Origin: Candidatus Polarisedimenticolia bacterium
Lineage (GTDB): Bacteria > Acidobacteriota > Polarisedimenticolia > Gp22-AA2 > AA152
NCBI GenBank assembly: GCA_036004685.1
Contig: DASYRE010000036.1
Span: forward strand, 1-64,000
Length of the DNA stretch: 64,000 nt
Direction: 5' to 3'
Position numbers and translations under genes: made by a program
Notes under the pieces: generated by a model
Told to the model about the DNA's origin: nothing
What the model saw: only the letters and a program-made list of their open reading frames with translations
The model's database searches: none
In this document: in pieces, positions 1 through 64,000 of the stretch
Position numbering within the stretch: the stretch's first letter is position 1
Layout: each line of letters opens with the position of its first letter

Positions 1-408
1 AGTCGTTCGCCACGCCTCGCCCGCTTGGCTCGAAGCGAGATCATCAACACGATCTTGACGGATAGGACTCATCGGGACTCCGAGATCATGCTGGAGAGAA
101 GAGGAACTCTCTCAAATCGCTATTGTTCCGCAGCCTGCTAATCAGCCTCTACGGTACGGTCTTGCGGATCAAGATGGTGTTAAGAATGGACTCGGTCGTA
201 TCAAGAGAGGGTCAAGATTCGGATGCAAAGGCTCGCCCGGAGACCGAATCAGGTGACTGGTGCCACAAGGCTCAGAGTCTCTTGAAGCTGATAGGAATGG
301 CATGATGCCAATTGGCGCCGCAGCAGATGGCGTTCGCCATGCCTTGGGACAACTAGGTCGGGGGGAGAGCGCCTTGCAGAATGAGCGGGGAAACGGTAGA
401 TTATCGTC
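1..408. other. Left-edge region without a supported gene
   Basis: No reading frame here has a recognisable product, a signal peptide or a good ribosome binding site. A 60-codon frame at 123-305 exists, but most of it lies over an 80-bp repeat that is also found at the far end of the kdp operon, so I do not call it a gene. The stretch probably carries the promoter of the small Cys-rich protein that starts at 409. Confidence 0.5.
141..220 (+). repeat. 80-bp direct repeat, left copy
   Basis: Aligned by eye without gaps, this matches 12672-12751 in the same orientation at 70 of 80 positions. The longest identical blocks are CCTCTACGGTACGGTCTT and GGGTCAAGATTC. The flanking bases on both sides do not match. 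The two copies bracket the metal-protein genes and the whole kdp operon, as expected for recombination scars or remnants of one mobile element. No transposase is visible in either copy. Confidence 0.75.
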
Positions 409-786
409 ATGCGACTGAGAAAGGCTTTCATCGCCGTTCTGACCGCCGTTGGTCTACTGATGGCGGCGGGGGTGTCGATGCTCTGTACACCCGCCGGGCA
501 CGGCGCCATGCCGTGCTGCAAGACAGTTCAGCCATGTGCGCAGGGCATGAAGATGGCAGATTGCTGCAGGTTTGTGCCGAATCTGCCCGGAAGCCAGCCC
601 GCCGGCCCGGCGACCCTCTTCACCGCGAAGGATTCGCGAGATCATGGGAAGCCTGCTCTCCTGGCCATCGCCACGTGGACCTCGGCCCAGGTTGAAGAGG
701 TCTTCGAAGACTCCTCGTCTCTTCTTTTCTCACCGCCCGCAGCTTCCGTCCCGATCTTCCTCCGGAACAGCTCTCTAATTCGCTGA
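409..786 (+). CDS. Small secreted Cys-rich protein, possibly metal-binding
   Basis: This 125-aa protein begins with a basic n-region and a hydrophobic stretch (about residues 5-25), which reads as a signal peptide or membrane anchor. Immediately after it is a compact cluster of paired and single cysteines with methionines: MPCCK, then PCAQGMKMADCCR. Such Cys/Met clusters in small exported proteins are often found beside copper- or mercury-handling genes, and the next gene encodes a His/Met-rich exported protein. A metal role is therefore inferred from composition and neighbour, not from a named family. The upstream Shine-Dalgarno is weak. The base composition is more A/T-rich than the right half of the window. 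Confidence 0.6.
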   Translation: MRLRKAFIAVLTAVGLLMAAGVSMLCTPAGHGAMPCCKTVQPCAQGMKMADCCRFVPNLPGSQPAGPATLFTAKDSRDHGKPALLAIATWTSAQVEEVFEDSSSLLFSPPAASVPIFLRNSSLIR

Positions 787-892
787 AACCCTTTCCTCGC
801 CTCTGGCTTCTCCAGCCAGTCTCTTCCATCTTTTTCATTTTCATTGCGTCGATCCGGCCCGCGTGATCAAGCGGGTCGAGAGGAGAGAGAGC

Positions 893-2254
893 GTGTGGAA
901 GACAACTCGGACTATTGTGGCCAACTCGCTGCTGATTCTTTCGTTCTGCGAAGCTACAGCCCAGGAACATCGCCATGGAAAGAAGCCTGAGCCCCCCAAG
1001 AAGCAAGGGGCGCATCAACACACACCAAGCGATGTCCACGATGAACACGCTATGGCGATGACGTCCGGACCCCTGGGCATTCCGGAAACACGGAACGCTT
1101 CCGGAACCGCCTGGCAGCCGGATTCCACGCCGATGCACGGGGTGCACTTTACTCGCGGCTCCTGGTCGATCATGGCCCACGAGAATTTTTTTGCGGGTTA
1201 TGACTATCAAGGCAGCGATCGAGGGGATTCGGAGTGGACGGCTCCAAACTGGGGAATGCTCATGGAGAAGCGGTCCGTCGGGAGAGGCGAACTGATGTTC
1301 CGTCAGATGCTCAGCCTCGATCCGGTGACCATGGGGTCGAACGGCTATCCTCTGCTACTGCAGACGGGCGAAAGCCTGCGAGGGTTACCGCTGCACGACC
1401 GGCAGCATCCGCACGATCTTTTCATGGAAATCGCGGCGGTCTATACCCATCCGCTGTCTGAATCGATGGCTTTCCAGCTCTATCTCGCGCCGGCCGGAGA
1501 GCCCGCTCTCGGACCGGTCGCCTTTCCTCATCGCCTCTCGGCTGCCTCCGACCCGCTCGCCTCGCTCAGCCACCACTGGCAGGACTCCAGCCATATCAGC
1601 TTTGGTGTCCTCACAGCGGGCCTCATGACTCGAAAGCTCAAACTCGAAAGCTCCTGGTTCAACGGGAGGGAACCCGACGAACATCGCTACGATTTCGATC
1701 TCCGTCGGCCCGATTCCTATTCCGGGCGCCTCTGGTTCAATCCCTCCGAAGCCTGGAGCCTACAGGTTTCTTATGGTTACCTCGCCAGCCCCGAAGAGCT
1801 TCAGCCCGACGAGAGCCTGCACCGTTTCACCACATCAGCGGCTTACAACCTGCCCGTGGGTCCCTCGGGAGTTCTGGCGACCACCGCTGTAATGGGCAGG
1901 AACCATCCTTCGAAAGGACCGGAAACATCGTCCTGGCTGCTGGAAGCCAATTACGAAACCAATGGCCGCAGCGTTCTCTTCGGACGCGCTGAATACGTCG
2001 AGAAGACGGGCGAAGACCTCGTGCTTTCGACTGCATTCGAGCCGGAGGTCTTCAAGATCAAGAGTCTGGTTGCCGGTTACGTCTTCCGAGTCACGAACAC
2101 ACCGACCCTCGTTCTGGGGCTTGGTGCACGGGCTTCCGTCAGTTTTATTGGAAGCGACCTCGAACCATTCTACGGAACCAGAAACCCTTCCGGGTACATG
2201 GTATTTCTCCAAATCCATCCCACTGCAATGAAGAGGCATGCAATGAAGATGTGA
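893..2254 (+). CDS. His/Met-rich outer-membrane-like protein, probable metal resistance
   Basis: I start this at GTG 893 because a purine-rich GAGAGGAGAGAGAG lies just upstream and a normal signal peptide (VWKTTRTIVANSLLILSF, cut near ATAQ) follows. A GTG at 863 would place charged residues before the signal. The mature N-terminus has an EHRHGKK / HQHTPSDVHDEHAMAM segment, and the C-terminus ends in PTAMKRHAMKM; both are plausible metal-chelating tails. The body, of about 400 residues, alternates aromatic and polar residues with repeated short strands, as in an outer-membrane beta barrel. The family is often annotated only as hypothetical near copper/silver genes. Its partner is probably the Cys-rich protein just upstream, about 107 bp away. 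Function is inferred. Confidence 0.65.
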   Translation: MWKTTRTIVANSLLILSFCEATAQEHRHGKKPEPPKKQGAHQHTPSDVHDEHAMAMTSGPLGIPETRNASGTAWQPDSTPMHGVHFTRGSWSIMAHENFFAGYDYQGSDRGDSEWTAPNWGMLMEKRSVGRGELMFRQMLSLDPVTMGSNGYPLLLQTGESLRGLPLHDRQHPHDLFMEIAAVYTHPLSESMAFQLYLAPAGEPALGPVAFPHRLSAASDPLASLSHHWQDSSHISFGVLTAGLMTRKLKLESSWFNGREPDEHRYDFDLRRPDSYSGRLWFNPSEAWSLQVSYGYLASPEELQPDESLHRFTTSAAYNLPVGPSGVLATTAVMGRNHPSKGPETSSWLLEANYETNGRSVLFGRAEYVEKTGEDLVLSTAFEPEVFKIKSLVAGYVFRVTNTPTLVLGLGARASVSFIGSDLEPFYGTRNPSGYMVFLQIHPTAMKRHAMKM

Positions 2255-2538
2255 AGGAAGAGCAGATTCTAAGGCAGTCATCTCGAGCCAGCACTCAGAG
2301 ATGTTGAGAGGAGCTTGGAGGTGTGATGCGCAGGAAACCTTCGGTCCCTGAGACGTTCTCCTGGAGCCGGTTCCTCGGTATCATCTTGTCGATTGCAAGG
2401 CTGTTTCTGCTTCGGAGATAGAAAATTTACCCGTCTATCGAAATGGACTGCGGCTCGATGTCAAACCGTTGTTGCCTCAAACGGCCGGTGCTATATTCCA
2501 TGCCATCCCGCACGCTCCGATTTCACAGGAGACGTTCC

Positions 2539-3549
2539 ATGAAAGCCTCCCGTTCCTTCAGTCTCTTCTCCCCTCGATCCTCGCCTTCCATCTTCTTCAT
2601 CGTCTCTCTCGCCTTCGCCCTGATGGGGGCCGTCTCCGAGGCGGCGGCTCAAACCGATGCCTTATCAACCACGATTTACCGTCTAGGGAAGACCGGCACT
2701 TTCCAGCGAGGGTGCTTCCCTCCCTGCTTGTGTCCGGTCATGGAGAGCGGCTCCGAAAGGGGGACCTTCGCCCTGACGTTCAGCGGGTCGGACGGCCTCT
2801 TCAACACGTACCGTGTCAGCGAAGTGAACTGGACGGTTTCGCTTCCCGGCGGTGAGGTGCGCGTCACCGGCTCCGGGACCTATCGGGTCGGAGGCGAGTT
2901 CGCGGTCCAGCACCAGCTCGAGCTGGACCTCAAGGTGGGTGACAATCCGGTGGAGCATTTCGACAGCGGCTTAGTGGCCGGCGGCGGAGGCTTTCCCAGA
3001 ATCGACATCACCATTTCCGTTCACGGGCAAGTTTGCTTTGACACGGTCATCCACGTCGATGCCTCTCCGGTGCCCCAGGCGGAGATTCAGGCCTACCGCG
3101 TCCTGCCGGAAAGCTCATTCCAACGCGGCTGTTTCGGAATGTGCGACTGCCCGGTGACCGAACAGGGCTTGCGGGGCAGCTTCTCCCTGGTGCCCGTCGA
3201 CCAGAACCCGCTCTTCACCGAGTATTCCGTCGTGCAGGTGAAATGGCTGGTTGGTCCGCTTCCCGCCGACGTGACATCCTCGGGTATTCCGGTAAGGGGC
3301 TTCGGCACCTACCGAGTGGGAGGGGAAGTCGCCGTCCAGCACCAGATGGGGCTCGATCTGACGGTCGGCACGGAGGCTTCCGCGTTTTTCGACAGTGGCC
3401 TGGTTTCCGGAGGGAGCAACTTCCCGCGGATCGACATCCAGATCGCCAACGAAGCGAACAGCTGCGTCTCGACGGTCATCGAGCTGCACGCCAAGCCGGC
3501 GAAGCTCTCCCCGGCGTCGCCCTCTTTGACCACCGAGCCTCGCTACTGA
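2539..3549 (+). CDS. Secreted protein with two tandem copies of a Cys-rich domain
   Basis: The start is set at ATG 2539, which has AGGAG seven bases upstream and begins a signal peptide ending near SEAAAQ. An in-frame ATG at 2443 would add 32 unlikely residues. The mature 300 residues consist of two homologous halves of about 135 residues. Each begins FQRGCF-xx-C-x-CPV, passes through GTYRVGGE, AVQHQ and LDL, then FDSGLV, GG, FPRIDI, and closes with a further Cys followed by a TVI strand. The conserved cysteines in each half suggest disulfides in an exported beta-rich domain. I cannot name the family. There is no membrane anchor beyond the signal. It stands alone, convergent with kdpE. Confidence 0.7.
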   Translation: MKASRSFSLFSPRSSPSIFFIVSLAFALMGAVSEAAAQTDALSTTIYRLGKTGTFQRGCFPPCLCPVMESGSERGTFALTFSGSDGLFNTYRVSEVNWTVSLPGGEVRVTGSGTYRVGGEFAVQHQLELDLKVGDNPVEHFDSGLVAGGGGFPRIDITISVHGQVCFDTVIHVDASPVPQAEIQAYRVLPESSFQRGCFGMCDCPVTEQGLRGSFSLVPVDQNPLFTEYSVVQVKWLVGPLPADVTSSGIPVRGFGTYRVGGEVAVQHQMGLDLTVGTEASAFFDSGLVSGGSNFPRIDIQIANEANSCVSTVIELHAKPAKLSPASPSLTTEPRY

Positions 3550-3639
3550 ACCTGGAGAGGCGACTCAGGATCGCTTGTTCGGGCGGTCGGGTATGGCCAT
3601 GATTTCCTCGGCAGCGCATGAGGGAGAGGTGTCGCAGTC

Positions 3640-4341
3640 CTACTTCGGTCCGCGCAGGCGGTAACCGACGCCGGGCTCGGTGAGAAGGAGCTTCGGGCGC
3701 GCCGGGTTGGACTCGATCTTCCGGCGGAGCTGGGCCATGTAGACTCGAAGGTAGTGCGCTTGGCCGGTGTAGGCCGGCCCCCAAACGTCCTTCAAGATCT
3801 GTCGGTGAGTAAGGACCCGGTCGACATTCCGGGCCAGCAGGACCAGAAGGCGATATTCGATGGGCGTCAGATGGAGCTCGGTCTCGTCGAGCAGGACGCG
3901 GCGGCGCGTGACGTCGATTCGTAAGGGACCCGCATCGACAACCGGCTCGGCGGCCGGAACGCCGGTCTGGAGAGCGTGCCGCAAGGCCACCCGGATCCGT
4001 GCCAAGAGCTCCCCGACGCCGAACGGCTTCGTCAGGTAGTCGTCGGCACCCGCGTCCAAGGCCTCGACTTTGTCCGCCTCGCGACCCCGGGCGGAGATGA
4101 CGATGATCGGGGTGCGGGCCCACTCTCGGATCTCACGGGTGAGCTGGATGCCGTCGCCGTCAGGCAATCCCAGGTCGAGCAAGATCAGCTCTGGATGATG
4201 GCTGGTGGTCAGCGCCACGCCTTCCCGGGCAGTTCCAGCCTCCAGGACCCTGAACCCGTTGGAGCCGAGGGAGGCGCGGAGGAATCGCCGCATCTGAGGC
4301 TCATCTTCGACAACCAGGAGAAGAGGCTTCGTCTCGTTCAA
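3640..4341 (-). CDS. kdpE: KdpE response regulator
   Basis: This 233-aa OmpR-family regulator receives phosphate from KdpD and activates transcription of the kdp pump genes when potassium is scarce. The receiver domain covers residues 1-120, with the acidic pocket at VEDE, phospho-acceptor Asp56 in LILLDLGLPDG and the conserved Lys105 in YLTKPF. The winged-helix DNA-binding domain covers about 135-230 and includes the typical LTPIEYRLL and GVGYRLR signatures. Its ATG overlaps the kdpD stop codon by four bases, so the two are translationally coupled. Length and motifs are normal for the family. Confidence 0.96.
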   Translation of the reverse strand: MNETKPLLLVVEDEPQMRRFLRASLGSNGFRVLEAGTAREGVALTTSHHPELILLDLGLPDGDGIQLTREIREWARTPIIVISARGREADKVEALDAGADDYLTKPFGVGELLARIRVALRHALQTGVPAAEPVVDAGPLRIDVTRRRVLLDETELHLTPIEYRLLVLLARNVDRVLTHRQILKDVWGPAYTGQAHYLRVYMAQLRRKIESNPARPKLLLTEPGVGYRLRGPK

Positions 4342-7064
4342 GGCCCACTCGCCTCACCGGGCGGCGCGAGTACGGCAGCCTCCGGCATGGAGGGCGCGGT
4401 GCCCGTTTGGGGTAACGTCATCCGGAACACGGCTCCGCCGCCGGCCCGGTTCTCGGCGGTCAGGGTTCCACCGTGCGCCTGGACGATGCCTCTGGCAATG
4501 GCGAGCCCGAGTCCCGTGCCCCTTGCCCCGGTCTGCGGTCCGCGGTGGAACTTCTCGAAGATCTGAGATTCGCTTCCGGGCGGAAGGCCTGGGCCCCGAT
4601 CCGACACATCCACCTCTACGGCGTCGTCGCTGTTCCGGGCTCGGATCTCGATCGGGCTGCCGGCCGGCGTGTGCTTCACCGCGTTTTCCAATAGGTTCAC
4701 GAACGCCTGCTCGAGGAGGACGGGATCGGCGGATAGAAGCGGGAGGCCGTCGGGCACCTCGGTGGACACCTCCCGGCCCTCGAGCTTCCGATCCAGACGC
4801 GTGAGCGCGGAGCCGACTATCTCCTCGAGAGGCACCCACTCGCGCTTGGGCTCCAGAGTGCCCGACTCGAGCCGGGTCATGTCGAGCAGGTTCCCGACGA
4901 GACGCTCGAGCCGCTCCGCTTCTTCGCAAAGGGTATCCAGCAGCTCGGCGCGCTCGGTCGCGTCGAGTCCCTCCGACTCGTCGCGTAGCGTCGTCGCCGC
5001 GCCGGTGATGGCCCCGAGGGGCGTGCGGAGGTCGTGCGAGACGGCGCTCAAGAGCGAGCTGCGCATCTCTTCGGTCCGGGCCCGAAGCGCCACACTCTTG
5101 GCTTCCTCGGCGAGGCGGGCCCGTTCCAGGGCCAAGGCGATCTGGCGGACCAGAGCCTCGAGGAAGTGTCGCTGCTCCGCTTGTTGGAGCGCCGGCTGAT
5201 CGGAGGCGACAGCGAGAACACCCAAGGCGCTGGCCGAAGCCTGGATCGGAATACAGGTGAGGCGGGCGCCCGGCAGGGTATCCGTGCCGGGACCTGCCGG
5301 GCGACCGTGTTCCAGAACCCATCGGGCCACACCCAGCTCCGGCACGTCCAGGGGAAGCGGGGAGCCTGCCTTCGCCTTCAACTCGAGGTTCCCGGCATTG
5401 CCCGGCAGCAGGATGGCGGCGCCGCCCCCGAAGATCTCGGCCGCATGCCGCGCCGCCGCCTCCGCCACCTGCTTATCGTCCAGGGCCGACCCGAGGTCGC
5501 GGCTGACGTTGTAGAGCACCCGGGTGCGCTCCTCGCGCAAGCGGGCTTCTTGCTCCTGGCGGCGGACGCGCAGCGTCAGCTCGCTGATCACCAAACCTAC
5601 GGCGAACATCATGCCGAACGTCAAGATATGTCGCGTGTCGCCCACGTCGAACGTCAGATAAGGGGGAACGAAGAAGAAATCGAAGAGCCCGACCGAAAGG
5701 GCGGCGGCGAGGACCGATGGGCCGCGACCGAAGCGGATCGCCGCGATCATGATTACCAGGAGGTAGAGCATTACTAGGTCGGGCAGCGCCAGAAACGTCC
5801 GGACTAAGCCCGCGGCTCCGGTCGCCAGAGCGACCAGAACCGTGGCCCAGGCGTAGGCGGGCCAGCCGGCCCGAAAGACCGTCTCGGTCCCCCCGGCGGG
5901 GCGTTCCTCCGCCGTTTTCTCTTCTCCGGCGATCACGTGAACGTCGATCTCGCCGCTTCCCCGCACCACCTCGTCGAGAACCGAGCCGAAGAGGACGTCC
6001 CGAAGCCGGGAGTGCGTGGGTTTCCCGATAAGGATGCGGGTGACGTTGTTTCGACGCGCGTATTCGAGGAGAACTTCGCTCACGCTCCCTCCGGAGAGTC
6101 GGATCACCTCCCCGCCCAGGGTCTCGGCGAGCCGGAGGTGGCTCTCCAAGCGCTCCCGGTCGGCGGAAGCGAGGGGGCCGGCGGCGGTCGTTTCGACATG
6201 GGCCACGGTCCATGGAGCCCGCAGCCCCGCCGCCATGAGGCGGCCCTTGCGGACCAGTCGCGAGGAGGACGCGCTGGGCCCGACGCACACCAGGATCCGT
6301 TCGGCAGCCGGCCAGGTCTGTCGGATGTCGTGCTCCTGGCGGTAGGCCTGGACGTCGGCATCGACGCGCTCAGCCGTGCGTCGCAACGCCAGCTCGCGCA
6401 GCGTCAGCAAATTGCCGCGCTGGAAGAAATGCTCCGCCGCTCGCGCGGCCTGCTCGGGAAGATAGACCTTTCCTTCGTGCAGGCGCTCCAGCAATTCCTC
6501 GGGCGTCAGGTCGATGAGCTCGATGTCGTCGGCCCGATCGATCACCGCGTCGGGGACCGTCTCGCGGACCCGGATGGACGTGATCTGGGCGACGATGTCG
6601 TTGAGGCTCTCGATGTGTTGGACGTTGAGCGTTGTGTGGACTTCGATCCCGGCGTCGAGCAGCTCCAAGGCGTCCTGCCACCGCTTGGCGTGCCGCAGGC
6701 CCTCGGCATTGGTGTGGGCCAGCTCGTCCAGGAGCAGGATGCCGGGCTTTCGTTTCAGGGCCTCATCCAGGTCGAACTCCTCGATCTCGGCGCCCCGATA
6801 GGACACTCTCCGGCGGGGAAGGATTTCCAGCCCCTCCAGGAGGGCAGCCGTCTCGCACCTTCCGTGGGTATCGACATATCCGACGACGACTTCCTCCCCC
6901 GCCGCCTGAAGCTCCTGGGCCGACTCCAGCATCTTGTAGGTTTTGCCCACCCCGGGGGCGAACCCGAAGAAGATCTTGAGGCGGGTGCGCGACTGTCTCG
7001 TCTCCTCTGCTTTCACGCGGCGGAGGAGAGCGTCGGGATCGGGCCGTCCTGCGGGCGAAGTCAT
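4338..7064 (-). CDS. kdpD: KdpD potassium sensor histidine kinase
   Basis: This 908-aa membrane kinase senses potassium limitation or turgor and phosphorylates KdpE. In order it has the N-terminal KdpD domain with a P-loop GVGKT (residues 38-42) and Walker B LLDELAHTN (111-119), a universal-stress-like domain (about 255-375), four closely spaced membrane helices (about 400-490), a GAF-like region (about 515-650), the phospho-acceptor box SAVSHDLRTPLG (His near 675), and an ATPase domain with NLLENAVKHTP, DRGPGLPPG and GTGLGLAIA. All catalytic motifs are intact. It precedes kdpE with a four-base overlap and lies 122 bp after the barrel gene, so it is probably read from the same operon. Confidence 0.96.
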   Translation of the reverse strand: MTSPAGRPDPDALLRRVKAEETRQSRTRLKIFFGFAPGVGKTYKMLESAQELQAAGEEVVVGYVDTHGRCETAALLEGLEILPRRRVSYRGAEIEEFDLDEALKRKPGILLLDELAHTNAEGLRHAKRWQDALELLDAGIEVHTTLNVQHIESLNDIVAQITSIRVRETVPDAVIDRADDIELIDLTPEELLERLHEGKVYLPEQAARAAEHFFQRGNLLTLRELALRRTAERVDADVQAYRQEHDIRQTWPAAERILVCVGPSASSSRLVRKGRLMAAGLRAPWTVAHVETTAAGPLASADRERLESHLRLAETLGGEVIRLSGGSVSEVLLEYARRNNVTRILIGKPTHSRLRDVLFGSVLDEVVRGSGEIDVHVIAGEEKTAEERPAGGTETVFRAGWPAYAWATVLVALATGAAGLVRTFLALPDLVMLYLLVIMIAAIRFGRGPSVLAAALSVGLFDFFFVPPYLTFDVGDTRHILTFGMMFAVGLVISELTLRVRRQEQEARLREERTRVLYNVSRDLGSALDDKQVAEAAARHAAEIFGGGAAILLPGNAGNLELKAKAGSPLPLDVPELGVARWVLEHGRPAGPGTDTLPGARLTCIPIQASASALGVLAVASDQPALQQAEQRHFLEALVRQIALALERARLAEEAKSVALRARTEEMRSSLLSAVSHDLRTPLGAITGAATTLRDESEGLDATERAELLDTLCEEAERLERLVGNLLDMTRLESGTLEPKREWVPLEEIVGSALTRLDRKLEGREVSTEVPDGLPLLSADPVLLEQAFVNLLENAVKHTPAGSPIEIRARNSDDAVEVDVSDRGPGLPPGSESQIFEKFHRGPQTGARGTGLGLAIARGIVQAHGGTLTAENRAGGGAVFRMTLPQTGTAPSMPEAAVLAPPGEASGP

Positions 7065-7186
7065 GGATGGTGACTCATTTCAACACTATCCTAACAGGAT
7101 GAACAAACTCAGCGAGCCAACAATGTCTCCACCAAAGGTACCTCCTGTGTTGACCGGGCAGGCAACAGGATTCGACAAGACACCTA

Positions 7187-7924
7187 CTAAAACTTGATCC
7201 CGATCTCGAGTGTGACAAGATCGTTCTTGCCCTTGTTCGCGAAACCGTATCCCGCATAGGTAATGAACCGGCCGGCGGTCCAGATGAGCCCTGACGTCGC
7301 GTACGCCCCATCGCCGGAGAACCAGTCGGTCGCGAACACGAGCCCCTTCACGCCCGGGATCGGCTGCTCGAAGGTTGCCTGGGCTCCGAAGCGCCGGCGG
7401 TCCGTAAAGACCTCGCGGGTCGCGAAATACGTCCCGGCCGAAACCCGGGTCCCAGCCAGCGGCGCTTCAACGAAGCCGGCCATATAAGCAAAATTTCGCG
7501 CCTGGCCTGCCGTCTCGTTTCGCAATCCAATGCCGGCGTTGTCGCCGAGCAAGAGGCCTAAGGCGCCTCTGGCAGCGCTCTTTCCGAACTCCCGACGAAA
7601 AGGCCGCCACTTGATCGTCGCATCGATGAACGGCTGGCTAGCGTGGTGAAACTCCTGGGGGCCCACGTTAAAGCCCGCTTCCGCGTTGGAGCCTATGCCG
7701 AAGACGCCGCGGACGAAAAAGAAGCCGGGGCTGTCGCTCCCTGACCTCCTGGTCCTGAAATAATGATCGGTCTCGAAATAATGGGCTCCCGGCTCGAGCA
7801 CGTCTGGCGAGGGGATGTTGAAAATCGTCTGCTGGGCCTGGGCCTCGTGTGGGAAGACGGCGGGCAACACGGCCACCGCGAGGGGGATGAGAAGCGAACT
7901 CCAGCGTCGGCTTGTTCTGGCCAA
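7187..7924 (-). CDS. Outer-membrane beta-barrel protein inside the kdp operon
   Basis: This 245-aa exported protein begins with TTG, supported by a GGGAG five bases upstream; no other start is available in frame. A signal peptide (AVLPAVFPHEAQAQQ) is followed by about 220 residues of short alternating strands rich in Gly, Phe and Tyr. It ends in LEIGIKF, a classic C-terminal Phe signature of an outer-membrane barrel. It lies between kdpC and kdpD on the same strand, so it is likely co-expressed under potassium limitation. The obvious inference is an outer-membrane pore or accessory barrel for potassium entry. It could also be a stress-induced barrel with no transport role. It has no close relation to a named porin that I can recognise. 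Confidence 0.75.
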   Translation of the reverse strand: MARTSRRWSSLLIPLAVAVLPAVFPHEAQAQQTIFNIPSPDVLEPGAHYFETDHYFRTRRSGSDSPGFFFVRGVFGIGSNAEAGFNVGPQEFHHASQPFIDATIKWRPFRREFGKSAARGALGLLLGDNAGIGLRNETAGQARNFAYMAGFVEAPLAGTRVSAGTYFATREVFTDRRRFGAQATFEQPIPGVKGLVFATDWFSGDGAYATSGLIWTAGRFITYAGYGFANKGKNDLVTLEIGIKF

Positions 7925-8029
7925 GCAGGCTCCCGGGACGCGTGATGCCGATCGGATCGGGGTGTACCTTCGGTTCGCTTTTCCGCTCCTTGTCGGCTGA
8001 GGCGTCGGCCACCATTTCCTGCCGAGGCG

Positions 8030-8641
8030 CTATCGTCCCTTCAGCCGGCGGTCCTTGTCCACCGCTCTTCCAAAGAGGCTGTCCAGGGCCAGATTGAGGC
8101 GAAGGACGTTGACCCGCTGCTCGCCCAAGAGGCCCAGCGTCCGGTCCTCCACCAATTCGTGGACCAGCGCGCGTAGCCGGTCCTCCGGAAGGCGGCGTGC
8201 GCGGGCCACTCGGCCGACCTGACAGAGGGCAGCCGCCGGGGAGATGTGCGAGTCCAGGCCGCTCGCCGACGCGGTGACCAGATCGACCGGAATGAGACCC
8301 TTGAGCTCTGGATCGGCGGCCCGCAGTACCTGGATCCGGCCGCGGACGGCATCTCTCCACGCCGGATTGGTCGGACCCAGGTTCGAACCGGCGGAGGAAG
8401 CGGCGTCATAAGGAACGGGAGCCGTGGCGGAAGGCCGGCTCCAGAAGTAGCGCGCCTCCGAGAAAGGCTGACCAATCAGATCCGATCCAAGGATCTTATC
8501 GCCGTCTCTCAGGAGGCTGCCGTTCGCCTGGCGCGGGAAAAGGAGCTGCGCCAGTCCGGTGAATGCAACCGGATACGCCACTCCGGTGAGGAGGGTCAGG
8601 AGGAAGAATACCGAGATGGCGGGCCGGACGATTTCCTTCAC
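8030..8641 (-). CDS. kdpC: KdpC, potassium-transporting ATPase subunit C
   Basis: This 203-aa single-pass inner-membrane subunit stabilises the KdpFABC complex and increases its affinity for nucleotide. The N-terminal helix (about residues 8-30, ISVFFLLTLLTGVAYPV) is followed by the family signatures GSLL, GSDLIGQPF, YFWSRPSAT, SAGSNLGPTNP, and near the end DLVTASASGLDSHISP, VARAR and VNVLRLNLALD. The gene starts three bases after the kdpB stop. The length is slightly above the E. coli protein. No key segment is missing. Confidence 0.97.
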   Translation of the reverse strand: MKEIVRPAISVFFLLTLLTGVAYPVAFTGLAQLLFPRQANGSLLRDGDKILGSDLIGQPFSEARYFWSRPSATAPVPYDAASSAGSNLGPTNPAWRDAVRGRIQVLRAADPELKGLIPVDLVTASASGLDSHISPAAALCQVGRVARARRLPEDRLRALVHELVEDRTLGLLGEQRVNVLRLNLALDSLFGRAVDKDRRLKGR

Positions 8642-8643
8642 AG

Positions 8644-10722
8644 CTAGGCCGCTCGCAGCAGAGTGAGCATCAAATCGATCGCTTTGATACAGGGAAAGGG
8701 GATCAGTACGCCGCCCAATCCATAGACCAGGATGTTCCGGCGCAGCAGCTTCGGAGCCGAAGCGGGCCGGTACCGCACCCCCCGAAGCGCCAGCGGGATG
8801 AGCGCCACGATGACAAGAGCATTGAAGATGACTGCCGAGAGGACCGCGCTGCGCGGCGAGTGAAGGCCCATCACGTTGAGGACTCCGAGCGCCGGATAGA
8901 TAGAGGCGAACGCGGCCGGAATGATCGCGAAGTACTTCGAGACGTCGTTGGCGATGCTGAAAGTCGTAAGCGCCCCGCGGGTGATTAGCATCTGCTTGCC
9001 GATTTCGACGATCCGAAGGAGCTTGGTGGGATTGGAGTCGAGATCGACCAAATTGCCGGCCTCCCGCGCCGCCTGCGTTCCGGTGTTCATGGCCACTCCG
9101 ACGTCGGCCTGGGCCAGGGCGGGCGCGTCGTTCGTGCCGTCACCGGTCATCGCCACCAGATGGCCTTTCCTCTGGTAGTCGCGAATGAGGGCCAGCTTGG
9201 CTTCCGGGGTCGCTTCGGCCAGGAAGTCATCCACCCCGGCCTCGGCCGCGATCGCGGCGGCCGTGAGCGGCGAATCGCCGGTGATCATCACTGTCCGGAT
9301 TCCTAGTCGGCGCATCTCCGCGAACCGCTCCCGGATTCCCCCCTTCACAATGTCCTTGAGGTCCACGACTCCGAGGATGCGCGGTCCTTCGGCGACCAGC
9401 AGCGGAGTTTCGCCGCGCTTGGCCACATCCTCGACGGCCCGGACCACCTCGGGCGGAAAGGCGCCCCCCTGATCCCGCACGAACTTCTCGACGGCGTCGG
9501 GAGCACCTTTGCGAATGCGCCGGCCTTCCAGGTCGACGCCGCTCATCCGCGTCTGGGCGGTGAAGGGAATGAACACCGCCCCGAGAGGCATGACTTCCCG
9601 CGCGCGGATTCCAAACTTCAGCTTGGCGAGGACGACGATGCTCCGGCCTTCGGGAGTCTCATCGGCCAGGGAAGCGAGCTGGGCGGCGTCGGCCAGATCC
9701 GACTCCGATACCGCCGGCGCCGGAATCAGGGCCGTTGCCTGCCGGTTGCCGAGGGTGATCGTGCCGGTCTTGTCGAGCAAGAGGATGTCGACGTCGCCTG
9801 CCGCCTCGACGGCCCGGCCGGACGTGGCGATCACGTTCGCGGCCACCATGCGGTTGATTCCGGCGATCCCGATGGCGGAGAGCAGTCCGCCAATAGTCGT
9901 CGGAATGAGGCAGACCAGGAGCGAGACGAGCACCGTGAGACTGACGGGCGCTCCCCGGCCCGCTGAGGTGATTGAATAAACCGAAAAGGGCAGCAGGGTG
10001 GCGGTGGCAAGAAGGAACACCAGTGTCAATCCGGCCAGCAGGACGTCCAGGGCGATCTCGTTCGGCGTTTTCTGGCGGCGCGCCCCCTCCACCATGGCGA
10101 TGATCCGGTCGAAAAACGTCTCGCCCGGATTCGCCGTTATCCTGACGACGATCCAGTCCGACAGGACCCGGGTGCCGCCAGTGACCGCGCTCCGGTCCCC
10201 ACCGCTTTCGCGAATCACCGGCGCGCTCTCTCCCGTGATGGCGCTTTCGTCCACCGATGCGATTCCCTGAATCACTTCTCCGTCGCCCGGAATCAGATCT
10301 CCCGCCTCCACCAAGACGACGTCTCCGGCGCGCAGCCCTGAGGCTGGCACCGCATCGCGGGCGGCCTCCCGGCGGGGCTCGGCGAGACGCTTCGCCACGA
10401 TGTCCCGCCGCGTCCGGCGGAGCGACTCGGCCTGCGCCTTCCCCTTCCCTTCGGCCAGCGCTTCCGCGAAGTTGGCGAACAGCACCGTGAACCAAAGCCA
10501 AAAGGCGATCGCCACGATGAACCCGGCCGGCTCCTCTCCGCGGCCGGTGAGCCAGGCATGCATAAAAAGGAGCGTGGTGAAGAGGCTGCCGACCTCAACC
10601 ACGAACATCACGGGGTTTCGCAGGGATCGGCGCGGATCGAGCTTCAGGAAGGCATCAACGATTGCCTGGCGGACCAGACCCGTCTCCAAAAGCGGTCGGG
10701 GCGGCGCGACGGTCGTGGACAT
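8644..10722 (-). CDS. kdpB: KdpB, potassium-transporting P-type ATPase catalytic subunit
   Basis: This 692-aa P-type ATPase hydrolyses ATP to drive high-affinity potassium uptake through KdpA. The visible catalytic elements are the actuator loop AITGESAPV, the phosphorylation motif LLDKTGT (Asp near residue 315), the nucleotide-domain [11 protein letters not shown], and the hinge [12 protein letters not shown]. The Ser in TGES matches the position that is reported to be inhibited by phosphorylation in the E. coli protein. Membrane helices flank these domains in the usual order. It sits between kdpA and kdpC with 15- and 2-base gaps, consistent with stoichiometric translation from one mRNA. 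Confidence 0.98.
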
Positions 10723-10737
10723 TCTCGGGATCCCTTC

Positions 10738-12483
10738 TCAGCGGGCGAAGAACTGGAAGTGCTCGGCCAGAGGCCCGAGCGCCAGGGCTGGGATGAACGT
10801 GAGTGCCCCGACGAGCAGGACCGTGCCCGCGAGGAGCAGCACGAACAGGGGCGTGTGTGTCGGAAGGGTGCCGGAGGAGACCGGCACCGCCTTCTTCCGG
10901 GCCAGGGAGTCGGCGATGGCCAGCACCGGCACAATGACCCAATACCGGCCGATGAGCATGCAGACGCCGATGGCGGTCGCGTAGAAGAAGGAGCCGGCGT
11001 TCAATCCCCCAAACGCCGACCCATTGTTGTTGGCGCCCGAAGAAAAGGCGTACAGGATCTCGCCGAAACCGTGCGGCCCAGGGTTCGCGACCGCGCTACG
11101 ACCTGCCGGCATCAAACAGGCGATGGCCGTGCCGATGAGCACTGCCGCGGCGGGAATGAGGATTCCCAGCGCCGCCATTTTCATCTCGAACGCCTCCAGC
11201 TTGTGGCCGAGATATTCGGGCGTCCGGCCGACCATCAGGCCTGCGATGAACACCGTCACAATCACGAAGAGGATCATTCCGTACAGACCGGATCCCACGC
11301 CGCCAAACACCACTTCGCCGAGCTGCATGAGGACGATCGGCACGAGACCGCCCAGCGGTGTGAAGCTGTCGTGCATGGAGTTCACCGAGCCGTTGGAGGC
11401 AGCCGTGGTCGTCGTCGCCCATAAGGCGGAGCCCACGATTCCGAATCGGACTTCTTTTCCCTCCATGTTCCCGCCTGCCTGGAAGTCGTTCGCGTCCTGA
11501 TCCACGCCAAGTTCACTTAGCCGAGGGTTGCCGGCTTGCTCGGCTGCCAGACACCCCACAAGCATCGGGACAAGGAGAACCATCATGGCGGCGAAGAGGG
11601 CTGTCCCCTTGCGCCGGTCCCTGACCATCGCCCCGAAAGTGAAGCACAAGGCCGCGGGGAGCAGCAGAATGGCCAGCGTCTCGACGAAACCGGTGAGGGG
11701 GTTCGGATTCTCGAACGGGTGAGCCGAGTTGGCGTTGAAGAACCCGCCGCCATTCGTTCCCAATTGCTTGATCGCGACCTGGGACGCGACGGGGCCTAGG
11801 GCCAGGGTCTGGGTGTCGAGCGTCGACCCGTCACCGGTCTGCAGGGATTGGAGAAGAGGCACGGTGCTGCGCGCAGCGAACGTCTGCACGACTCCCTGCG
11901 AAACCAGGAAGATAGCTAGGACCGTGGAGAACGGACCCAGGACATAAACCACGCTTCGGACGAGGTCGACCCAGAAATTCCCGACGTCGGGCGAGGCGCG
12001 CCGCTCAAACCCGCGGATGAGCGCGGCCAGGACGGCCATACCCGTCGCAGCCGACAGGAAGTTCTGCACCGTGAGCCCGGCCATCTGAGTCAGGTGGCTC
12101 AGAGTCGTCTCCCCCGCATAGGCCTGCCAGTTCGTGTTGGACACGAAGCTGACGGCCGTGTTGAAAGCGATTTCGGGTGGGACGGAGCCGAGCCCACCTG
12201 GATTCAGGGGTAGATGTCCCTGGAGTCGCTGAAGGGCATAGAGCACCACCATACCCAGCAGGTTGAACAACAGGGCCGAGGCCGCATACACCTTCCAGGT
12301 CATCGACTCGTCCGGATCCACCCCCGAGAGGCGGTAGAAGAGCCTTTCGAACGGGCCGAGGAGATAGTGCGCGACTCGCGATCGTCCCAGGTACACTCTC
12401 GCCATGTACTCTCCGAGAGGCACCGCCAGCGCCGTCAGCGTGACGAAATAGAGGGCGAGCTGGACGAAGGCCCCGAAGCTCAT
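10738..12483 (-). CDS. kdpA: KdpA, potassium channel-like subunit
   Basis: This 581-aa polytopic protein carries the potassium selectivity filter of the Kdp pump. The first ATG in an ORF starting at 12555 is not used; I choose ATG 12483 because MSFGAFVQLALYF is the standard N-terminus and the codon overlaps the kdpF stop. Filter segments are visible as VSFVSNTNWQAY, LGTNGGGFFNANSAHP and an FSSGANNNGSAF segment. The family-typical EYMARVYLG follows the first helix. About ten hydrophobic helices are evident. Length is normal. Confidence 0.97.
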   Translation of the reverse strand: MSFGAFVQLALYFVTLTALAVPLGEYMARVYLGRSRVAHYLLGPFERLFYRLSGVDPDESMTWKVYAASALLFNLLGMVVLYALQRLQGHLPLNPGGLGSVPPEIAFNTAVSFVSNTNWQAYAGETTLSHLTQMAGLTVQNFLSAATGMAVLAALIRGFERRASPDVGNFWVDLVRSVVYVLGPFSTVLAIFLVSQGVVQTFAARSTVPLLQSLQTGDGSTLDTQTLALGPVASQVAIKQLGTNGGGFFNANSAHPFENPNPLTGFVETLAILLLPAALCFTFGAMVRDRRKGTALFAAMMVLLVPMLVGCLAAEQAGNPRLSELGVDQDANDFQAGGNMEGKEVRFGIVGSALWATTTTAASNGSVNSMHDSFTPLGGLVPIVLMQLGEVVFGGVGSGLYGMILFVIVTVFIAGLMVGRTPEYLGHKLEAFEMKMAALGILIPAAAVLIGTAIACLMPAGRSAVANPGPHGFGEILYAFSSGANNNGSAFGGLNAGSFFYATAIGVCMLIGRYWVIVPVLAIADSLARKKAVPVSSGTLPTHTPLFVLLLAGTVLLVGALTFIPALALGPLAEHFQFFAR

Positions 12484-12569
12484 AGCTTTTCGGGCCAGAG
12501 AAGCGCGACGATGAGATAGACGATGAGGAGCATCGCCAAGAAGGCACCGATCCAAAGAAATGGGGTCAC
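12480..12569 (-). CDS. kdpF: KdpF, 29-residue membrane subunit of the Kdp pump
   Basis: This short gene begins with GTG at 12569 and encodes 29 residues: a single hydrophobic helix (FLAMLLIVYLIVALLWP) followed by the charged end EKL. The LLWPEK end is characteristic of KdpF, which stabilises the KdpABC complex lipidically and structurally. Its TGA overlaps the kdpA ATG (ctATGA), which shows translational coupling. GAGAGG lies just upstream of the GTG. The gene is easily missed because of its size. Confidence 0.9.
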   Translation of the reverse strand: MTPFLWIGAFLAMLLIVYLIVALLWPEKL

Positions 12570-12579
12570 GGAGAACCTC

Positions 12580-12660
12580 TCAGATCTTCTCGCAAAGCCG
12601 CACGAAGCCCCAGGTCAGCAAGAAGAAGACACCGATAATGCCCAGGAAGAGAGTGTCCAT
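12580..12660 (-). CDS. 26-aa membrane leader peptide ahead of kdpF
   Basis: ATG 12660, preceded by a strong GGGGGAT, opens a 26-codon frame made of one hydrophobic helix (LFLGIIGVFFLLTWGFV) followed by RLCEKI. It ends ten bases before the kdpF start. Very short ORFs with a helix and an xRLCxxx end are found upstream of kdpF in other bacteria. That positional match, the ribosome binding site and the spacing make it likely to be translated. Whether it is an accessory subunit or a leader peptide cannot be decided here. The neighbouring kdpF has the same organisation of one helix with a charged tail. Confidence 0.65.
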   Translation of the reverse strand: MDTLFLGIIGVFFLLTWGFVRLCEKI

Positions 12661-13080
12661 AACATCCCCCAATCGACCTCTACGGTACGGTCTTCCGGAT
12701 CAAGATGGTGTAAAGAATCGACTCGGCTGCACCAAGATAGGGTCAAGATTCACCCCTGCCACGGTGGGGGACGACGATCCATCTTGGTTGAATCCTCGGC
12801 ATTCCACGTGATAGAGAAGGTTGATGATTTGAGGATCTCTTGTAGATCCTGCTCAGGGAAACGAACCTCCCCTGAAGCGCGCGTGCGTGGCGCTCTCAGC
12901 CGTCTCTCGGAGGGCATGTTCCCTCAACGTTGGTGACTTGGTTTGTCTTGATCCGCGCCGGCGTCGGCTGCGCGGTTGTTCGATCCCATTGATGATGCGT
13001 GTGTGGTCGGGACGTCCGGCAGTGGTTGCGAGGACTGAAGCGTGGGGCGAGGCAAGAGGGTTCGCGGTGCGGGTCCCGCC
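12661..13080. other. Divergent intergenic region upstream of the kdp operon
   Basis: No gene is supported. The stretch holds the right copy of the 80-bp repeat, the likely kdp promoter on the minus strand, and, farther right, the upstream region of the membrane gene at 13081. A long minus-strand frame crossing 12853-13617 is antisense to that gene and has no product-like features. I see no clear sigma-70 hexamers and no KdpE operator that I can assign confidently. Confidence 0.5.
12672..12751 (+). repeat. 80-bp direct repeat, right copy
   Basis: This is the partner of 141-220 (70 of 80 identical, same orientation). It lies about 10 bases upstream of the start codon of the first kdp reading frame, so it overlaps the expected promoter/leader of the operon. 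The sequence beyond position 12751 diverges from the left copy immediately. Confidence 0.75.
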
Positions 13081-14082
13081 ATGACCGCGCTCGAGCATCC
13101 CCGGGCGCGCTTCTACCGGCTGCTCTTCGCTCTGGCGGCGGCCTACAACGCCGCGTTCGCCGCTTGGGCGATCCTGTGGCCCGGGTCCTTCTTCAAGCTC
13201 TGTGCGATGGACCCGCCCCGCTATCCCGCCGTCTGGCAGTGCCTGGGAATGGTGGTGGGCGTGTGCGGCCTCGGCTACGCCTATGCCGCCTGGCGGCTCG
13301 ATCGCGCCTTGCCATTCATCACTCTCGGCCTCCTCGGCAAGACGCTGGGCCCGATCGGCTGGGTCGCGACGGTGCGCGCCGGGGAGTGGCCGATCCGGAC
13401 GTTCACGCTGATTCTCTTCAACGACCTCGTCTGGTGGCTGCCGTTCGGGCTCTTCCTGCTCGAAGGGACGCGCGCCGGGGCGCGACTGCGCGCCTCGGCG
13501 CCGTACGCCTGCGCGACCCTGAACCTCATGGCGGCATTGGCGATTCCGCTGGCGCTTTCCCCCGGTATGGAGACGGTGCGCGACCGCGCGGCGCGGGTCG
13601 ATTACATCGGCGCGCATGCGGCACTCTGGCGCGCCGGCTGGAGTCTCTGGATCGTCGCGGCCCTGAGCCTCCTCGGGTTCTACGGCTGGTGGGCCGCCCG
13701 GGCGCGCCCCCGCTCTCTCGGAACCGCGGCGCTGGTCCTGGCCATCGCCGGGATCGCCGGCGATCTCCTGGCGGAGTCGCTGTACATCGGCTGGCTGCCG
13801 GCCGACTACGATCGGATCGCGCCGGCGGCGCGTCTTCTCACCGGCGCCTGGGGCAACACGCTGTACACGCTTTCCGGGATCCTCCTCACGCTTGGCAGCC
13901 CGTGGCTGCGCGGCCCGGCGCGCGCCTGCGCCTGGCTGATCTGGGCGGTCGGCCTGGCTCTCGGCGCCTTCTCCTTGGCGGGGAACGTCACCGGGATGTC
14001 GGTGTCGACGGCGCTGCTCTTCATCCTCTTCTGTCCCTGGGTCGCCTGGATCGGATGCCTGGCTCGAAGGAAACCGGCGTGA
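13081..14082 (+). CDS. Polytopic membrane protein of unknown function
   Basis: I use ATG 13081 (MTALEHPRARFYRLLFAL); an in-frame ATG at 13042 would add 13 basic residues and no helix. The 333-aa product has about eight or nine hydrophobic helices. The first 125 residues resemble a widespread small integral-membrane domain, with WPGSFFKL followed by a run of aromatic residues and FNDLVWWLPFG. The second part (about 150-330) is a separate helical block with RADYIGAHAALWRAGW and ESLYIGWLPADYD. I do not recognise an enzyme motif. The stop codon overlaps the next gene's GTG (GTGA), so the two are probably one operon and the protein may serve the downstream oxidoreductase-like product. Confidence 0.75.
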   Translation: MTALEHPRARFYRLLFALAAAYNAAFAAWAILWPGSFFKLCAMDPPRYPAVWQCLGMVVGVCGLGYAYAAWRLDRALPFITLGLLGKTLGPIGWVATVRAGEWPIRTFTLILFNDLVWWLPFGLFLLEGTRAGARLRASAPYACATLNLMAALAIPLALSPGMETVRDRAARVDYIGAHAALWRAGWSLWIVAALSLLGFYGWWAARARPRSLGTAALVLAIAGIAGDLLAESLYIGWLPADYDRIAPAARLLTGAWGNTLYTLSGILLTLGSPWLRGPARACAWLIWAVGLALGAFSLAGNVTGMSVSTALLFILFCPWVAWIGCLARRKPA

Positions 14083-15143
14083 GCCGGAGAATCGTGGTCC
14101 TCGGCGGCACCGGACTCTTCGGCGGGGCGGCGGTCGAGCTGCTGCGCGCGCAAGGAGCGGCGCCGCTGATCGCCGCCCGGGGAGCCGCCCGCGACGGCGG
14201 CGGCGCCCTCGACCTGCGCCTCGACGCCGAAGATCCGGACGCCTTGCGCTCCGCCCTCCGTCCCGGCGACGTCGTGCTCGACGCCGCGGGGCCGTTCCAG
14301 GAGCGCAGCGCCGCCCTCGTTGAAGCGGCGCTGGAAATCGACTTCGACGTCGTCGATCTCTCCGAAAACCTCGGCCACTTCCTGAAGATCGACGCCTTGC
14401 GGCCGCGGATCGAGGCGCAGGGCATTCGCGTGCTCACCAGCTGCTCGTCCGTCACGACCTTGCTCGCGGTCCTGGTGCGCGCGAGTGGTGCGCAGGCTCC
14501 GGCGCGCGTCAGCGTCTATCTCGCGCCCGCCTCGAAGGTCACGGCCACGGCTGGCACCGGGGGCGCGCTCCGCCATTCCCTGGGGCGGCCGATCCGCATC
14601 CTGCGGGGAGGCAGGCTCGTGCCGGCCCGGGGCTGGCGCGAGTCGCGATCATTCTTGATGCCGCCGCCGATCGGTTCGGCGCGGGGCTATCTCCTGGAGA
14701 GTGCCCACGCCGCGACGCTGCCGCGCCTTTTCCCGACGCTTCGCGATGCCGACTTCTGGGTGGACAGTCGGGTGCCGGGGCTGAACTCCGTCTTGCGCCT
14801 CATGGCTCTCGCGCCGGCGCTGGCCGCGCGCGTGGGTCGAGCTTTGCGCCGGTCGACCCTGGTGGCGCGCACGCTCGGCTCGGTGGCCGGGGGAATGCTG
14901 GCGGAGATCGAAGAGACCTCAGGCGTCGTCACTCAGGCACGCGTCTTCGCGCCCCGGCGCAGCTACCTTGCCGCGGTGGCGCCCGCCGTCCTGGCCGTCC
15001 ATGCCATCGCCTCCGGCCGCTTTCCTGCGCGCGGCCTCGTTCCCCATGACCGCCACGTCGGACCGGACGAGCTTTTCGGCTACCTCCGGCAGCTGGGGAT
15101 TGAGTGCGCCTTCTCAGAACCGCAGCTCGCGGGATATCCATGA
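14079..15143 (+). CDS. Saccharopine-dehydrogenase-like NAD(P)-binding protein
   Basis: This 354-aa protein opens with a Rossmann beta-alpha-beta: VVLGGTGLFGGAAVELL, matching the N-terminus of saccharopine dehydrogenase-type reductases. The following DVVLDAAGPFQ and DVVDLSENLGHF segments are also typical of that superfamily. The substrate is unknown; such proteins range from true reductases to lipid- or membrane-associated homologues. I start at GTG 14079, which overlaps the upstream stop in a GTGA junction; ATG 14055 is in frame and would add eight residues. The C-terminal third has hydrophobic stretches that could associate with membrane. Its coupling to a membrane protein suggests a shared membrane-linked reaction. 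Confidence 0.8.
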   Translation: MSRRIVVLGGTGLFGGAAVELLRAQGAAPLIAARGAARDGGGALDLRLDAEDPDALRSALRPGDVVLDAAGPFQERSAALVEAALEIDFDVVDLSENLGHFLKIDALRPRIEAQGIRVLTSCSSVTTLLAVLVRASGAQAPARVSVYLAPASKVTATAGTGGALRHSLGRPIRILRGGRLVPARGWRESRSFLMPPPIGSARGYLLESAHAATLPRLFPTLRDADFWVDSRVPGLNSVLRLMALAPALAARVGRALRRSTLVARTLGSVAGGMLAEIEETSGVVTQARVFAPRRSYLAAVAPAVLAVHAIASGRFPARGLVPHDRHVGPDELFGYLRQLGIECAFSEPQLAGYP

Positions 15144-15409
15144 CGGTGAGACGGCAGAAGCTTCGACGGCTCGCGCGGCCGGGGTCAGGAGCTGGGGCAA
15201 GAAGTGGTGGCTTTTCCGATGGCGGCACGTGCTCCGACTGTTCGGAATCGGCACGCCGGCTCCCAAGAGCGGACAGTAGCCGGAAGAGTCCGGCCGGGAC
15301 GATGGCCTAACTGCCTTCAATCCGCTCAAGTTATTCGCCGGCATGTTGGCACCCGCTTTGCCCAAGTGAGGCTGACGGTCCTTCCCCTATTCGGCAGGAG
15401 ACGAGTCTG

Positions 15410-17833
15410 ATGAGGACGTTCTGGCAGGACGCGCGCTATGGGATCCGTTTGCTCACCCGCAATACCGGATTCAGCGCGGTGGCGGTGCTGACGCTGGCTC
15501 TCGGGATAGGGGCCAACACGGCCGTCTTCAGCGTGATCAATGGGATCCTCCTGCACCCGCTCCCGTACGAGCGGCCGGATCGCCTGATGTTCCTGACCGA
15601 GTGGTCGGAGCAGGTCCCCGACATGAGCTTCTCGGTGGCGAACTTCAAGGACGTGCAGGAACAGAGCAAGACGTTCGAGAGCTTCGTCGCCTTCAACGCT
15701 GCGAACTTCACCCTGACGGGCGACGGGGAGGCGGAACGGGTCAACGGCCGAAACGTCTCGTCCGGAATCTTTCAGACTCTGCGGGTGCGGCCGATCCTGG
15801 GGCGCGCCTTCCGGCCGGAGGAGGACAAGCCGGGAGCCGAGCGGGTGGTGATGCTGGGCGAAGGGTTTTGGACCCGCCGCTATGGCCGCCGGATGGACGT
15901 GATCGGCAAGCATCTGACGCTGAACGACGAGAGCTATACCGTCATCGGCGTGCTCACCGGTAAGATGCACGGATCCTGGCAGCGCACCGATCTGTTCACG
16001 CCGCTGCTTCGTCTCGAGGACCGCATCGGAGGCGTCGAGAATCGGGGGAACCATTTTGGGATCTATCTCATCGGCCGCCTCAAGCCCGGCGTCACCCTCG
16101 AGCAGGGACGGGGGGAGATCGTCGCGATCGCGCGGGGACTGTCCGAGAAGTACCCGGACACTAACGCGCGACAAAGCATGACCGTGAATTCGCTGCACGA
16201 GGCGATCGTGGGCGACTTTCGACCGGCGTTGATCGTGCTCCTGGGCGCCGTGGCCTTCGTCCTGCTGATCGCCTGCGTCAACGTCGCCAATCTCCTCCTG
16301 GGGAGAGCCGCCGCGCGCCAGCGGGAGCTGGCGGTCCGGGCCGCGCTGGGGGCCGGCCGAGGGCGGATGATCCGCCAGTTGCTGACCGAGAGCGTCGTCC
16401 TTTCTCTCTTTGGCGGCGGGCTCGGCCTGCTTCTCGCCTACTGGGGCGTGGCCGGGATCGTGGCCTGGATCCCGTCGAGCATCCCGCGCCTGGAGGAGGT
16501 CGGCGTCGACGGCCGCGTGCTCCTCTTCACGGCCGCGATTTCCGTTCTGACGGGTCTCTTCTTCGGCCTGCTCCCGGCCTGGAACGCCTCGCGCACCAGC
16601 CCTCACGAGATCCTGAAGGCGGGCGGACGGACGGGAAACCTCGGCCTGGGGCATCGCCGATTGCGCAGCGCGCTGGTGGTGGCCGAAATCTCGCTGGCGC
16701 TCATTCTGCTGGTGGGCGCCGGATTGATGCTGCGCAGCTTCTACCACGTCCTCCACGCCGACGCCGGAATCGAGCCCGAGGGGGTGATCGTGTCGCAGGT
16801 CTCCCTCCCGGAGGCCAACTACACCGACAAGGATCGAATCCGTCGCTTCACCGATCAGGTGCTGCGAAACGTGGAGGCGATTCCCGGCGTGCAGTTCGCC
16901 GCCTCGACCCTTCCCCTGCTGGGAGGCTATCAGACCTCCTTCATGATCGAAGGCCGACCTGAGCCTCCCCGCGGGCAGCGGCCTTCGGTCGACATCACCC
17001 GCGTGAGCCCCGCCTATTTCCGGGCGATGGGAGTGAGGCTCTTGAAGGGGCGCGCGTTCACCCACCAGGACGACGCCGGCGCGCCGCGCGTCTGCATCGT
17101 GGACGAGACCCTGGCGCGGACCTACTGGCCGGGCGAGGATCCGCTGGGCCGGAAAGTCCGCATCGGGGGGCGACCACAGGACAAGGACTCGGTGGCGTTG
17201 GACGTGGTCGGCGTGGTGGGCCACGTGAAGAACTACGGCGTGGATCAGCCCTCGCGCATCGAAATCTACGTCCCGTACACCCAGGACCCCATCTCGTCGT
17301 TCGGCCTTGTGGTCAAGACCGGTCTGGCTCCGGCGAGCCTGACCACCGCGATGCGGAAAGCGGTCAGTGACGTCGATCCGAACGTGCCGGTCTTCGCGAC
17401 GCAGACGCTGGTCAGCCTGGTCAACGAGGGCACCGCGCAACGGCGGCTTGCAGTCACGCTCTTGGGGGTGTTCGCGGGGCTGGCCCTGCTCCTGGCGGCG
17501 GTGGGGATCTACGGCGTGATCTCCTACAACGTGTCCCAGAGGACCCAGGAAATCGGCATCCGGATGGCGCTCGGCGCCGAGAGGCGGGAAATCCTGAAGA
17601 TGGTCCTGGGTCAGGGAACGATGATGGCGCTGCTGGGCGTGGTGATCGGTCTGGGGGTCGCCTTCGGCCTCACCCGCCTGATCGCGACGATGCTCTTCCA
17701 GGTCAGCGCCACGGATCCTCCCACTTTCTCTCTCGTCCCGGTCTTGCTCCTCCTGGTCGCGGTCCTGGCCGCCTACCTCCCCGCCCGGCACGCCGCCCGC
17801 GTCGAGCCGATGGTCGCCCTGCGCGACGAGTAG
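15410..17833 (+). CDS. Duplicated MacB/FtsX-type permease (ADOP family)
   Basis: This 807-aa protein has the two-module plan of acidobacterial duplicated orphan permeases: a short N-terminal segment FWQDARYGIRLLTRN, a first helix, a MacB-like periplasmic core (about 45-245), an FtsX helix set (about 275-400), then a second core (about 430-650) and a second FtsX set (about 685-800) ending VEPMVALRDE. The GIRMALGAERREI motif near the second FtsX set is typical. No ATP-binding subunit is adjacent, which is the usual state for this family, hence orphan. The exported substrate is unknown; an antimicrobial, lipoprotein or macrolide-type role is only general to MacB relatives. A terminator follows closely. 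Confidence 0.9.
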   Translation: MRTFWQDARYGIRLLTRNTGFSAVAVLTLALGIGANTAVFSVINGILLHPLPYERPDRLMFLTEWSEQVPDMSFSVANFKDVQEQSKTFESFVAFNAANFTLTGDGEAERVNGRNVSSGIFQTLRVRPILGRAFRPEEDKPGAERVVMLGEGFWTRRYGRRMDVIGKHLTLNDESYTVIGVLTGKMHGSWQRTDLFTPLLRLEDRIGGVENRGNHFGIYLIGRLKPGVTLEQGRGEIVAIARGLSEKYPDTNARQSMTVNSLHEAIVGDFRPALIVLLGAVAFVLLIACVNVANLLLGRAAARQRELAVRAALGAGRGRMIRQLLTESVVLSLFGGGLGLLLAYWGVAGIVAWIPSSIPRLEEVGVDGRVLLFTAAISVLTGLFFGLLPAWNASRTSPHEILKAGGRTGNLGLGHRRLRSALVVAEISLALILLVGAGLMLRSFYHVLHADAGIEPEGVIVSQVSLPEANYTDKDRIRRFTDQVLRNVEAIPGVQFAASTLPLLGGYQTSFMIEGRPEPPRGQRPSVDITRVSPAYFRAMGVRLLKGRAFTHQDDAGAPRVCIVDETLARTYWPGEDPLGRKVRIGGRPQDKDSVALDVVGVVGHVKNYGVDQPSRIEIYVPYTQDPISSFGLVVKTGLAPASLTTAMRKAVSDVDPNVPVFATQTLVSLVNEGTAQRRLAVTLLGVFAGLALLLAAVGIYGVISYNVSQRTQEIGIRMALGAERREILKMVLGQGTMMALLGVVIGLGVAFGLTRLIATMLFQVSATDPPTFSLVPVLLLLVAVLAAYLPARHAARVEPMVALRDE

Positions 17834-18183
17834 CCCAAGCGCGGAACGGCCCCGGCATGAATCTCGCGCGAGCGCCGGAATGAAAGGGCGACCGGATGGT
17901 CGCCCTTTTTCGGGTGAGGTTGGCCGGTCTTCGAAACGATCAGCGCTTTACGGAACCGCTTTCCCACGCCTCAAGGCAGCTTCCCCACCGAGCTGATCTG
18001 TCGCACCAGCTCTTATCCTCACTGCTTGAATCCGCCTCCTCGTGAGGCGAGAATGCCAATGGCTGAGGGAGCCCGTTTTGGGAGGCGAGTCTTCGTGACG
18101 ACTCGGGACGGTTGGCGCGTTGAGGTTGGAAAACGATCCATGGTCGATCGGCGACGCAGTCCGCTTCGTGAAGCGAGGAGCTG
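17834..18183. other. Intergenic region with a terminator
   Basis: The only clear element is the GC-rich hairpin with a T-run at 17883-17910. The remaining sequence up to the metallopeptidase start has no supported gene; a minus-strand frame at 17940-18569 is antisense to that gene. AGGAG just before 18184 is the metallopeptidase ribosome binding site. Confidence 0.5.
17883..17910 (+). terminator. Rho-independent terminator after the ADOP permease
   Basis: GGGCGACC and GGTCGCCC pair perfectly around a four-base loop GGAT, extended by three A-T pairs at the base, and are followed by TTTTT. It lies 50 bases after the permease stop. On the opposite strand the A-run would also give a U-tract, so it could work both ways. 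Confidence 0.9.
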
Positions 18184-19041
18184 ATGCGCTGGATTCCCGG
18201 CCGCCGCAGCGAGAATCTCGAGGATCGACGCGGACAGAGCATCGGGTCGCGGCTGCCGATCCGCGGTCTTGGGGGGCTCGGGCTGGGCGGTTTCCTCGTG
18301 CTTCTCGTCCTGAGCGCGATCTTCAAGACCGATTTTCTCGGCCTTCTGTCTACCGGAGACGGCGAACCAGGTCCTGCATCGGAAGAAGCGGCGCCGGTGA
18401 ACGATCCCCGGGAGGAGCCGATGGTCGAGTTCGTCTCCTTCGTGCTCGACGACGTCCAGTCCGTTTGGAGAAATCTGCTGCCCGAATCAGGGCGGCAGTA
18501 CGAGGATGCCCGGCTCGTCCTGTTCCGGGACGCGGCGGAGTCGGCGTGCGGCTTCGCGGAGTCGGCCACGGGGCCGTTCTATTGCCCGGGCGACCGCAAG
18601 GTGTACATCGACCTCGGCTTCTACCGGGAGCTGCGCGAGCGCTTCGGGGCTCCGGGCGATTTCGCCCAGGCCTACGTCATCGCCCACGAAATCGGGCACC
18701 ACGTCCAGAACCTTCTCGGCAACGGCTCCGAGGCGCGGCGCGCGCAGCGCTCGCGGCCGGACCAGGCCAACGATCTATCGGTGCGGCTGGAGCTGCAGGC
18801 CGATTGCTACGCCGGCGTCTGGGCACACTCGACGGAGCAGCGCGACCTTCTCGAGCAGGGCGACGTGGAGGAGGGCCTGAACGCGGCCGCCGCCATCGGC
18901 GACGATCGGCTGCAGCGCCTGGGGGGCGGGAGGGTCAACCCCGACGCTTTCACGCACGGCTCTTCGAGGCAGCGCGTCTCCTGGTTCCGCCGCGGATTCG
19001 AATCGGGGCGCCCGGAAAGCTGCGACACCTTCGCGGAGTAA
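18184..19041 (+). CDS. ypfJ: YpfJ-family neutral zinc metallopeptidase
   Basis: This 285-aa protein starts MRWIPGRRSENLEDRRG, the diagnostic N-terminus of the family, with AGGAG in front of the ATG. A single helix (about 28-47) anchors it in the inner membrane. The mature part carries the zinc signature HEIGHH at 168-173 in VIAHEIGHHVQNLLG, followed by the third-ligand region LELQADCYAG, and the family segments FYCPGDRKVYIDL and VNPDAFTHGSS. The catalytic Glu is present, so it is probably active. The physiological substrate is not established. It is a stand-alone gene convergent with the glycosyltransferase. Confidence 0.93.
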   Translation: MRWIPGRRSENLEDRRGQSIGSRLPIRGLGGLGLGGFLVLLVLSAIFKTDFLGLLSTGDGEPGPASEEAAPVNDPREEPMVEFVSFVLDDVQSVWRNLLPESGRQYEDARLVLFRDAAESACGFAESATGPFYCPGDRKVYIDLGFYRELRERFGAPGDFAQAYVIAHEIGHHVQNLLGNGSEARRAQRSRPDQANDLSVRLELQADCYAGVWAHSTEQRDLLEQGDVEEGLNAAAAIGDDRLQRLGGGRVNPDAFTHGSSRQRVSWFRRGFESGRPESCDTFAE

Positions 19042-19092
19042 GGCCGCATGGCTCGCAGGACTGCCGTCGGACGTTCTGCCGTACCCTTCTAC

Positions 19093-20340
19093 TCAGGCGT
19101 GCCGCACCCGGGTCGCACTGCGCTCGGCGTTCCTCGTTCTCAGGAGTCCCGTCACCGCCCCGAACCCGAGCGTCAGCATGAGGCACACCCAAAGCATCGA
19201 GCGGATTCGAATCCAGCGATCCACCTCCGCTCCGATCCACGGTCCGGTCTGCAGGAGCCAGAGCAAGGTGCCGGCGACCAGAGCGTAAATGGGAAAGGAT
19301 CCGTGCCGTCCCCTCCCATGCGGGAAGGCCAGATAGCCGAAGAACGCGAGCGCCAGGCCATACCAGACAAACAAAGCCTTGCCCAGAAGTAGAAGAAGAA
19401 CCTGGCAGAGGACGAGGGCGTGGGCACCTCCCGCCGCGAAGAACCCCGGGGCGCTGCGGCGGGCCAGGAGCAGGCCGACGCACGCGGCGCCCGTCAGAAT
19501 GAGCGCCCCCGAGGCCTGAATGAGTGAATCGGGGAAGGCACCAATCTTCCACAAGACATAGCCGCCCACCGGGCGGAGTCTTTCGAAGCCCACCAGGGCG
19601 TACAGGATTTGCTCTCGACGCAGCAGGAGGTAGGGGAGCAGCGGAAGGAGAAAGGTGAGCCCGGCAACTCCCGCGGCGATTCCCGTGGCGCGGCGACGAC
19701 CCCGTCCAATCCCCCAACCGAAATACACCAGCGCCGGAACTGCCGCCGTCGTCTTCAGGGAAAGCGCCAGTCCCCACAGGAGCCCCGCGCGCCCTGGATG
19801 CCCGCAGTCTCCCTGGCGCAAGGCCATCAGCACCATCAGGATCATCATCGCCTCGTTATGCCCGAAGCGGACGCTCGACAGCCAGAGAAGAGGCGTGAAC
19901 AGCAGGCAGAGATAGAAAATCCACCTTCGAGGCTCGGGGAGCTTGCCCCGATGCTCCTCAACGCAGCGCAGCGTCTCGCGGCACAGCAGGAGGTCGAATG
20001 GGAGCGTCACCACCAGCATCCAGGCCTGCCCCAGACTGAAGCCGCTCGAGTTGTGAAAGTCCGAGATCCCCGCCAGACGCCCCAAGGCATACCAGGGGAC
20101 GAGCAGAAAAAAATATAGCGGCGGCTGAGTCACCGGCAGAGCCAGGCTGCTTCCCGGCGGATACGCCGCGAAGGAGTAGATGTCCAGCGGAAAACCGTCC
20201 AGGATTCTTTCGATGGCCCTGGAGTAAAAGACGCCGAAGTCGAGGTAGGGAAAGAAGGGCTTGACGGCTAGCGACGTCAGGCACCAGAGGAGGGAAACGA
20301 GCAGATACCGGGACCGGGTGCCCGACAACTCCTGCTTCAC
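19093..20340 (-). CDS. GT87-like polyprenyl-phosphate sugar transferase
   Basis: This 415-aa membrane protein has about ten or eleven hydrophobic helices and a lumenal acidic motif near the N-terminus (YLDFGVFYSRA), which fits GT-C glycosyltransferases of the DUF2029/GT87 type that transfer a sugar from a lipid carrier. I start at GTG 20340, which has GGAGGT four bases upstream; ATG 20382 lacks a binding site and adds only 14 residues. A PPLYFFLLVPWYALG segment after the first loop and an HNEAMMILMVLMALRQG segment are also seen in the family. Acceptor and sugar are unknown. No glycan cluster surrounds it. Confidence 0.8.
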   Translation of the reverse strand: MKQELSGTRSRYLLVSLLWCLTSLAVKPFFPYLDFGVFYSRAIERILDGFPLDIYSFAAYPPGSSLALPVTQPPLYFFLLVPWYALGRLAGISDFHNSSGFSLGQAWMLVVTLPFDLLLCRETLRCVEEHRGKLPEPRRWIFYLCLLFTPLLWLSSVRFGHNEAMMILMVLMALRQGDCGHPGRAGLLWGLALSLKTTAAVPALVYFGWGIGRGRRRATGIAAGVAGLTFLLPLLPYLLLRREQILYALVGFERLRPVGGYVLWKIGAFPDSLIQASGALILTGAACVGLLLARRSAPGFFAAGGAHALVLCQVLLLLLGKALFVWYGLALAFFGYLAFPHGRGRHGSFPIYALVAGTLLWLLQTGPWIGAEVDRWIRIRSMLWVCLMLTLGFGAVTGLLRTRNAERSATRVRHA

Positions 20341-20592
20341 GCGACCTCCAACTGAGACGAGCTGCCCCCGATCCCTCAGCATGGAAACGGGGAATCATGA
20401 GGCCACCGCTGGGCCCCGGTCAATTCGGCGAGCGGACCTGCGAGTTCCTTCCCGCCAACTCGCGGCGACTTCCCCGGTCAGCCGGGGGACTCACGGATCA
20501 AGGGCGAAGCGGGACGGCGCCTCCCGACGCCTTGAATTCCTTGCCGCGGTGGACCAGAATGCACGCAGTTTGAAAAAAGACAGGAGGATCCC

Positions 20593-20916
20593 ATGCGCAA
20601 ACTGATGGCCGGCCTGCTGCTGTTCTCATCGTCGGCCCTGGCCGGCGAGATGTACGGCACGATCACGGAGGCGGGAAAACCGATCGGCGAGGGAGTGGCC
20701 GTGGAGGCGCGCTGCGGGGAGAAGTCCTACCCTGCCGTGAAGACCGACAAGTCGGGCGCCTACCACCTGGCCGTGCAGGAGAAAGGCAAGTGCCACCTCA
20801 CCGTGCGGTACAAGAGCCAGTCTCCCGCCCTCGACGTCGCGTCCTACGATGAAGGGGTCCAGGTGGATCTCGTCCTGGAGAGCAAGGACGGGTCCTACAC
20901 CCTGCGGCGCAAGTAG
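20593..20916 (+). CDS. Small exported protein with a carboxypeptidase-regulatory-like fold
   Basis: This 107-aa protein starts after a strong AGGAGG. A signal peptide (MRKLMAGLLLFSSSALA) is cut before GEMYGTIT. The mature 88 residues read as one seven-stranded beta-sandwich of the type seen in carboxypeptidase-regulatory and TonB-receptor N-terminal domains: GTITEAGKPIGEGV, then VKTDKSGAYHLAV and CHLTVRYK. Two cysteines could form a disulfide. No enzyme site is present. It lies 11 bases before the next gene and is probably transcribed with it. Confidence 0.75.
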   Translation: MRKLMAGLLLFSSSALAGEMYGTITEAGKPIGEGVAVEARCGEKSYPAVKTDKSGAYHLAVQEKGKCHLTVRYKSQSPALDVASYDEGVQVDLVLESKDGSYTLRRK

Positions 20917-20927
20917 CGGGCGGGACC

Positions 20928-21803
20928 ATGCCGAAGGACGGGTGGGACAAGCTCGGCATCTTCTTGCATCCGCTGGGAGGCCTGCTCACCGCCATCAGCG
21001 TCGCGGTCGTGGGCCTCGCCGGCTCGCAGGTCATCGATCGCCAGCAAGCCAAGAGCACCGACGCGCGCCTCTACTCGGAGCTGATGAGCCAGCGGGAGCT
21101 GGCGGAGAGCACGCTGCGCAAGGACATGCTGGTCTCGGTGATCCAGTCGTATCTGGCGCCGAAGGAAGGCTCCATCGACGCCCATCTCCTGCAGCTGGAG
21201 CTGCTCGCCTACAACTTCCATGACTCCCTGAACCTCAAGCCGCTCTTCGTGGACTTGTCCCAGCAACTCAGCATACATCCCGGCCCGGGCCGCGAGGAGC
21301 AGCACCGGAGGCTGAAGCGGATCGCGAGAGAGATCGCCGACCGCCAGCGCTTCGCCCTGGAGCTGCGCGGCGACTCCTTCCGCCGCACCGTCGACCTCCA
21401 GGAGCTGGCCGCGCAGGGGAAGGCGGGCCTGGCGCTCGATCCCGCCACGGTGAGCGTCGAGAAGGTCAACAGTGATATCAACCTGCGCGTCCTGCGCGCC
21501 GACCCGTTGCTGCAGACCATTCAGGTCCGCCTGGAGGTGCGGCCCGGCGCGGTGGATCCCAGCAAGACCCCCGAGGTGACGCGCGCCGAGTTCGAGGTCG
21601 GCTTCTTCGACTTCCCGATGATCGACAGCACCCACCTCGCCAACGGCCAGCGATGCGCCGTGCTCTTGAGCGCCTTCGGCCAGGAGACCGCGGAGCTGAC
21701 CACCGTCTGTTTCCCCGGGGAATACGCCAGCCTGAAGGACCGCCCCTATTACGACGAGGTCGTCGACCAGCTGCGGGCCCGCGCCTCGGGCACGGAGCGA
21801 TGA
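20928..21803 (+). CDS. Membrane-anchored protein of unknown function
   Basis: This 291-aa protein has one hydrophobic helix near residues 15-37 (PLGGLLTAISVAVVGLAG) and a long hydrophilic C-terminal part. The first portion of that part is helical (DRQQAKSTDARLYSELM, RLKRIAREIADRQRF) and the last 120 residues look beta-rich (EVTRAEFEVGFFDFPM). I do not recognise a family or catalytic motif. It follows the small exported beta-sandwich protein by 11 bases, so a joint envelope role is plausible. The spacing suggests one mRNA. Confidence 0.7.
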   Translation: MPKDGWDKLGIFLHPLGGLLTAISVAVVGLAGSQVIDRQQAKSTDARLYSELMSQRELAESTLRKDMLVSVIQSYLAPKEGSIDAHLLQLELLAYNFHDSLNLKPLFVDLSQQLSIHPGPGREEQHRRLKRIAREIADRQRFALELRGDSFRRTVDLQELAAQGKAGLALDPATVSVEKVNSDINLRVLRADPLLQTIQVRLEVRPGAVDPSKTPEVTRAEFEVGFFDFPMIDSTHLANGQRCAVLLSAFGQETAELTTVCFPGEYASLKDRPYYDEVVDQLRARASGTER

Positions 21804-22142
21804 GGAGCGCCGTTCAAGCTCACCTCCTGCTGTCGGGACGTTGGTCCGCCCAGCAAGCCGCCAAAGGCCCGCGGCGTGCCTGTTAGCGGGATGCCGGCCC
21901 CAGACTGACCAAATCTCACACACGCCGCGTCAGACCTTTGGTCTCAGGCCCTAACCCCTTTCGAATCGAGGCTTGAGCGAGGATTACGCGACCTAGAGGG
22001 CGAGGGAGTGTCGGGCCCGTTGACACGGGCCGAAAGCGAGACTCCCGCGACTCGTCATTCAACCTCTTTGACGCCAGGGAGTTCGCGCATTCGCCCCGGC
22101 GGGGTCCGGCGCTGGCCGGGAACTTGCTCTAGCAAGGCGGTC
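21804..22142. other. Intergenic region with a small hairpin
   Basis: No gene is supported. At 22016-22033 GGCCCGT and ACGGGCC form a seven-base stem around TGAC, without a T-run, about 110 bases before the protease start. This could be a 5'-UTR structure of the protease. An in-frame extension of the protease to 22008 exists but has no signal-like sequence, so I leave it out. Confidence 0.4.
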
Positions 22143-23972
22143 ATGATGAACACTCTGCAAAAACCCAGGACGTCGACCCGCCTGACCATCTTCGCGCTGG
22201 TCGCCACGCTGCTGATCGGCCAGCCCGCGCACGCCGAGCTCTCGCTGCTCGACCCGCTGCTTGGGGCGACCGGCGAGGTGGTGGATACTCTGACCGATCC
22301 TCTGCTTGGCTCCGGCGGCCTGGTGACCGGCCTCGTCGGCAAGCTGTCGGGCGACCTGCAGGCCGTTCTGAGCGGGCCGGCGGATCTTCCGGTGCGCGTC
22401 ATCGTGCAGACCTACACGGCGCCGACTACCAGCGAGCTGAGCCTGCTGCAGCTCCTGGGGGGCCTGCTGGGGAAGACCTATTCGACCATTCCCGGCTATT
22501 CCGCGACCGTCCCGTTGGGATCCTTGCTGCAACTGGCGGCCGGATCGAACGTCGAGCGGATTTCCGCGGACTCACCGGTGAAGGCGCACCTGGACCTGGC
22601 CTATCGCGTGATCCGGGCCGGCCAGGCGGCGTCGCTGTCGGGCGCCTGGGGGACCGGACTGACGGGCAAGGGAATCGGCATCGCCCTGATCGACACCGGC
22701 GTCCAGCTGCATCCCGATTTCAAGCGTCCCATCGGCTCGAAGCCGATCGTCGAGGTCGAGATCGTCGGCCATGAGACCGGTCTCGCCGATTACTACGGCC
22801 ACGGGACGCATGTCGCCGGAATCCTGTACGGCAACGGCTTCGCGTCGAGCGACAGCCTCTCCTTCCGCACCTTCAAGGGGATCGCTCCCGGCGCCCAGCT
22901 GATCTCGGTGCGCGCCTTGTCGCCGGACGGCACGGGCTACACGGCCGACGTCCTCGCCGGCATCGACTGGGTGGTGAAGAACGCCCGAACCTACAACATT
23001 CGCGTCCTCAACCTCTCCCTCGGACACCCGGTCTACGAATCGTACCGCACCGATCCGTTGTGCCGGGCGGTGGCGGAGGCGGTGCGCCGAGGAATCGTCG
23101 TGGTCGCCGCCGCCGGCAACGACGGCGGGGTCGGCACCGGGTTCGGAACGATCACCAGCCCCGGCAACTCGCCCTCGGCGATCACCGTCGGGGCGCTGGA
23201 TGACAAGAACACTCTGGCCACGTCCGATGACGTCCTGGGGTGGTACTCGAGCAAAGGGCCGACGCTCGTCGATTTCGCCGTCAAGCCCGACCTGGTGGCC
23301 CCGGGAACCTGGATCGTCTCGACGCGCGCGGTCTCCTCGTGGCTCGACACGCAGCACCACGAGCTGACGCTGCAGATCCTGAATTACAAGAACGATCCGG
23401 CGCACGCCTCGCAGGACGGAGCCTACTACACGCTTTCGGGAACCTCGATGGCGGCGCCGATGGTCGCGGGCGCGGCGGCGCTGATGCTCCAAAAGGAGCC
23501 GGCGCTCAATCCCGCGACGGTCAAGGCGCGGTTGATGAAGTCGGCCGTCAAGGACACGCGGCTCGTCTTCGAGACCGGCGCCGGGGCGCTCGACGTGTAC
23601 GGGGCCGTCACCACGACCGGCTCGGCACAGAACGCCCCCTCCCCGCTCGCCATGGTGGGGAGCGACGGCTTCGTGTACATCCAGAACACGGCGCTGCTCT
23701 GGGGCTCGACCTGGTCGCAGGGAGCCATCTGGGGTGGCGCCAAGGGAAGCACCGCCGGAGTGGCTTCGCTGACCGCGGTGCCTTCTTACATCACCTCCGG
23801 CAGCGGCGCCGTCTGGGGCGGCTGCAGCGGCGCGAAGTCCCTCACCGAAAACCCCGAAGTCACCGGCTCGGGCGCCGTCTGGGGAGGAAGCCGGAGCGCT
23901 CTGACTTCCACGACCGGCACCGTCGGCGGCGAAGGAGCGGTATGGGGCGGTGGAGGGAGCTACTGCAAGTAG
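22143..23972 (+). CDS. Secreted subtilase (S8) with a Trp-Gly-Gly repeat tail
   Basis: The start is placed at ATG 22143 (AAGGCGG upstream, two adjacent ATGs) because a signal peptide ending in GQPAHAE follows about residue 35. The 609-aa protease has the full S8 triad: Asp184 in ALIDTGVQLHP, His220 in YYGHGTHVAGI and Ser435 in LSGTSMAAPMVAGAAA. The propeptide-like region covers roughly 40-130. After the catalytic domain the last 110 residues contain repeated tryptophan-glycine units: WGSTWSQGAIWGG, SGSGAVWGG, GSGAVWGGS and GEGAVWGGGGS. The tail has little charge and may bind a surface or act in attachment. Convergent neighbours give no hint of substrate. Confidence 0.93.
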   Translation: MMNTLQKPRTSTRLTIFALVATLLIGQPAHAELSLLDPLLGATGEVVDTLTDPLLGSGGLVTGLVGKLSGDLQAVLSGPADLPVRVIVQTYTAPTTSELSLLQLLGGLLGKTYSTIPGYSATVPLGSLLQLAAGSNVERISADSPVKAHLDLAYRVIRAGQAASLSGAWGTGLTGKGIGIALIDTGVQLHPDFKRPIGSKPIVEVEIVGHETGLADYYGHGTHVAGILYGNGFASSDSLSFRTFKGIAPGAQLISVRALSPDGTGYTADVLAGIDWVVKNARTYNIRVLNLSLGHPVYESYRTDPLCRAVAEAVRRGIVVVAAAGNDGGVGTGFGTITSPGNSPSAITVGALDDKNTLATSDDVLGWYSSKGPTLVDFAVKPDLVAPGTWIVSTRAVSSWLDTQHHELTLQILNYKNDPAHASQDGAYYTLSGTSMAAPMVAGAAALMLQKEPALNPATVKARLMKSAVKDTRLVFETGAGALDVYGAVTTTGSAQNAPSPLAMVGSDGFVYIQNTALLWGSTWSQGAIWGGAKGSTAGVASLTAVPSYITSGSGAVWGGCSGAKSLTENPEVTGSGAVWGGSRSALTSTTGTVGGEGAVWGGGGSYCK

Positions 23973-24283
23973 CGGGCCTCACGCGCGCCGGCGCGCGCCG
24001 GAATCGGCCTCGGCGCTCCGAAAAACCCCAATTCGCTGTCGTGCCTCATCACCGCTCGAGCCGGGAGGCGCCGCTTGCGCCGGAGCGTCGAGCATTCCCC
24101 GGCTTTCGCCCCGCGGCCCCTCCGTCCCGCGACGCTTCGTCCCCGCGCCTCCGCCTCTCGCCCGCTTGAATCCATCTTTCTTCTGATGAACAATTCGCCA
24201 CGCGCGTGCTTCCGTTCCTGATTCGACGCATCGGCAGCGACCGAAGTCCGATCCATTCCTGCGCCCCTTTCACCGGGAGGATC
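23973..24283. other. Intergenic region, no gene seen
   Basis: It begins with a GCGCGCCGGCGCGC self-complementary block just after the protease stop but without a U-tract, so it is at most a weak terminator. Nothing else is recognisable until the GGGAGG ribosome binding site of the large membrane protein. Confidence 0.4.
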
Positions 24284-27200
24284 ATGAAGCGACTTGCGCT
24301 CTCCATCCTTCTCGTCCTCTGCTCCTGCGACGCCGCCCTGGGTCGCCCCTCGTCCCGCGACACGACCCCCGAGCCGCTACGCCCCTGGATCGATTGGACG
24401 CTCTACGGCCACGAGGCGGAGCGCTGCCCCTTCTTTCAAGGGAAAAAGGACTCCCGGCAATGCGTCTGGCCGGCGCGATTGACTCTTGATCTGGGAGAGC
24501 GATCGGGACGGTTCAATCAGGAATGGCTGGCGCAAGCCGAAGGGTGGGTGGGCCTGCCCGGAGATGGCGACACCTGGCCGCTCGACGTGCGTCTCGACGG
24601 AAGAGGCGCGCCGGTCGTCGGCCGAGACGGGGTTCCCAGCATCCGGCTGCCGAAAGGGAGGCACACGGTGAGCGGCGCGTTCGAGTGGGACGCTCCTCCC
24701 CCGCTGCTGCCGGTGCCCGCCGGGACGGGATTGCTGCGCCTGATGCTGCGCGGCCGGCCGGTGCGATTCCCGGCCCGCGACGAGCAGGGGCGCGTCTGGC
24801 TCGAAAAGAAGGCCGGCGGCGCCGAAGCCGAAAGCCGGCTGGAGATCGTCGTCCTGCGGCATCTGCTCGATGACGTGCCGCTCATGCTGACGACGCGGGT
24901 GGAGCTCGCCGTGTCCGGACAGAGTCGCGAGGAGCTCCTCGGCCGCGCCCTGCCGGAGGGGTTCGTCCCGCTGTCGATCAGCGGGCCGCTCCCCGCGCGG
25001 CTCGAAGGGGACGGCCGGCTTCGCGTGCAGGTGCGTCCCGGCCGGTTCGTCCTCCAGATCGTGGCGCGACGCGCCGGCCGGGCCGACACGGTGACGCGGC
25101 CCGAGCCGGGCGGGCCCTGGGACGATCAGGAGGTTTGGGTCTTCGCCGCGCGGCCGGATCTGCGCGTCGCCACGGTGGAAGGGGTCCCGGGAATCGATCC
25201 GCAGCAGACGGCGCTACCCGACGAATGGAAGCAGCTCCCGGCTTTCCTGGTGAAAGCGGGAGACCGGCTCTCTCTCGTCGAGAAACGCCGCGGCGACCCC
25301 GACCCGGCCCCCGATCAGCTGGCGCTGCAGCGGATCTGGTGGCTCGATTTCGACGGGCGCGGCGGCACGGTGCACGACACGATGGAGGGGTCGCTGTCGC
25401 GCGCCTGGCGGCTGGAGATGCAGGCTCCCGCGGTGCTCGGGCGGGTGGCGATCGACGGCCAGGATCAATTCATCACCCGCCTGGGCGATCGCGCGCCCGC
25501 CGGGGTGGAAGTGCGCCAGGGAAATCTCCACCTCGAAGCCGACGCCCGCTACCCCACGAAGATGACGGTGCTGCCGGCGGTCGGCTGGGCCCAGGACTTC
25601 CGTGAAGTCTCCGGCGTGCTGCACCTCGGGCCGGGTTGGCGGCTGTTTCACGCCTCGGGCGTGGACGACGTCTCTCCAACCTGGATCTCATCCTGGACGC
25701 TTCTCGACATCTTCCTCGTCCTGATCCTGGTGGTCTCGGCGGGCCGGCTATGGGGCGTGCCCGCGGCCGGCCTCACCCTCATCGCCCTGGGGCTGACCTG
25801 GATCGAGCCCGGCGCGCCGCGTTGGACTTGGGTCGCAGTTCTCGCATCGGTCGCACTGGTCCGGATTTTCCCCGAGGGGAAGTTCCGCAGCGCGCTTCGC
25901 GTGCTTCTGGGGATCGCCGTGGTCTGCCTGATCCTGGTGGCGATTCCCTTCACGATCGGTCAGGTGCGCGGGGCGATCTATCCGGCTTTGGAGGAGCCGT
26001 ACGCCTGGATGGCAAGCTACCAACGCGCGGGTTTGCCGGAGGCTCCGCAAGTCGCTCCCGCGCCGACGCGCGGGAACGTGGAAGAGGAATCCAAGAAGGA
26101 AGTTGACGAAGCCGAAGAAGCCGGCGGCGTGGCGAGCGGTATGCTCGGAAGCGCGTCCTCCTATGGGCAGCGCGACCGGGAGGGACGCGTCGGGAAAGAG
26201 GGCTATTCGAATCTTCTCTATCACGACCCGAGAACCACGGTGCAGACCGGCCCTGGACTTCCCGCCTGGTCGTGGCGCGAGGTCCATCTGCGATGGCGCG
26301 GTCCCGTCGAGCGGGCCCAGCGCCTGCGCCTGTTCCTTCTTCCGCCGGCGGTCGGCAGAGTCCTGGCCTTTCTCCGGGTCGGTTTCATTTTCTTTTTGGG
26401 GCTGATGATGCTCGGCTCCCGGGAAGGAGGGTGGTCTTTTCTCCTCCGCCCCGGCGCGGCCCGCGCCGCGATCGGGCTGCTCGTTCTCTGCCTCGGCTCC
26501 GGTGCGGCCCGCGCCGAGATCCCTTCGGGGGAGATCCTCGAGTCGCTTCGCGGCCGCCTGCTGGCGAAGCCCGATTGCTACCCGGAGTGCGCCTCCAGCC
26601 CCCGCCTCCGGCTGGAGGCCGTAGGGTCCGATCTGCGCCTGCGGCTCGAAATCCTTTCGGCCGCCGAGACCGCGGTTCCTCTCCCCGGCGACAGCGCCGA
26701 GTGGCCGGAGCGGGTTCTCCTCGATGGAGCGGCGGCGCCGGGACTGCTGCGAGACGCCGAGGGGCGTCTCTGGATGCCGGTCGGACCCGGCGCGCATCAA
26801 GTCGTCCTGGAGGGCCCCCTCCCGGATCGCGACACCTTCGAGATCCCCCTGCCGCTCCGGCCGCACCAGGTGACGGCGCGCACGGAGGGCTGGCGCCTCG
26901 TCGGCTTGCAAGGCGGAGGCCGCTCCGAGGGCACCCTGCAGCTGGTGCGCCAGCGGACCACGGAGCGCGCCGCGCGCGCCTTGGAATCGAAGTCTCTCCC
27001 TCCCTTCGTCCGGGTCGAGCGCGAGCTGGAGCTGGGGCTCCGGTGGCAGGCTCGGACACGGGTGGCTCGCCTCGGCCCGGGCGGCTCGGCGATCGTTCTC
27101 GAGATCCCGCTTCTTCCGGGCGAATCGGTGACCACGGCCGACGTCCGGGTGAAGGACGCCTCGGCGCTCGTGAGCCTGTCGCCCAACACCGCGGAGGTGG

Positions 27201-28381
27201 CCTGGGAATCCTCTCTGGCCGAGGAACCGGTGATCGCGTTGCGCGCGCCCCTGACGGACGCTTGGGCCGAGGTCTGGCGGGTGGCGGTCGGCGCCACCTG
27301 GCATGCCGAGGCGGAAGGGATCCCGATCGTGCACCGGTTCCAGGCTGCTCCGGCGCGGATTCGCGAATGGCATCCTTGGCCCGGAGAAACGGTCACCTTG
27401 CATATCTCCCGCCCTGCCGGCGTGCCGGGAAGGACTCTCACGATCGATCGGACCGACCTGCGGCTTTCTCCCGGCCTGAGGGCCACCGACGCGACCTTGG
27501 ACTTCTCCTTTCGCAGCAGCCGCGGCGGTCAGCACGCCATCACTCTTCCGCAAGGATCGGAGCTCCAGTCGGTAAGCCTCGACGGCGCCGCCCAGCCGCT
27601 CCGGCTCGAGGGACGCCGGCTCACGGTGCCGATCGCCCCCGGCGCCCAAAAGGCGACGGTCGTGTGGCGCGAGCCGCACGGCATCCGGGCGTTTTTCCGG
27701 ACCTCGACCGTCGACCTGGGAGAAGCGAGCGTCAACAGCGGCATCCAGGTCGAAATGCCCGCGAATCGGTGGACGCTCTTCGTGGGCGGGCCTCGTCTGG
27801 GGCCGGCGGTGATCTTTTGGGGATTTCTCGCGGTCAGCCTGATCGTCTCGCTCCTGCTGGGGCGATCGCGCCTCACCCCTCTTCGTTGGCATCATTGGTT
27901 CCTGCTGAGCCTCGGCCTGACCCAGGCGCCCTTGCCGGTCTCCCTGCTGGTGGCCATCTGGCTGTTCGCTCTCGGCCTCCGGAAGATGCGCGGCGGGGCG
28001 GCGCGCGCCGAATGGTTCGACCTCATCCAGGTTGCTCTGGCCGGACTCACCCTCGTCGCCCTGGCGGGCCTCTTCTGGTCGATCCAGCGGGGGCTTCTCG
28101 GGGCGCCGGAGATGCAAATCACCGGGAATGGATCGACCGGCACGGTACTCCGCTGGTACCAGGATCATTCCGCCGGTCTTCTGGCGCGCCCGTGGGTCTT
28201 CTCCGTGCCGCTCCTCTTGTATCGATTGGCGATGCTGCTGTGGTCGCTGTGGCTCTCGGTCGCGCTGCTCGGGTGGCTGAGGTGGGGCTGGGAATGCTAC
28301 AGCGAAGGAGGCGTTTGGAAGCGGATTCGCCCGGTGAAACGCGCTTCGCCGCCCCTCATGAACAGCCCCCCTTCCGCCTAG
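24284..28381 (+). CDS. 1365-aa membrane protein with two lumenal beta-rich halves, unknown function
   Basis: ATG 24284 has GGGAGG just upstream and a signal-like start (MKRLALSILLVLCSCDA); the in-frame ATG at 24206 is not supported. After a large exported region (about residues 30-465) there is a cluster of hydrophobic helices (about 470-570), a Ser/Glu-rich linker, another pair (about 705-755), a second exported region (about 760-1180) and a final helix set (about 1180-1345). The two exported regions are similar: each has a LDLGERSGRF- or LRLEAVGSDLRL-like strand, then SIRLPKGRHTV against VGPGAHQVVLEG, and a following beta-rich domain. This suggests internal duplication. I recognise no enzyme motif. 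It stands alone, and the adjacent genes do not explain it. Confidence 0.75.
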   Translation: MKRLALSILLVLCSCDAALGRPSSRDTTPEPLRPWIDWTLYGHEAERCPFFQGKKDSRQCVWPARLTLDLGERSGRFNQEWLAQAEGWVGLPGDGDTWPLDVRLDGRGAPVVGRDGVPSIRLPKGRHTVSGAFEWDAPPPLLPVPAGTGLLRLMLRGRPVRFPARDEQGRVWLEKKAGGAEAESRLEIVVLRHLLDDVPLMLTTRVELAVSGQSREELLGRALPEGFVPLSISGPLPARLEGDGRLRVQVRPGRFVLQIVARRAGRADTVTRPEPGGPWDDQEVWVFAARPDLRVATVEGVPGIDPQQTALPDEWKQLPAFLVKAGDRLSLVEKRRGDPDPAPDQLALQRIWWLDFDGRGGTVHDTMEGSLSRAWRLEMQAPAVLGRVAIDGQDQFITRLGDRAPAGVEVRQGNLHLEADARYPTKMTVLPAVGWAQDFREVSGVLHLGPGWRLFHASGVDDVSPTWISSWTLLDIFLVLILVVSAGRLWGVPAAGLTLIALGLTWIEPGAPRWTWVAVLASVALVRIFPEGKFRSALRVLLGIAVVCLILVAIPFTIGQVRGAIYPALEEPYAWMASYQRAGLPEAPQVAPAPTRGNVEEESKKEVDEAEEAGGVASGMLGSASSYGQRDREGRVGKEGYSNLLYHDPRTTVQTGPGLPAWSWREVHLRWRGPVERAQRLRLFLLPPAVGRVLAFLRVGFIFFLGLMMLGSREGGWSFLLRPGAARAAIGLLVLCLGSGAARAEIPSGEILESLRGRLLAKPDCYPECASSPRLRLEAVGSDLRLRLEILSAAETAVPLPGDSAEWPERVLLDGAAAPGLLRDAEGRLWMPVGPGAHQVVLEGPLPDRDTFEIPLPLRPHQVTARTEGWRLVGLQGGGRSEGTLQLVRQRTTERAARALESKSLPPFVRVERELELGLRWQARTRVARLGPGGSAIVLEIPLLPGESVTTADVRVKDASALVSLSPNTAEVAWESSLAEEPVIALRAPLTDAWAEVWRVAVGATWHAEAEGIPIVHRFQAAPARIREWHPWPGETVTLHISRPAGVPGRTLTIDRTDLRLSPGLRATDATLDFSFRSSRGGQHAITLPQGSELQSVSLDGAAQPLRLEGRRLTVPIAPGAQKATVVWREPHGIRAFFRTSTVDLGEASVNSGIQVEMPANRWTLFVGGPRLGPAVIFWGFLAVSLIVSLLLGRSRLTPLRWHHWFLLSLGLTQAPLPVSLLVAIWLFALGLRKMRGGAARAEWFDLIQVALAGLTLVALAGLFWSIQRGLLGAPEMQITGNGSTGTVLRWYQDHSAGLLARPWVFSVPLLLYRLAMLLWSLWLSVALLGWLRWGWECYSEGGVWKRIRPVKRASPPLMNSPPSA

Positions 28382-28537
28382 CCACCTGCGGAAGTCGATC
28401 GCAGGGTCGAAAGCTCTTCGGCAGCGCGCCGGCAAACGGCCCGGCGATTTCGGGGTGCCGCGCGCCGGCGGCGGGGCTGGACGGCGCGGTCAGGAGCGGG
28501 GACCATCGAGCCCGGGATTCTCAGGGAGGACTCTAAG

Positions 28538-29104
28538 ATGACTTGGATCAAGACCGTGCCGCTCTCCGAGGCGTCGGAGACTCTGCGCCGCGCCCTGGAC
28601 GCGCAGCGCGAGCTTTACCCATTGGAGTACGCCGAGCCCGTCCAGCCGACGGACGACGGAGTCTCGGGAATCGTGGCGTCCCACAGCCTGATCCCCGAGG
28701 CGCTTTACCATGCCTTCGCGACCTTCGGGGTCCTGATGTCTCCGGACCTGCCGCTGAGCCGCCGGCGGCACGAGATGATCACGACGCGCGTGTCGATCCT
28801 GAACCGCTGCCACTATTGAATCACCTCCCACGCAGAGTTCCTGCGTCGCGTGACCTTGGATGACGCGCTCGTCCAGGCTCTTCAGTTCGACTACGAGCAC
28901 GCGCCCATCAGCGCAGCGGATCGAGCGATGCTGGACTACGTCGGCAAGCTGACCACGGATGCCACGACCATCGGCCCGGCGGACCACGAGCGGCTTCGCG
29001 ATCACGGATTCGACGATCGGGCGATCCTGCAGATCACCCTCATCGCCTCCTGGTTCAACTACATCAATCGGGTGGCCGACGCGTTGGGAGTCGGCCGGAG
29101 CTGA
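28538..29104 (+). CDS. AhpD-like peroxidase-related selenoprotein (CxxU), in-frame TGA at codon 94
   Basis: The reading frame from ATG 28538 is broken only by TGA 28817-28819 and then continues in the same phase to TGA 29102. The whole 188-aa product fits the carboxymuconolactone-decarboxylase/AhpD peroxidase-related family: an N-terminal helical half ending [18 protein letters not shown], then C91-H92-Y93-[TGA][10 protein letters not shown], then a C-terminal half ending [11 protein letters not shown]. In the family this site is the redox CxxC motif followed by xxSH, so the TGA stands exactly at the second Cys. Replacement of Cys by selenocysteine at this site is known for AhpD-like proteins. 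A 6-bp hairpin sits 10 bases after the TGA. A sequencing error or a decayed gene remains possible but explains the exact site less well. Confidence 0.85.
28830..28846 (+). promoter_or_regulatory. Candidate bacterial SECIS hairpin
   Basis: ACGCAG pairs perfectly with CTGCGT around the five-base loop AGTTC. The loop begins 16 bases after the TGA codon, within the 16-37 base range reported for bacterial SECIS elements, and it contains the expected G-U. Six base pairs is short but sufficient for such elements. The hairpin lies inside the coding frame, as bacterial SECIS elements do. Confidence 0.6.
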
Positions 29105-29379
29105 GCGGCCTTCCGAGAACCGATTTCGCGACGTCGTTTCCCCGCCTCGTCTCGGACTCAGAGCTTTCCCGACCTGGGTTTCGGTAGTGGCCCGACCGTC
29201 CGCCGCGTCTGGTATGCCGCGCTGGCGACCATGGGTTTGCGCCGGAGCGAGGTGGGCGGCTTCGGTTCCCCCGTGCCCTCGGAGAGTCATCGCGGGGGAT
29301 ACTTCGGGTGATCGCCTCACGCAATGCTTTTCCGAAGCACGGCCACCACATGGAGGCGCGATCCTGGCGACGAATCGGC

Positions 29380-29877
29380 TCAGTCCTCCGCCAGCTTTCC
29401 GGTCGAATAGTCTCCCAGCTCGAGCTGGGCGAAGAAGCCGTATCCGGGCTTGAGCGGCTCATCGAGCGTCAGGGAGTCCTCGGCGACGACCCGACCGTTC
29501 ACGCGAATGGCGACGCGAACCTTGGATCCTACTTTGGGATTCTCAATGCTCACTTCCACGGTGCCGCCGACGTGCTGCGGTACCTCGATGGCGAAGGTGC
29601 GCGTTCCGGCATCGATCCTTTCCCAGGACTCCAGAAACTTGTGGTTGGGATCGTTCACTTGAAGATCGGTCTCGAAGCTGGCCGACACTCTCGCCGGCTC
29701 GCTGGCTTCCGCTTCCAAGACGACGGTTCCCCCGCCTCCGTCCCAGACTTTGGTTGGAATGTGCGACAGCGACTCGGCGGAAGCCTTGCCCTCGAACCAG
29801 CCGCGGACCGTCCACCATCCCAGCATCACGACGACTCCGAGCACGGTCATCACGCTCTTCTTCAGCAACCGCTCCAT
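29380..29877 (-). CDS. Membrane-anchored exported beta-rich protein, unknown function
   Basis: ATG 29877 has GGGAGGAG six bases upstream; an in-frame ATG at 29895 overlaps that binding site. The 165-aa product has one N-terminal helix (VMTVLGVVVMLGWWTV) and then a soluble domain. The sequence has a strongly alternating pattern, with TVVLEAEASEPARVSASF, GTVEVSIENPKVGSKVRV and VNGRVVAEDSL, which suggests a single immunoglobulin-like beta domain outside the membrane. No catalytic residues stand out. It is encoded alone between the selenoprotein gene and a promoter region. Confidence 0.65.
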   Translation of the reverse strand: MERLLKKSVMTVLGVVVMLGWWTVRGWFEGKASAESLSHIPTKVWDGGGGTVVLEAEASEPARVSASFETDLQVNDPNHKFLESWERIDAGTRTFAIEVPQHVGGTVEVSIENPKVGSKVRVAIRVNGRVVAEDSLTLDEPLKPGYGFFAQLELGDYSTGKLAED

Positions 29878-30205
29878 CGTGGCTCCTCCCCGCATGGTCG
29901 TCGGGAATGACGACGGCTCATGACTTCGCCGGCCGCACCCAATGTCGTCCCTGGGTTCCCTTGGATCAAGCGTCGAGCGAGCTAAAAACGCACGGATTGC
30001 TCCGAAAAGAATCAGCCGCGTTCCGGCCAGTCAACCATTTGACACATACCGCGAACCGCTGGCGCTTAATGAGTTCCCTGCTCTCGGGAAAAAGCCTCGC
30101 GGGTACACTTTCTCTTTCAATGTCAGGAAAGAGGGATCGATCTTTTGCCTGGATGGAATTGTCATTGTATAAGGTCATCAGCCCGGCATTCTTTATGGAG
30201 GTCCT
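29878..30205. other. Intergenic promoter region, visibly A/T-richer
   Basis: No gene is supported. The right part holds a sigma-70-like promoter for the protein at 30206 and its GGAGG ribosome binding site; the left part is the upstream region of the minus-strand gene at 29877. Confidence 0.5.
30145..30173 (+). promoter_or_regulatory. Sigma-70-like promoter for the gene at 30206
   Basis: TTGCCT (30145-30150) and TATAAG (30168-30173) are separated by 17 bases, a near-consensus arrangement. A start site about 30180 would give a leader of roughly 26 bases with GGAGG in front of ATG 30206. Confidence 0.5.
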
Positions 30206-30877
30206 ATGAAACATCGTGCACTTCTCGTACCCGCGGCCCTTGTCCTGGTGTTGCTGGCGACGCCCCTGTTCGCGGCGGCGCCGGAGCAAACCGGCAAGGA
30301 GAACGCCGCGGCGCGCATCGCCGAAGCCACGGCGGCGCAAACTCAAATCTTGACCGATCTGCTTTCCAAGCTGCCCGCCCAGTCCCTTCCCGCCGTGCAG
30401 GACGCCATCCTCGCTTCGCAGCACGGGCGCGAGACCGCTCTGGCGGCGATTGCCAAGAGTGACAATGACGGTGCGGAGTCCGCTTCCCAGAAAGCCGGCA
30501 ACGGAAAGGCTCAACTAGAGGATGCCCCCCCGAGTCCGACGACCGGCCTGACCCACGCCCGCGAGACCCTGGCGGCGTCTTTCGAGAAGAGCGTCGCGAC
30601 CCTTCAGGATCTGCTCGGCAAGGTCCCGGAACAGGCGATGACTCACGTCGAGTCGGCGATCACCAAGATGCAGGCGCAGCGGGCGCTGGCCCTTCAAAAG
30701 CTCGACGGGCTGATCGCTGGAGCCAAGCCGGGTCACGAGACCATAAACCGGCCCGATCACCCCGACCGGCCGCAAAAGCCGGAGCGACCCGAGAAGGCCG
30801 AGCGACCCGAAGTCCCGGATCGCCCGCAGCTGCCCGAACGGGCGGAAAAGCCGGATCATCCTACGGGAAAGCCGTAG
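30206..30877 (+). CDS. Exported protein with two helical repeats and a charged Pro-rich tail
   Basis: This 223-aa protein has a signal peptide cut near LFAAAPEQ. Two similar helical units follow: LTDLLSKLPAQSLPAVQDAI (about 48-80) and LQDLLGKVPEQAMTHVESAI (about 131-165). Each is followed by a Q/A-rich helix, as in DUF5667-like exported proteins. The last 45 residues are a low-complexity tail of RPEKPERPEKAERPE type with alternating Pro, Arg, Glu and Lys, which probably stays extended. A separate promoter precedes it. No enzyme motif is present. Confidence 0.75.
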   Translation: MKHRALLVPAALVLVLLATPLFAAAPEQTGKENAAARIAEATAAQTQILTDLLSKLPAQSLPAVQDAILASQHGRETALAAIAKSDNDGAESASQKAGNGKAQLEDAPPSPTTGLTHARETLAASFEKSVATLQDLLGKVPEQAMTHVESAITKMQAQRALALQKLDGLIAGAKPGHETINRPDHPDRPQKPERPEKAERPEVPDRPQLPERAEKPDHPTGKP

Positions 30878-30919
30878 AGTCGGAGGACCCTCGTTCGAGT
30901 CCTCGCGAGCCGCGCTTCG

Positions 30920-31735
30920 TTGCTCAGAACGACCGGGAGAAGGAGGCTTGTCCTCCTTCTCCCATTTCTATGGTTCGCTCCCCCGGCGCGGGCGGAGGTG
31001 GTGGCCGACTTCCGGGTTCTTCCCGCCTATTTCTCCGGAGACTTCGGCAGCGGCATCGAGACCCGCATCTCCTACCTGCCCCTGATCCTGACGACCCAAT
31101 CCCGGCGCAATGAGCTCAAGGTCACCGTGCCGTTCCTGTCCATCCAGACCGATCAGCCGGTCACCTTCGCCGGCGGCGAAGTCATCCCCTCGGGAGGAGG
31201 GGGCCGGCAGACCGAAACCGGCCTGGGGGACGTCGTGATCCAGGACGACTTCTACTTCAAGGAAGGAGGCGGCCGTTCTCCCTGGCTCTTTGCCGGGCTG
31301 CGGATCAAGCTGCCGACCGGGAGCGAGGAAACCGGACTAGGGACGGGGAAGACCGACTACGGTCCCGGAGGCGGGATCATCCAGCCCCTGGGAAGCCGGT
31401 GGAGCTTGCTGGGAGAGATCCGCTACGTGGTTCGCGGCGATCCGCCGGCAGTCGATTATCGGAACACCCTCTGGCTCAGCGCCGGCACCCAGTGGCGGAT
31501 GGGCGAATCTTCCTGGCTCAACCTCTTCTACGATCGGGGGGAGTCGGTGATCGAGGGGCGCGCCGCCCTTGAGGATGTGAGCCTGGGCTACGACCGTCAG
31601 CTCTCACCGGTCACCCGGCTCCGGACGGCTTTCTTCGCGGGTCTTTCCGAAACCGCCGAAGACTACGGGCTTTCCGTCGGTTTCTCCTTCCGCTCCGCGC
31701 CCCGTTCTCACACCGAATCGCCTTCTTCTTCCTGA
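30920..31735 (+). CDS. Outer-membrane beta-barrel protein, porin/transporter-like
   Basis: This 271-aa protein begins with TTG 30920, the only start in frame after the previous gene. A signal peptide (RLVLLLPFLWFAPPARAE) is followed by about 240 residues of alternating strands with repeated Gly and aromatic residues: LPLILTTQSRRNELKVTVPF, GLGDVVIQDDFYF, FAGLRIKLPTGSEETGLG. The last strand reads YGLSVGFSF, a typical C-terminal barrel signature, and is followed by a short Ser-rich tail. It resembles the barrels annotated as transporter or phenol-degradation MetA-like, but no substrate can be given. Confidence 0.75.
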   Translation: MLRTTGRRRLVLLLPFLWFAPPARAEVVADFRVLPAYFSGDFGSGIETRISYLPLILTTQSRRNELKVTVPFLSIQTDQPVTFAGGEVIPSGGGGRQTETGLGDVVIQDDFYFKEGGGRSPWLFAGLRIKLPTGSEETGLGTGKTDYGPGGGIIQPLGSRWSLLGEIRYVVRGDPPAVDYRNTLWLSAGTQWRMGESSWLNLFYDRGESVIEGRAALEDVSLGYDRQLSPVTRLRTAFFAGLSETAEDYGLSVGFSFRSAPRSHTESPSSS

Positions 31736-31755
31736 AGATCCCGCGAGCCCAGCGA

Positions 31756-31861
31756 TTGGCGGCCGTGGACGAGGGCTTCGACCAGGACGGCGATGGCGTG
31801 TCGACCTGCGAGGGCGATTGCAACGACGAAGACGCCGACGCGTGGGCTGTAAATCGAGGTG
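31756..31861 (+). pseudogene. Remnant with a MopE-like metal-binding motif
   Basis: A plus-strand fragment encodes FDQDGDGVSTCEGDCNDEDA, matching the Asp-rich calcium/metal-binding motif (DxDGDG...CxGDCND) found in tandem in many exported proteins. It has no signal peptide and no partner repeats, and the frame degrades into an unrelated tail over the end of the convergent kinase gene. It is best seen as a leftover of a larger gene. A complete copy of the same motif type occurs in the C-terminal tail of the S1 protease at 49366-51051. Confidence 0.55.
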
Positions 31862-31909
31862 CCCGGCCTCACCGTCAGCGCCCCTCCCGTCGCGGACCTT
31901 CTCTCGCGC

Positions 31910-34624
31910 CTATCCCAACGCCGCGCCGGGCTCGGCGATTTCGTCGCTGAACAACGTCCGTCGGCCTACGGCGACGCGGAAGCCCCACACGGCGATTCCC
32001 AGGACGATCAGCAGGACCAAGAGCGTGACCTCGGAATACCATGCCGTCGGATCGACGGTCAAAGGCAGCTGGGTGAGAAGATCCTCCACGCAGCCTCCCA
32101 GCACCACCGCGAGGAGTCCCCATCGGAAGAACACGATCCAGAACAGGGCGATCCCGGTCGTGAAGCCGATGAGGAAGGGCCAGGGGTTGTCGGCACCCGG
32201 ATTGAAAAGAACGAGGGCGAGGGCGCTCATCGCGATGATCGCGAGAGGGGTCTTCCGGAGAAGCAGGCGCAGGACGAGGAACATCGTGATCCCGAAGAAC
32301 GTCACCTGCACGGTCCGAGTGGGAACGGCTACTACCGCCGTGAAAGCTTGGCGCAGGCCGCGGAGGGATTCGAGCGAAAAGAAGCCGGTCTCCAGGGGCG
32401 CTCCCGGGATGCCGAAAGCCAGATGGCTCCATTCGGAGCCCCGCCGAATGAGCGAAGACACCGTCCCGAAGACCGCCGCGATGAGAAGATCCCTGCCCAC
32501 CAGCGGATCCCTGAAGGCACCGCCGAGCAGGCGTATCCAGGAAACCAGCATGCGGGGCCAGAGTTTTCGAGCGTAGGGCTCCAGGGCGAGGTAAAAAAGA
32601 TAGGTCAGGCCGGCGTAGTAGAGTGCCCAGGCGAGGTGGCTCATGAAGACGAACACCTCGGCGTTGCCGGGCACGTGCTGGGCACCGGCGAGCCAGAGCA
32701 GGCGCGCCCCACCCATGCAGGAGGCCAGGCGCAGCGCGGTTCGGTGATCGCCCCGGCCGAGGCGGACGTTTCGGGAAGCGACGAGCGCGGCCCCCATCAG
32801 GGTCACGGCAAACCAGACGCTGCTCACCAGGCCGCGGGCGCGGGCCCAGAAGCTCAATTCCGGCGACCTGGACTCTTCCGGAGCACTCCACGGCGAGATG
32901 ATCCGAAAGGCGATCGGGCGCCCGCGGTACGAGGCGGCTTCGATCCGAATCTTCGTCTCCGGGGCCTCGGGATAGACTCCCTTCCAGGCGATGCGCCGAT
33001 CGGCGAAGGATCGCGGCGTCCAGATGGGCTGCACTTCGGTGAACGCTCTTGGATCCAGTGAGGCCGCCGCGAACAAGGGAGTCCAATTCGCATCCCCCGG
33101 CGGTTCGGTCGAGTCGCTCCTTTCGGGCGGCACCGCCGCGAAGGACATCAGTTTTCCGGCGGGGGTGAGCTCCACCTGGACCATCCCGGGAAGGGTCGAA
33201 GGTGGATCGACATTCCAATTACCGATGATCCCGGCCCCCAGTCTTAGCAGGGGACGCGGGCTCTGTCGATAACAGAAGAGCAGGCCGGGAGGACGGTCGC
33301 TCTTCAGGATCTCCCATGGGTCGGGCAAAGCGGGATGTCTTCGCAGGTAGGCCAGATAGTCGTCATCGGCGTGGAACTCGAAGAGGCTGTCCGCCGGCAC
33401 CTCCTTCCATCCCGCCAATTGGATGGCTTCTCTGGCCTTGTCGGTGAGAGCTTCCGGAGGCTTGCTCAGGATCGATCTGCGGACGAGGACCAGCCGGCCG
33501 GAAAGCGCGACGGCGAGCGCCAACGCAATGAGAACCACGGCGAGACAGGCGACGGCCGCGCCGGGCTCGAGACCCTCCGACGGCCCCGCCTCGGCGACGA
33601 GCAACGGGGAAGGAGTCTCGCCGGCAGCGATAGCGGCGGCCAGGGGATCGCCGCCGGGCAGGGCGGCGGCCACGCTCAAAGCGGAGCCGGGGCGGTTCTT
33701 GGGATCCACCTCGAGACATCGGAGGATGACGCGCTCGACGGCGGGATCGATGTCGTGCAAATGGCTCGAGGGGCTCGAAGGAGGGGTCGCGCGGCGGTGT
33801 CCGATTTCGGCGCGGCTCTTGCCCGCGAACGCCGGCTTCCCCGTGAACATCTCGTAAAGGACGAGGCCGAGGGCGTAGAGGTCGCTGCGCAGGGTGGCTG
33901 CCTTCCCGTCGAGCTGCTCGGGAGCCATGTACGCCGGAGTGCCGGCTCCGAGTTCGGTCCCCGGCGCGTCGGCCGCCGACGCGAGGCCAAAATCGGTGAT
34001 CTTGACTTGTCCCCTGCCGTCCAGCATGACGTTGGCAGGCTTCAGGTCGCGATGGAGGATCCCTCGATCGTGCGCTGCCGCCAGACCGGCGCAGATCTGA
34101 CGGGCGGCCTGGATCGCCTTGTCCTGCGGGAGCCGCCCGATCCGGCGCAGCAGCGACGCCAGGTCCTCTCCGTCGACGTATTCCATGGAGATGAAGTGAT
34201 GCCCCTCCGCCTCGCCCACGTCATGGACGCGGCACACGTGAGGATGGCTGACGCGCAGCGCCATCCGGACTTCGTTCAGGAACCTCCCGAGACGCCGCGG
34301 ATCTCCCTCCACCGCCTGCGGCAGGAACTTCAGCGCAACTCGCTGCCCGAGCTTAAGATCGTCGGCGCGATAGACTTCCCCCATGCCCCCCCGGCCCAGA
34401 AGGCCGACCACTCGATAGCGGCTGGCGAGTATGGTGCCGGGCGGGAAACGGGCCTCGAGCGGCTCGCCCGGCGAGGACTTCGCCGGCGAGCCCGCGCCCG
34501 ACTCGGCCCGGCGGACGACGGTTCGGGTCTCGTCCTGGACGTCGGAAGGCAGAGAGCTCCCGCACGTGCCGCAGAAGCGGTGGCCTGCGGGGACCTCGCC
34601 GGCGCACGAGGGGCAGCGGATCAT
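31910..34624 (-). CDS. Zinc-ribbon Ser/Thr protein kinase with membrane C-terminus
   Basis: This 904-aa protein starts with a zinc ribbon (CPSCAGEVPAGHRFCGTCG, residues 4-22), then a Pknd/PknB-type kinase domain (about 65-330) with GRGGMGEVYRADD, the ATP-binding Lys in ALKFL, the catalytic loop HRDLKPANVML, DFG in ITDFGLA, and APE in YMAPEQL. After a helix (about 360) comes an extracytoplasmic domain (about 380-600) and then seven or more helices to the end. All catalytic residues are intact. The C-terminal helix bundle has no motif I can name. Acidobacterial kinases with such large membrane ends are common and of unknown targets. It is divergent from the sigma-factor gene. Confidence 0.9.
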   Translation of the reverse strand: MIRCPSCAGEVPAGHRFCGTCGSSLPSDVQDETRTVVRRAESGAGSPAKSSPGEPLEARFPPGTILASRYRVVGLLGRGGMGEVYRADDLKLGQRVALKFLPQAVEGDPRRLGRFLNEVRMALRVSHPHVCRVHDVGEAEGHHFISMEYVDGEDLASLLRRIGRLPQDKAIQAARQICAGLAAAHDRGILHRDLKPANVMLDGRGQVKITDFGLASAADAPGTELGAGTPAYMAPEQLDGKAATLRSDLYALGLVLYEMFTGKPAFAGKSRAEIGHRRATPPSSPSSHLHDIDPAVERVILRCLEVDPKNRPGSALSVAAALPGGDPLAAAIAAGETPSPLLVAEAGPSEGLEPGAAVACLAVVLIALALAVALSGRLVLVRRSILSKPPEALTDKAREAIQLAGWKEVPADSLFEFHADDDYLAYLRRHPALPDPWEILKSDRPPGLLFCYRQSPRPLLRLGAGIIGNWNVDPPSTLPGMVQVELTPAGKLMSFAAVPPERSDSTEPPGDANWTPLFAAASLDPRAFTEVQPIWTPRSFADRRIAWKGVYPEAPETKIRIEAASYRGRPIAFRIISPWSAPEESRSPELSFWARARGLVSSVWFAVTLMGAALVASRNVRLGRGDHRTALRLASCMGGARLLWLAGAQHVPGNAEVFVFMSHLAWALYYAGLTYLFYLALEPYARKLWPRMLVSWIRLLGGAFRDPLVGRDLLIAAVFGTVSSLIRRGSEWSHLAFGIPGAPLETGFFSLESLRGLRQAFTAVVAVPTRTVQVTFFGITMFLVLRLLLRKTPLAIIAMSALALVLFNPGADNPWPFLIGFTTGIALFWIVFFRWGLLAVVLGGCVEDLLTQLPLTVDPTAWYSEVTLLVLLIVLGIAVWGFRVAVGRRTLFSDEIAEPGAALG

Positions 34625-34741
34625 GGCCTCAGCATGCCAGAAACGGCGGTTGATTTATAGTCACCGCGAACCATCGTGAGGGGAATCGAAGGATCGGCCG
34701 TGATCCATCGCTCTAACAGATGATGAGCTCCCGGAGGCGTC

Positions 34742-35371
34742 ATGGCGGCGACTGAGGATCGCGAGCTGGTCCGACGGATGCTCGCCGGCGAGGAAGAGGC
34801 CTTCAGCGTCTTCTTCGAGGGCCATTTCGCCCGCCTCTACCGGTTCGCCCTGGCCCGCCTCGGCCGCGACGACGACGCGGCGGAAGACATCGTGCAATCC
34901 ACGCTCTGCAAAGCCATCAAGGAGCTGGCCACCTACCGGGGCGAGGCGGCCCTGTTCACCTGGCTTTGCACCTTCTGCCGGCACGAAATCAGCGCCTATT
35001 ACCGGCGGCAGGGTCGGCTCCGCCCCGAGAGCCTGATCGAGGACTCCCCCGAGATCCGTTCGGCGCTGGAGTCGCTCGCCGCCGCGGCGGATCGGAGCGC
35101 CGAAGGCGAGATCCAGCGGGAGCAGATCGCCCGTCTGGTGCAGGTCGCTCTCGACTCGCTGCCCGCCTCCTACGGCGACGTGCTGGAATGGAAGTACATC
35201 CAGGGAATGTCGGTACGGCAGGTCGCGGAGCGCATGGAAATCGGCCTGAAGGCCGCGGAATCGCTGCTGACGCGGGCCCGGGAGGCGTTTCGCGAGACGT
35301 TCACGGTCCTGCTGGGAAACCCGCAGGCATCTTCGAGGCTTCTATCCCCGAAAGAGCGAGGCGCGCGATGA
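34742..35371 (+). CDS. ECF sigma factor
   Basis: This 209-aa protein has region 2 (about 30-100: YRFALARLGRDDDAAEDIVQ then LFTWLCTFCRHEIS) and region 4 (about 135-190: DSLPASYGDVLEWKYIQGMS, VAERMEIGLKAAESLLTRAR). This is the two-domain plan of extracytoplasmic-function sigma factors. The ribosome binding site is CCCGGAGG. Its stop overlaps the FecR-like gene's ATG (ATGA), which means coordinated translation with its probable anti-sigma factor. Confidence 0.95.
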   Translation: MAATEDRELVRRMLAGEEEAFSVFFEGHFARLYRFALARLGRDDDAAEDIVQSTLCKAIKELATYRGEAALFTWLCTFCRHEISAYYRRQGRLRPESLIEDSPEIRSALESLAAAADRSAEGEIQREQIARLVQVALDSLPASYGDVLEWKYIQGMSVRQVAERMEIGLKAAESLLTRAREAFRETFTVLLGNPQASSRLLSPKERGAR

Positions 35372-36399
35372 TCGACGACCGACACACACCCGACCCGCCG
35401 GACGATTCCCCGACTCCGGGCGAGGAGACGCTCGCCCGCCTCCTCCGCCTGTCGGGACCGCGCCCCGCCGTTCCCCAGGCCAGGGCCGAGCGCGTTCGGG
35501 AAGCCGCCCACGCGCAGTGGCGGCGCACCGTGAAGTCCAGGGGACGGCGGAGAAGCTTGCCCTGGCTCGCCGGCGCGCTTGCCGCCGCGGGACTCCTCGC
35601 CGTGGCGATCGGTCTGAGGGGACCGCATCCCCTCCCTCCGGATACCTTGGCGAGCGCGCCGGCCAAAGTCGAGAGGGTGGAGGGATCGGTCCGCGGGCCG
35701 GATCGGCGTCTCTTGACGGCCGGCGACTCAGTCTTCGCCGGAGCGCCGCTCGAGACCGACGGCGAGGGGCGGGCGGCTCTGCGCCTCGCCACGGGCGCTT
35801 CCCTGCGCGTCGACGTGAACACCCGTCTGAAGTGGATCTCGGGGTCCGCCCTGGAATTGCTCGAAGGGGCTCTCTACGTCGACACCGAGGGACGGAGAGG
35901 GGGGGAGGATCCTCTCGAGATCGTCACGCGATGGGGCCGCGTGCGGGATCGGGGGACTCAGTTCGAAGTGCGCCTCGCCGAGGCGCGGCTCCGCGTCAGC
36001 GTGCGTGAGGGCGTCGCGACACTGAGCCATGCGGGCCGATCGTACGAGGCGCCGGAAGGGTTCCGCATCACGCTCGACCCTCTCGGAGCCCTGCGGACCG
36101 AACCGATTCCGCTGCACGGCCAGGAATGGGATTGGGTGCTGGCGATCGCTCCCTCCTTCCGGCTCGAGGGGCGGACGCTCGGAGAGTTCCTGGAGTGGGT
36201 CGCCCGGGAGACCCGATGGGAAGTGAGGTTCACCGATCCTTCGGCGGCTGCGAGCAAATCGGGAATCGTGCTTCACGGGTCGGTCGAGGGGTTGCGGCCG
36301 GATGAGATGCCGGCGACGGTGCTGCCGACGTGCGGCCTCCGTTCCCGCCTCGACGGCAACACGCTGTTCATCGATTCGGCGGCAGAGACCGGAAAATGA
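35368..36399 (+). CDS. FecR-like anti-sigma / signal transducer
   Basis: This 343-aa single-pass protein (helix about 64-83, LPWLAGALAAAGLLAVAIGL) has a cytoplasmic N-terminal tail that can hold the sigma factor and a periplasmic FecR domain (about 95-230) with SVRGPDRRLLTAGDSVFAGA, RVDVNTRLKWISGSALELLE and VTRWGRVRDRGTQFEVRL. The C-terminal part (about 260-340) resembles the STN-like helper that meets the receptor's signalling domain. ATG 35368 overlaps the upstream stop. The order sigma, FecR, receptor is that of cell-surface signalling systems. Confidence 0.9.
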   Translation: MIDDRHTPDPPDDSPTPGEETLARLLRLSGPRPAVPQARAERVREAAHAQWRRTVKSRGRRRSLPWLAGALAAAGLLAVAIGLRGPHPLPPDTLASAPAKVERVEGSVRGPDRRLLTAGDSVFAGAPLETDGEGRAALRLATGASLRVDVNTRLKWISGSALELLEGALYVDTEGRRGGEDPLEIVTRWGRVRDRGTQFEVRLAEARLRVSVREGVATLSHAGRSYEAPEGFRITLDPLGALRTEPIPLHGQEWDWVLAIAPSFRLEGRTLGEFLEWVARETRWEVRFTDPSAAASKSGIVLHGSVEGLRPDEMPATVLPTCGLRSRLDGNTLFIDSAAETGK

Positions 36400-36558
36400 G
36401 CACTGCCGGGAGGCGAGCGTCGGTTTTTTGGCATTGCGGCCCGCGGTGCACAATGCCCGGGACTCTGGATGAGACTCTCCACTTGACTCACCTCGGATTC
36501 ACCGTAAACTCCCCTCTAGAGCTCGCTCACATCAAGGGTCCACGATGCGGATGGTGCC

Positions 36559-39120
36559 TTGACCCCCAGGCGGCTGCTCCTGTCGATCGGGATCGCCGTG
36601 CTCGCCGGAAGCAGCTCCTTCCCGCGGGCCGCTCCCACGGAGGCGCCGAGGTACGCGCAACGCCCGCTCTCGGAAGTGCTTGAAGACCTGCGAACCCGGG
36701 GCCTTCACCTCATCTACAGCAGCGATCTCGTTCGGCCGGAGATGATCGTCCGATCGGAGCCGGAGGCGGGAGAGCCGCGCGTCATTCTCGAGCGTCTTTT
36801 GGCGCCCTTCGGGCTTGCCTCGGCCGACGGTCCCGGCGGGACGGTCCTCATCGTGCCGGCCGGAGATCCGGCCCCACCTCCAAGCGGCGTCTCCGGGATC
36901 GTCCGGGCGCAAGGCGATGGACGGCCCGTCCGGGAAGCGCAGATTCTCGTGGCCGGAACGGAGGTGCGCGGCGCCTCGGGCGAGGACGGCGCCTTCGGGC
37001 TTCTGCAAGTTCCTCCGGGCCGGTACACGCTGGAAGTGAAGGCGCCGGGATTGCCGAGGCAGCGCTTCCCGGACATTGCGGTCCTGCCGGGGAAAGTCAC
37101 CGAGATCCGCCTCGACCTGGCCCTGCTCGCCACGCTGCGTGAGCGCATCCAGGTCGAGTCGGGGCCGGCGCCACCCGGCGGGGATCAGCCCGAGACGCGC
37201 CGCTCCCTGAACCATGAGGATCTTCAGCGCAAGTCCCGTCTGGGGGACGACGTCCAGCGCGCCCTCGCCGGCTCCCCCGGGATGGTGACAGCCGACAAAT
37301 CGGCCGCGCTCGGAGTGCGGGGCGGCGATCCGAGCGAGACCCTGGTGCTGCTGGATGGGCTGGAGATCGACGAGCCGGTCCACCTCCGGGACTTCCTGGG
37401 CTTTTCGAGCATCATCGACGCCCGGGCCGTCGCCAGGGCGGACTTTCTGGCCGGGGGCTTCACGGCGGAGTACGGCGATCACTTCAGCGGAATCGTCGAT
37501 CTCACCACCGTCGATCGCGACAACGCCGATCGGACGCTGGCGAGCACAAGCCTGATCGATTCCGCCCTCCTGACCGGCGGCCCCTTCCGCGACGCCGAGG
37601 GAGGGTGGCTCGTCTCCGGCCGGACCTGGTACCCCGACTCCGTCCTCGACATCGTCGATCCGGGCGGGGAGGACATCAGCCCCACCTATCAAGACGTGCT
37701 CGCCAAGTTCGATCTTCACGGCAAGGGCGGCTCGCAGCTCGGCGGCGACGTCCTGGCAACGCTTGAGAGCGTCGATTTCGCGAGCGATCCGGGCGATGAC
37801 AGGGTCACCTCCCGGAACGCCAGCCAGTACGCCTGGCTCCACTTCGACTCGCCCTGGACGGATCGACTCTACTCCAGCACCCTCATCTTCTATGGCCGGG
37901 TCGGACGAAGCCGAGCGGGCCGGACGACCGTGGCCGAAACGGGAATGGCGCAGGTCCGAGACGAACGCCTGTTCTCGTCCCAAGGCCTCCGCCAGGAATG
38001 GATCCTCCAGACCTCCCCGCGAAGCTCCCTGAAATGGGGGACGGGCGCGAAGTGGATGAGCGCGGATTACGAATACTCCAGCCATTCCGAAGGGATCGCT
38101 TCCCTGTTCGGAGGCGCCTCGCCGGCGGCCGATCGCTCGATGATCCTCTCTCCTTCCGGAGCGAGCTACGACGCGTTCCTCACCCATCGAGTGCAATGGA
38201 CTCCCGCCCTCACCGTCGAGACGGGCGTCCGCTGGGACGCGCAGACTCTGCAGGGAGAGCATCAGATCAGTCCGCGCCTGAACCTCCTGTTCGCGCCGGG
38301 CGAGCGGAACGCCGTGCGCGCCGCCTGGGGACGGTACTCGCAATCGCAAACGGTGAGCCAGCTGCCGGTCGAGGAAGGCGAGAGCGAATTCCGCGGGGCG
38401 GAGCATGGCGAGCACCGCCTGGTGGGGTTCGACCATTTCTTCCGAAACGGCCTGGCCTTGAGCGTGCAGGCCTATTCGAAGGCGATGCGGGACGTGCGCC
38501 CGCGCTATGAGAACCTGCTCAATCCGATTCAGATCTTCCCGGAAGTCCAGCCCGATCGGATCCGGCTGGCGCCGAGCCGCGCCCGCGCCCAAGGGGTCGA
38601 GCTGCTGCTCGCCGCGGAGCGGGGCCGATCTTTCTCCTGGTCGGCGAGTTACGCGCTGGCCTCGGCCGAGGACGAGATCGACGGCCGCTGGGTTCCCCGC
38701 AGCTGGGATCAGCGGCAGGCCTTCAATTTCAGCCTGAGCTATCGCCGCGGCGATTCCTGGAGCCTCGACCTGGGAGGAGCCTATCACTCCGGCTGGCCCA
38801 CCACTTCAGTCGCCGCCACAAGCGCGACGGCGCCGGACGGCTCGGTCACGATCGTGCCGGTTCTGGGCCGCCGCAACGCGGCGCGGTTCCCCGCTTATCA
38901 ACGTCTGGACCTGAAAGCCGGCAAGAAATTCCACCTGGATCGCTCGACGCTCACCGCCTTCGTCGAGGTGACCAATCTCACCGGGCGCGACAACGTCTGC
39001 TGCGTCGAGAGCTTTGGATTCACCCCGCAAGCCGATGGAACCGTTCAGGTCGACCGCCGGGAAGGCTTCTGGCTCAGACAGCTTCCGGTCGCCGGCCTGA
39101 TCTGGGAATTCGGCCGCTAG
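36559..39120 (+). CDS. TonB-dependent receptor with N-terminal STN domain
   Basis: The 853-aa protein starts with TTG and a signal peptide ending near FPRAAP. It continues with an STN-type domain (about 33-100: RYAQRPLSEVLEDLRTRG, HLIYSSDLV), a carboxypeptidase-regulatory domain (about 112-190), a plug (about 205-310: LGVRGGDPSETLVLLDGLEI, AEYGDHFSGIVDL) and a barrel to the end. STN domains talk to FecR proteins, which fits the two genes upstream. The substrate is unknown; iron or siderophore is the usual case. The last residues read IWEFGR, so the terminal aromatic is three residues from the end, slightly unusual for an outer-membrane barrel. Confidence 0.9.
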   Translation: MTPRRLLLSIGIAVLAGSSSFPRAAPTEAPRYAQRPLSEVLEDLRTRGLHLIYSSDLVRPEMIVRSEPEAGEPRVILERLLAPFGLASADGPGGTVLIVPAGDPAPPPSGVSGIVRAQGDGRPVREAQILVAGTEVRGASGEDGAFGLLQVPPGRYTLEVKAPGLPRQRFPDIAVLPGKVTEIRLDLALLATLRERIQVESGPAPPGGDQPETRRSLNHEDLQRKSRLGDDVQRALAGSPGMVTADKSAALGVRGGDPSETLVLLDGLEIDEPVHLRDFLGFSSIIDARAVARADFLAGGFTAEYGDHFSGIVDLTTVDRDNADRTLASTSLIDSALLTGGPFRDAEGGWLVSGRTWYPDSVLDIVDPGGEDISPTYQDVLAKFDLHGKGGSQLGGDVLATLESVDFASDPGDDRVTSRNASQYAWLHFDSPWTDRLYSSTLIFYGRVGRSRAGRTTVAETGMAQVRDERLFSSQGLRQEWILQTSPRSSLKWGTGAKWMSADYEYSSHSEGIASLFGGASPAADRSMILSPSGASYDAFLTHRVQWTPALTVETGVRWDAQTLQGEHQISPRLNLLFAPGERNAVRAAWGRYSQSQTVSQLPVEEGESEFRGAEHGEHRLVGFDHFFRNGLALSVQAYSKAMRDVRPRYENLLNPIQIFPEVQPDRIRLAPSRARAQGVELLLAAERGRSFSWSASYALASAEDEIDGRWVPRSWDQRQAFNFSLSYRRGDSWSLDLGGAYHSGWPTTSVAATSATAPDGSVTIVPVLGRRNAARFPAYQRLDLKAGKKFHLDRSTLTAFVEVTNLTGRDNVCCVESFGFTPQADGTVQVDRREGFWLRQLPVAGLIWEFGR

Positions 39121-39288
39121 CCTGGCGCTGCCGCTCCTTGCTCTCCCGCCTCTGTCAAGATGACGGACGGCCACCGGCATCACGAATCGGCAAGAGCCGC
39201 TCGCCCGCTGCACATTCTCTGCGAAGGAAGATGGACACGGGCCTTCGTCTTGGGTAATCTCCCCGGTCGCGGAGGCGAGCCGGGCAGA

Positions 39289-39789
39289 ATGCCGACCAGA
39301 AAAAGAAAGATCCCCCCAACCAAGAGCCGCAGAGACAAACCCGCCGCGGGGCTGTATACGATCATCGCGGTCAAGCTCCTCAAGAGCCTGCTGCTGTTCG
39401 GGATCGCCCTGGGGGTCTACAGCCTGATGGGCGACGATCTCGGCGCGGAGTTCGAGAGGTTCCTGCGCTGGGTGAAGCTCGACCCCGAGCACAAGTTCTT
39501 CGCCGCGCTCGGCGACCGGTTCGAGACGATCACTCCCTCGCACCTTAGCTGGATCGCCTCGGGGACCCTGCTTTACGCCCTTCTCCTCTTCGTGGAAAGC
39601 GCCGGCCTGATGTTCCGCGCCTCGTGGGCCGGCTGGCTGGCGATCGGCGAGACGGCCTTCTTCATACCGCTTGAGATCCACGAGCTGGTGCGCCGATCCT
39701 CCTGGATCGTCTCGTTCCTCCTCGTGGTGAACGTCGTGATCGTCTGGTATCTGACCCGAAACCGCCGGCGGCTGTTCTATCACGGCTGA
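39289..39789 (+). CDS. DUF2127-family membrane protein
   Basis: ATG 39289 begins MPTRKRKIPPTK; an in-frame ATG at 39160 would add 43 uncharacteristic residues. The 166-aa protein has four helices and the typical pattern LYTIIAVKLLKSLLLFGIAL, then SWIASGTLLYALLLFVESAG, then WLAIGETAFFIPLEIHEL and a C-terminal ANVVIVWYL-type helix before a basic tail. These match DUF2127 integral membrane proteins. Function is unknown. Confidence 0.85.
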   Translation: MPTRKRKIPPTKSRRDKPAAGLYTIIAVKLLKSLLLFGIALGVYSLMGDDLGAEFERFLRWVKLDPEHKFFAALGDRFETITPSHLSWIASGTLLYALLLFVESAGLMFRASWAGWLAIGETAFFIPLEIHELVRRSSWIVSFLLVVNVVIVWYLTRNRRRLFYHG

Positions 39790-39975
39790 AGCCGATTTCC
39801 ACCGGATCATCGAATCGATCTCGCGGGAAAGGGCATCTGAACCGCCGAGCCGGACCCCCCGCCATGGAGGGGTGCGCTCCGCGGTCTATGGCCCCGCCCG
39901 GACGTAAAAAGCTGTATCGCCCCGCGCGGCGCGGCGTGGGGCGTTGTAGAATGGGCCATTACTCGAGGTCCTGAA

Positions 39976-41097
39976 ATGGCGAGACGAATGGCAGTCATGC
40001 TGCTCGTGATGGCCGGCTTCATCGCGACGGTCGGCTTGTTCAAGTTCCGGCAGATTCAGGCCGCCAGCTCGGGGGCAGGGTTCCAGCCTCCTCCCGAGGC
40101 GGTCACGACCCTGGTCGCCCGCGAGCAGCCCTGGGAACTGACGCTGACCGCGATCGGGACGGCGGCGGCGGTCCAGGGGGTCACCGTCAGCGCCGACCTT
40201 CCGGGGATCGTCGAGGCGATCACCTTCGAATCGGGAAGGGCGGTCAAGCGCGGCGCAGCGCTCGTGAGGCTCGACGCCCGGCAGGAAAAGGCGCAGCTCA
40301 CGGCGGCCGAGGCGCAGCGCGACCTCGATCTTCTCAATCTCGATCGGGCGCGCGGGTTGAGGGAGCAGGGGATCACGTCGCAGGCCGACTACGATCGCAT
40401 TACGGCCGAAACGAAGCAGGCGGAGGCGCGGGTCGGGGAGATTCGGGCGCTGATCGATCGGAAAGTAATCCGCGCGCCGTTCACAGGAATCCTCGGAATC
40501 CGCCAGGTGAACCTCGGACAGTACTTGAAAGGCGGCGACCCGGTCGTTCCCCTCCAGGCCATCGACCCGATCCACGTCGACTTCTCGGTGCCGCAGGAGA
40601 GCATCGGCCAGGCGCGCGCCGGCCGGGAAGTGCGCGTCGCCGTCGAAGGCCAGCCGGGAGACACGACGGGCAAGATCACGGCCGTGGACTCGGTCATCGA
40701 CCCGGCCACCCGGAACATCCACGTCCAGGCGAGCCTTCCCAATCCCGAAGCGCGGCTGCAGCCGGGGATGTTCGTGCGGGTCGAAGTGGTCCTGCCGGAG
40801 CGCGAATCGGTCGTCGCGCTTCCCGCCTCGGCGGTCCGCTACGCGCCTTACGGGAATTCGGTCTTCATCGTGCAGGACATGAAGGGTCCCAAGGGAGAGT
40901 CCTACCGCGGGGTCCGCCAGGAGTTCGTCAAGCTCGGCGGCGGCCGCGGCGATCAGATCGTGGTGCTTTCCGGCGTCAAGCCCGGGGAGGAAGTGGTCAC
41001 GTCGGGGGTCTTCAAGCTGCGGAACGGCGCCGCGGTCCTCGTGAACAACGAGGTCCGGCCCGCCAACAACCCCGCTCCCAAGCCCGAGGACAGCTGA
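39976..41097 (+). CDS. RND efflux periplasmic adaptor (membrane fusion protein)
   Basis: This 373-aa protein links the inner-membrane pump to an outer-membrane channel. It has an N-terminal helix (about 5-20), a lipoyl/barrel-sandwich region split around a helical hairpin (about 55-165, with VSADLPGIVEAITFESGRAV and IRAPFTGILGIRQVNLGQYL) and a beta-barrel followed by a membrane-proximal domain (about 170-365). The stop TGA overlaps the pump ATG in TGATG. No outer-membrane TolC-type gene is adjacent. The substrate is not predictable. Confidence 0.94.
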   Translation: MARRMAVMLLVMAGFIATVGLFKFRQIQAASSGAGFQPPPEAVTTLVAREQPWELTLTAIGTAAAVQGVTVSADLPGIVEAITFESGRAVKRGAALVRLDARQEKAQLTAAEAQRDLDLLNLDRARGLREQGITSQADYDRITAETKQAEARVGEIRALIDRKVIRAPFTGILGIRQVNLGQYLKGGDPVVPLQAIDPIHVDFSVPQESIGQARAGREVRVAVEGQPGDTTGKITAVDSVIDPATRNIHVQASLPNPEARLQPGMFVRVEVVLPERESVVALPASAVRYAPYGNSVFIVQDMKGPKGESYRGVRQEFVKLGGGRGDQIVVLSGVKPGEEVVTSGVFKLRNGAAVLVNNEVRPANNPAPKPEDS

Positions 41098-44000
41098 TGT
41101 CGATCACCGATCTGTTCATCCGGCGGCCCGTCCTGGCCGTCGTCGTCAACCTCGTCATCCTGATCGCCGGCCTGCAGTCGATCCGCACCCTCACCGTCCG
41201 TCAATACCCCCGCAGCGACATCGCGGTGATCCAGGTTTCCACGGCGTACGTGGGGGCGAACGCCGATCTCGTCCGCGGCTTCATCACCACGCCGCTCGAG
41301 CGGGTGATCGCGAGCGCCGACGGCATCGACTACATCGAATCGTCGAGCGCGCAGGGAATCAGCAGCATCACCGTCCACTTGAAGCTGAACTACGACACGA
41401 ACGCCGCCCTCACCCAGATCCAGACGAAGGTGGCGCAGGTCCGCAACGATCTCCCGCCGGAGGCGCAGGCCCCGGTCATCGAGGTCCAGACCGCGGACAC
41501 GGAGTTCGCGGGGATGTACATCGGCTTCTCCTCCGCGAAGCTGGACCAGAATCAGATCACCGATTACCTCACGCGGGTCGTGCAGCCGAAGCTCAGCGCC
41601 ATCAGCGGCGTGCAGCGGGCGGACATCCTGGGCGGCCGGACCTTCGCCATGCGGATCTGGCTCAAGCCGGAGCGCATGGCGGCGCTCGGAATCTCCCCCT
41701 CCGACGTGCGGGACGCGCTCGCGAAGAACAACTATCTCTCGGCCCTCGGAAGGACCAAGGGGTCGATGGTGTCGGTCAACCTCGTCGCCAACACCGATCT
41801 GGAGACTCCCGAGGAATTTCGGCAGCTGGTGGTCAAGGAGCAGAACGGCGCGCTGGTACGGCTCGGCGAGATCGCGGATGTCGTCCTCGGCGCGGAAAAC
41901 TACGATGAGGACGTCCGTTTCGACGGCCAGACCGCGACTTTCATGGGAATCTGGGTTCTCCCCTCGGCCAATTCGCTCGACGTGATCCGAGCGGTCCGCG
42001 GGGCGCTGCCCGGGATTCGGGCGCAGCTCCCCGCGGGAATCAAGCTCGGAGTCCCCTATGACTCGACGCTGTACATCGAGCATGCCATCGACGAGGTCCT
42101 GAAGACCCTCTCCGAGACGCTGCTCATCGTCATCATCGTCATCTTCCTGTTCCTCGGATCGTTCCGCGCGGTGCTCATCCCGGTGGTCGCCATTCCCATC
42201 TCGTTGATCGGCGCGATCTTCCTCATGCTGATCGCGGGATTCACGATCAACCTCCTGACGCTGCTCGCCATCGTCCTGTCGGTCGGGCTGGTGGTCGACG
42301 ACGCGATCGTGATGGTGGAGAACGTCGAGAGGCACCTCCACCTCGGCCGGCCCCCGCTCCAGGCCGCGCTCCAGGCGGCCCGCGAGCTGGTCGGTCCGAT
42401 CATCGCCATGACGATCACCCTCGCCGCGGTCTACGCCCCGATCGGTATCCAGGGAGGACTGACCGGGGCGCTGTTCCGGGAGTTCGCCTTCACGTTGGCC
42501 GGGGCGGTCATCGTGTCCGGGATCGTGGCGCTGACCCTCTCCCCCATGATGGGGTCGAGGCTGCTCAAGGCGGGCGACACGGAGCGGGGCTTCGCCGGCT
42601 TCATCAACCGCCGGTTCGAAGCGTTTCGGCGCCTCTATGCGCGCATCCTGGCGGGAACGCTGGAATCGAGACCGGTGGTCCTGGTCCTTTGGGTCCTCAT
42701 CGTCCTGCTAATGGCGCCGTTCTATCTCTTCTCCCAGAAGGAGCTCGCCCCGGGCGAAGACCAGGGAGTCGTCTTCGCGATCGTGCAGTCCTCGGCCAAC
42801 TCGACGCTGGATCAGACGAGGCTCTTCGCCTCCAAGATGAACCAGGTCTTTCAGTCTTTCCCGGAATCGGCCGGCACGTTCCAGATCATGTCGCCGACCG
42901 GCGGTTTCGGCGGCATGGTCACGAAACCCTGGAGCGAGCGGACGAAAACCTCTGAGCAGCTTCGGCTGGAGGCCTCCGCCGCGCTCGCCAAGATCCCGGG
43001 AGTGCGGTTCATTCCGCTGACGCCTCCCCCGCTCCCGGGCGGCGGGGGATTCCCGGTCGATTTCGCCGTCGCCTCCACGGCGGAGCCGGCCCAGGTGGCC
43101 GAGTTCGCGGATCAGCTCGTCCAGAAAGCCTTCGCGAGCGGCTTGTTCATGTTCGCCGACACCGACGTGAAGTTCGATCAGCCCCAGGCCGAGGTGGTCC
43201 TGGATCGCGATCTGGTCCGCTCCCTGAACGTGAATCTGAGCGACGCGGGGGGCGATCTCTCGGCGATGCTGGGTGGGAACTTCGTCAACCGGTTCAGCAG
43301 CCAAGGGCGCAGCTACAAAGTCATCCCCCAGGTGAAGCGCGCCGAGCGCCTCAACCCCGATCAGCTCCAGAGCGTCTACGTGTCGGGGCCCGACGGACGG
43401 CTGGTTCCGCTTTCCACCTTCGCCACGCTGAAGACGACGGTCGAGCCGCGCGAGCTGAAGCGCTTCCAACAGCTCAACGCGGTGCGGGTCCAGGGGGTGA
43501 TTCCCCCCGGCACCTCCCTCGATCAGGCGCTCGGGTTCCTCGAGGAGGAATCGCGGCATCTCCTGCCGCAGGATTTCACGGTCGACTACGCGGGAGAATC
43601 GCGGCAGCTCCGGACCGAGGGCAGCAAGTTCCTCGGGACGTTCATCCTCTCGGCGATTCTCATCTACCTCGTCCTCGCCGCGCAATTCGAGAGCTTCCGG
43701 GATCCCTTCATCATCCTCGCCGGCTCGGTCCCCCTGGCCCTCTCCGGCGCGCTGCTGTTCTCGTTTCTCGGCTTCACCACGCTGAACATCTACAGCCAGG
43801 TCGGTCTAATCACACTCGTCGGGCTGGTCTCCAAGAACGGCATCCTGATCGTCCAGTTCGCCAACCATCTGCAGGAGACCGGGCTGGACAAGCTGCGCGC
43901 CGTCATCGAGGCGGCCGGAACGCGGCTTCGCCCGATCCTGATGACCACCGCCGCGACCGTCGTCGGCCACCTGCCGCTGGTCTTCGCGAAGGGACCCGGC

Positions 44001-44180
44001 GCCGGCGCCCGCAACAGCATCGGCATCATGCTGGTCTCCGGAATGATCATCGGGACCTTCTTCACCCTGTTCATCGTCCCCTCCATCTACGTCCTCGTCG
44101 CCCGCCGGCACGCGGCCGGGGAAACGGCCGAGCCCCCGCCGGAACCTCCTTTCGCCGAGCCGCAACCCGTCTCCCCCTAG
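41097..44180 (+). CDS. RND multidrug efflux pump, HAE1 type
   Basis: This 1027-aa inner-membrane proton antiporter has the full RND plan: helix 1, first periplasmic loop, helices 2-6 with the VVDDAIVMVENVERHL motif, helix 7, second periplasmic loop, helices 8-12. The essential Asp pair in LSVGLVVDDAIVMVEN is present. Size and order are normal for AcrB/MexF-like pumps. It forms a unit with the adaptor through a one-base overlap. Confidence 0.96.
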   Translation: MSITDLFIRRPVLAVVVNLVILIAGLQSIRTLTVRQYPRSDIAVIQVSTAYVGANADLVRGFITTPLERVIASADGIDYIESSSAQGISSITVHLKLNYDTNAALTQIQTKVAQVRNDLPPEAQAPVIEVQTADTEFAGMYIGFSSAKLDQNQITDYLTRVVQPKLSAISGVQRADILGGRTFAMRIWLKPERMAALGISPSDVRDALAKNNYLSALGRTKGSMVSVNLVANTDLETPEEFRQLVVKEQNGALVRLGEIADVVLGAENYDEDVRFDGQTATFMGIWVLPSANSLDVIRAVRGALPGIRAQLPAGIKLGVPYDSTLYIEHAIDEVLKTLSETLLIVIIVIFLFLGSFRAVLIPVVAIPISLIGAIFLMLIAGFTINLLTLLAIVLSVGLVVDDAIVMVENVERHLHLGRPPLQAALQAARELVGPIIAMTITLAAVYAPIGIQGGLTGALFREFAFTLAGAVIVSGIVALTLSPMMGSRLLKAGDTERGFAGFINRRFEAFRRLYARILAGTLESRPVVLVLWVLIVLLMAPFYLFSQKELAPGEDQGVVFAIVQSSANSTLDQTRLFASKMNQVFQSFPESAGTFQIMSPTGGFGGMVTKPWSERTKTSEQLRLEASAALAKIPGVRFIPLTPPPLPGGGGFPVDFAVASTAEPAQVAEFADQLVQKAFASGLFMFADTDVKFDQPQAEVVLDRDLVRSLNVNLSDAGGDLSAMLGGNFVNRFSSQGRSYKVIPQVKRAERLNPDQLQSVYVSGPDGRLVPLSTFATLKTTVEPRELKRFQQLNAVRVQGVIPPGTSLDQALGFLEEESRHLLPQDFTVDYAGESRQLRTEGSKFLGTFILSAILIYLVLAAQFESFRDPFIILAGSVPLALSGALLFSFLGFTTLNIYSQVGLITLVGLVSKNGILIVQFANHLQETGLDKLRAVIEAAGTRLRPILMTTAATVVGHLPLVFAKGPGAGARNSIGIMLVSGMIIGTFFTLFIVPSIYVLVARRHAAGETAEPPPEPPFAEPQPVSP

Positions 44181-44223
44181 TGTCGCGTCTCAAAAATCAT
44201 GTTACATTCGGCCCCCGATCCAT

Positions 44224-44298
44224 CCCGGCTCGCCGCGTTGCGCCTCGCTTGCGTACCGCCTTGGGTACGCGACGCTCTGTCGCGCCTTGCGATCCGGG
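44224..44298. repeat. Imperfect 75-bp inverted repeat
   Basis: The outer arms CCCGGCTCGC (44224-44233) and GCGATCCGGG (44289-44298) pair at 9 of 10 positions, and the inner arms GCGTACC and GGTACGC (44251-44270) pair perfectly around GCCTTG. The middle is poorly paired. No U-tract follows, so it is not a standard terminator. It may be a dispersed palindromic element between the pump and the lipoprotein gene. Confidence 0.4.
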
Positions 44299-44455
44299 CG
44301 CCTCGGCGACCTCGGTGTTAACTAGCCTTCTAAAAGGCAGGTCCGGCGCCCTTCCCACGCGCCGATTACGTTTCTGTATTCCCCGGACCGGGTTGACAAG
44401 AACTCCACGGAATCTATGTTTCTGAAGACGCGCCATTCCGTGTCGGCTCTGAAGG

Positions 44456-45073
44456 ATGACCTGGATGAGCATCTTCTCGCGCCCGGCGGCCCATCACTCC
44501 CGCAATCCCGTCCGAGCGAACCTCACCCCGGCCGGCGGGCGACCGGTCGGGACGGCGCGGCGGCGAGGCTCGCGATTTCGCGCCGGGCTGCTTCTTCCCT
44601 TGATGGCAGTCGTGTCGAGCTGCGCGCACCCTGTTGTCCAGTCGCCGTCCCTCCCCTTCGAGCAGCATACGCTTCGCATTCACCTTGACGTCGATCGCGA
44701 CGGCTTTGCGGCGCTCTCCGCCTATGAGCCGCTCACCGGCCGCATCGGACTCCGGCAAATCCTGGAAGCCGAGAAGATGTGGCCGAGAGTCGGGAAAAAG
44801 AAGATCAGCGTGCAACTCTTGGTGCATTACGGGCGCTTTTACGTGGTCGCCGAAGGCTTCAAGGCGGTCTGGGAGATTACTCCGAAGCCCGGCACGGGAG
44901 AGGCGTCCTTCCGTCCGGCCGCCTCGCTCGGCGATCGCGCTGGGGTTCCGGCACGAGGCGTGCGCCTGTCGCGTTACGGCTCGGCGGGATTGTCGTGCCT
45001 CCGGATCGACCGCGAGAATGGACCCACCGTCTACATTACCTCCCTCGGGCAAGCTGATGACCATTGCCATTAG
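44456..45073 (+). CDS. Probable lipoprotein of unknown function
   Basis: The 205-aa frame has a hydrophobic stretch then a lipobox (AGLLLPLMAVVSSC, Cys near residue 57). About 35 residues before it are basic and may be an overlong N-terminus, so a start farther in is possible, but no better codon is seen. The remainder is a small beta-rich domain with HLDVDRDGFAALSAYEPL and VHYGRFYVVAEGFKAVWEI. It has no motif I can name. Its end overlaps the next gene by 17 bases, so the three following frames form one tightly packed unit. Confidence 0.6.
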   Translation: MTWMSIFSRPAAHHSRNPVRANLTPAGGRPVGTARRRGSRFRAGLLLPLMAVVSSCAHPVVQSPSLPFEQHTLRIHLDVDRDGFAALSAYEPLTGRIGLRQILEAEKMWPRVGKKKISVQLLVHYGRFYVVAEGFKAVWEITPKPGTGEASFRPAASLGDRAGVPARGVRLSRYGSAGLSCLRIDRENGPTVYITSLGQADDHCH

Positions 45074-46217
45074 GGGGGCCGTCGCCGGCGGCGTCACGGC
45101 TTGGATCTTGGGGAGCGTCCTCTCGGCGGGCGCTGGCGCGGGAGCGCCCGATCCGAATCCGATCTATCAGAGGGTCCGTCAGGACCTGCAACGAGGGGAC
45201 CTGGAGGGCGCGGCGAGGAACGCCGCGAAGCTGCGCGACCTGATCACCCGCCATCCGGAATGGGACCCCGACCGCGTTTTCGCCGAGGAGCTCCTTCCGC
45301 CGCTGGCGGCCCGGCTCGGCCATCTCCGCCGCGCGGCGGCGGAGCTCGACAAGTTCACCCGGCGCGCCTTGGAGGCTGAGATCCCTCCCCCGATCAGCGA
45401 CGGCCTCGATCCGGCGCGCGCCTACGGCGACTGGGCCGCCTCGACGATCGACCAACTGCGCGCCGAGCGCGCCGCCCTGATAGGGAGCGCTCTTCCCGCC
45501 GCCGACGATCGGGCTCTCCTGGCCAGAACGGAAAGCTACGGGCGCAGCCAGCAACTCCTTGACGCCGAGATTCTCCGCCGAATGCGCCAAGCGGTGGAAA
45601 AGGAGATCGAGCGACGCCCCCAGGATCGACGGCTGCAGACGATGCACGATCGGCTCGATCAGATCAAGAAGGGGGTGATCGCCTCCGCCGTCGAGCGGGA
45701 CCGCGTCGGCGTAGAGATGAAGGGCCTCCGCGACAAGCTGAAAACCTATGAGGGCGCCCTCCTCGGTCTCCTGTTGGACGGCGGCGTGCCCGCTTCGAGC
45801 CCGGCGAGCGCGGATTCCGGAGGCATCGCGCCGTTTTTCGGCGAACTCCTCGATCGGGAGATCGAAAGGACGCGCTCCCAGGCCCCCCGGAATCGCCAGG
45901 AATCGGTCGATCGCCGGAAGAATCTCGAGCGCTACCGGCTCTTCAACCGCGTCCTTGCCGACGCGGGATTGATCGACGATCAGACGGAGCGCCTCGACCG
46001 CCTCGCGGCGGCGATCGAAGCCCCCGCGGGACGAAAATGGCTCTCGGCTTCCTTCCCGGCCGGGCCCGTCGCCGGATTCCTCGTGGCCGCCGCCCTCGCC
46101 CTCACGTGGATGATCGCGAGACACCGGCGGCGAGGCATGGGTAAGCCGCTGCTCCGGAAGCCTTCCTCCGAATTCAACGGCGCCGGGCGGGACAAGGACG
46201 GCGCGGATGCAGCCTGA
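45057..46217 (+). CDS. Exported helical protein with C-terminal membrane helix
   Basis: ATG 45057 begins MTIAIRGAVAGGVTAW with a signal-like stretch ending near SAGAGAGAP. The 386-aa product is largely alpha-helical and charged: QRVRQDLQRGDLEGAARNAA, AEEILRRMRQAVEKEIERRP-like segments, and a long region that could form a coiled coil (about 180-280). A helix near residues 337-355 (GFLVAAALALTWMIARHR) would anchor the C-terminus. The start overlaps the lipoprotein and the end overlaps the GGDEF/EAL gene. This suggests that it relays an envelope signal to the cyclic-di-GMP enzyme, but no family is recognised. Confidence 0.65.
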   Translation: MTIAIRGAVAGGVTAWILGSVLSAGAGAGAPDPNPIYQRVRQDLQRGDLEGAARNAAKLRDLITRHPEWDPDRVFAEELLPPLAARLGHLRRAAAELDKFTRRALEAEIPPPISDGLDPARAYGDWAASTIDQLRAERAALIGSALPAADDRALLARTESYGRSQQLLDAEILRRMRQAVEKEIERRPQDRRLQTMHDRLDQIKKGVIASAVERDRVGVEMKGLRDKLKTYEGALLGLLLDGGVPASSPASADSGGIAPFFGELLDREIERTRSQAPRNRQESVDRRKNLERYRLFNRVLADAGLIDDQTERLDRLAAAIEAPAGRKWLSASFPAGPVAGFLVAAALALTWMIARHRRRGMGKPLLRKPSSEFNGAGRDKDGADAA

Positions 46218-48384
46218 TCGCCTCCCGCCCTGGAGGCGTCACCTCGAGAAACTCGGCCATCAGATGGTTGCCGGGGCCGCCGGGACTCTGTCGCACGCCC
46301 GCCCGGCGCTTGGGTCCCGGACCGCGCTGTACGCGGCGTGCGGCTTCCTATTCGGGTTGAGCCTGACACTCGGCGGCTATCTGGTGGATTTCTACGCCCT
46401 TTACCATTCCCTGCCGCGGAATTTCGGTCTCGCCATCGTCGAGGGATTGCACGAGGTCACCCCGGTCCACTACTTCACCGACGGATTCGCCCTCCTCCTC
46501 GGGATCGCCGGCGGGATCGTCGGGCGGCTCCATGACAGGCTGCGGTTCTACTCCAACCATCTCGAGGAGCTGGTCTCCGCGCGAACCGAAGATCTCCGGC
46601 GGAGCGAGGAGCGCTATGCGCTCGCGGCGCGCGGCGCGAACGACGGCCTGTGGGACTGGGATCTCGTCACGGGAGAGGTCTACTATTCGCCCCGCTGGAA
46701 GCTCCGTCTCGGCCTGAAGGACCAGGAAGTGGGAGCCGACCCGGAGGAGTGGCTCGGCCGGCTGCATCCGGAAGACGTGGACAACGTCCGAGCCCGCATC
46801 CAAGGCTATCTGGCGGGAGGCACCGCCACGTTGACCGCCGAATATCGCATGCGTCACGCGGACGGCTCCTACCGGTGGATGCTCGCTCGCGGAATGGCGG
46901 TGCGCGACGGGAAGTCGGGCACGCCGCTCCGGATGGCCGGCTCGCAGACCGACATCGACGAGCGCAAGAAGCTCGAAGAGCAGCTGATGCACCTCGCGCT
47001 TCACGACCCCATGACGGGTCTCCCGAATCGCGCTCTTCTCCTGGATCGCCTGCGGCACGCGTTTGAGCGGGCGAAGAAGCGGAGACAGGACAGCCTGGCG
47101 ATCATCTTCCTGGACGTGGACCGTTTCAAGAACATCAACGACTCCTTGGGCCACTACCTGGGCGACAGCGTCCTTAGGGAGATCGCGCAGCGCCTCGCCG
47201 AGTGCCTGACGGAATTGGGACAGCGGAAAGCGAAGCCGGGCGCCCGAGGTCTCGGGCGCAAGCGATCGAGCTGGACCCTGGCCCGGATGGGGGGAGACGA
47301 ATTCACCGTGCTGATCGAGGAAATCGATTCCCTGCGCGACGCCACGGAAGCCGTGAAGCACATCGAATCCGCTTTCATCGAGCCGATCCTCGTCGAGGGC
47401 CGGGAGCACTTCGTCACCCTCAGCACCGGGATCGTGATCGGTCCCGCGGGATACGAACACGCGGAGGACCTGCTGCGGGATGCGGACACCGCGATGTATC
47501 GCGCGAAAGCCGGCGGACGCGGACGTTGTGAGGTCTTCGACCAGAAGATGCTGACCATCGTCCGGGAGCAGCTTCGGCTCGAGACCGATTTGTACCGGGC
47601 CCTGGAGCGGAACCAGCTCTATCTCGCCTATCAGCCGATCGTGGACCTGCGCAGCGGCCGGCTCGTGGGGGTGGAGGCCCTGGCGCGATGGAATCATCCG
47701 GAGCGGGGCTTGATCCATCCGGAGAAGTTCATCCCCATCGCGGAGGAGACGGGCCTGATCCTGCAATTGGGACGCTGGATCCTTCGGGAAGCCTGCCGCC
47801 AGCTCCGGCGTTGGACGGAAATGTCGCCCCAGGCGCGGGATCTGGAGATGAGCATCAACCTGTCGCTCCGCCAGCTCTACGGCCCCGAGCTCGAAGCGGA
47901 AGCGATCGCCGCGGCGGCGGACACGAGACTCGATTTCCGGAGTATCCATCTCGAGATCACCGAGAGCCTCTTCATGCAGCACCCCAAGGTCGTGGCCCGC
48001 GCGATGGCGCGCCTCAGAAAGCGAGGATTCAAGGTCTCCATCGACGACTTCGGAACGGGCCATTCCTCGCTGGCGATGCTTCACAAGCTCCCGGTCGACT
48101 CGCTGAAGATCGACCGCACGTTCGTGACCCAGCTGGGGCAAAGGAAGGAAGCGCGGCACATCATCGAGGCGATTCTCCGCCTGAGCGAGGCGCTGGGCCT
48201 TCAGACCGTCGCCGAGGGGATCGAAACCAAGGAGCAGCTCGAGAATCTGCAAGACATCGATTGCCCCCTCGGCCAGGGACACCTCTTCTCCCCCCCCGTG
48301 AAGAGCGAGATCCTGGAGCCGCTCATCCTCTCGGACGTCCCGATCGTTGCCCCGGTCGCACGCCGGCGACGATCGGCGGGCTGA
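46207..48384 (+). CDS. Membrane PAS-GGDEF-EAL cyclic-di-GMP enzyme
   Basis: This 725-aa protein has two helices near the N-terminus (about 38-60 and 92-112), a PAS domain (about 140-250, with LWDWDLVTGEVYYSPRWKLR), a GGDEF domain (about 265-440) with an intact GGDEF motif at 362-366, and an EAL domain (about 450-705) with EAL at 490-492, DDFGTGHSSLAML and KIDRTF. Both the cyclase and the phosphodiesterase sites look intact. The allosteric I-site is not: the RxxD position before GGDEF reads RSSW, and about 20 extra residues (GQRKAKPGARGLGRKR) precede it. Product feedback may therefore be weak. It overlaps the two envelope proteins upstream. Confidence 0.93.
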   Translation: MQPDRLPPWRRHLEKLGHQMVAGAAGTLSHARPALGSRTALYAACGFLFGLSLTLGGYLVDFYALYHSLPRNFGLAIVEGLHEVTPVHYFTDGFALLLGIAGGIVGRLHDRLRFYSNHLEELVSARTEDLRRSEERYALAARGANDGLWDWDLVTGEVYYSPRWKLRLGLKDQEVGADPEEWLGRLHPEDVDNVRARIQGYLAGGTATLTAEYRMRHADGSYRWMLARGMAVRDGKSGTPLRMAGSQTDIDERKKLEEQLMHLALHDPMTGLPNRALLLDRLRHAFERAKKRRQDSLAIIFLDVDRFKNINDSLGHYLGDSVLREIAQRLAECLTELGQRKAKPGARGLGRKRSSWTLARMGGDEFTVLIEEIDSLRDATEAVKHIESAFIEPILVEGREHFVTLSTGIVIGPAGYEHAEDLLRDADTAMYRAKAGGRGRCEVFDQKMLTIVREQLRLETDLYRALERNQLYLAYQPIVDLRSGRLVGVEALARWNHPERGLIHPEKFIPIAEETGLILQLGRWILREACRQLRRWTEMSPQARDLEMSINLSLRQLYGPELEAEAIAAAADTRLDFRSIHLEITESLFMQHPKVVARAMARLRKRGFKVSIDDFGTGHSSLAMLHKLPVDSLKIDRTFVTQLGQRKEARHIIEAILRLSEALGLQTVAEGIETKEQLENLQDIDCPLGQGHLFSPPVKSEILEPLILSDVPIVAPVARRRRSAG

Positions 48385-48449
48385 GGCCTTTTCATCCCGT
48401 TTTCGACGTGCGGTCCCATGCTGAAAAGACCCTTTTCCTCGCGGCTCGA

Positions 48450-49358
48450 TCAGGCTCCTCTTCGTCCCAGGATGGCCAAGCCGATCCCCGCGAGGATGAG
48501 GCCCGAGGAGAGCGCGAGACGCAGGGTGATCCCCTCGGAGAGAAACAGGACCCCCGCCATCGCCACGAGCACCGGGACCGCCAGCTGGACGATGGCGGCC
48601 CGCGTCGCCGTGAGCCCCTGCAGCGCGGCGTACCAGAGGACGTAGCCCAGGCCGGAGGTGAGCGCGCCGGAGACGACGGCGAGCAGGGCGCCCCGGACCG
48701 ACCACCGCGACGACGGCCAGACGAGGAGTCCCACGCCAAGCGCCGGAACCACGGCGCGGGTGAAATTGCCGCGGGTGGCGATCAGGACCTCCTTTTGCCC
48801 GCGGCCCCTCAGCGAATAGCCCCCCCACGCGATTCCCGCGGCGCCCATCAGACCGAGTCCGGCCCAGGAGGGCGCCGTCCATCCGGGAAGGAGGAGACCG
48901 ACGAGGCCCCCGAAGGCGAGCGCCAGGCCCGCCCATTCGAACCGGCCGGGGCGCTCTCCCAGACGATGACCCGCGGCGATCATCGTGATCTGGACGGAGG
49001 CGAAGAGGACGAGGGCTCCCGTCCCGGCGCTCAGCCTCAGATAGGCGAAGGAGAACGCCGCGGCGTAGAGAAAGAGGAGGAGGGCCTCGTTCCAGGATCC
49101 GCCGGGGCCGTGATGGCCTCGCAGCGCGGTCAGGAGGCCGAGCGCCGCCGCTCCCGAAGCGAGGCGCAGCGCCGTGAAGCTCCCGGCGTCGATCGCGGAG
49201 CCGCGCAACGCCAGCCGGCAGAGGACGGAGTTCGCCGCGAACGCCGTCAGGGCCAAGACCGTCAGGACGGCGGTGCGGGCCGCCGGCCCGGGAGCAAAAA
49301 AAGGGGCGGGAGCCGTTCGCTCCCGCCCCTTTTCCCCGGGCAATCCCGGAGTGATCAT
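48450..49358 (-). CDS. EamA-family (DMT) transporter
   Basis: The 302-aa protein has ten hydrophobic helices and two repeated halves, with LALTAFAANSVLCRLAL and AGIAWGGYSLRGRG typical of EamA permeases. Substrate is unknown. I list ATG 49358 as the only ATG in frame, but the first 22 codons overlap an 11-bp hairpin with a U-tract that clearly terminates the upstream gene, so the true start may be the internal TTG at 49256, which would still leave the first helix. The gene lies 7 bases after the S1 protease stop on the same strand. Confidence 0.8.
   Translation of the reverse strand: MITPGLPGEKGRERTAPAPFFAPGPAARTAVLTVLALTAFAANSVLCRLALRGSAIDAGSFTALRLASGAAALGLLTALRGHHGPGGSWNEALLLFLYAAAFSFAYLRLSAGTGALVLFASVQITMIAAGHRLGERPGRFEWAGLALAFGGLVGLLLPGWTAPSWAGLGLMGAAGIAWGGYSLRGRGQKEVLIATRGNFTRAVVPALGVGLLVWPSSRWSVRGALLAVVSGALTSGLGYVLWYAALQGLTATRAAIVQLAVPVLVAMAGVLFLSEGITLRLALSSGLILAGIGLAILGRRGA
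49296..49333 (-). terminator. Strong rho-independent terminator for the S1 protease gene
   Basis: GGGGCGGGAGC and GCTCCCGCCCC pair perfectly over 11 bases around CGTTC, with seven A residues at the left (T7 on the minus strand) and four T residues at the right. It is placed 33 bases beyond the protease stop in its direction of transcription, and sits within the nominal start of the EamA frame. Confidence 0.92.
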
Positions 49359-49365
49359 ACAGTGC

Positions 49366-51051
49366 TTACTTGCAGGTCTTCCCGCCGTTCGGGCCCTTGC
49401 ACCGGTTCGAGCAGCACTGCGAGTTGCTGGTGCAGGAGGCGCCAGCGGGGCTGCAGCCGCCCGAGCAATTCGGGGCGCCGGAGCAGTTCGAGTCGGCGCA
49501 GTCGGTCGCGCCGTCGCAGTCGTTGTCGATTCCGTCGTTGCAGACCTCGGTCGTCGGCGTGCACGACGTCCCGAGGAAGGGCTGGACCGACGAGAAGTAG
49601 AAGGCGAACGCGCCGTCGACCGTGGCGTTGTTCACGTTGTCGCAGGCGTTGTTGACGTTCGTGCCGCACGCTCCGGAGAGCTGGCCGACGATCTGGCCGG
49701 AGCCGTTCACCACCGGCGAGCCGCTGCTGCCGCCTTCCGTCCCGGCCGTCGTCGTCCGGCTGTAGATCCTCTCGCCGCGGGGCCAGCCGGTGCAGGTGGG
49801 AGCGGAGGTGTCCACGTGGCCGTCCGAATAGGCCTGAGGCGCCCATGCCGGATGGCTGATGCGGTAGAGCGACGCGTTGTTGGTATTCGCCACCGGAGTG
49901 CTGTTCCACCCCAGGAACACGGAACCCGCGGGAGGAGTCTGGTTCAACTGCAACAGCGTGAAGTCGCCCGCACTGCCGGTGGCCTTGACGGTCGCGCCCA
50001 GCCGCTGGATCCCGCCGGGGTTGGTCTGGCTCGGACAGTTCGTGCTGCCGCAGGCGATGCTGAACTGGAAGTATTCCTCGAGGTTCCCGGCGACCGAGTT
50101 GGAGCTCAGGCAATGGTTCGCTGTCAGGAAGTAGGGAATCTGGGAGCCCGAGTCGGAGTCGGCGATCAGTCCGCCGGTGCAGGTGTAGATGAACGCGCCC
50201 TGGATCCACTGCATGAGGGCCACGGCGCTCTTGGCGGGTTCGGCCGGAGTGCCGTTGTGGCAGGAGGCGTTCTCGATGCAGGAAACGTTGAAGCTGCAGA
50301 ACGACTCGGTGGCGGCGACCAATCCTTCTGTGAACTTCGGTCCGACGTGCCCGACTTCGGAGATGCTGAAGGAGATCCCCTTGAGATCGGCGGCGCCGTT
50401 CGGCCCCTCGTGACGCAGGAGGACCACCCCTTTGGACCCGAAGACGCTGTTGGTCCAGAACTCTCCGTCACCTTTCGGACCTCGGTCGGAGTAGGGACCG
50501 AAAGCCTGGCCCTCGGCGTTGAAGAAATAGAGGTCGGCATTCGGGGGAAGGTTGACGTGCTCGAGGTGCGCCCGCACGGCCCCCGCTCCCGCCGACTCGA
50601 TGGCCATCGCCCAGACGAACCCGCCGTCCGAGGTCGCCTGGAGCAGGCCGCGGCCGACTTGCCTGGGGGTGGCGGAAAGAAGCGCCGCGTCGACGCTGGA
50701 GAAGCGGACGTTTTCCAAGATCGGCTTGGTCCGGCCGACGACGGCCGGCCCGTTCTTCTCTTCCTGCCGCCGCTGGAGCTCGCTGCGCTCCTGAGGAGTC
50801 AGACTCACCAGCACGGCGCGATCCAGGACACCGGCGGGCATTTCCTTCATCAGCCAGCCGTGAAGAGTCGACATCTGGGCGGCGTACTGCTCGGCTGTGA
50901 TCCCTCCGACCAGAGTCTCGGGGGGAACGCTCTTGTAGGAATTCCCTGCGGCGCCGCTGGCAGGACCCGTTCCGACGAGCGCCATCGCTGCGACGGCCGC
51001 GACCCCAAGAAATCTCCAGGCGCTGGATTTCCTAGCGAGACGACGCAACAT
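49366..51051 (-). CDS. Secreted trypsin-like (S1) serine protease
   Basis: ATG 51051 has AGGAGG just upstream and starts MLRRLARKSSAWRFL, a signal peptide cut after about 35 residues (GPASGAAG); an in-frame ATG at 51246 adds 65 uncharacteristic residues. The 561-aa protease carries the S1 triad: His in LTANHCLSS, Asp in DFTLLQLN, and Ser in EGGSSGSPVVN. The order resembles lysyl-endopeptidase-type S1 proteases. After the catalytic domain the tail has a metal-binding repeat DGIDNDCDGATDC followed by a cysteine-rich module SPAGASCTSNSQCCSNRC. Both are probably attachment or stability modules. Nothing nearby names the substrate. Confidence 0.9.
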   Translation of the reverse strand: MLRRLARKSSAWRFLGVAAVAAMALVGTGPASGAAGNSYKSVPPETLVGGITAEQYAAQMSTLHGWLMKEMPAGVLDRAVLVSLTPQERSELQRRQEEKNGPAVVGRTKPILENVRFSSVDAALLSATPRQVGRGLLQATSDGGFVWAMAIESAGAGAVRAHLEHVNLPPNADLYFFNAEGQAFGPYSDRGPKGDGEFWTNSVFGSKGVVLLRHEGPNGAADLKGISFSISEVGHVGPKFTEGLVAATESFCSFNVSCIENASCHNGTPAEPAKSAVALMQWIQGAFIYTCTGGLIADSDSGSQIPYFLTANHCLSSNSVAGNLEEYFQFSIACGSTNCPSQTNPGGIQRLGATVKATGSAGDFTLLQLNQTPPAGSVFLGWNSTPVANTNNASLYRISHPAWAPQAYSDGHVDTSAPTCTGWPRGERIYSRTTTAGTEGGSSGSPVVNGSGQIVGQLSGACGTNVNNACDNVNNATVDGAFAFYFSSVQPFLGTSCTPTTEVCNDGIDNDCDGATDCADSNCSGAPNCSGGCSPAGASCTSNSQCCSNRCKGPNGGKTCK

Positions 51052-51537
51052 CAATGCCTCCTGTGAAAAGGGTTGGGTTGAAAACGGGAGGACAATACGT
51101 GGGTCAGACGCGGAGCGACGGACGTTGTGAGAGCGGACGGGGAATCGAGGGAGGGGAAGCTTAGGAGGTCGACTGGCGCCAGGCGCGCGCGGAAGGAAAG
51201 GAAATCTTCCTGGCTCCGACAGGAGCAGTCGATCGACAAACCCCACCTCACCCCAGAACTATGGTTCTGCCCCCCCTAAAGGGCAGTGGGCATCGGGAAG
51301 CGGCTACTATCTACGACGGAACCACTTGGCAGTCAACAGAAATCAACGGGCCCCCAGAAAAAGAGGCCGGGGAAGACTTTCCCGGGCGCGCCAGCCATGC
51401 TGCCCCGGCATTTTTTCAGGGCCGCGCCGGCCTATCGATGAGTCATCAGCATTTCAGCTCCCCGGAAGGCGCCCGCTTCGGGGGACCCGGCTGAAAATCT
51501 GCTAGAGTATTCGGGAATCCTCACGAAGGAGAGCCGC
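51052..51537. other. Divergent intergenic region between the S1 protease and boxC
   Basis: No gene is supported; reading frames here are short or antisense extensions of the protease. The AGGAGG of the protease is at the left edge, and AAGGAG of boxC is at the right edge. CTGCCC and GGGCAG (51267-51286) can form a small hairpin with no T-run. Promoters of both transcription units must lie here but I cannot identify their boxes reliably. Confidence 0.45.
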
Positions 51538-53192
51538 GTGGGCCACGAAGTGTCCGACCAAACTCCTGTCTCGTTCGAAACCGACCCGTCGCGCTACCGG
51601 CATTGGAAGCTCTCCTTCGAGGGCCCCGTCGCCCGGCTGATCATGGCCGTCCAGGAGAAGGAAGCGCTCCGCCCGGGCTACGAGCTGAAGCTCAACTCCT
51701 ACGATCTGGGGGTCGACATCGAGCTCGCCGACGCGATCCAGCGGCTGCGCTTCGAGCATCCCGAGGTGCGCTGCGTCGTCGTGAGCAGCGATCGGGAGAA
51801 GATCTTCTGTGCCGGGGCGAACATCCACATGCTCGCCTCGTCCGACCACGGGTTCAAGGTCAACTTCTGCAAGCTCACGAACGAGACCCGGCTGGCGATG
51901 GAGGATGCCTCGCGGCACAGCGGGCAGCGCTATCTCGCGGCGCTGAACGGGACCTGCGCCGGGGGGGGCTACGAGCTGGCCCTGGCGTGCGACGAGATCG
52001 TCCTGGTGGACGACGGCAACTCCGCCGTCAGCCTCCCGGAGACGCCGCTCCTGGGCGTTCTGCCGGGAACCGGCGGCCTGACGCGGCTCGTCGACAAGAG
52101 GAAGGTGCGCCGGGATCTCGCCGATCTTTTCTGCACGGTGGCCGAGGGGGTGAAAGGGAAGAGGGCGAAGGAATGGCGCCTGGTGGACGAGGTCGTCCCG
52201 CGCAGCCGGTTCGACGAGTTCATCGCGAAGCGCGCCCAGGAGCTCGCCAAGTCCTCTCCCGCCCGCGCCTCGGAGGGGATCCCGCTCCATCCCCTGGCGC
52301 GCGAAATCGGCGAGGATCGAATCGCCTACGAGCACCTCCTTCTCGAGCTGGACCGCGAGGGGAGGCGGGCGACGCTCACCGTCCGCGGCCCCGCCGGGGA
52401 TCTCCCCTCCGACGCGCGCTCCCTGCGGGCGCTCGGGTCGGCCTGGTGGCCGCTGGCGGCCTTCCGGCAGCTGGACGACGCCCTGTGCCACCTCCGGGTG
52501 AACGAGCCGGCGCTCGGCCTGGTTCTCCTCAAGACCGAGGGAGACTTGCAGCGGATGATCGCGCAAGACGAGATCATGTTCCGCCTGAAGGAGGACTGGT
52601 TCGTCGGCGAAGTCCTCCTCCTGATGGCCCGGACCCTCCGGCGTCTCGACCTGACGGCCCGATCGTTCTTCGCGCTGATCGAGCCGGGGTCGTGCTTCGC
52701 CGGCTCCCTGTTCGAGCTCGCCCTCGCCGCCGATCGCTCCTATATGCTCGACGATCCGAAGCGTCCCGGCGCCGTGGCCCTGACACCGGTGAACGGCGGC
52801 GCCTTCCCGATGTCCCACGGCCCGTCGCGCCTGCAGACGCGGTTCCTCGGAGAGCCGGAGCGCCTCGGCCCCCTCCTGCGGGAGTCGCGGAGCTACGCTC
52901 CCGAGGAGGCGCTGCAAGCCGGACTCGTCACCGTCGTGGCGGACGACATCGACTACGAAGAGGAAGTGCGGCTGGCGGTGGAGGAGCGCGGCAGCCTTTC
53001 CGCCGACGCCTTGACCGGGATGGAGGCGAACCTTCGATTCCCCGGGCTCGACAACTGCGACAGCAAGATATTCAGCCGGCTCTCGGCGTGGCAGAACTGG
53101 ATCTTCCAGCGCCCGAACGCCGTCGGCGAGAAGGGGGCGCTCACGCTCTACGGCAAGCCCGGGCGGCCCAGCTTCGATCCCAGGAGGACGTG

Positions 53193-53193
<1 letters not shown>
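51538..53193 (+). CDS. boxC: BoxC, 2,3-epoxybenzoyl-CoA dihydrolase
   Basis: This 551-aa enoyl-CoA-hydratase-fold enzyme acts on 2,3-epoxybenzoyl-CoA to open the ring without oxygen, in the aerobic benzoyl-CoA (box) pathway. The first crotonase-like half has CAGANIHML and NGTCAGGGYELALACDEIVL with ETPLLGVLPGTGGLTRL; the second half is the C-terminal extension special to BoxC. GTG 51538 is preceded by AAGGAG at a fitting distance. The stop overlaps boxB in TGATG, so both proteins are made from one mRNA. Confidence 0.94.
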
Positions 53194-54599
<1,406 letters not shown>

Positions 54600-54629
54600 C
54601 GGCGGCACCGTGCCGCCCGCGGAGGCCGC

Positions 54630-55529
54630 ATGACCAGCCGGCGCCGCCCGCCGCGGCGGATCCCGAAGTCGCGAGCTATCGTCCCGCTCGCCCTCCTCGC
54701 CGGACTCCTCGCGGCCGGCGCGGCCGCCTCCCCTTCCGCCCGGGTCCTGGTCGTCTGCTCGCCGGGCTCCCCCGGCACCACCGGCGACGCCCAGCCGACG
54801 ATGGACGCTTTCGCCCGGGCCGCTTCCCGGATCTCCGGCCTGCAGGAGGGATCCCTCGAGGCGGTCTATCACGAGACCGCCGAGGGAGGCTTCGAGCGAC
54901 TCTCCCAGCCCGACGCCGCGTTCGCGCTCGTTCCGCCCGCTTTCCTGGCGCGCTTCGGGGAGGAGCTGAAGCTCGAGCCGCGGCTCGAGGCCGTCTCCGA
55001 GACGGGCCAGCCGGAAGTCTGGAGCCTCGTCGCGCACAAGGGACGCCTCGATTCGCCCGCCGCCCTGGCGGGTTGGGAGGTGACCGGCGCGCCGGGGTTC
55101 GCCCCCGAGTTCGTGCGCGCCGTCCTGTTCAAGGGATGGGGGACGCTGCCGGGCCAGGCGCGGATCACGTTCACCTCGCGCGTGCTTTCCGCCCTGCGCC
55201 GCGCCGCCGTCGGCGAGCCGGTGGCCGTTCTCCTCGACACGGCTGGAACCGCCTCGCTGGCCACGCTCCCCTTCCGGGACGATCTGGTGATCGCCGCCCG
55301 CTCCGCTCCACTGCCTCCGGCAATCCTGTGCACCGTCGGAAAGCATCCGTCCCCGGCGCCAGCCGACGCGCTCGTCAAGGGGCTGGCGCGCCTGGGCGAG
55401 AGCCGCGAGGGCTCGGAGGTCCTCAAGTCGCTCCGGCTGTCGCGCTTTGCTCCCGTGAAGCGCGAGTTGATGCCGGGGCGCCTCGACCTGCCGGACAAGA
55501 ACAAGAAGAAGGCGGCGGCGAAGCCTTGA
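54630..55529 (+). CDS. PhnD-like substrate-binding protein
   Basis: This 299-aa protein follows a GGAGG and has a signal peptide (ALLAGLLAAGAAASPS). The mature part resembles phosphonate/phosphate ABC binding proteins of PhnD type, a two-lobe fold: VVCSPGSPGTTGDAQPTMDA, then FALVPPAFLARFGEEL, then GKHPSPAPADALVK. No ABC permease or ATPase is adjacent. Its stop overlaps the next gene's TTG, so it is coupled to the TPR lipoprotein. Whether the substrate is an aromatic acid or phosphonate cannot be told. Confidence 0.75.
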   Translation: MTSRRRPPRRIPKSRAIVPLALLAGLLAAGAAASPSARVLVVCSPGSPGTTGDAQPTMDAFARAASRISGLQEGSLEAVYHETAEGGFERLSQPDAAFALVPPAFLARFGEELKLEPRLEAVSETGQPEVWSLVAHKGRLDSPAALAGWEVTGAPGFAPEFVRAVLFKGWGTLPGQARITFTSRVLSALRRAAVGEPVAVLLDTAGTASLATLPFRDDLVIAARSAPLPPAILCTVGKHPSPAPADALVKGLARLGESREGSEVLKSLRLSRFAPVKRELMPGRLDLPDKNKKKAAAKP

Positions 55530-56341
55530 TCTCCGGATGGAGAGCCTTCGCGGTCCCGCTTCTCCTGGGGTGCGCCGTCCTCCTGTGCGATTGCGCGAGC
55601 GCCCTGAAGCCGCCCGGGACCCTGCCGGGAGCCGGCGGGCCCTCACCGTCGCCGGAGGAGACGCGAAGTCTCCTGGAGCGCGCCCGCGCCCTCGACGCCC
55701 GCCGCAATCTCGAGAGCGTCCGCGAGGCGGCAGCTCTCTTCCTCGCCGCCGCACGCAGCGGCGCTTCCCGGCTCGAGGCGCTGGAGGGCTCCGCGCGGTC
55801 GCAGATATGGCTGGCCGGCCACGAGCCCGACCCGGCGGGGCGCGAGAACGCCGCCACGGCCGCCGTGCGCTCGGCGCAATGGTGCCTCGAGCTCTCCCCC
55901 GAGAGCGCCGCGTGTCACTACTGGCTCGGCGCGGCGCTGGGAGTGCAGGCCCGCGAGAAGCGGAGCACGGCGCTCGACGCCCTCCCGCGGATCGAGCAAG
56001 CGTTCCTTGCCGCCGCCGGCAAGGATCCGGGCCTGGAGGAAGCCGGACCCGATCGCGCCCTGGCGCTCCTCTACCTCCGGGCCCCTGCCTGGCCCTCCGG
56101 ACCGGGCGATCCGGAGCGGGGCCTGGACCGGGCCCACCGGGCCGCCGCCCTCCGGCCCGGATATCCTCCGAATCATCTCGTCCTGGCGGAAGCCCTGTCC
56201 AAGGCAGGGGACGCGAAAGGCGCCCGGGAGGAATACGCGAAGGCGGCGGAGCTGGCCGGGAGGGCCGCGGGGGATCCCGACGCGCCGGAATGGATCGAAG
56301 AAGCGGAGAAGGGGCTCTACGCGCTGCGCGGCGGCCGGTGA
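55526..56341 (+). CDS. TPR lipoprotein, TatT-like
   Basis: TTG 55526 overlaps the stop of the binding-protein gene (TTGA). The 271-aa protein has a short signal and lipobox (LLGCAVLLCDC). The remainder is helical repeats: ALEGSARSQIWLAGHEP, ACHYWLGAALGVQAREK, RIEQAFLAAAGKDPGLEEAG, NHLVLAEALSKAGDAKGARE. This resembles the TatT-type TPR partners seen beside TRAP or similar transporters. A role with the binding protein in an envelope uptake complex is inferred from coupling. Confidence 0.7.
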   Translation: MISGWRAFAVPLLLGCAVLLCDCASALKPPGTLPGAGGPSPSPEETRSLLERARALDARRNLESVREAAALFLAAARSGASRLEALEGSARSQIWLAGHEPDPAGRENAATAAVRSAQWCLELSPESAACHYWLGAALGVQAREKRSTALDALPRIEQAFLAAAGKDPGLEEAGPDRALALLYLRAPAWPSGPGDPERGLDRAHRAAALRPGYPPNHLVLAEALSKAGDAKGAREEYAKAAELAGRAAGDPDAPEWIEEAEKGLYALRGGR

Positions 56342-56462
56342 CCCGCCCGGGCGCGCCCGGCGCGACGTTCGGGCGATGGGTTGATCCCGGAGGGCCAGTC
56401 ATGGTAGGAATCAGCGGAAACTCGCAGCAAGCCGGTGCTTTCGGCCCCATGGAGGAATCGCC

Positions 56463-56984
56463 ATGCCCCCTCTCGCCCCCTACAACCTGAAGGCTTGGAT
56501 CGAGGAGAACCGCCATCTGCTCAAGCCGCCGGTCGGAAACAAGATGGTTTGGCGGGATTCCGAGATCCAGGTGATGATCGTCGGCGGCCCGAACCGCCGC
56601 AAGGACTACCACGTCGACCCCGGCGAGGAATTCTTCTACCAGATCGAAGGCGACATGACGCTCCGGATCATTGAAGACGGCGCGCCCAAGGACATCGTGA
56701 TCCATCAGGGCGACATCTTTCTTCTGCCCCCTTACGTCCCCCACTCGCCCCAGCGCGGCGCGAACACCGTCGGCATGGTCATCGAGCGCCATCGTGCCGA
56801 AGGAGAGAAGGACTCGCTGCGATGGTATTGCGAGGAATGCGGCGAGATCCTCTACGACTCCTCCTTCCAGCTGGTGGACCTCGGGACGCAGCTCAAGCCG
56901 GTCATCGAGAGCTTCTGGGCCGACGAGAAGCTCCGGACCTGCCGCAAGTGCGGGACGATCATGATGCCGCCGGCCCCGGCCTGA
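56463..56984 (+). CDS. nbaC: 3-Hydroxyanthranilate 3,4-dioxygenase
   Basis: This 173-aa cupin dioxygenase opens 3-hydroxyanthranilate to 2-amino-3-carboxymuconate 6-semialdehyde. The iron ligands lie in DYHVDPGEEFFYQIEG (His and Glu) and VPHSPQRG (His). As in bacterial relatives, a C-terminal rubredoxin-like zinc/iron site follows with two CxxC pairs: YCEECGE and CRKCGT. GGAGG precedes the ATG. It starts the kynurenine set and is in the same direction as the next five genes. Confidence 0.95.
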   Translation: MPPLAPYNLKAWIEENRHLLKPPVGNKMVWRDSEIQVMIVGGPNRRKDYHVDPGEEFFYQIEGDMTLRIIEDGAPKDIVIHQGDIFLLPPYVPHSPQRGANTVGMVIERHRAEGEKDSLRWYCEECGEILYDSSFQLVDLGTQLKPVIESFWADEKLRTCRKCGTIMMPPAPA

Positions 56985-57006
56985 CGGCCGGAACGGACCG
57001 GACCCG

Positions 57007-58035
57007 GTGAAGGAACTTCCGCCGAAGATCGATCTTCACACCCACATCCTGCCGGCGAGTCTTCCGGACTTCGCGGCCCGCTACGGCTATTCGGGCTTCG
57101 CGCGCCTGGAGCGGCTGGATGCGGGCCGTGCCCGGATGATGATCGGCGATCGCTGCTTCCGGGAGATCGGCCGGAACGCCTGGGATCCCGCCGAGCGCCT
57201 CGCCGATTGCGACGCCCACGGGGTGGCGGTGCAGGTCCTTTCCACCGTGCCGGTGATGTTCTCCTACTGGGCCAAGGCGGAGGACGCCCGGGACGTCAGC
57301 CGCTTGTTGAACGATCACATCGCCTCGGTCGTGGCCGCACACCCGCGCCGCTTTGCCGGCCTCGGCACCGTCCCGCTGCAGTCGCCCGATCTCGCCGCCG
57401 AGGAGATGGAGCGGTGCGTGCGCGACCTGGGGCTGTGCGGGGTGGAGATCGGCAGCCACGTCAACGACTGGAATCTGGATCAGCCCGAGCTGTTTCCGTT
57501 CTTCCGCCGGGCGGAGGAGCTCGGCGCTGCGATCTTCGTCCACCCCTGGGACATGATGGGGAAGGAGCGGATGCCTCGCTACTGGCTTCCCTGGCTGGTC
57601 GGGATGCCGGCGGAGGTTTCGCTCGCCATCTGCTCGATGATCTTCGGCGGCGTCCTGGAGCGCCTGCCGAAGCTGCGGATCGCGTTCGCGCACGGGGGCG
57701 GAGCTTTCCCCGGAACGCTGGGCCGGATCGAGCGAGGCTTCGCCGCCCGTCCCGATCTCTGCGCCGTGGACAACCCCGTTCCTCCGCGCGCCTATCTCGG
57801 CCGGTTCTATCTCGATTCGCTGGTTCACGACCCCGTCGCGCTGAAGGTCATCCTGGATCTCGCGGGATGCGACAAGGTGGCGCTCGGGAGCGACTATCCC
57901 TTCCCGCTGGGGGAGCCGGTGCCCGGCACGACGATCGAGGCGGTGGAAGGAATCACTCCCGGGATGATCGATCGCCTCTTTCGGGGCACGGCGCTCGAGT
58001 TCCTCGGCCTGAATCACGATCGATTTTTCTCCTGA
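57007..58035 (+). CDS. nbaD: 2-Amino-3-carboxymuconate 6-semialdehyde decarboxylase
   Basis: This 342-aa amidohydrolase-family enzyme removes CO2 from the unstable product of the dioxygenase, giving 2-aminomuconate 6-semialdehyde and blocking spontaneous quinolinate formation. Zinc ligands are visible in the N-terminal DLHTHILP, in FAHGGGAFPGTL and in LGSDYPFPLGEP. The start is GTG 57007, 22 bases after the dioxygenase stop. The length is normal. Confidence 0.94.
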   Translation: MKELPPKIDLHTHILPASLPDFAARYGYSGFARLERLDAGRARMMIGDRCFREIGRNAWDPAERLADCDAHGVAVQVLSTVPVMFSYWAKAEDARDVSRLLNDHIASVVAAHPRRFAGLGTVPLQSPDLAAEEMERCVRDLGLCGVEIGSHVNDWNLDQPELFPFFRRAEELGAAIFVHPWDMMGKERMPRYWLPWLVGMPAEVSLAICSMIFGGVLERLPKLRIAFAHGGGAFPGTLGRIERGFAARPDLCAVDNPVPPRAYLGRFYLDSLVHDPVALKVILDLAGCDKVALGSDYPFPLGEPVPGTTIEAVEGITPGMIDRLFRGTALEFLGLNHDRFFS

Positions 58036-58049
58036 CGGAGACTTCGCCC

Positions 58050-59357
58050 ATGCCCAGCCCTCGCGGGGACGCCTCAACCCAGCCTCTTTTCTCCGAGGCG
58101 CACGCCAAGGATCTCGACGCCCGAGATCCCCTCGCCTCCTTCCGGGCGCGCTTCCACGTGCCGCCGGGCCCCGGCGGCGAGCCGCTCATCTATTTCAGCG
58201 GCAACTCCCTCGGCCTGCAGCCTCGATCGGCACCGGAGAGGGTGGCGAGGGAGATGGAAGCATGGGCCCGGATGGGGGGCGCCGCGCACTTCAAGGAGGA
58301 GGATCCCTGGTACCGCTATCACGAGTCCCTGGCGGCTCCGCTGGCGCGGCTGGCGGGGGCGTTGCCTTCGGAAGTGGTCGCCATGAACTCGCTGACGGTG
58401 AACCTGCATCTGATGATGGCCACCTTCTACCGTCCTCGCCCCGGGCGCGCCGCCGTGGTCATGGAGGATCGCGCTTTTCCCTCGGACGCCTACGCCGTCC
58501 AGACGCATCTTCGGAGCCGCGGCATCGATCCCGACGAGGAGATCCTGATCGTCCGGCCGGCGGGCGGACGGCCCTGCCCGAGCACCGAGGATTTCGAGGC
58601 GCTGCTGGAGCGGGAGCAAGGGAGGATCGCCTTGGTTCTCCTGGGGGGCGTTAACTACGCGACGGGTCAGGCCTTCGATCTCGGGCGGATCGCCGCGGCG
58701 GCGAAGCGCCTCCGCCTCACCCTGGGGGTCGATCTGGCGCATGCCATCGGCAACGTCCCGCTGCAACTGCACGATTGGGGAATCGATTTCGCCGTCTGGT
58801 GCTCCTACAAGTATCTCAACGGAGGCCCCGGCGCCGCCGGCGGCTGCTTCGTCCACGCCGCGCACGCGGGCGATCTCTCGCTGCCCCGGCTGGGGGGATG
58901 GTGGGGGAACGATCCGGCGACGCGTTTCGAGATGCGGCCCGACTTCGTCCCCCGTCCGGGAGCGGACGGCTGGCAGCTCAGCAATCCTCCCGTCCTGGCG
59001 CTGGCTCCGCTGAAAGCCTCGCTGGAGATTTTCGAGGAGGCCGGCATGGACGCGCTGCGGGCCAAGTCGGTCTCCCTGACCTCCTGCCTCGAGGCCTCGC
59101 TCGCTTCCCTGGGAGGGGCCTGCGAGCTGATCACGCCGCGCGATCCCGCCGCGCGCGGGTGCCAGCTCTCGCTGCGCTTCGCGAGCCGGGCCCGCGCGGT
59201 GCACCAGGCGCTCGCCGAGCGCGGCATCGTCGCCGACTTCCGCGAGCCCGACCTGATCCGCGTGGCTCCCGTCCCCCTCTACAACCGGTTCGAAGAGGTC
59301 CTGCGCTTCAGCCGGATTCTGGCCGGGATCGTCGGCCCCTCCGCTCCCGAGGCTTGA
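58050..59357 (+). CDS. kynU: Kynureninase
   Basis: This 435-aa PLP enzyme cleaves kynurenine or 3-hydroxykynurenine to anthranilate or 3-hydroxyanthranilate plus alanine. The catalytic Lys is in WCSYKYLNGGPGAAGG and the cofactor Asp in GVDLAHAIGN. The substrate-site segment GWWGNDP follows, and FSGNSLGLQP is near the N-terminus, as in the family. ATG 58050 lies 14 bases after the decarboxylase stop. The full kynurenine set around it points to the 3-hydroxy substrate. Confidence 0.96.
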   Translation: MPSPRGDASTQPLFSEAHAKDLDARDPLASFRARFHVPPGPGGEPLIYFSGNSLGLQPRSAPERVAREMEAWARMGGAAHFKEEDPWYRYHESLAAPLARLAGALPSEVVAMNSLTVNLHLMMATFYRPRPGRAAVVMEDRAFPSDAYAVQTHLRSRGIDPDEEILIVRPAGGRPCPSTEDFEALLEREQGRIALVLLGGVNYATGQAFDLGRIAAAAKRLRLTLGVDLAHAIGNVPLQLHDWGIDFAVWCSYKYLNGGPGAAGGCFVHAAHAGDLSLPRLGGWWGNDPATRFEMRPDFVPRPGADGWQLSNPPVLALAPLKASLEIFEEAGMDALRAKSVSLTSCLEASLASLGGACELITPRDPAARGCQLSLRFASRARAVHQALAERGIVADFREPDLIRVAPVPLYNRFEEVLRFSRILAGIVGPSAPEA

Positions 59358-59368
59358 GGAAGATCGGG

Positions 59369-60703
59369 ATGGCGGCGTCCTCGGCGAGATTCAGCATCGT
59401 GGGGGGAGGGCTCGGCGGGGCGCTGATGGCGATCTACCTCGCGCGGGCGGGCCACGAGGTGGAAATTTTCGAGCGCCGGGGAGATCCCCGCAAGGAAAAG
59501 GGAGCGGAGGGGCGGTCCATCAATCTCGCGATCTCCACGCGTGGCCTGCACGCGCTGGAAAGAGCGGGTCTGGCCGCCGGGGTCCTGAAGGCTTCGGTGC
59601 CCCTGCGCGGCCGGATGGTCCATTCGCCCCAGGGCGAGACCCGCCTGCAGCCCTACGGCATCCGGGAGGACGACGTGATCCGCTCCGTATCGCGCGGCGG
59701 GCTGAACGTCCTGCTCCTCGACGCCGCCGAGAGCCATGCCAACGTCCGGATTCATTTCGGGAAGCGCTGCACCGGCGTCGATCTGGGCGCCGGAACCGCC
59801 TTCTTCGCCGACGTGGAGAGCAGCGAGACCTGCCGCTCGGAGGGAGACCTGCTGGTGGGCGCCGACGGGGCCTTCTCGGCGGTCCGGCTCCAGATGCAGC
59901 GGATCGAGGGATTCAACTACCGCCAGGATTTTCTGGAGCACGGCTACAAGGAGCTGTCGATGCCGGCGACGCCAGGCGGCGGATTCGCCATGGAGAAGAA
60001 CGCCTTGCACATCTGGCCCCGGGGCGGCTACATGATGATCGCCCTGCCGAACGTCGACGGCTCCTTCACCTGCACTTGCTTCTGGCCTCTTCGAGGAGAG
60101 AACAGCTTCGCCGCCCTCACGACCCGCTCGGAAATCCTCCGCTTCTTCGAAGAACGGTTTCCGGACGCCGTCCCGCGCATGCCCACACTCGCGGAGGACT
60201 ACGTCGAGAACCCGACCAGCACGCTCGTGACGATCCGCTGCTCGCCGTGGCACCACGGTGGCCGGATGGTGCTGCTGGGCGACGCCTGCCACGCCGTGGT
60301 CCCCTTCTACGGCCAGGGAGCGAACGCCGCGTTCGAGGATTGCGTCGTCCTGGACGAATGCCTGGCGCGCCACGCGCCGCGGTGGGATCGGGCGTTCGAG
60401 GAGTTCCAGCGTCTTCGCAAGGAGCACACCGACGCCCTGGCCGACCTGTCGCTGGCCAACTTCGTGGAGATGCGGGACAAGACCGCCTCCCGCCTGTTCC
60501 AGTTCGAGAAGCGCCTCGAAAAAGGACTGCACCGCCTCTTTCCCGCCTGGTTCGTTCCGCTCTACACGATGGTCACGTTCAGTCGGACTCCCTACGCGCA
60601 GGCGGTCCGGCGCGCCCGCCGCCAATGGATCGCCCTGGCCTGGGCGCTCGGCCTGGTCCTCGCCTTCGCGCTCCTTGTCCTCGGAGGTTTCCAATGGATC
60701 TGA
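59369..60703 (+). CDS. kmo: Kynurenine 3-monooxygenase
   Basis: This 444-aa FAD-dependent hydroxylase converts kynurenine to 3-hydroxykynurenine. The FAD-binding GxGxxG is in IVGGGLGGALMAIYLARAG, DG-type motif in GADGAFSAVR, and the GD motif in GDACHAVVPFYGQGANAAFE. The last 25 residues are hydrophobic (IALAWALGLVLAFALLVLGG), a C-terminal anchor that resembles the eukaryotic enzyme more than many soluble bacterial ones. The start is GGGATG 59369. The stop overlaps the tryptophan dioxygenase gene by 10 bases. Confidence 0.95.
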   Translation: MAASSARFSIVGGGLGGALMAIYLARAGHEVEIFERRGDPRKEKGAEGRSINLAISTRGLHALERAGLAAGVLKASVPLRGRMVHSPQGETRLQPYGIREDDVIRSVSRGGLNVLLLDAAESHANVRIHFGKRCTGVDLGAGTAFFADVESSETCRSEGDLLVGADGAFSAVRLQMQRIEGFNYRQDFLEHGYKELSMPATPGGGFAMEKNALHIWPRGGYMMIALPNVDGSFTCTCFWPLRGENSFAALTTRSEILRFFEERFPDAVPRMPTLAEDYVENPTSTLVTIRCSPWHHGGRMVLLGDACHAVVPFYGQGANAAFEDCVVLDECLARHAPRWDRAFEEFQRLRKEHTDALADLSLANFVEMRDKTASRLFQFEKRLEKGLHRLFPAWFVPLYTMVTFSRTPYAQAVRRARRQWIALAWALGLVLAFALLVLGGFQWI

Positions 60704-61476
60704 GCTACGCCTCCTACCTCAAGCTTCCCGAGCTGCTCCGGCTGCAGGAGCCGCGCTCCCGGCCGGAAGAGCACGACGAGATGCTGTTCATCGTCATCCA
60801 CCAGGTCTACGAGCTGTGGTTCAAGCTCCTGCTGCACGAGCTGGAGAAGATCAAAGCCGACTTCTCCGCGAACCATCTGTTCGAGGCGATCGCCGGGTTC
60901 AAGAGGATCCGGACGGTGATGAAGACGCTGGTCGGCCAGCTCGACATCCTGGAGACCATGACCCCGCTGTCGTTCTCGGGATTCCGCGATCGCCTGGAGA
61001 CCGCCTCCGGCTTCCAGTCGGCGCAATACCGCGAGATCGAGTTCGTGCTCGGGATGAAGCGCCCGGAGATCCTGGGTTCCCAGCGCCCCGGCTCCCCGGA
61101 GCGCGCGGCGCTCGAGCGGCGTCTCGCGGAGCGCACGGTCCTCGATCACTTCTACGACTTCCTGGAGAAGCGCGGCGCCTCGATCCCGGCGGAGCTGCGC
61201 GACCGGGACGTGGCGCTCCCCTCCGTCCCCGACGCCAGGGTCCAGGACGAGATCTATCGCCTCTACACCACGCAGCCCGAGGTCGCCATCCTGATCGAGC
61301 TGATGACCGACTTCGACGAGGGGCAGCAGGAATGGCGCTATCGCCACGTGAAGCTCACCGAGCGCACCATCGGGAACAAGATCGGCACCGGGGGGACCTC
61401 CGGGGTCGAGTTCCTCAAGGGGACGCTCTTCAAGTCCTATTTTCCGGATCTCTGGGCCATCCGGCACCGGTTCTGA
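60694..61476 (+). CDS. kynA: Tryptophan 2,3-dioxygenase
   Basis: This 260-aa haem enzyme opens tryptophan to N-formylkynurenine, the entry step of the pathway. Family motifs are FIVIHQVYELWFKLLLHEL near the N-terminus and the haem-His region QEWRYRHVKLTERTIGN with GTGGTSG at the substrate site. A GGAGG precedes ATG 60694, which lies within the end of kmo, so the two are coupled. Size is slightly smaller than the human enzyme, as usual for bacteria. Confidence 0.96.
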   Translation: MDLSYASYLKLPELLRLQEPRSRPEEHDEMLFIVIHQVYELWFKLLLHELEKIKADFSANHLFEAIAGFKRIRTVMKTLVGQLDILETMTPLSFSGFRDRLETASGFQSAQYREIEFVLGMKRPEILGSQRPGSPERAALERRLAERTVLDHFYDFLEKRGASIPAELRDRDVALPSVPDARVQDEIYRLYTTQPEVAILIELMTDFDEGQQEWRYRHVKLTERTIGNKIGTGGTSGVEFLKGTLFKSYFPDLWAIRHRF

Positions 61477-61480
61477 CGCC

Positions 61481-62104
61481 ATGATCTACGACATCAGCCC
61501 CGTCGTCTCGCCGCGGCTCCAGGTCTGGCCGGGAGACACGCCGCCCGCCCGCGAAGTGCTGCTCGACATGAACCACGGGGACAACCTCACCCTGTCGACG
61601 CTGCGCGCCACCGTCCACCTCGGCGCCCATGCCGACGCTCCCAGCCATTACGCCGCCCAGGGGGCGGCGATCGAGTCGCGCCCGCTCGATGTCTATCTGG
61701 GTCCCTGTCAGGTCGTGGCGCTGAGCGTCCCGTTCGCCACGCGCATCCTCCCCGCAATGCTCGCGGCCCCGATCCGGGTGGAGCGCGTCCTGTTCGCCAC
61801 GGGCACCTTCCCCGATCCGGAGCGCTTCAACGACGATTTCGCGGCGCTCTCCCCCGAGCTCGTCGATCACCTCCACGAGCAGGGCGTCCGGCTGGTCGGG
61901 ATCGACACGCCGAGCGTCGACCTCTTCCACTCGAAGGACCTCCCCTCCCATCGGGCCTGCCTGCACCACGACCTGGCAATCCTCGAGGGGCTCGTTCTGA
62001 CGGGCGTCCCCGCGGGACTCTACGAGCTCATCGCCCTGCCGCTGCGGCTCGAGGGCTTCGACGCCAGTCCGGTCCGCGCCGTGCTGCGCGACCGGCAATC
62101 ATGA
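61481..62104 (+). CDS. kynB: Kynurenine formamidase
   Basis: This 207-aa cyclase-like hydrolase removes formate from N-formylkynurenine. Metal ligands are in HLGAHADAPSHY, the family's H-x-G-x-H-x-D motif, and the second conserved region is GIDTPSVDLFHSKDL. It starts 4 bases after the tryptophan dioxygenase stop and ends the tryptophan set. The pathway genes from 56463 to here are all in one direction. Confidence 0.96.
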   Translation: MIYDISPVVSPRLQVWPGDTPPAREVLLDMNHGDNLTLSTLRATVHLGAHADAPSHYAAQGAAIESRPLDVYLGPCQVVALSVPFATRILPAMLAAPIRVERVLFATGTFPDPERFNDDFAALSPELVDHLHEQGVRLVGIDTPSVDLFHSKDLPSHRACLHHDLAILEGLVLTGVPAGLYELIALPLRLEGFDASPVRAVLRDRQS

Positions 62105-62168
62105 GCGGTTTCGCCTCCGCCGGCTCCCGGTGCGCGAGTCTTGCTTACTGCGAGCGACCGGCGATTTC

Positions 62169-62363
62169 ATGAGCCTCGACATGTACCTCCTGGTGATCGG
62201 AGCCGTTGGGATCGTTGCGGCATCGAGGATTCGTGTCGAGCGCGATGACGGATCGGCGCTCGGTATCGTTCGTCGCGGGATGAGATGGTGGGGCTTCGTG
62301 GGAGGGACCGGGACGCTCCTGGTGGCGTTAACCGATCTCATCCGTGCCAAAGCGCTCCAATAG
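62169..62363 (+). CDS. Small two-helix membrane protein
   Basis: The 64-aa frame from ATG 62169 has two hydrophobic segments (MYLLVIGAVGIVAASRI and GFVGGTGTLLVALTDLI) with a basic loop RVERDDGSALGIVRRGMRWW between. It has no recognised family. Coding is plausible from the helix pattern only; the codons are less GC-biased than neighbours. Confidence 0.4.
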   Translation: MSLDMYLLVIGAVGIVAASRIRVERDDGSALGIVRRGMRWWGFVGGTGTLLVALTDLIRAKALQ

Positions 62364-62382
62364 ACTCCTCGGAGATTCGGCG

Positions 62383-63207
62383 ATGGAACCGGCGGTTCGA
62401 TGGGACGCGGCCCAGTACGAGCGTTTCGCGCGCGAGCGCTCCCGGCCCTTCCTCGACCTCCTGGCGCGGGTCGGGGAGATCGAGCCGCGGCGGATCGCCG
62501 ATCTCGGATGCGGGACCGGCGAGCTGACGCGGCTCCTGCTGCGGCGCTGGCCGCGCGCCACCGTCTGGGGCGTCGATAGCTCCCTGGAGATGCTGGAGCG
62601 CGCCCGGCGCTCCCCCGCCAGTCCGAACCTGCGATTCGTCCGCCGCGATCTCCGGCGCTGGCGCCCGACGCGGCCCCTCGATCTGATCGTCAGCAACGCC
62701 GTGCTTCAATGGCTGCCCTCTCACGGCCGCGTCCTGGAGTCGCTCGCCGAGCTTCTCGGCGCCAAGGGGACGATGGCGGTGCAGATCCCGAACAACCGCC
62801 GCGCGCCGGCGTCGCGGGCCGTCGAGGATCTCCTCGCCGAGCCGCGGTGGAGAACGAGTCTCGCCCGGGCCGCGGCCCTGCCCGCCGTCGAGGCTCCGCG
62901 CTTCTACGCCGAGCGCCTCGGGGCGCTCGGATTCCAGGTCGATCTGTGGGAGACCACCTACCACCATCGCCTCGCGGCCGCCGCCGAGATCGTGGAATGG
63001 CTGCGGGGAACGACGCTCCGCCCGATCCTCACCGCCTTCCCGGCAGCGCAGGCCGCCGCGTTCCTCGCCGCGCTGAAGCGCCGCCTCCGGACCGCCTATC
63101 CGGCCGACGCCCGCGGCGTGGTCTTTCCGTTCCAAAGGATTTTCTTCGTGGCGACGCGCCGCGGCCGGACGGGCCTCAGGGGGTCGCGCCGAGACCCAGC
63201 TCCCTGA
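62383..63207 (+). CDS. tam: Trans-aconitate 2-methyltransferase
   Basis: ATG 62383 (MEPAVRWDAAQYERFA) is preceded by GGAG and follows the family N-terminus; an earlier in-frame ATG at 62344 is not needed. The 274-aa methyltransferase has motif I IADLGCGTGELTRLLL and acidic loop VWGVDSSLEMLE, followed by DLIVSNAVLQWLP, which are standard for Tam. It methylates trans-aconitate, the isomer that inhibits aconitase. It converges on the hydrolase with a 32-base overlap of the two 3' ends. Confidence 0.9.
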   Translation: MEPAVRWDAAQYERFARERSRPFLDLLARVGEIEPRRIADLGCGTGELTRLLLRRWPRATVWGVDSSLEMLERARRSPASPNLRFVRRDLRRWRPTRPLDLIVSNAVLQWLPSHGRVLESLAELLGAKGTMAVQIPNNRRAPASRAVEDLLAEPRWRTSLARAAALPAVEAPRFYAERLGALGFQVDLWETTYHHRLAAAAEIVEWLRGTTLRPILTAFPAAQAAAFLAALKRRLRTAYPADARGVVFPFQRIFFVATRRGRTGLRGSRRDPAP

Positions 63208-64000
63208 GCTTCTCCGCGAGGAGCCGGGCCACCCAGGCATGCGCCCGGGCGTCGGGATGGTACTCGCCCGGGATGTGGTAGGAGTCCCAGTCTGCCGGCG
63301 CTCCCGATCCGGTGTCCACGACGTTGACACGAAGCCCCGGGAAGAAGGCGCGCGCCACTGCCCCCGGCGGCAGCGCATGGCGGTTCGTCCAGAGGACCAG
63401 CACGAACGCGGCACCGCTCGCCTCCACCTCGTCTCGCATCTGCCGGACCAGCGCCCGCGTCAGAGGAACGCTGGGCGAAGGGCCCCATTTCGTCCAGGCC
63501 AGCCGGAGCGCCTGGCCGACGCGCAGCTCGCGCCGGTCGTCGTAGCGGCGGGGCCTCTCCACTTCCACGAGCGAGCCGCCGCACAGCGCGAAGCGCGGCT
63601 TGGTTCCGAGGAACTTCGCCCCGGGGAACAACAGCCTCCGGTCGGCGTTGTCGTTGCGCTTCACGTGATCGAGCAGGAAGGTGTAGACCACGGCCTTGGT
63701 GTTGAAGTCGCGCAGATGGCGCCTGAGCAGCAGCAGCGACTGGTCGGTCCCGTATCCCTGGACGCCGAGGTTCACGACCTGGAGGGAAGCTCCGGCCTGC
63801 TTCTCGAACTGGCCGGCGAAGCTCTCCTCGTAGGTCACGCCATGGCCGAAGGTGTAGGAATCGCCCACGAAGATCACGGTGGGAGTCTGCCGATCGAATC
63901 GCTTCCCGGGCTCTCCGACGCGGGCGCCGAGATCGTTGAAGTGCATCGGGATGGGCCGCCCGTGGGAGCCGAACCGCTGCGTGACCGTCCGGTCGGGAAT
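63176..64000 (-). CDS. SGNH/GDSL hydrolase, 5' end outside the window
   Basis: The visible part starts near MHFNDLGARVGEPG at 63946, but the same frame continues without a stop to the window edge with PDRTVTQRFG-type coding sequence, so the true start lies beyond 64000. The catalytic block is VIFVGDSYTFGHGV (Ser in GDS), and the C-terminal active-site region is IPGEYHPDARAHAWVA (Asp and His). It is an esterase/lipase-type hydrolase, often an acyltransferase or deacylase on cell-envelope sugars. Substrate is unknown. Confidence 0.85.
   Translation of the reverse strand: MPDRTVTQRFGSHGRPIPMHFNDLGARVGEPGKRFDRQTPTVIFVGDSYTFGHGVTYEESFAGQFEKQAGASLQVVNLGVQGYGTDQSLLLLRRHLRDFNTKAVVYTFLLDHVKRNDNADRRLLFPGAKFLGTKPRFALCGGSLVEVERPRRYDDRRELRVGQALRLAWTKWGPSPSVPLTRALVRQMRDEVEASGAAFVLVLWTNRHALPPGAVARAFFPGLRVNVVDTGSGAPADWDSYHIPGEYHPDARAHAWVARLLAEKLRELGLGATP

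Follow-up and report, generated by a model that had tools for sequence, protein, structure and literature searches.

The outer membrane is usually assumed to be freely permeable to potassium through general porins. The known 12-stranded porins KdgM and NanC carry acidic sugars, and the titles of their structure entries agree with this. Another channel, of the COG4313 type, has been linked to the uptake of hydrophobic molecules; its role as a physiological ion channel was judged unlikely, and in its structure the N-terminus occludes the lumen (PMC4493636). The porin FORMB_11920 of Formosa B lies in an ammonium-transporter operon and is co-induced with that operon, and its authors proposed peptide uptake (PMC6246565). 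Searches of the open-access full-text literature found no description of a porin within a kdp operon.

Here we analyzed a stretch of 64,000 nucleotides from Candidatus Polarisedimenticolia bacterium (contig DASYRE010000036.1), hereafter the window, in which a gene for a predicted outer-membrane barrel lies between kdpC and kdpD. What is added is that barrels of three families, two of them known and one not found in the libraries searched, stand repeatedly at kdp, and that two of these three families also stand at ammonium-transporter genes. We propose, with a probability of about 0.7, that the barrel in the window is a 12-stranded outer-membrane channel belonging to the kdp functional unit, letting potassium cross to the pump.

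The kdp operon of the window and its barrel gene

The earlier note had described a barrel with a signal-peptide pattern and a terminal Phe between kdpC and kdpD on the same strand, which was confirmed by the open reading frame, the Pfam and NCBIfam matches of the neighbors and the AlphaFold2 model. The features of the region are as follows.

3640-4341, minus strand: kdpE-like response regulator (PF00072 and PF00486; best NCBIfam model KdpE, below its cut-off)
4338-7064, minus strand: kdpD (PF02702, DUF4118, HisKA, HATPase_c)
7187-7924, minus strand: barrel gene, 245 aa, TTG start, stop codon included in the coordinates; homologues known
7190-7192, minus strand: codon of the terminal Phe, outer-membrane beta-signal pattern ...LEIGIKF (from the sequence)
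7193-7783, minus strand: 12 predicted transmembrane strands, residues 48-244 (AlphaFold2 model; the model of relative L004 agrees)
7787-7834, minus strand: conserved N-terminal segment QQTIFNIPSPDVLEPG, residues 31-46, ahead of strand 1 (family conservation)
7835-7924, minus strand: putative signal peptide, residues 1-30 (HEAQA/QQTIF), judged by eye from the sequence
8030-8641, minus strand: kdpC (PF02669, E 5e-71)
8644-10722, minus strand: kdpB (TIGR01497, above cut-off)
10738-12483, minus strand: kdpA (PF03814, E 3e-242), likely ATG start, the ORF reaching 12555
12480-12569, minus strand: probable kdpF, 29 aa, GTG start, ...LIVALLWPEKL, resembling kdpF-like ORFs of other loci

KdpA, KdpC and KdpD each matched their own Pfam family, and KdpA, KdpB and KdpC exceeded the NCBIfam cut-offs; KdpD and the regulator were best matched by the KdpD and KdpE models, yet scored under those cut-offs. 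The barrel gene is separated from kdpC by 105 nt and from kdpD by 122 nt, and a consensus scan of positions 6900-8200 found no terminator-like site and a single promoter-like site, on the opposite strand. The shared strand, the short gaps and the absence of a terminator-like site suggest that the barrel is co-expressed with kdp. The base composition of the barrel gene (GC 0.62, GC3 0.77) is close to that of the kdp genes (GC 0.64-0.68, GC3 0.77-0.83), and the window copy is the sole member of its family in its own genome. The encoded protein begins with MARTSRRWSSLLIPLAVAVLPAVFPHEAQA/QQTIF, where a signal-peptide pattern was recognized by eye, and Q31, the first residue past this pattern, is identical in 33 of 33 aligned family members.

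A gap of about 200 nt before kdpA recurs among the loci, because kdpF-like ORFs fill it; such ORFs were found at 76 of 97 kdpA starts examined with a loose text pattern, which the window's own kdpF escaped. When Rfam was applied to window positions 1-20000 and 18 loci, no known structured RNA was found between the barrel and kdpA, the matches in these sequences being tRNAs plus an nhaA-I element in locus L090 (RF03057, 54 bits; 9092-9143, plus strand), located there between kdpC and a Na/H-exchanger gene (PF00999). Directly upstream of the probable kdpF, the window holds a 26-aa hydrophobic ORF, MDTLFLGIIGVFFLLTWGFVRLCEKI (12580-12660, minus strand), which has no Pfam match and is possibly another small membrane subunit or a leader. 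About 1.4 kb past kdpE, on the opposite strand, a barrel-like gene (863-2254, plus strand) encodes a 463-aa protein with a His/Met-rich N-terminus and a sub-threshold match to BBP2 (18.1 bits, cut-off 26.2), and a further gene (2443-3549, plus strand) encodes a 368-aa secreted-looking protein that has two halves similar by eye and no Pfam match.

A barrel family that recurs beside kdp

The window protein matched no Pfam or NCBIfam family at E<=1, the 15 family members gave only three weak, unrelated matches in Pfam, and a PDB sequence search with the window protein and with the 15-row profile returned nothing significant. Two pattern matches were obtained in viral contigs, with no relative among them. 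Searching with the 15-row profile yielded 41 match rows, spread over 28 of the 396 Acidobacteriota genomes, and more relatives occur in Vampirovibrio and Larkinella. Among the 33 aligned members, a count that omits L112, L168, L153 and L166, the strongly conserved positions include Q31, N36, D41, G76, E82, Y147, G164, D200 and N230. Since homologues with conserved residues exist in other genomes, the barrel gene is more than a product of chance.

KdpC is present in 137 of the 396 genomes, 17 of which also carry the family. In 14 of these 17 a copy lies beside kdp; for 11 of the 14, among them the window, the sequence itself was read, and in G264, G306 and G370 the adjacency was taken from coordinates only, on one contig and strand. 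The remaining three, G210, G270 (kdp contig cut) and G299, are without a copy beside kdp. In total, 15 of the 41 match rows are at kdp, and the family is also found in 11 genomes without KdpC. The earlier note would have considered the gene a chance insertion if it were absent from the other kdp operons of the lineage; the same family stands beside kdp in 14 of 17 genomes, and the gene is not a chance insertion.

At 11 loci besides the window, one of which (L112) carries a fragment, the family gene is placed upstream of kdpF or kdpA. Because these other 11 loci place it there, the kdpC-kdpD slot is unusual for the window's family, and it is unique among the loci read. Two truncated copies were observed, one upstream of kdpA (L112, genome G382) and the other between kdpE-like and kdpD-like genes (L168, genome G144), and G382 has a full-length copy at its second kdp locus, L111.

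A tree was constructed from 35 members (11 kdp-linked, 4 linked to ammonium transporters, 1 linked to KimA and 19 others), with the fragments L112 and L168 omitted. The kdp-linked members need five label changes on this tree, against a mean of 9.5 after shuffling, and the ammonium-linked members fall inside a supported set of 15 (100/99) without any kdp-linked row. The branch of the window is long, and its grouping with the kdp-linked L095 and L099 is weakly supported (82/63). The tree, which is rooted at its midpoint, would fit an old association with kdp and a later spread to ammonium. With so weak a grouping and so long a branch, it is no more than possible that the window copy reached its slot from an ancestral position upstream of kdpFA.

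Other barrel families in the kdp slots

The kdp survey took in 79 loci in 78 genomes plus the window, with at least one locus for every other genus with KdpC, and covered all 70 KdpC-bearing genera and 79 of the 137 KdpC-positive genomes (of 396). By counts from HMM-based annotation, 34 of the 80 Acidobacteriota loci carry in a flanking slot a barrel of one of three families, namely the window's family, BBP2 (PF07642) and Gcw_chp/TorF (PF09694); these loci span 18 of the 32 family codes. Twenty-nine of the 34 barrels are located upstream of kdpFA (18 BBP2 and 11 of the window's family), and five come after kdpC (three BBP2, one Gcw_chp and the window's own); in 65 loci kdpA comes first and the upstream slot can be seen. 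In the other 46 loci, some of which are cut by contig ends, no slot showed a member of the three profiled families. PF07642 was matched by 21 of 21 Acidobacteriota BBP2 slot genes, that of L049 among them, and by 11 of 11 Bacteroidota ones. In L040 and L049 the annotation left kdpA unlabelled, and tblastn places it as expected. The gaps are not all tight, reaching 1215 nt upstream (L040, with its unlabelled kdpA) and 952 nt downstream (L096).

In locus L070, a Gcw_chp/TorF barrel (PF09694) stands between kdpC and kdpD. A Bacteroidota draw of 118 genomes around Larkinella contained 30 with KdpC, and BBP2 lies between kdpC and kdpD in 11 of these 30 loci and elsewhere in the cluster in two more. 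The kdpC-barrel-kdpD order is that of the window, L070, L078 and 11 Bacteroidota loci, and the recurrence in related kdp operons that the earlier note had named as a check is found, with other families also holding the flanking slots.

In both sets taken together, barrels account for 45 of 75 same-strand non-kdp ORFs in the two flanking slots versus 5 of the 417 remaining non-kdp ORFs of these stretches. Slot proteins contributed to the barrel profiles used in this comparison, so that barrels of other kinds elsewhere could be missed. Because of this excess, too, the barrel gene is more than chance, and barrels are linked to kdp. Each of the 31 barrel-bearing genomes checked gave just 1-3 match rows for BBP2, so the probability of its adjoining kdp by chance is small; the window's genome has no BBP2 match at E<=1e-5. 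Non-barrel genes identified by Pfam in the slots encode an amino-acid permease (L041), a Na/H antiporter (L071), a methyltransferase (L094) and, after kdpC, a Na/H exchanger (L090).

The sister genus G001 has kdp and none of the three profiled barrel families there, and none of the three was found in five Pseudomonadota plasmid kdp loci, read among 60 matches listed of 462 records with a KdpC match. Because of these cases, we conclude that the barrel-kdp linkage depends on lineage.

Ammonium transporters and KimA as further partners

Apart from kdp, we read 21 copies of the window's family in 20 further stretches. Four of them occur with ammonium transporters, three directly behind one (L150, L152 and L154), and L154 has two copies, one directly behind the ammonium-transporter gene and the second about 7 kb off. 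In L150, a P-II gene lies upstream, and a glutamine synthetase gene is present downstream on the other strand. In L151, the family barrel is directly behind the gene for a homologue of the potassium importer KimA (6s3k, E 2.7e-154), which has kdpD-like and kdpE-like genes upstream. KimA homologues (44-70% identity) were also seen in the kdp loci L101, L094 and L050. The truncated copy of L168 is also one of the 21, and the other 15 adjoin no kdp, ammonium-transporter or KimA gene; one of these 15, in L167, stands by a SulP-type anion transporter, DabA and a DUF2490 protein.

BBP2 adjoins an ammonium-transporter or P-II gene in 5 of 18 further BBP2 stretches (L210, L211, L215, L217 and L220), and in L219 it is one gene away from such a gene. 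The window's genome has no ammonium transporter (PF00909) at E<=1e-5, a search in which 14 of 14 control genomes were positive.

Predicted structure of the barrel

The earlier note had suggested modelling the structure with a pore in view, and the outcome is a predicted 12-stranded barrel. The AlphaFold2 model of the window protein has 12 strands at modest confidence (pLDDT 68, pTM 0.66; the five models range from 45 to 68), and a separate model of the relative L004 likewise has 12 strands (pLDDT 74, pTM 0.70). Both models resemble 12-stranded channels. The best matches of the window model are tied, with Z 19.2 for FapF (rmsd 3.2, 201 aligned), 19.0 for KdgM (2.0, 165) and 18.7 for COG4313 (2.8, 200), as are those of L004, with Z 20.6 for COG4313 (3.0, 208), 20.5 for FapF (2.7, 202) and 20.3 for KdgM (1.8, 169); OMPLA and LpxR also match, with lower scores.

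The match between L004 and COG4313 starts at residue 1. Residues 31-46 of the window protein, which are of low confidence in the AlphaFold2 model, are a possible plug or constriction, and the QQTIFNxPSxDV segment in this low-confidence region could occlude the lumen as the N-terminus of COG4313 does.

On the assumption of strict alternation along the DSSP strands, the conserved acidic residues E51, D53, E82, E186 and D200 face inward, together with the basic R72, K105 and R160. They are compatible with cation passage, which is no proof of it: the whole inward face of the window protein would hold 8 acidic versus 11 basic residues, a count that does not make a clear cation filter in the model.

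Proposed role and alternative explanations

We propose the following for the function of the barrel. When potassium is scarce, the cell would make the KdpFABC pump together with a pore from the same gene cluster. This pore, perhaps lined or gated by the conserved QQTIFNxPSxDV segment, would admit potassium through the outer membrane and so keep the periplasm from limiting the high-affinity pump. The signal-peptide pattern and the models point to a protein that is secreted and inserted as a barrel, and the fold suggests pore activity. A preference for small monovalent cations is suggested by the linkage to K+ and NH4+ transporters and by the conserved inward acidic residues. The linkage is the main argument for a small-cation pore, K+ and NH4+ being nearly equal in ion size. 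On the comparison of loci, the idea of the earlier note that outer-membrane permeability is co-regulated with potassium uptake appears supported.

The alternative that survives best is a porin of the osmotic response, which would adjust general permeability under the osmotic upshift that also induces kdp and have no special role for potassium. Osmotic upshift and low potassium both elicit a response from Kdp systems, the predicted fold resembles general small channels, and BBP2 and Gcw_chp are broad barrel families. However, the window's family also accompanies ammonium transporters and a KimA homologue, partners for which osmotic stress offers no obvious common denominator, and we regard this explanation as unlikely.

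The FapF scores, which equal those of the porins (Z 19.2 for the window model and 20.5 for L004), and the lower matches to OMPLA and LpxR would also suit a barrel that is not a solute pore at all, such as an outer-membrane enzyme or a FapF-like secretion barrel. The catalytic pattern of OMPLA is a Ser-His pair, but no pair of this kind is present among the family-wide conserved columns, and the recurrent neighbors that were recognized are ion transporters, which leaves this alternative very improbable.

The position directly before kdpD in the window, and the same gene order in L070, L078 and the 11 Bacteroidota loci, could also indicate that the barrel is an accessory of KdpD signalling, as part of the sensor. 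We give this little credence: 29 of the 34 Acidobacteriota barrels are upstream of kdpFA, a common contact with KdpD is hard to envisage for three families whose sequences show no detectable kinship, and KdpD senses from the inner membrane and the cytoplasm. Neutral clustering, in which the gene landed in the operon without a function there, draws on a slot that is unique for the family in the loci read and is found in no close relative, but is scarcely credible when the family adjoins kdp in 14 of 17 genomes and the linkage extends to three barrel families in two phyla.

Returning to the proposed potassium pore, we tentatively extend it, as a doubtful but possible generalization, to the other barrels. 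At least three barrel families without detectable sequence kinship may each have been recruited separately, as pores that prefer cations, to the operons of potassium transporters (Kdp, KimA), and two of the families to those of ammonium transporters as well. The passage of small monovalent cations through the outer membrane would then be a regulated step of high-affinity uptake in Acidobacteriota and Bacteroidota, and the N-terminal segment of the window's family would plug or gate its pore. Should a porin within the kdp operon, and in several cases one within an ammonium-transporter operon, be common to many Gram-negative lineages, the entry of K+ and NH4+ through the outer membrane can limit growth and would be under gene control. 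BBP2 and Gcw_chp are barrel families to which Pfam assigns no substrate, and this reading would give parts of both a function.

Comparison with known systems

Gcw_chp/TorF (PF09694, TIGR02001) is similar to the window protein in size (269 aa) and takes the kdpC-kdpD position in L070, but the window protein has no match to it in Pfam or NCBIfam at E<=1, nor do the 15 members in Pfam. BBP2 (PF07642, putative beta-barrel porin-2, OmpL-like) resembles the window's family in occurring both in kdp slots and beside ammonium transporters; its proteins are larger, about 340-690 aa in these loci, and neither the window protein nor the 15 members match PF07642 at E<=1.

The KdgM and NanC porins (4pr7, 2wjq) share the 12-stranded fold with the window model (Z 19.0 and 17.6), but at 7-8% identity and with no match of the window protein or the 15 members to the KdgM-type sequence family in Pfam at E<=1. 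The COG4313 channel Pput2725 (4rl8) shares the 12 strands and an N-terminal segment ahead of strand 1, which is of low confidence in both the window and the L004 model, but again at low identity (11-12%) and with no match to its sequence family in Pfam at E<=1. Compared by operon context, FORMB_11920 is alike in being a porin joined to an uptake operon for a small cation, and the present results suggest an alternative reading of this Formosa porin. As in a dedicated uptake porin, the window's family is recurrently linked to the same inner-membrane transporter.

Follow-up and report, generated by a model that had tools for sequence, protein, structure and literature searches.

A predicted AhpD-like selenoprotein gene with a conserved CxxU site and downstream hairpin in Candidatus Polarisedimenticolia

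AhpD-like selenoproteins, which carry selenocysteine (Sec) in a CxxU motif, were described in 2005 as 27 sequences of COG2128 from the Sargasso Sea (PMC1088965), were found to be abundant in ocean sampling in 2008, and are named in a 2026 review as TIGR01926, CxxU (PMC13188914); an earlier note on the present DNA, which stated that Sec is known at this site of AhpD-like proteins, is in line with the published record. Selenoproteins of Acidobacteria were noted in 2006, comprising four proteins of three families. A G in a small apical loop has been used as a criterion for the bacterial SECIS element (PMC1088965). For the AhpD-like protein PA0269, a catalytic relay of Glu36, Cys48, Tyr50, Cys51, and His55 and a weak, thiol-dependent peroxidase activity have been reported (PMC3141380).

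The stretch of DNA analysed here (the window, 64,000 nt from a Candidatus Polarisedimenticolia bacterium) contains an AhpD-like gene whose frame holds a single internal stop, the TGA at codon 94 within the stretch N-R-C-H-Y-(TGA)-I-T-S-H, and which runs on in phase to its own end, as the earlier note had read it (Table 1). A Shine-Dalgarno-like GGGAGG is located directly 5′ of the ATG. Using translation table 11, the gene is read as two ORFs of 93 and 84 residues. The read-through protein belongs to the peroxidase-related family TIGR01926 (107.9 bits, cut-off 81.8) and matches the Pfam CMD domain PF02627 (34.3 bits, cut-off 23), while its score against the true AhpD model TIGR00777 (17.7, cut-off 191.95) is so far below the threshold that the protein is not AhpD proper. 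The PDB search returned 2pfx as the best solved relative (E 2e-24), and in this alignment the window TGA stands opposite the second Cys of CFYC. By homology, an AhpD-type alkylhydroperoxidase function, with reduction of peroxides or activity coupled to AhpC, may be predicted for the window protein.

No conserved neighbourhood was found around the gene, and since shared flanking ORFs were limited to groups of 3–11 of the 41 loci, no operon partner that might point to a substrate is proposed. All plasmid relatives of the gene share less than 60% identity with it, so a plasmid origin is not indicated, and an Rfam scan of the whole window returned no match. An antisense open frame of 276 codons (28490–29320, minus strand) spans the entire AhpD-like gene; comparable antisense ORFs are also present at ortholog loci, and the frame looks like a by-product of the codon structure of high G+C DNA.

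Table 1. Coordinates of the features assigned to the AhpD-like locus in the window
Feature	Position	Strand	Detail	Evidence
AhpD-like (TIGR01926, peroxidase-related) gene, predicted selenoprotein	28538..29104	+	188 residues, Sec 94	Read-through translation, TIGR01926, PF02627, 2pfx, relatives
Probable ribosome-binding stretch	28523..28537	+	GGGAGGACTCTAAG, adjoins ATG 28538	Read from sequence
Predicted catalytic residues E79, C91, Y93, U94, H98	28772-28774, 28808-28810, 28814-28816, 28817-28819, 28829-28831 (span 28772..28831)	+		Sequence compared with PA0269
In-frame TGA, predicted Sec94	28817..28819	+	Second Cys position of CxxC (C91-H-Y-U94)	Translation, ortholog column
Predicted apical stem-loop of bacterial SECIS	28830..28846	+	ACGCAG-AGTTC-CTGCGT, G in loop	MFE fold, ortholog pairing, synonymous constraint
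Terminal stop TGA of the AhpD-like gene	29102-29104	+		

The conservation of the internal TGA was assayed in two sets of homologs. A homolog at E 1e-10 was present in 29 of 60 relative genomes, and in the 30 loci that were fetched the same column throughout held either TGA (24 loci, the window's own included) or TGC (six loci). In the alignment, the column of the window TGA is that of the second Cys of the CxxC in the Cys homologs without exception, which confirms the placement of the TGA at the second redox Cys and answers the call of the earlier note for an alignment of this codon in homologues. Furthermore, the best 80 loci from genome_contigs all carry C-x-Y-TGA and are full length, with 68–81% identity over 187 residues, and the TGA at the codon 94 column is the only stop inside the match. 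Together with six further orthologs, some of which probably derive from the same genomes as members of the 80 (e.g. G054 and JAUIDB010000013.1, identical in sequence), this column contains 85 TGA and one TGC. The record titles of the 80 name at least six phyla (Acidobacteria, Gemmatimonadetes, Planctomycetes, Latescibacterota, Zixibacteria, and KSB1), of which some bins may be misassigned. Comparison of the window gene with six TGA orthologs gave pN/pS values of 0.22–0.47 on the 5′ side of the TGA and 0.26–0.42 on the 3′ side; these similar values indicate the same constraint on both halves, which is not expected of a true stop. Supportively, selA was above cut-off in all 24 genomes with a TGA homolog, the source genome included, and none of the seven selA-less genomes carries one; across the 60 genomes this association has a hypergeometric p of about 0.02, calculated by hand with relatedness ignored.

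The earlier note had described a hairpin with a 6-bp stem and a 5-base loop starting 10 bases after the TGA, and exactly this structure, with the loop AGUUC, is present in the window. Folding of the 40 nt after the TGA, as that note had suggested, returned the hairpin as part of the MFE structure (−11.3 kcal/mol, z −2.15). The z-score dropped to −0.56 for a longer segment, an equal or lower MFE was obtained in 236 of 1000 synonymous recodings, and all six stem pairs arose in 259 of 20,000 synonymous recodings. Single-sequence folding as proof of a SECIS was therefore rejected. It is by conservation, with TGA in 85 of 86 orthologs and near-frozen synonymous sites, and not by its fold alone, that the hairpin is judged from the aligned sequences to be beyond chance.

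The synonymous constraint is confined to the hairpin. At positions +4 to +9 after the TGA, the residues H, A, E, F, L, and R are encoded by CAC, GCA, GAG, TTT, CTG, and CGT in 84, 83, 85, 84, 85, and 81 of the 85 TGA orthologs, respectively, whereas the adjoining codons for Ser(+3) and Arg(+10) vary freely in the ortholog clade. The mean relative codon entropy was 0.07 for these six codons vs. 0.78 for 50 other conserved codons (Mann-Whitney p 4e-5). As GCA and CGT are rare in the neighbouring genes of the window (10 of 262 Ala codons and 12 of 216 Arg codons, respectively), the freezing of these codons is not a result of codon bias. The consensus hairpin of the orthologs, which RNAalifold also recovered from the clade, has a 7-bp stem and a GUU loop; all seven pairs are formed in 80 of the 85 TGA orthologs and six of seven in the remaining five, the window copy among them. 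The window copy carries TTC (28838–28840) in place of the common TTT, and the C at 28840 opens the loop-closing pair to give 6 bp and a 5-nt loop. The SECIS proposed in the earlier note thus stands as a conserved hairpin, and its dimensions are refined, as the 6-bp stem with 5-nt loop is only the variant of the window. This rare C, for which the other 84 TGA orthologs carry T, is a natural variant or a base error. As in described bacterial SECIS elements, the hairpin lies just 3′ of the UGA and exposes a G in its small apical loop.

These data bear on the explanation that the gene is a pseudogene, or that it is a Cys gene into which sequencing or assembly has wrongly introduced the TGA. The split of the frame into two ORFs under table 11 is what this explanation would predict, but the same codon is TGA in 85 orthologs, which stem from many separate assemblies, and it is very unlikely that a sequencing error would recur in this way; moreover, purifying selection continues 3′ of the TGA and the synonymous sites are frozen precisely within the hairpin. 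We therefore regard a decayed or misread Cys gene as exceedingly improbable.

Beyond the ortholog clade, the pairing was followed in 22 diverse homologs. The pair at columns 17/27 changes from C-G to G-C in seven of the 22, a compensatory exchange, and pairing in the fixed register reached 75.3% vs. at most 50.6% in any slid register. The shuffle counts for the wider family (3/500 and 5/500) are not probabilities, depend on rows set by the analyst, and carry supporting weight only. RNAalifold over these 22 homologs returned no single consensus hairpin, and one hairpin for all TGA homologs was rejected; the fixed columns fit the ortholog clade together with some members of the wider family, and other TGA homologs of that family appear to use another hairpin register. 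A distant TGA-bearing AhpD-like group (L041, L043, L044, L047, L048, and L051) was also observed, most of whose members share PLPRWFREL...CHYU. The register of the window hairpin yields no pairing in the stretch 3′ of their TGA, and their SECIS probably differs in shape. In the Cys homologs, only one to three of the seven hairpin pairs are formed.

The earlier note had reasoned that the genome must carry the Sec genes selA, selB, selC, and selD, whose absence would have spoken against Sec. All were found in the source genome (G000; 3.84 Mb in 62 contigs, 100% complete by estimate). The family search placed selA on contig C11 (563.9 bits), selB on contig C19 as a single 648-residue frame (327.1 bits summed over the matches in the frame), and selD on contig C8 (369.4 bits), all above cut-off, and a tRNA-Sec with the anticodon UCA by ARAGORN was found on contig C49 (75.1 bits, above the Rfam cut-off); the other Rfam tRNA-Sec match above cut-off (49.6 bits) is a tRNA-Ser. 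The SelD gene itself (C8:40973-41899, minus strand) also contains an in-frame TGA, at SSGGUAAKL, which raises the selenoprotein genes of this genome to at least two.

UCA-anticodon allo-tRNAs exist in some bacteria, and through a suppressor tRNA or a genome-wide stop reassignment the UGA could be read as Cys, Ser, or Trp rather than Sec. However, UGA still terminates in this setting, as the AhpD-like gene and most of the homologs examined end in TGA, the genome carries a tRNA-Sec above the Rfam cut-off together with selA, selB, and selD, and the need for a hairpin is specific to SelB decoding; insertion of one of these other residues is accordingly given hardly any credence.

The sole close Cys ortholog provides a further comparison. 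It is encoded with TGC at G053:C125:5464-6015 (L029) and shares 63% identity. In this genome, which is 99% complete, no selA match and no selB above cut-off were found, and the tRNA-Sec match of 47.1 bits (cut-off 47) is at the level of ordinary tRNAs. The hairpin of the Cys ortholog has decayed to three of seven pairs, and Thr replaces the first Cys (NRTRYC), giving TxxC instead of CxxC. Two further stop-free AhpD-like homologs lie just upstream in G053 (C125:2496-2951 and C125:4590-5039).

Residues Glu79, Cys91, Tyr93, Sec94, and His98 of the window protein reproduce the spacing of the PA0269 relay, and agree with the AhpD pattern of Glu, Cys, Tyr (or His), Cys or Sec, and His. Sec insertion is generally in competition with termination at UGA across the bacteria, which would favour the view that the UGA is a true stop, read through only occasionally, and that the 93-residue product is the functional one; however, the downstream half is under constraint equal to that of the upstream half and contains the proton-relay His98, and the 93-residue product lacks the second redox residue, so that such a stop is scarcely credible.

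Collectively, the genomic evidence strongly supports Sec decoding at codon 94, and as judged from the DNA this is almost certainly an ordinary bacterial selenoprotein gene, in which UGA 94 would be read as Sec via SelB and the hairpin to yield an AhpD-like product. Following the scheme of other bacteria (PMC9312934), the ribosome would reach the UGA at codon 94, SelB with Sec-tRNA-Sec(UCA) would bind the stem-loop 10 nt downstream, and Sec would be inserted in place of termination to give a 188-residue AhpD-like protein with the redox pair C91-H-Y-U94. On the model of AhpD and PA0269, the reactive residue would be Sec94, which would pair with Cys91 in a selenenylsulfide, and protons would be relayed through Glu79, Tyr93, and His98. 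The reaction may be a thiol-dependent reduction of peroxide or of another oxidised substrate, a peroxidase chemistry and substrate that we infer from these relatives.

A well-supported selenoprotein is hereby added to Acidobacteriota and related soil bacteria, one for which standard annotation would give two fragments or a broken gene. With its hairpin codons frozen and the Sec machinery correspondingly lost from the genome of the lone close Cys ortholog, the gene is a clean textbook example of how Sec decoding can be recognised from DNA alone. The window gene adds to the already known AhpD-like CxxU selenoproteins, and the underlying principle is known; a modest new point suggested by the sequence searches is a Sec-conserving subfamily that scores under the NCBIfam selenoprotein-specific AhpD models. 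The window protein lies outside both NF041238 AhpD_rel_CFYUT (57 bits, cut-off 175) and NF053654 GroundWater_YciW (34.8 bits, cut-off 310), and because of these low scores automatic annotation may miss the subfamily. More tentatively, and with the balance tilting slightly against it, the gene could represent a widespread subfamily that can hardly do without Sec (85/86 orthologs) and whose SECIS is, in several phyla, better conserved at the nucleotide level than the sequence around it. Where the Sec machinery is lost, the active site of this subfamily would be an unusual TxxC and not a plain CxxC. Selenium may then be necessary for the chemistry of these proteins, and current annotation may overlook them.

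Compared with known systems, the window protein resembles the AhpD-like CxxU family (COG2128/TIGR01926) in its domain family, its CxxU site, and a SECIS directly downstream. Unlike the published CxxU examples, which are largely marine metagenome reads, its clade is close-knit and consists mainly of Acidobacteria and Gemmatimonadetes records. The proteins of NF041238 and NF053654 are homologous Sec-carrying AhpD domains, like the window protein. The Cys-type structures 2pfx, 3c1l, 2oyo, 2prr, and 6k40 belong to the same fold family by sequence, and the AhpD-like PA0269 (2o4d) shares the E-C-Y-C-H relay; all of these carry Cys where the window protein has the predicted Sec.
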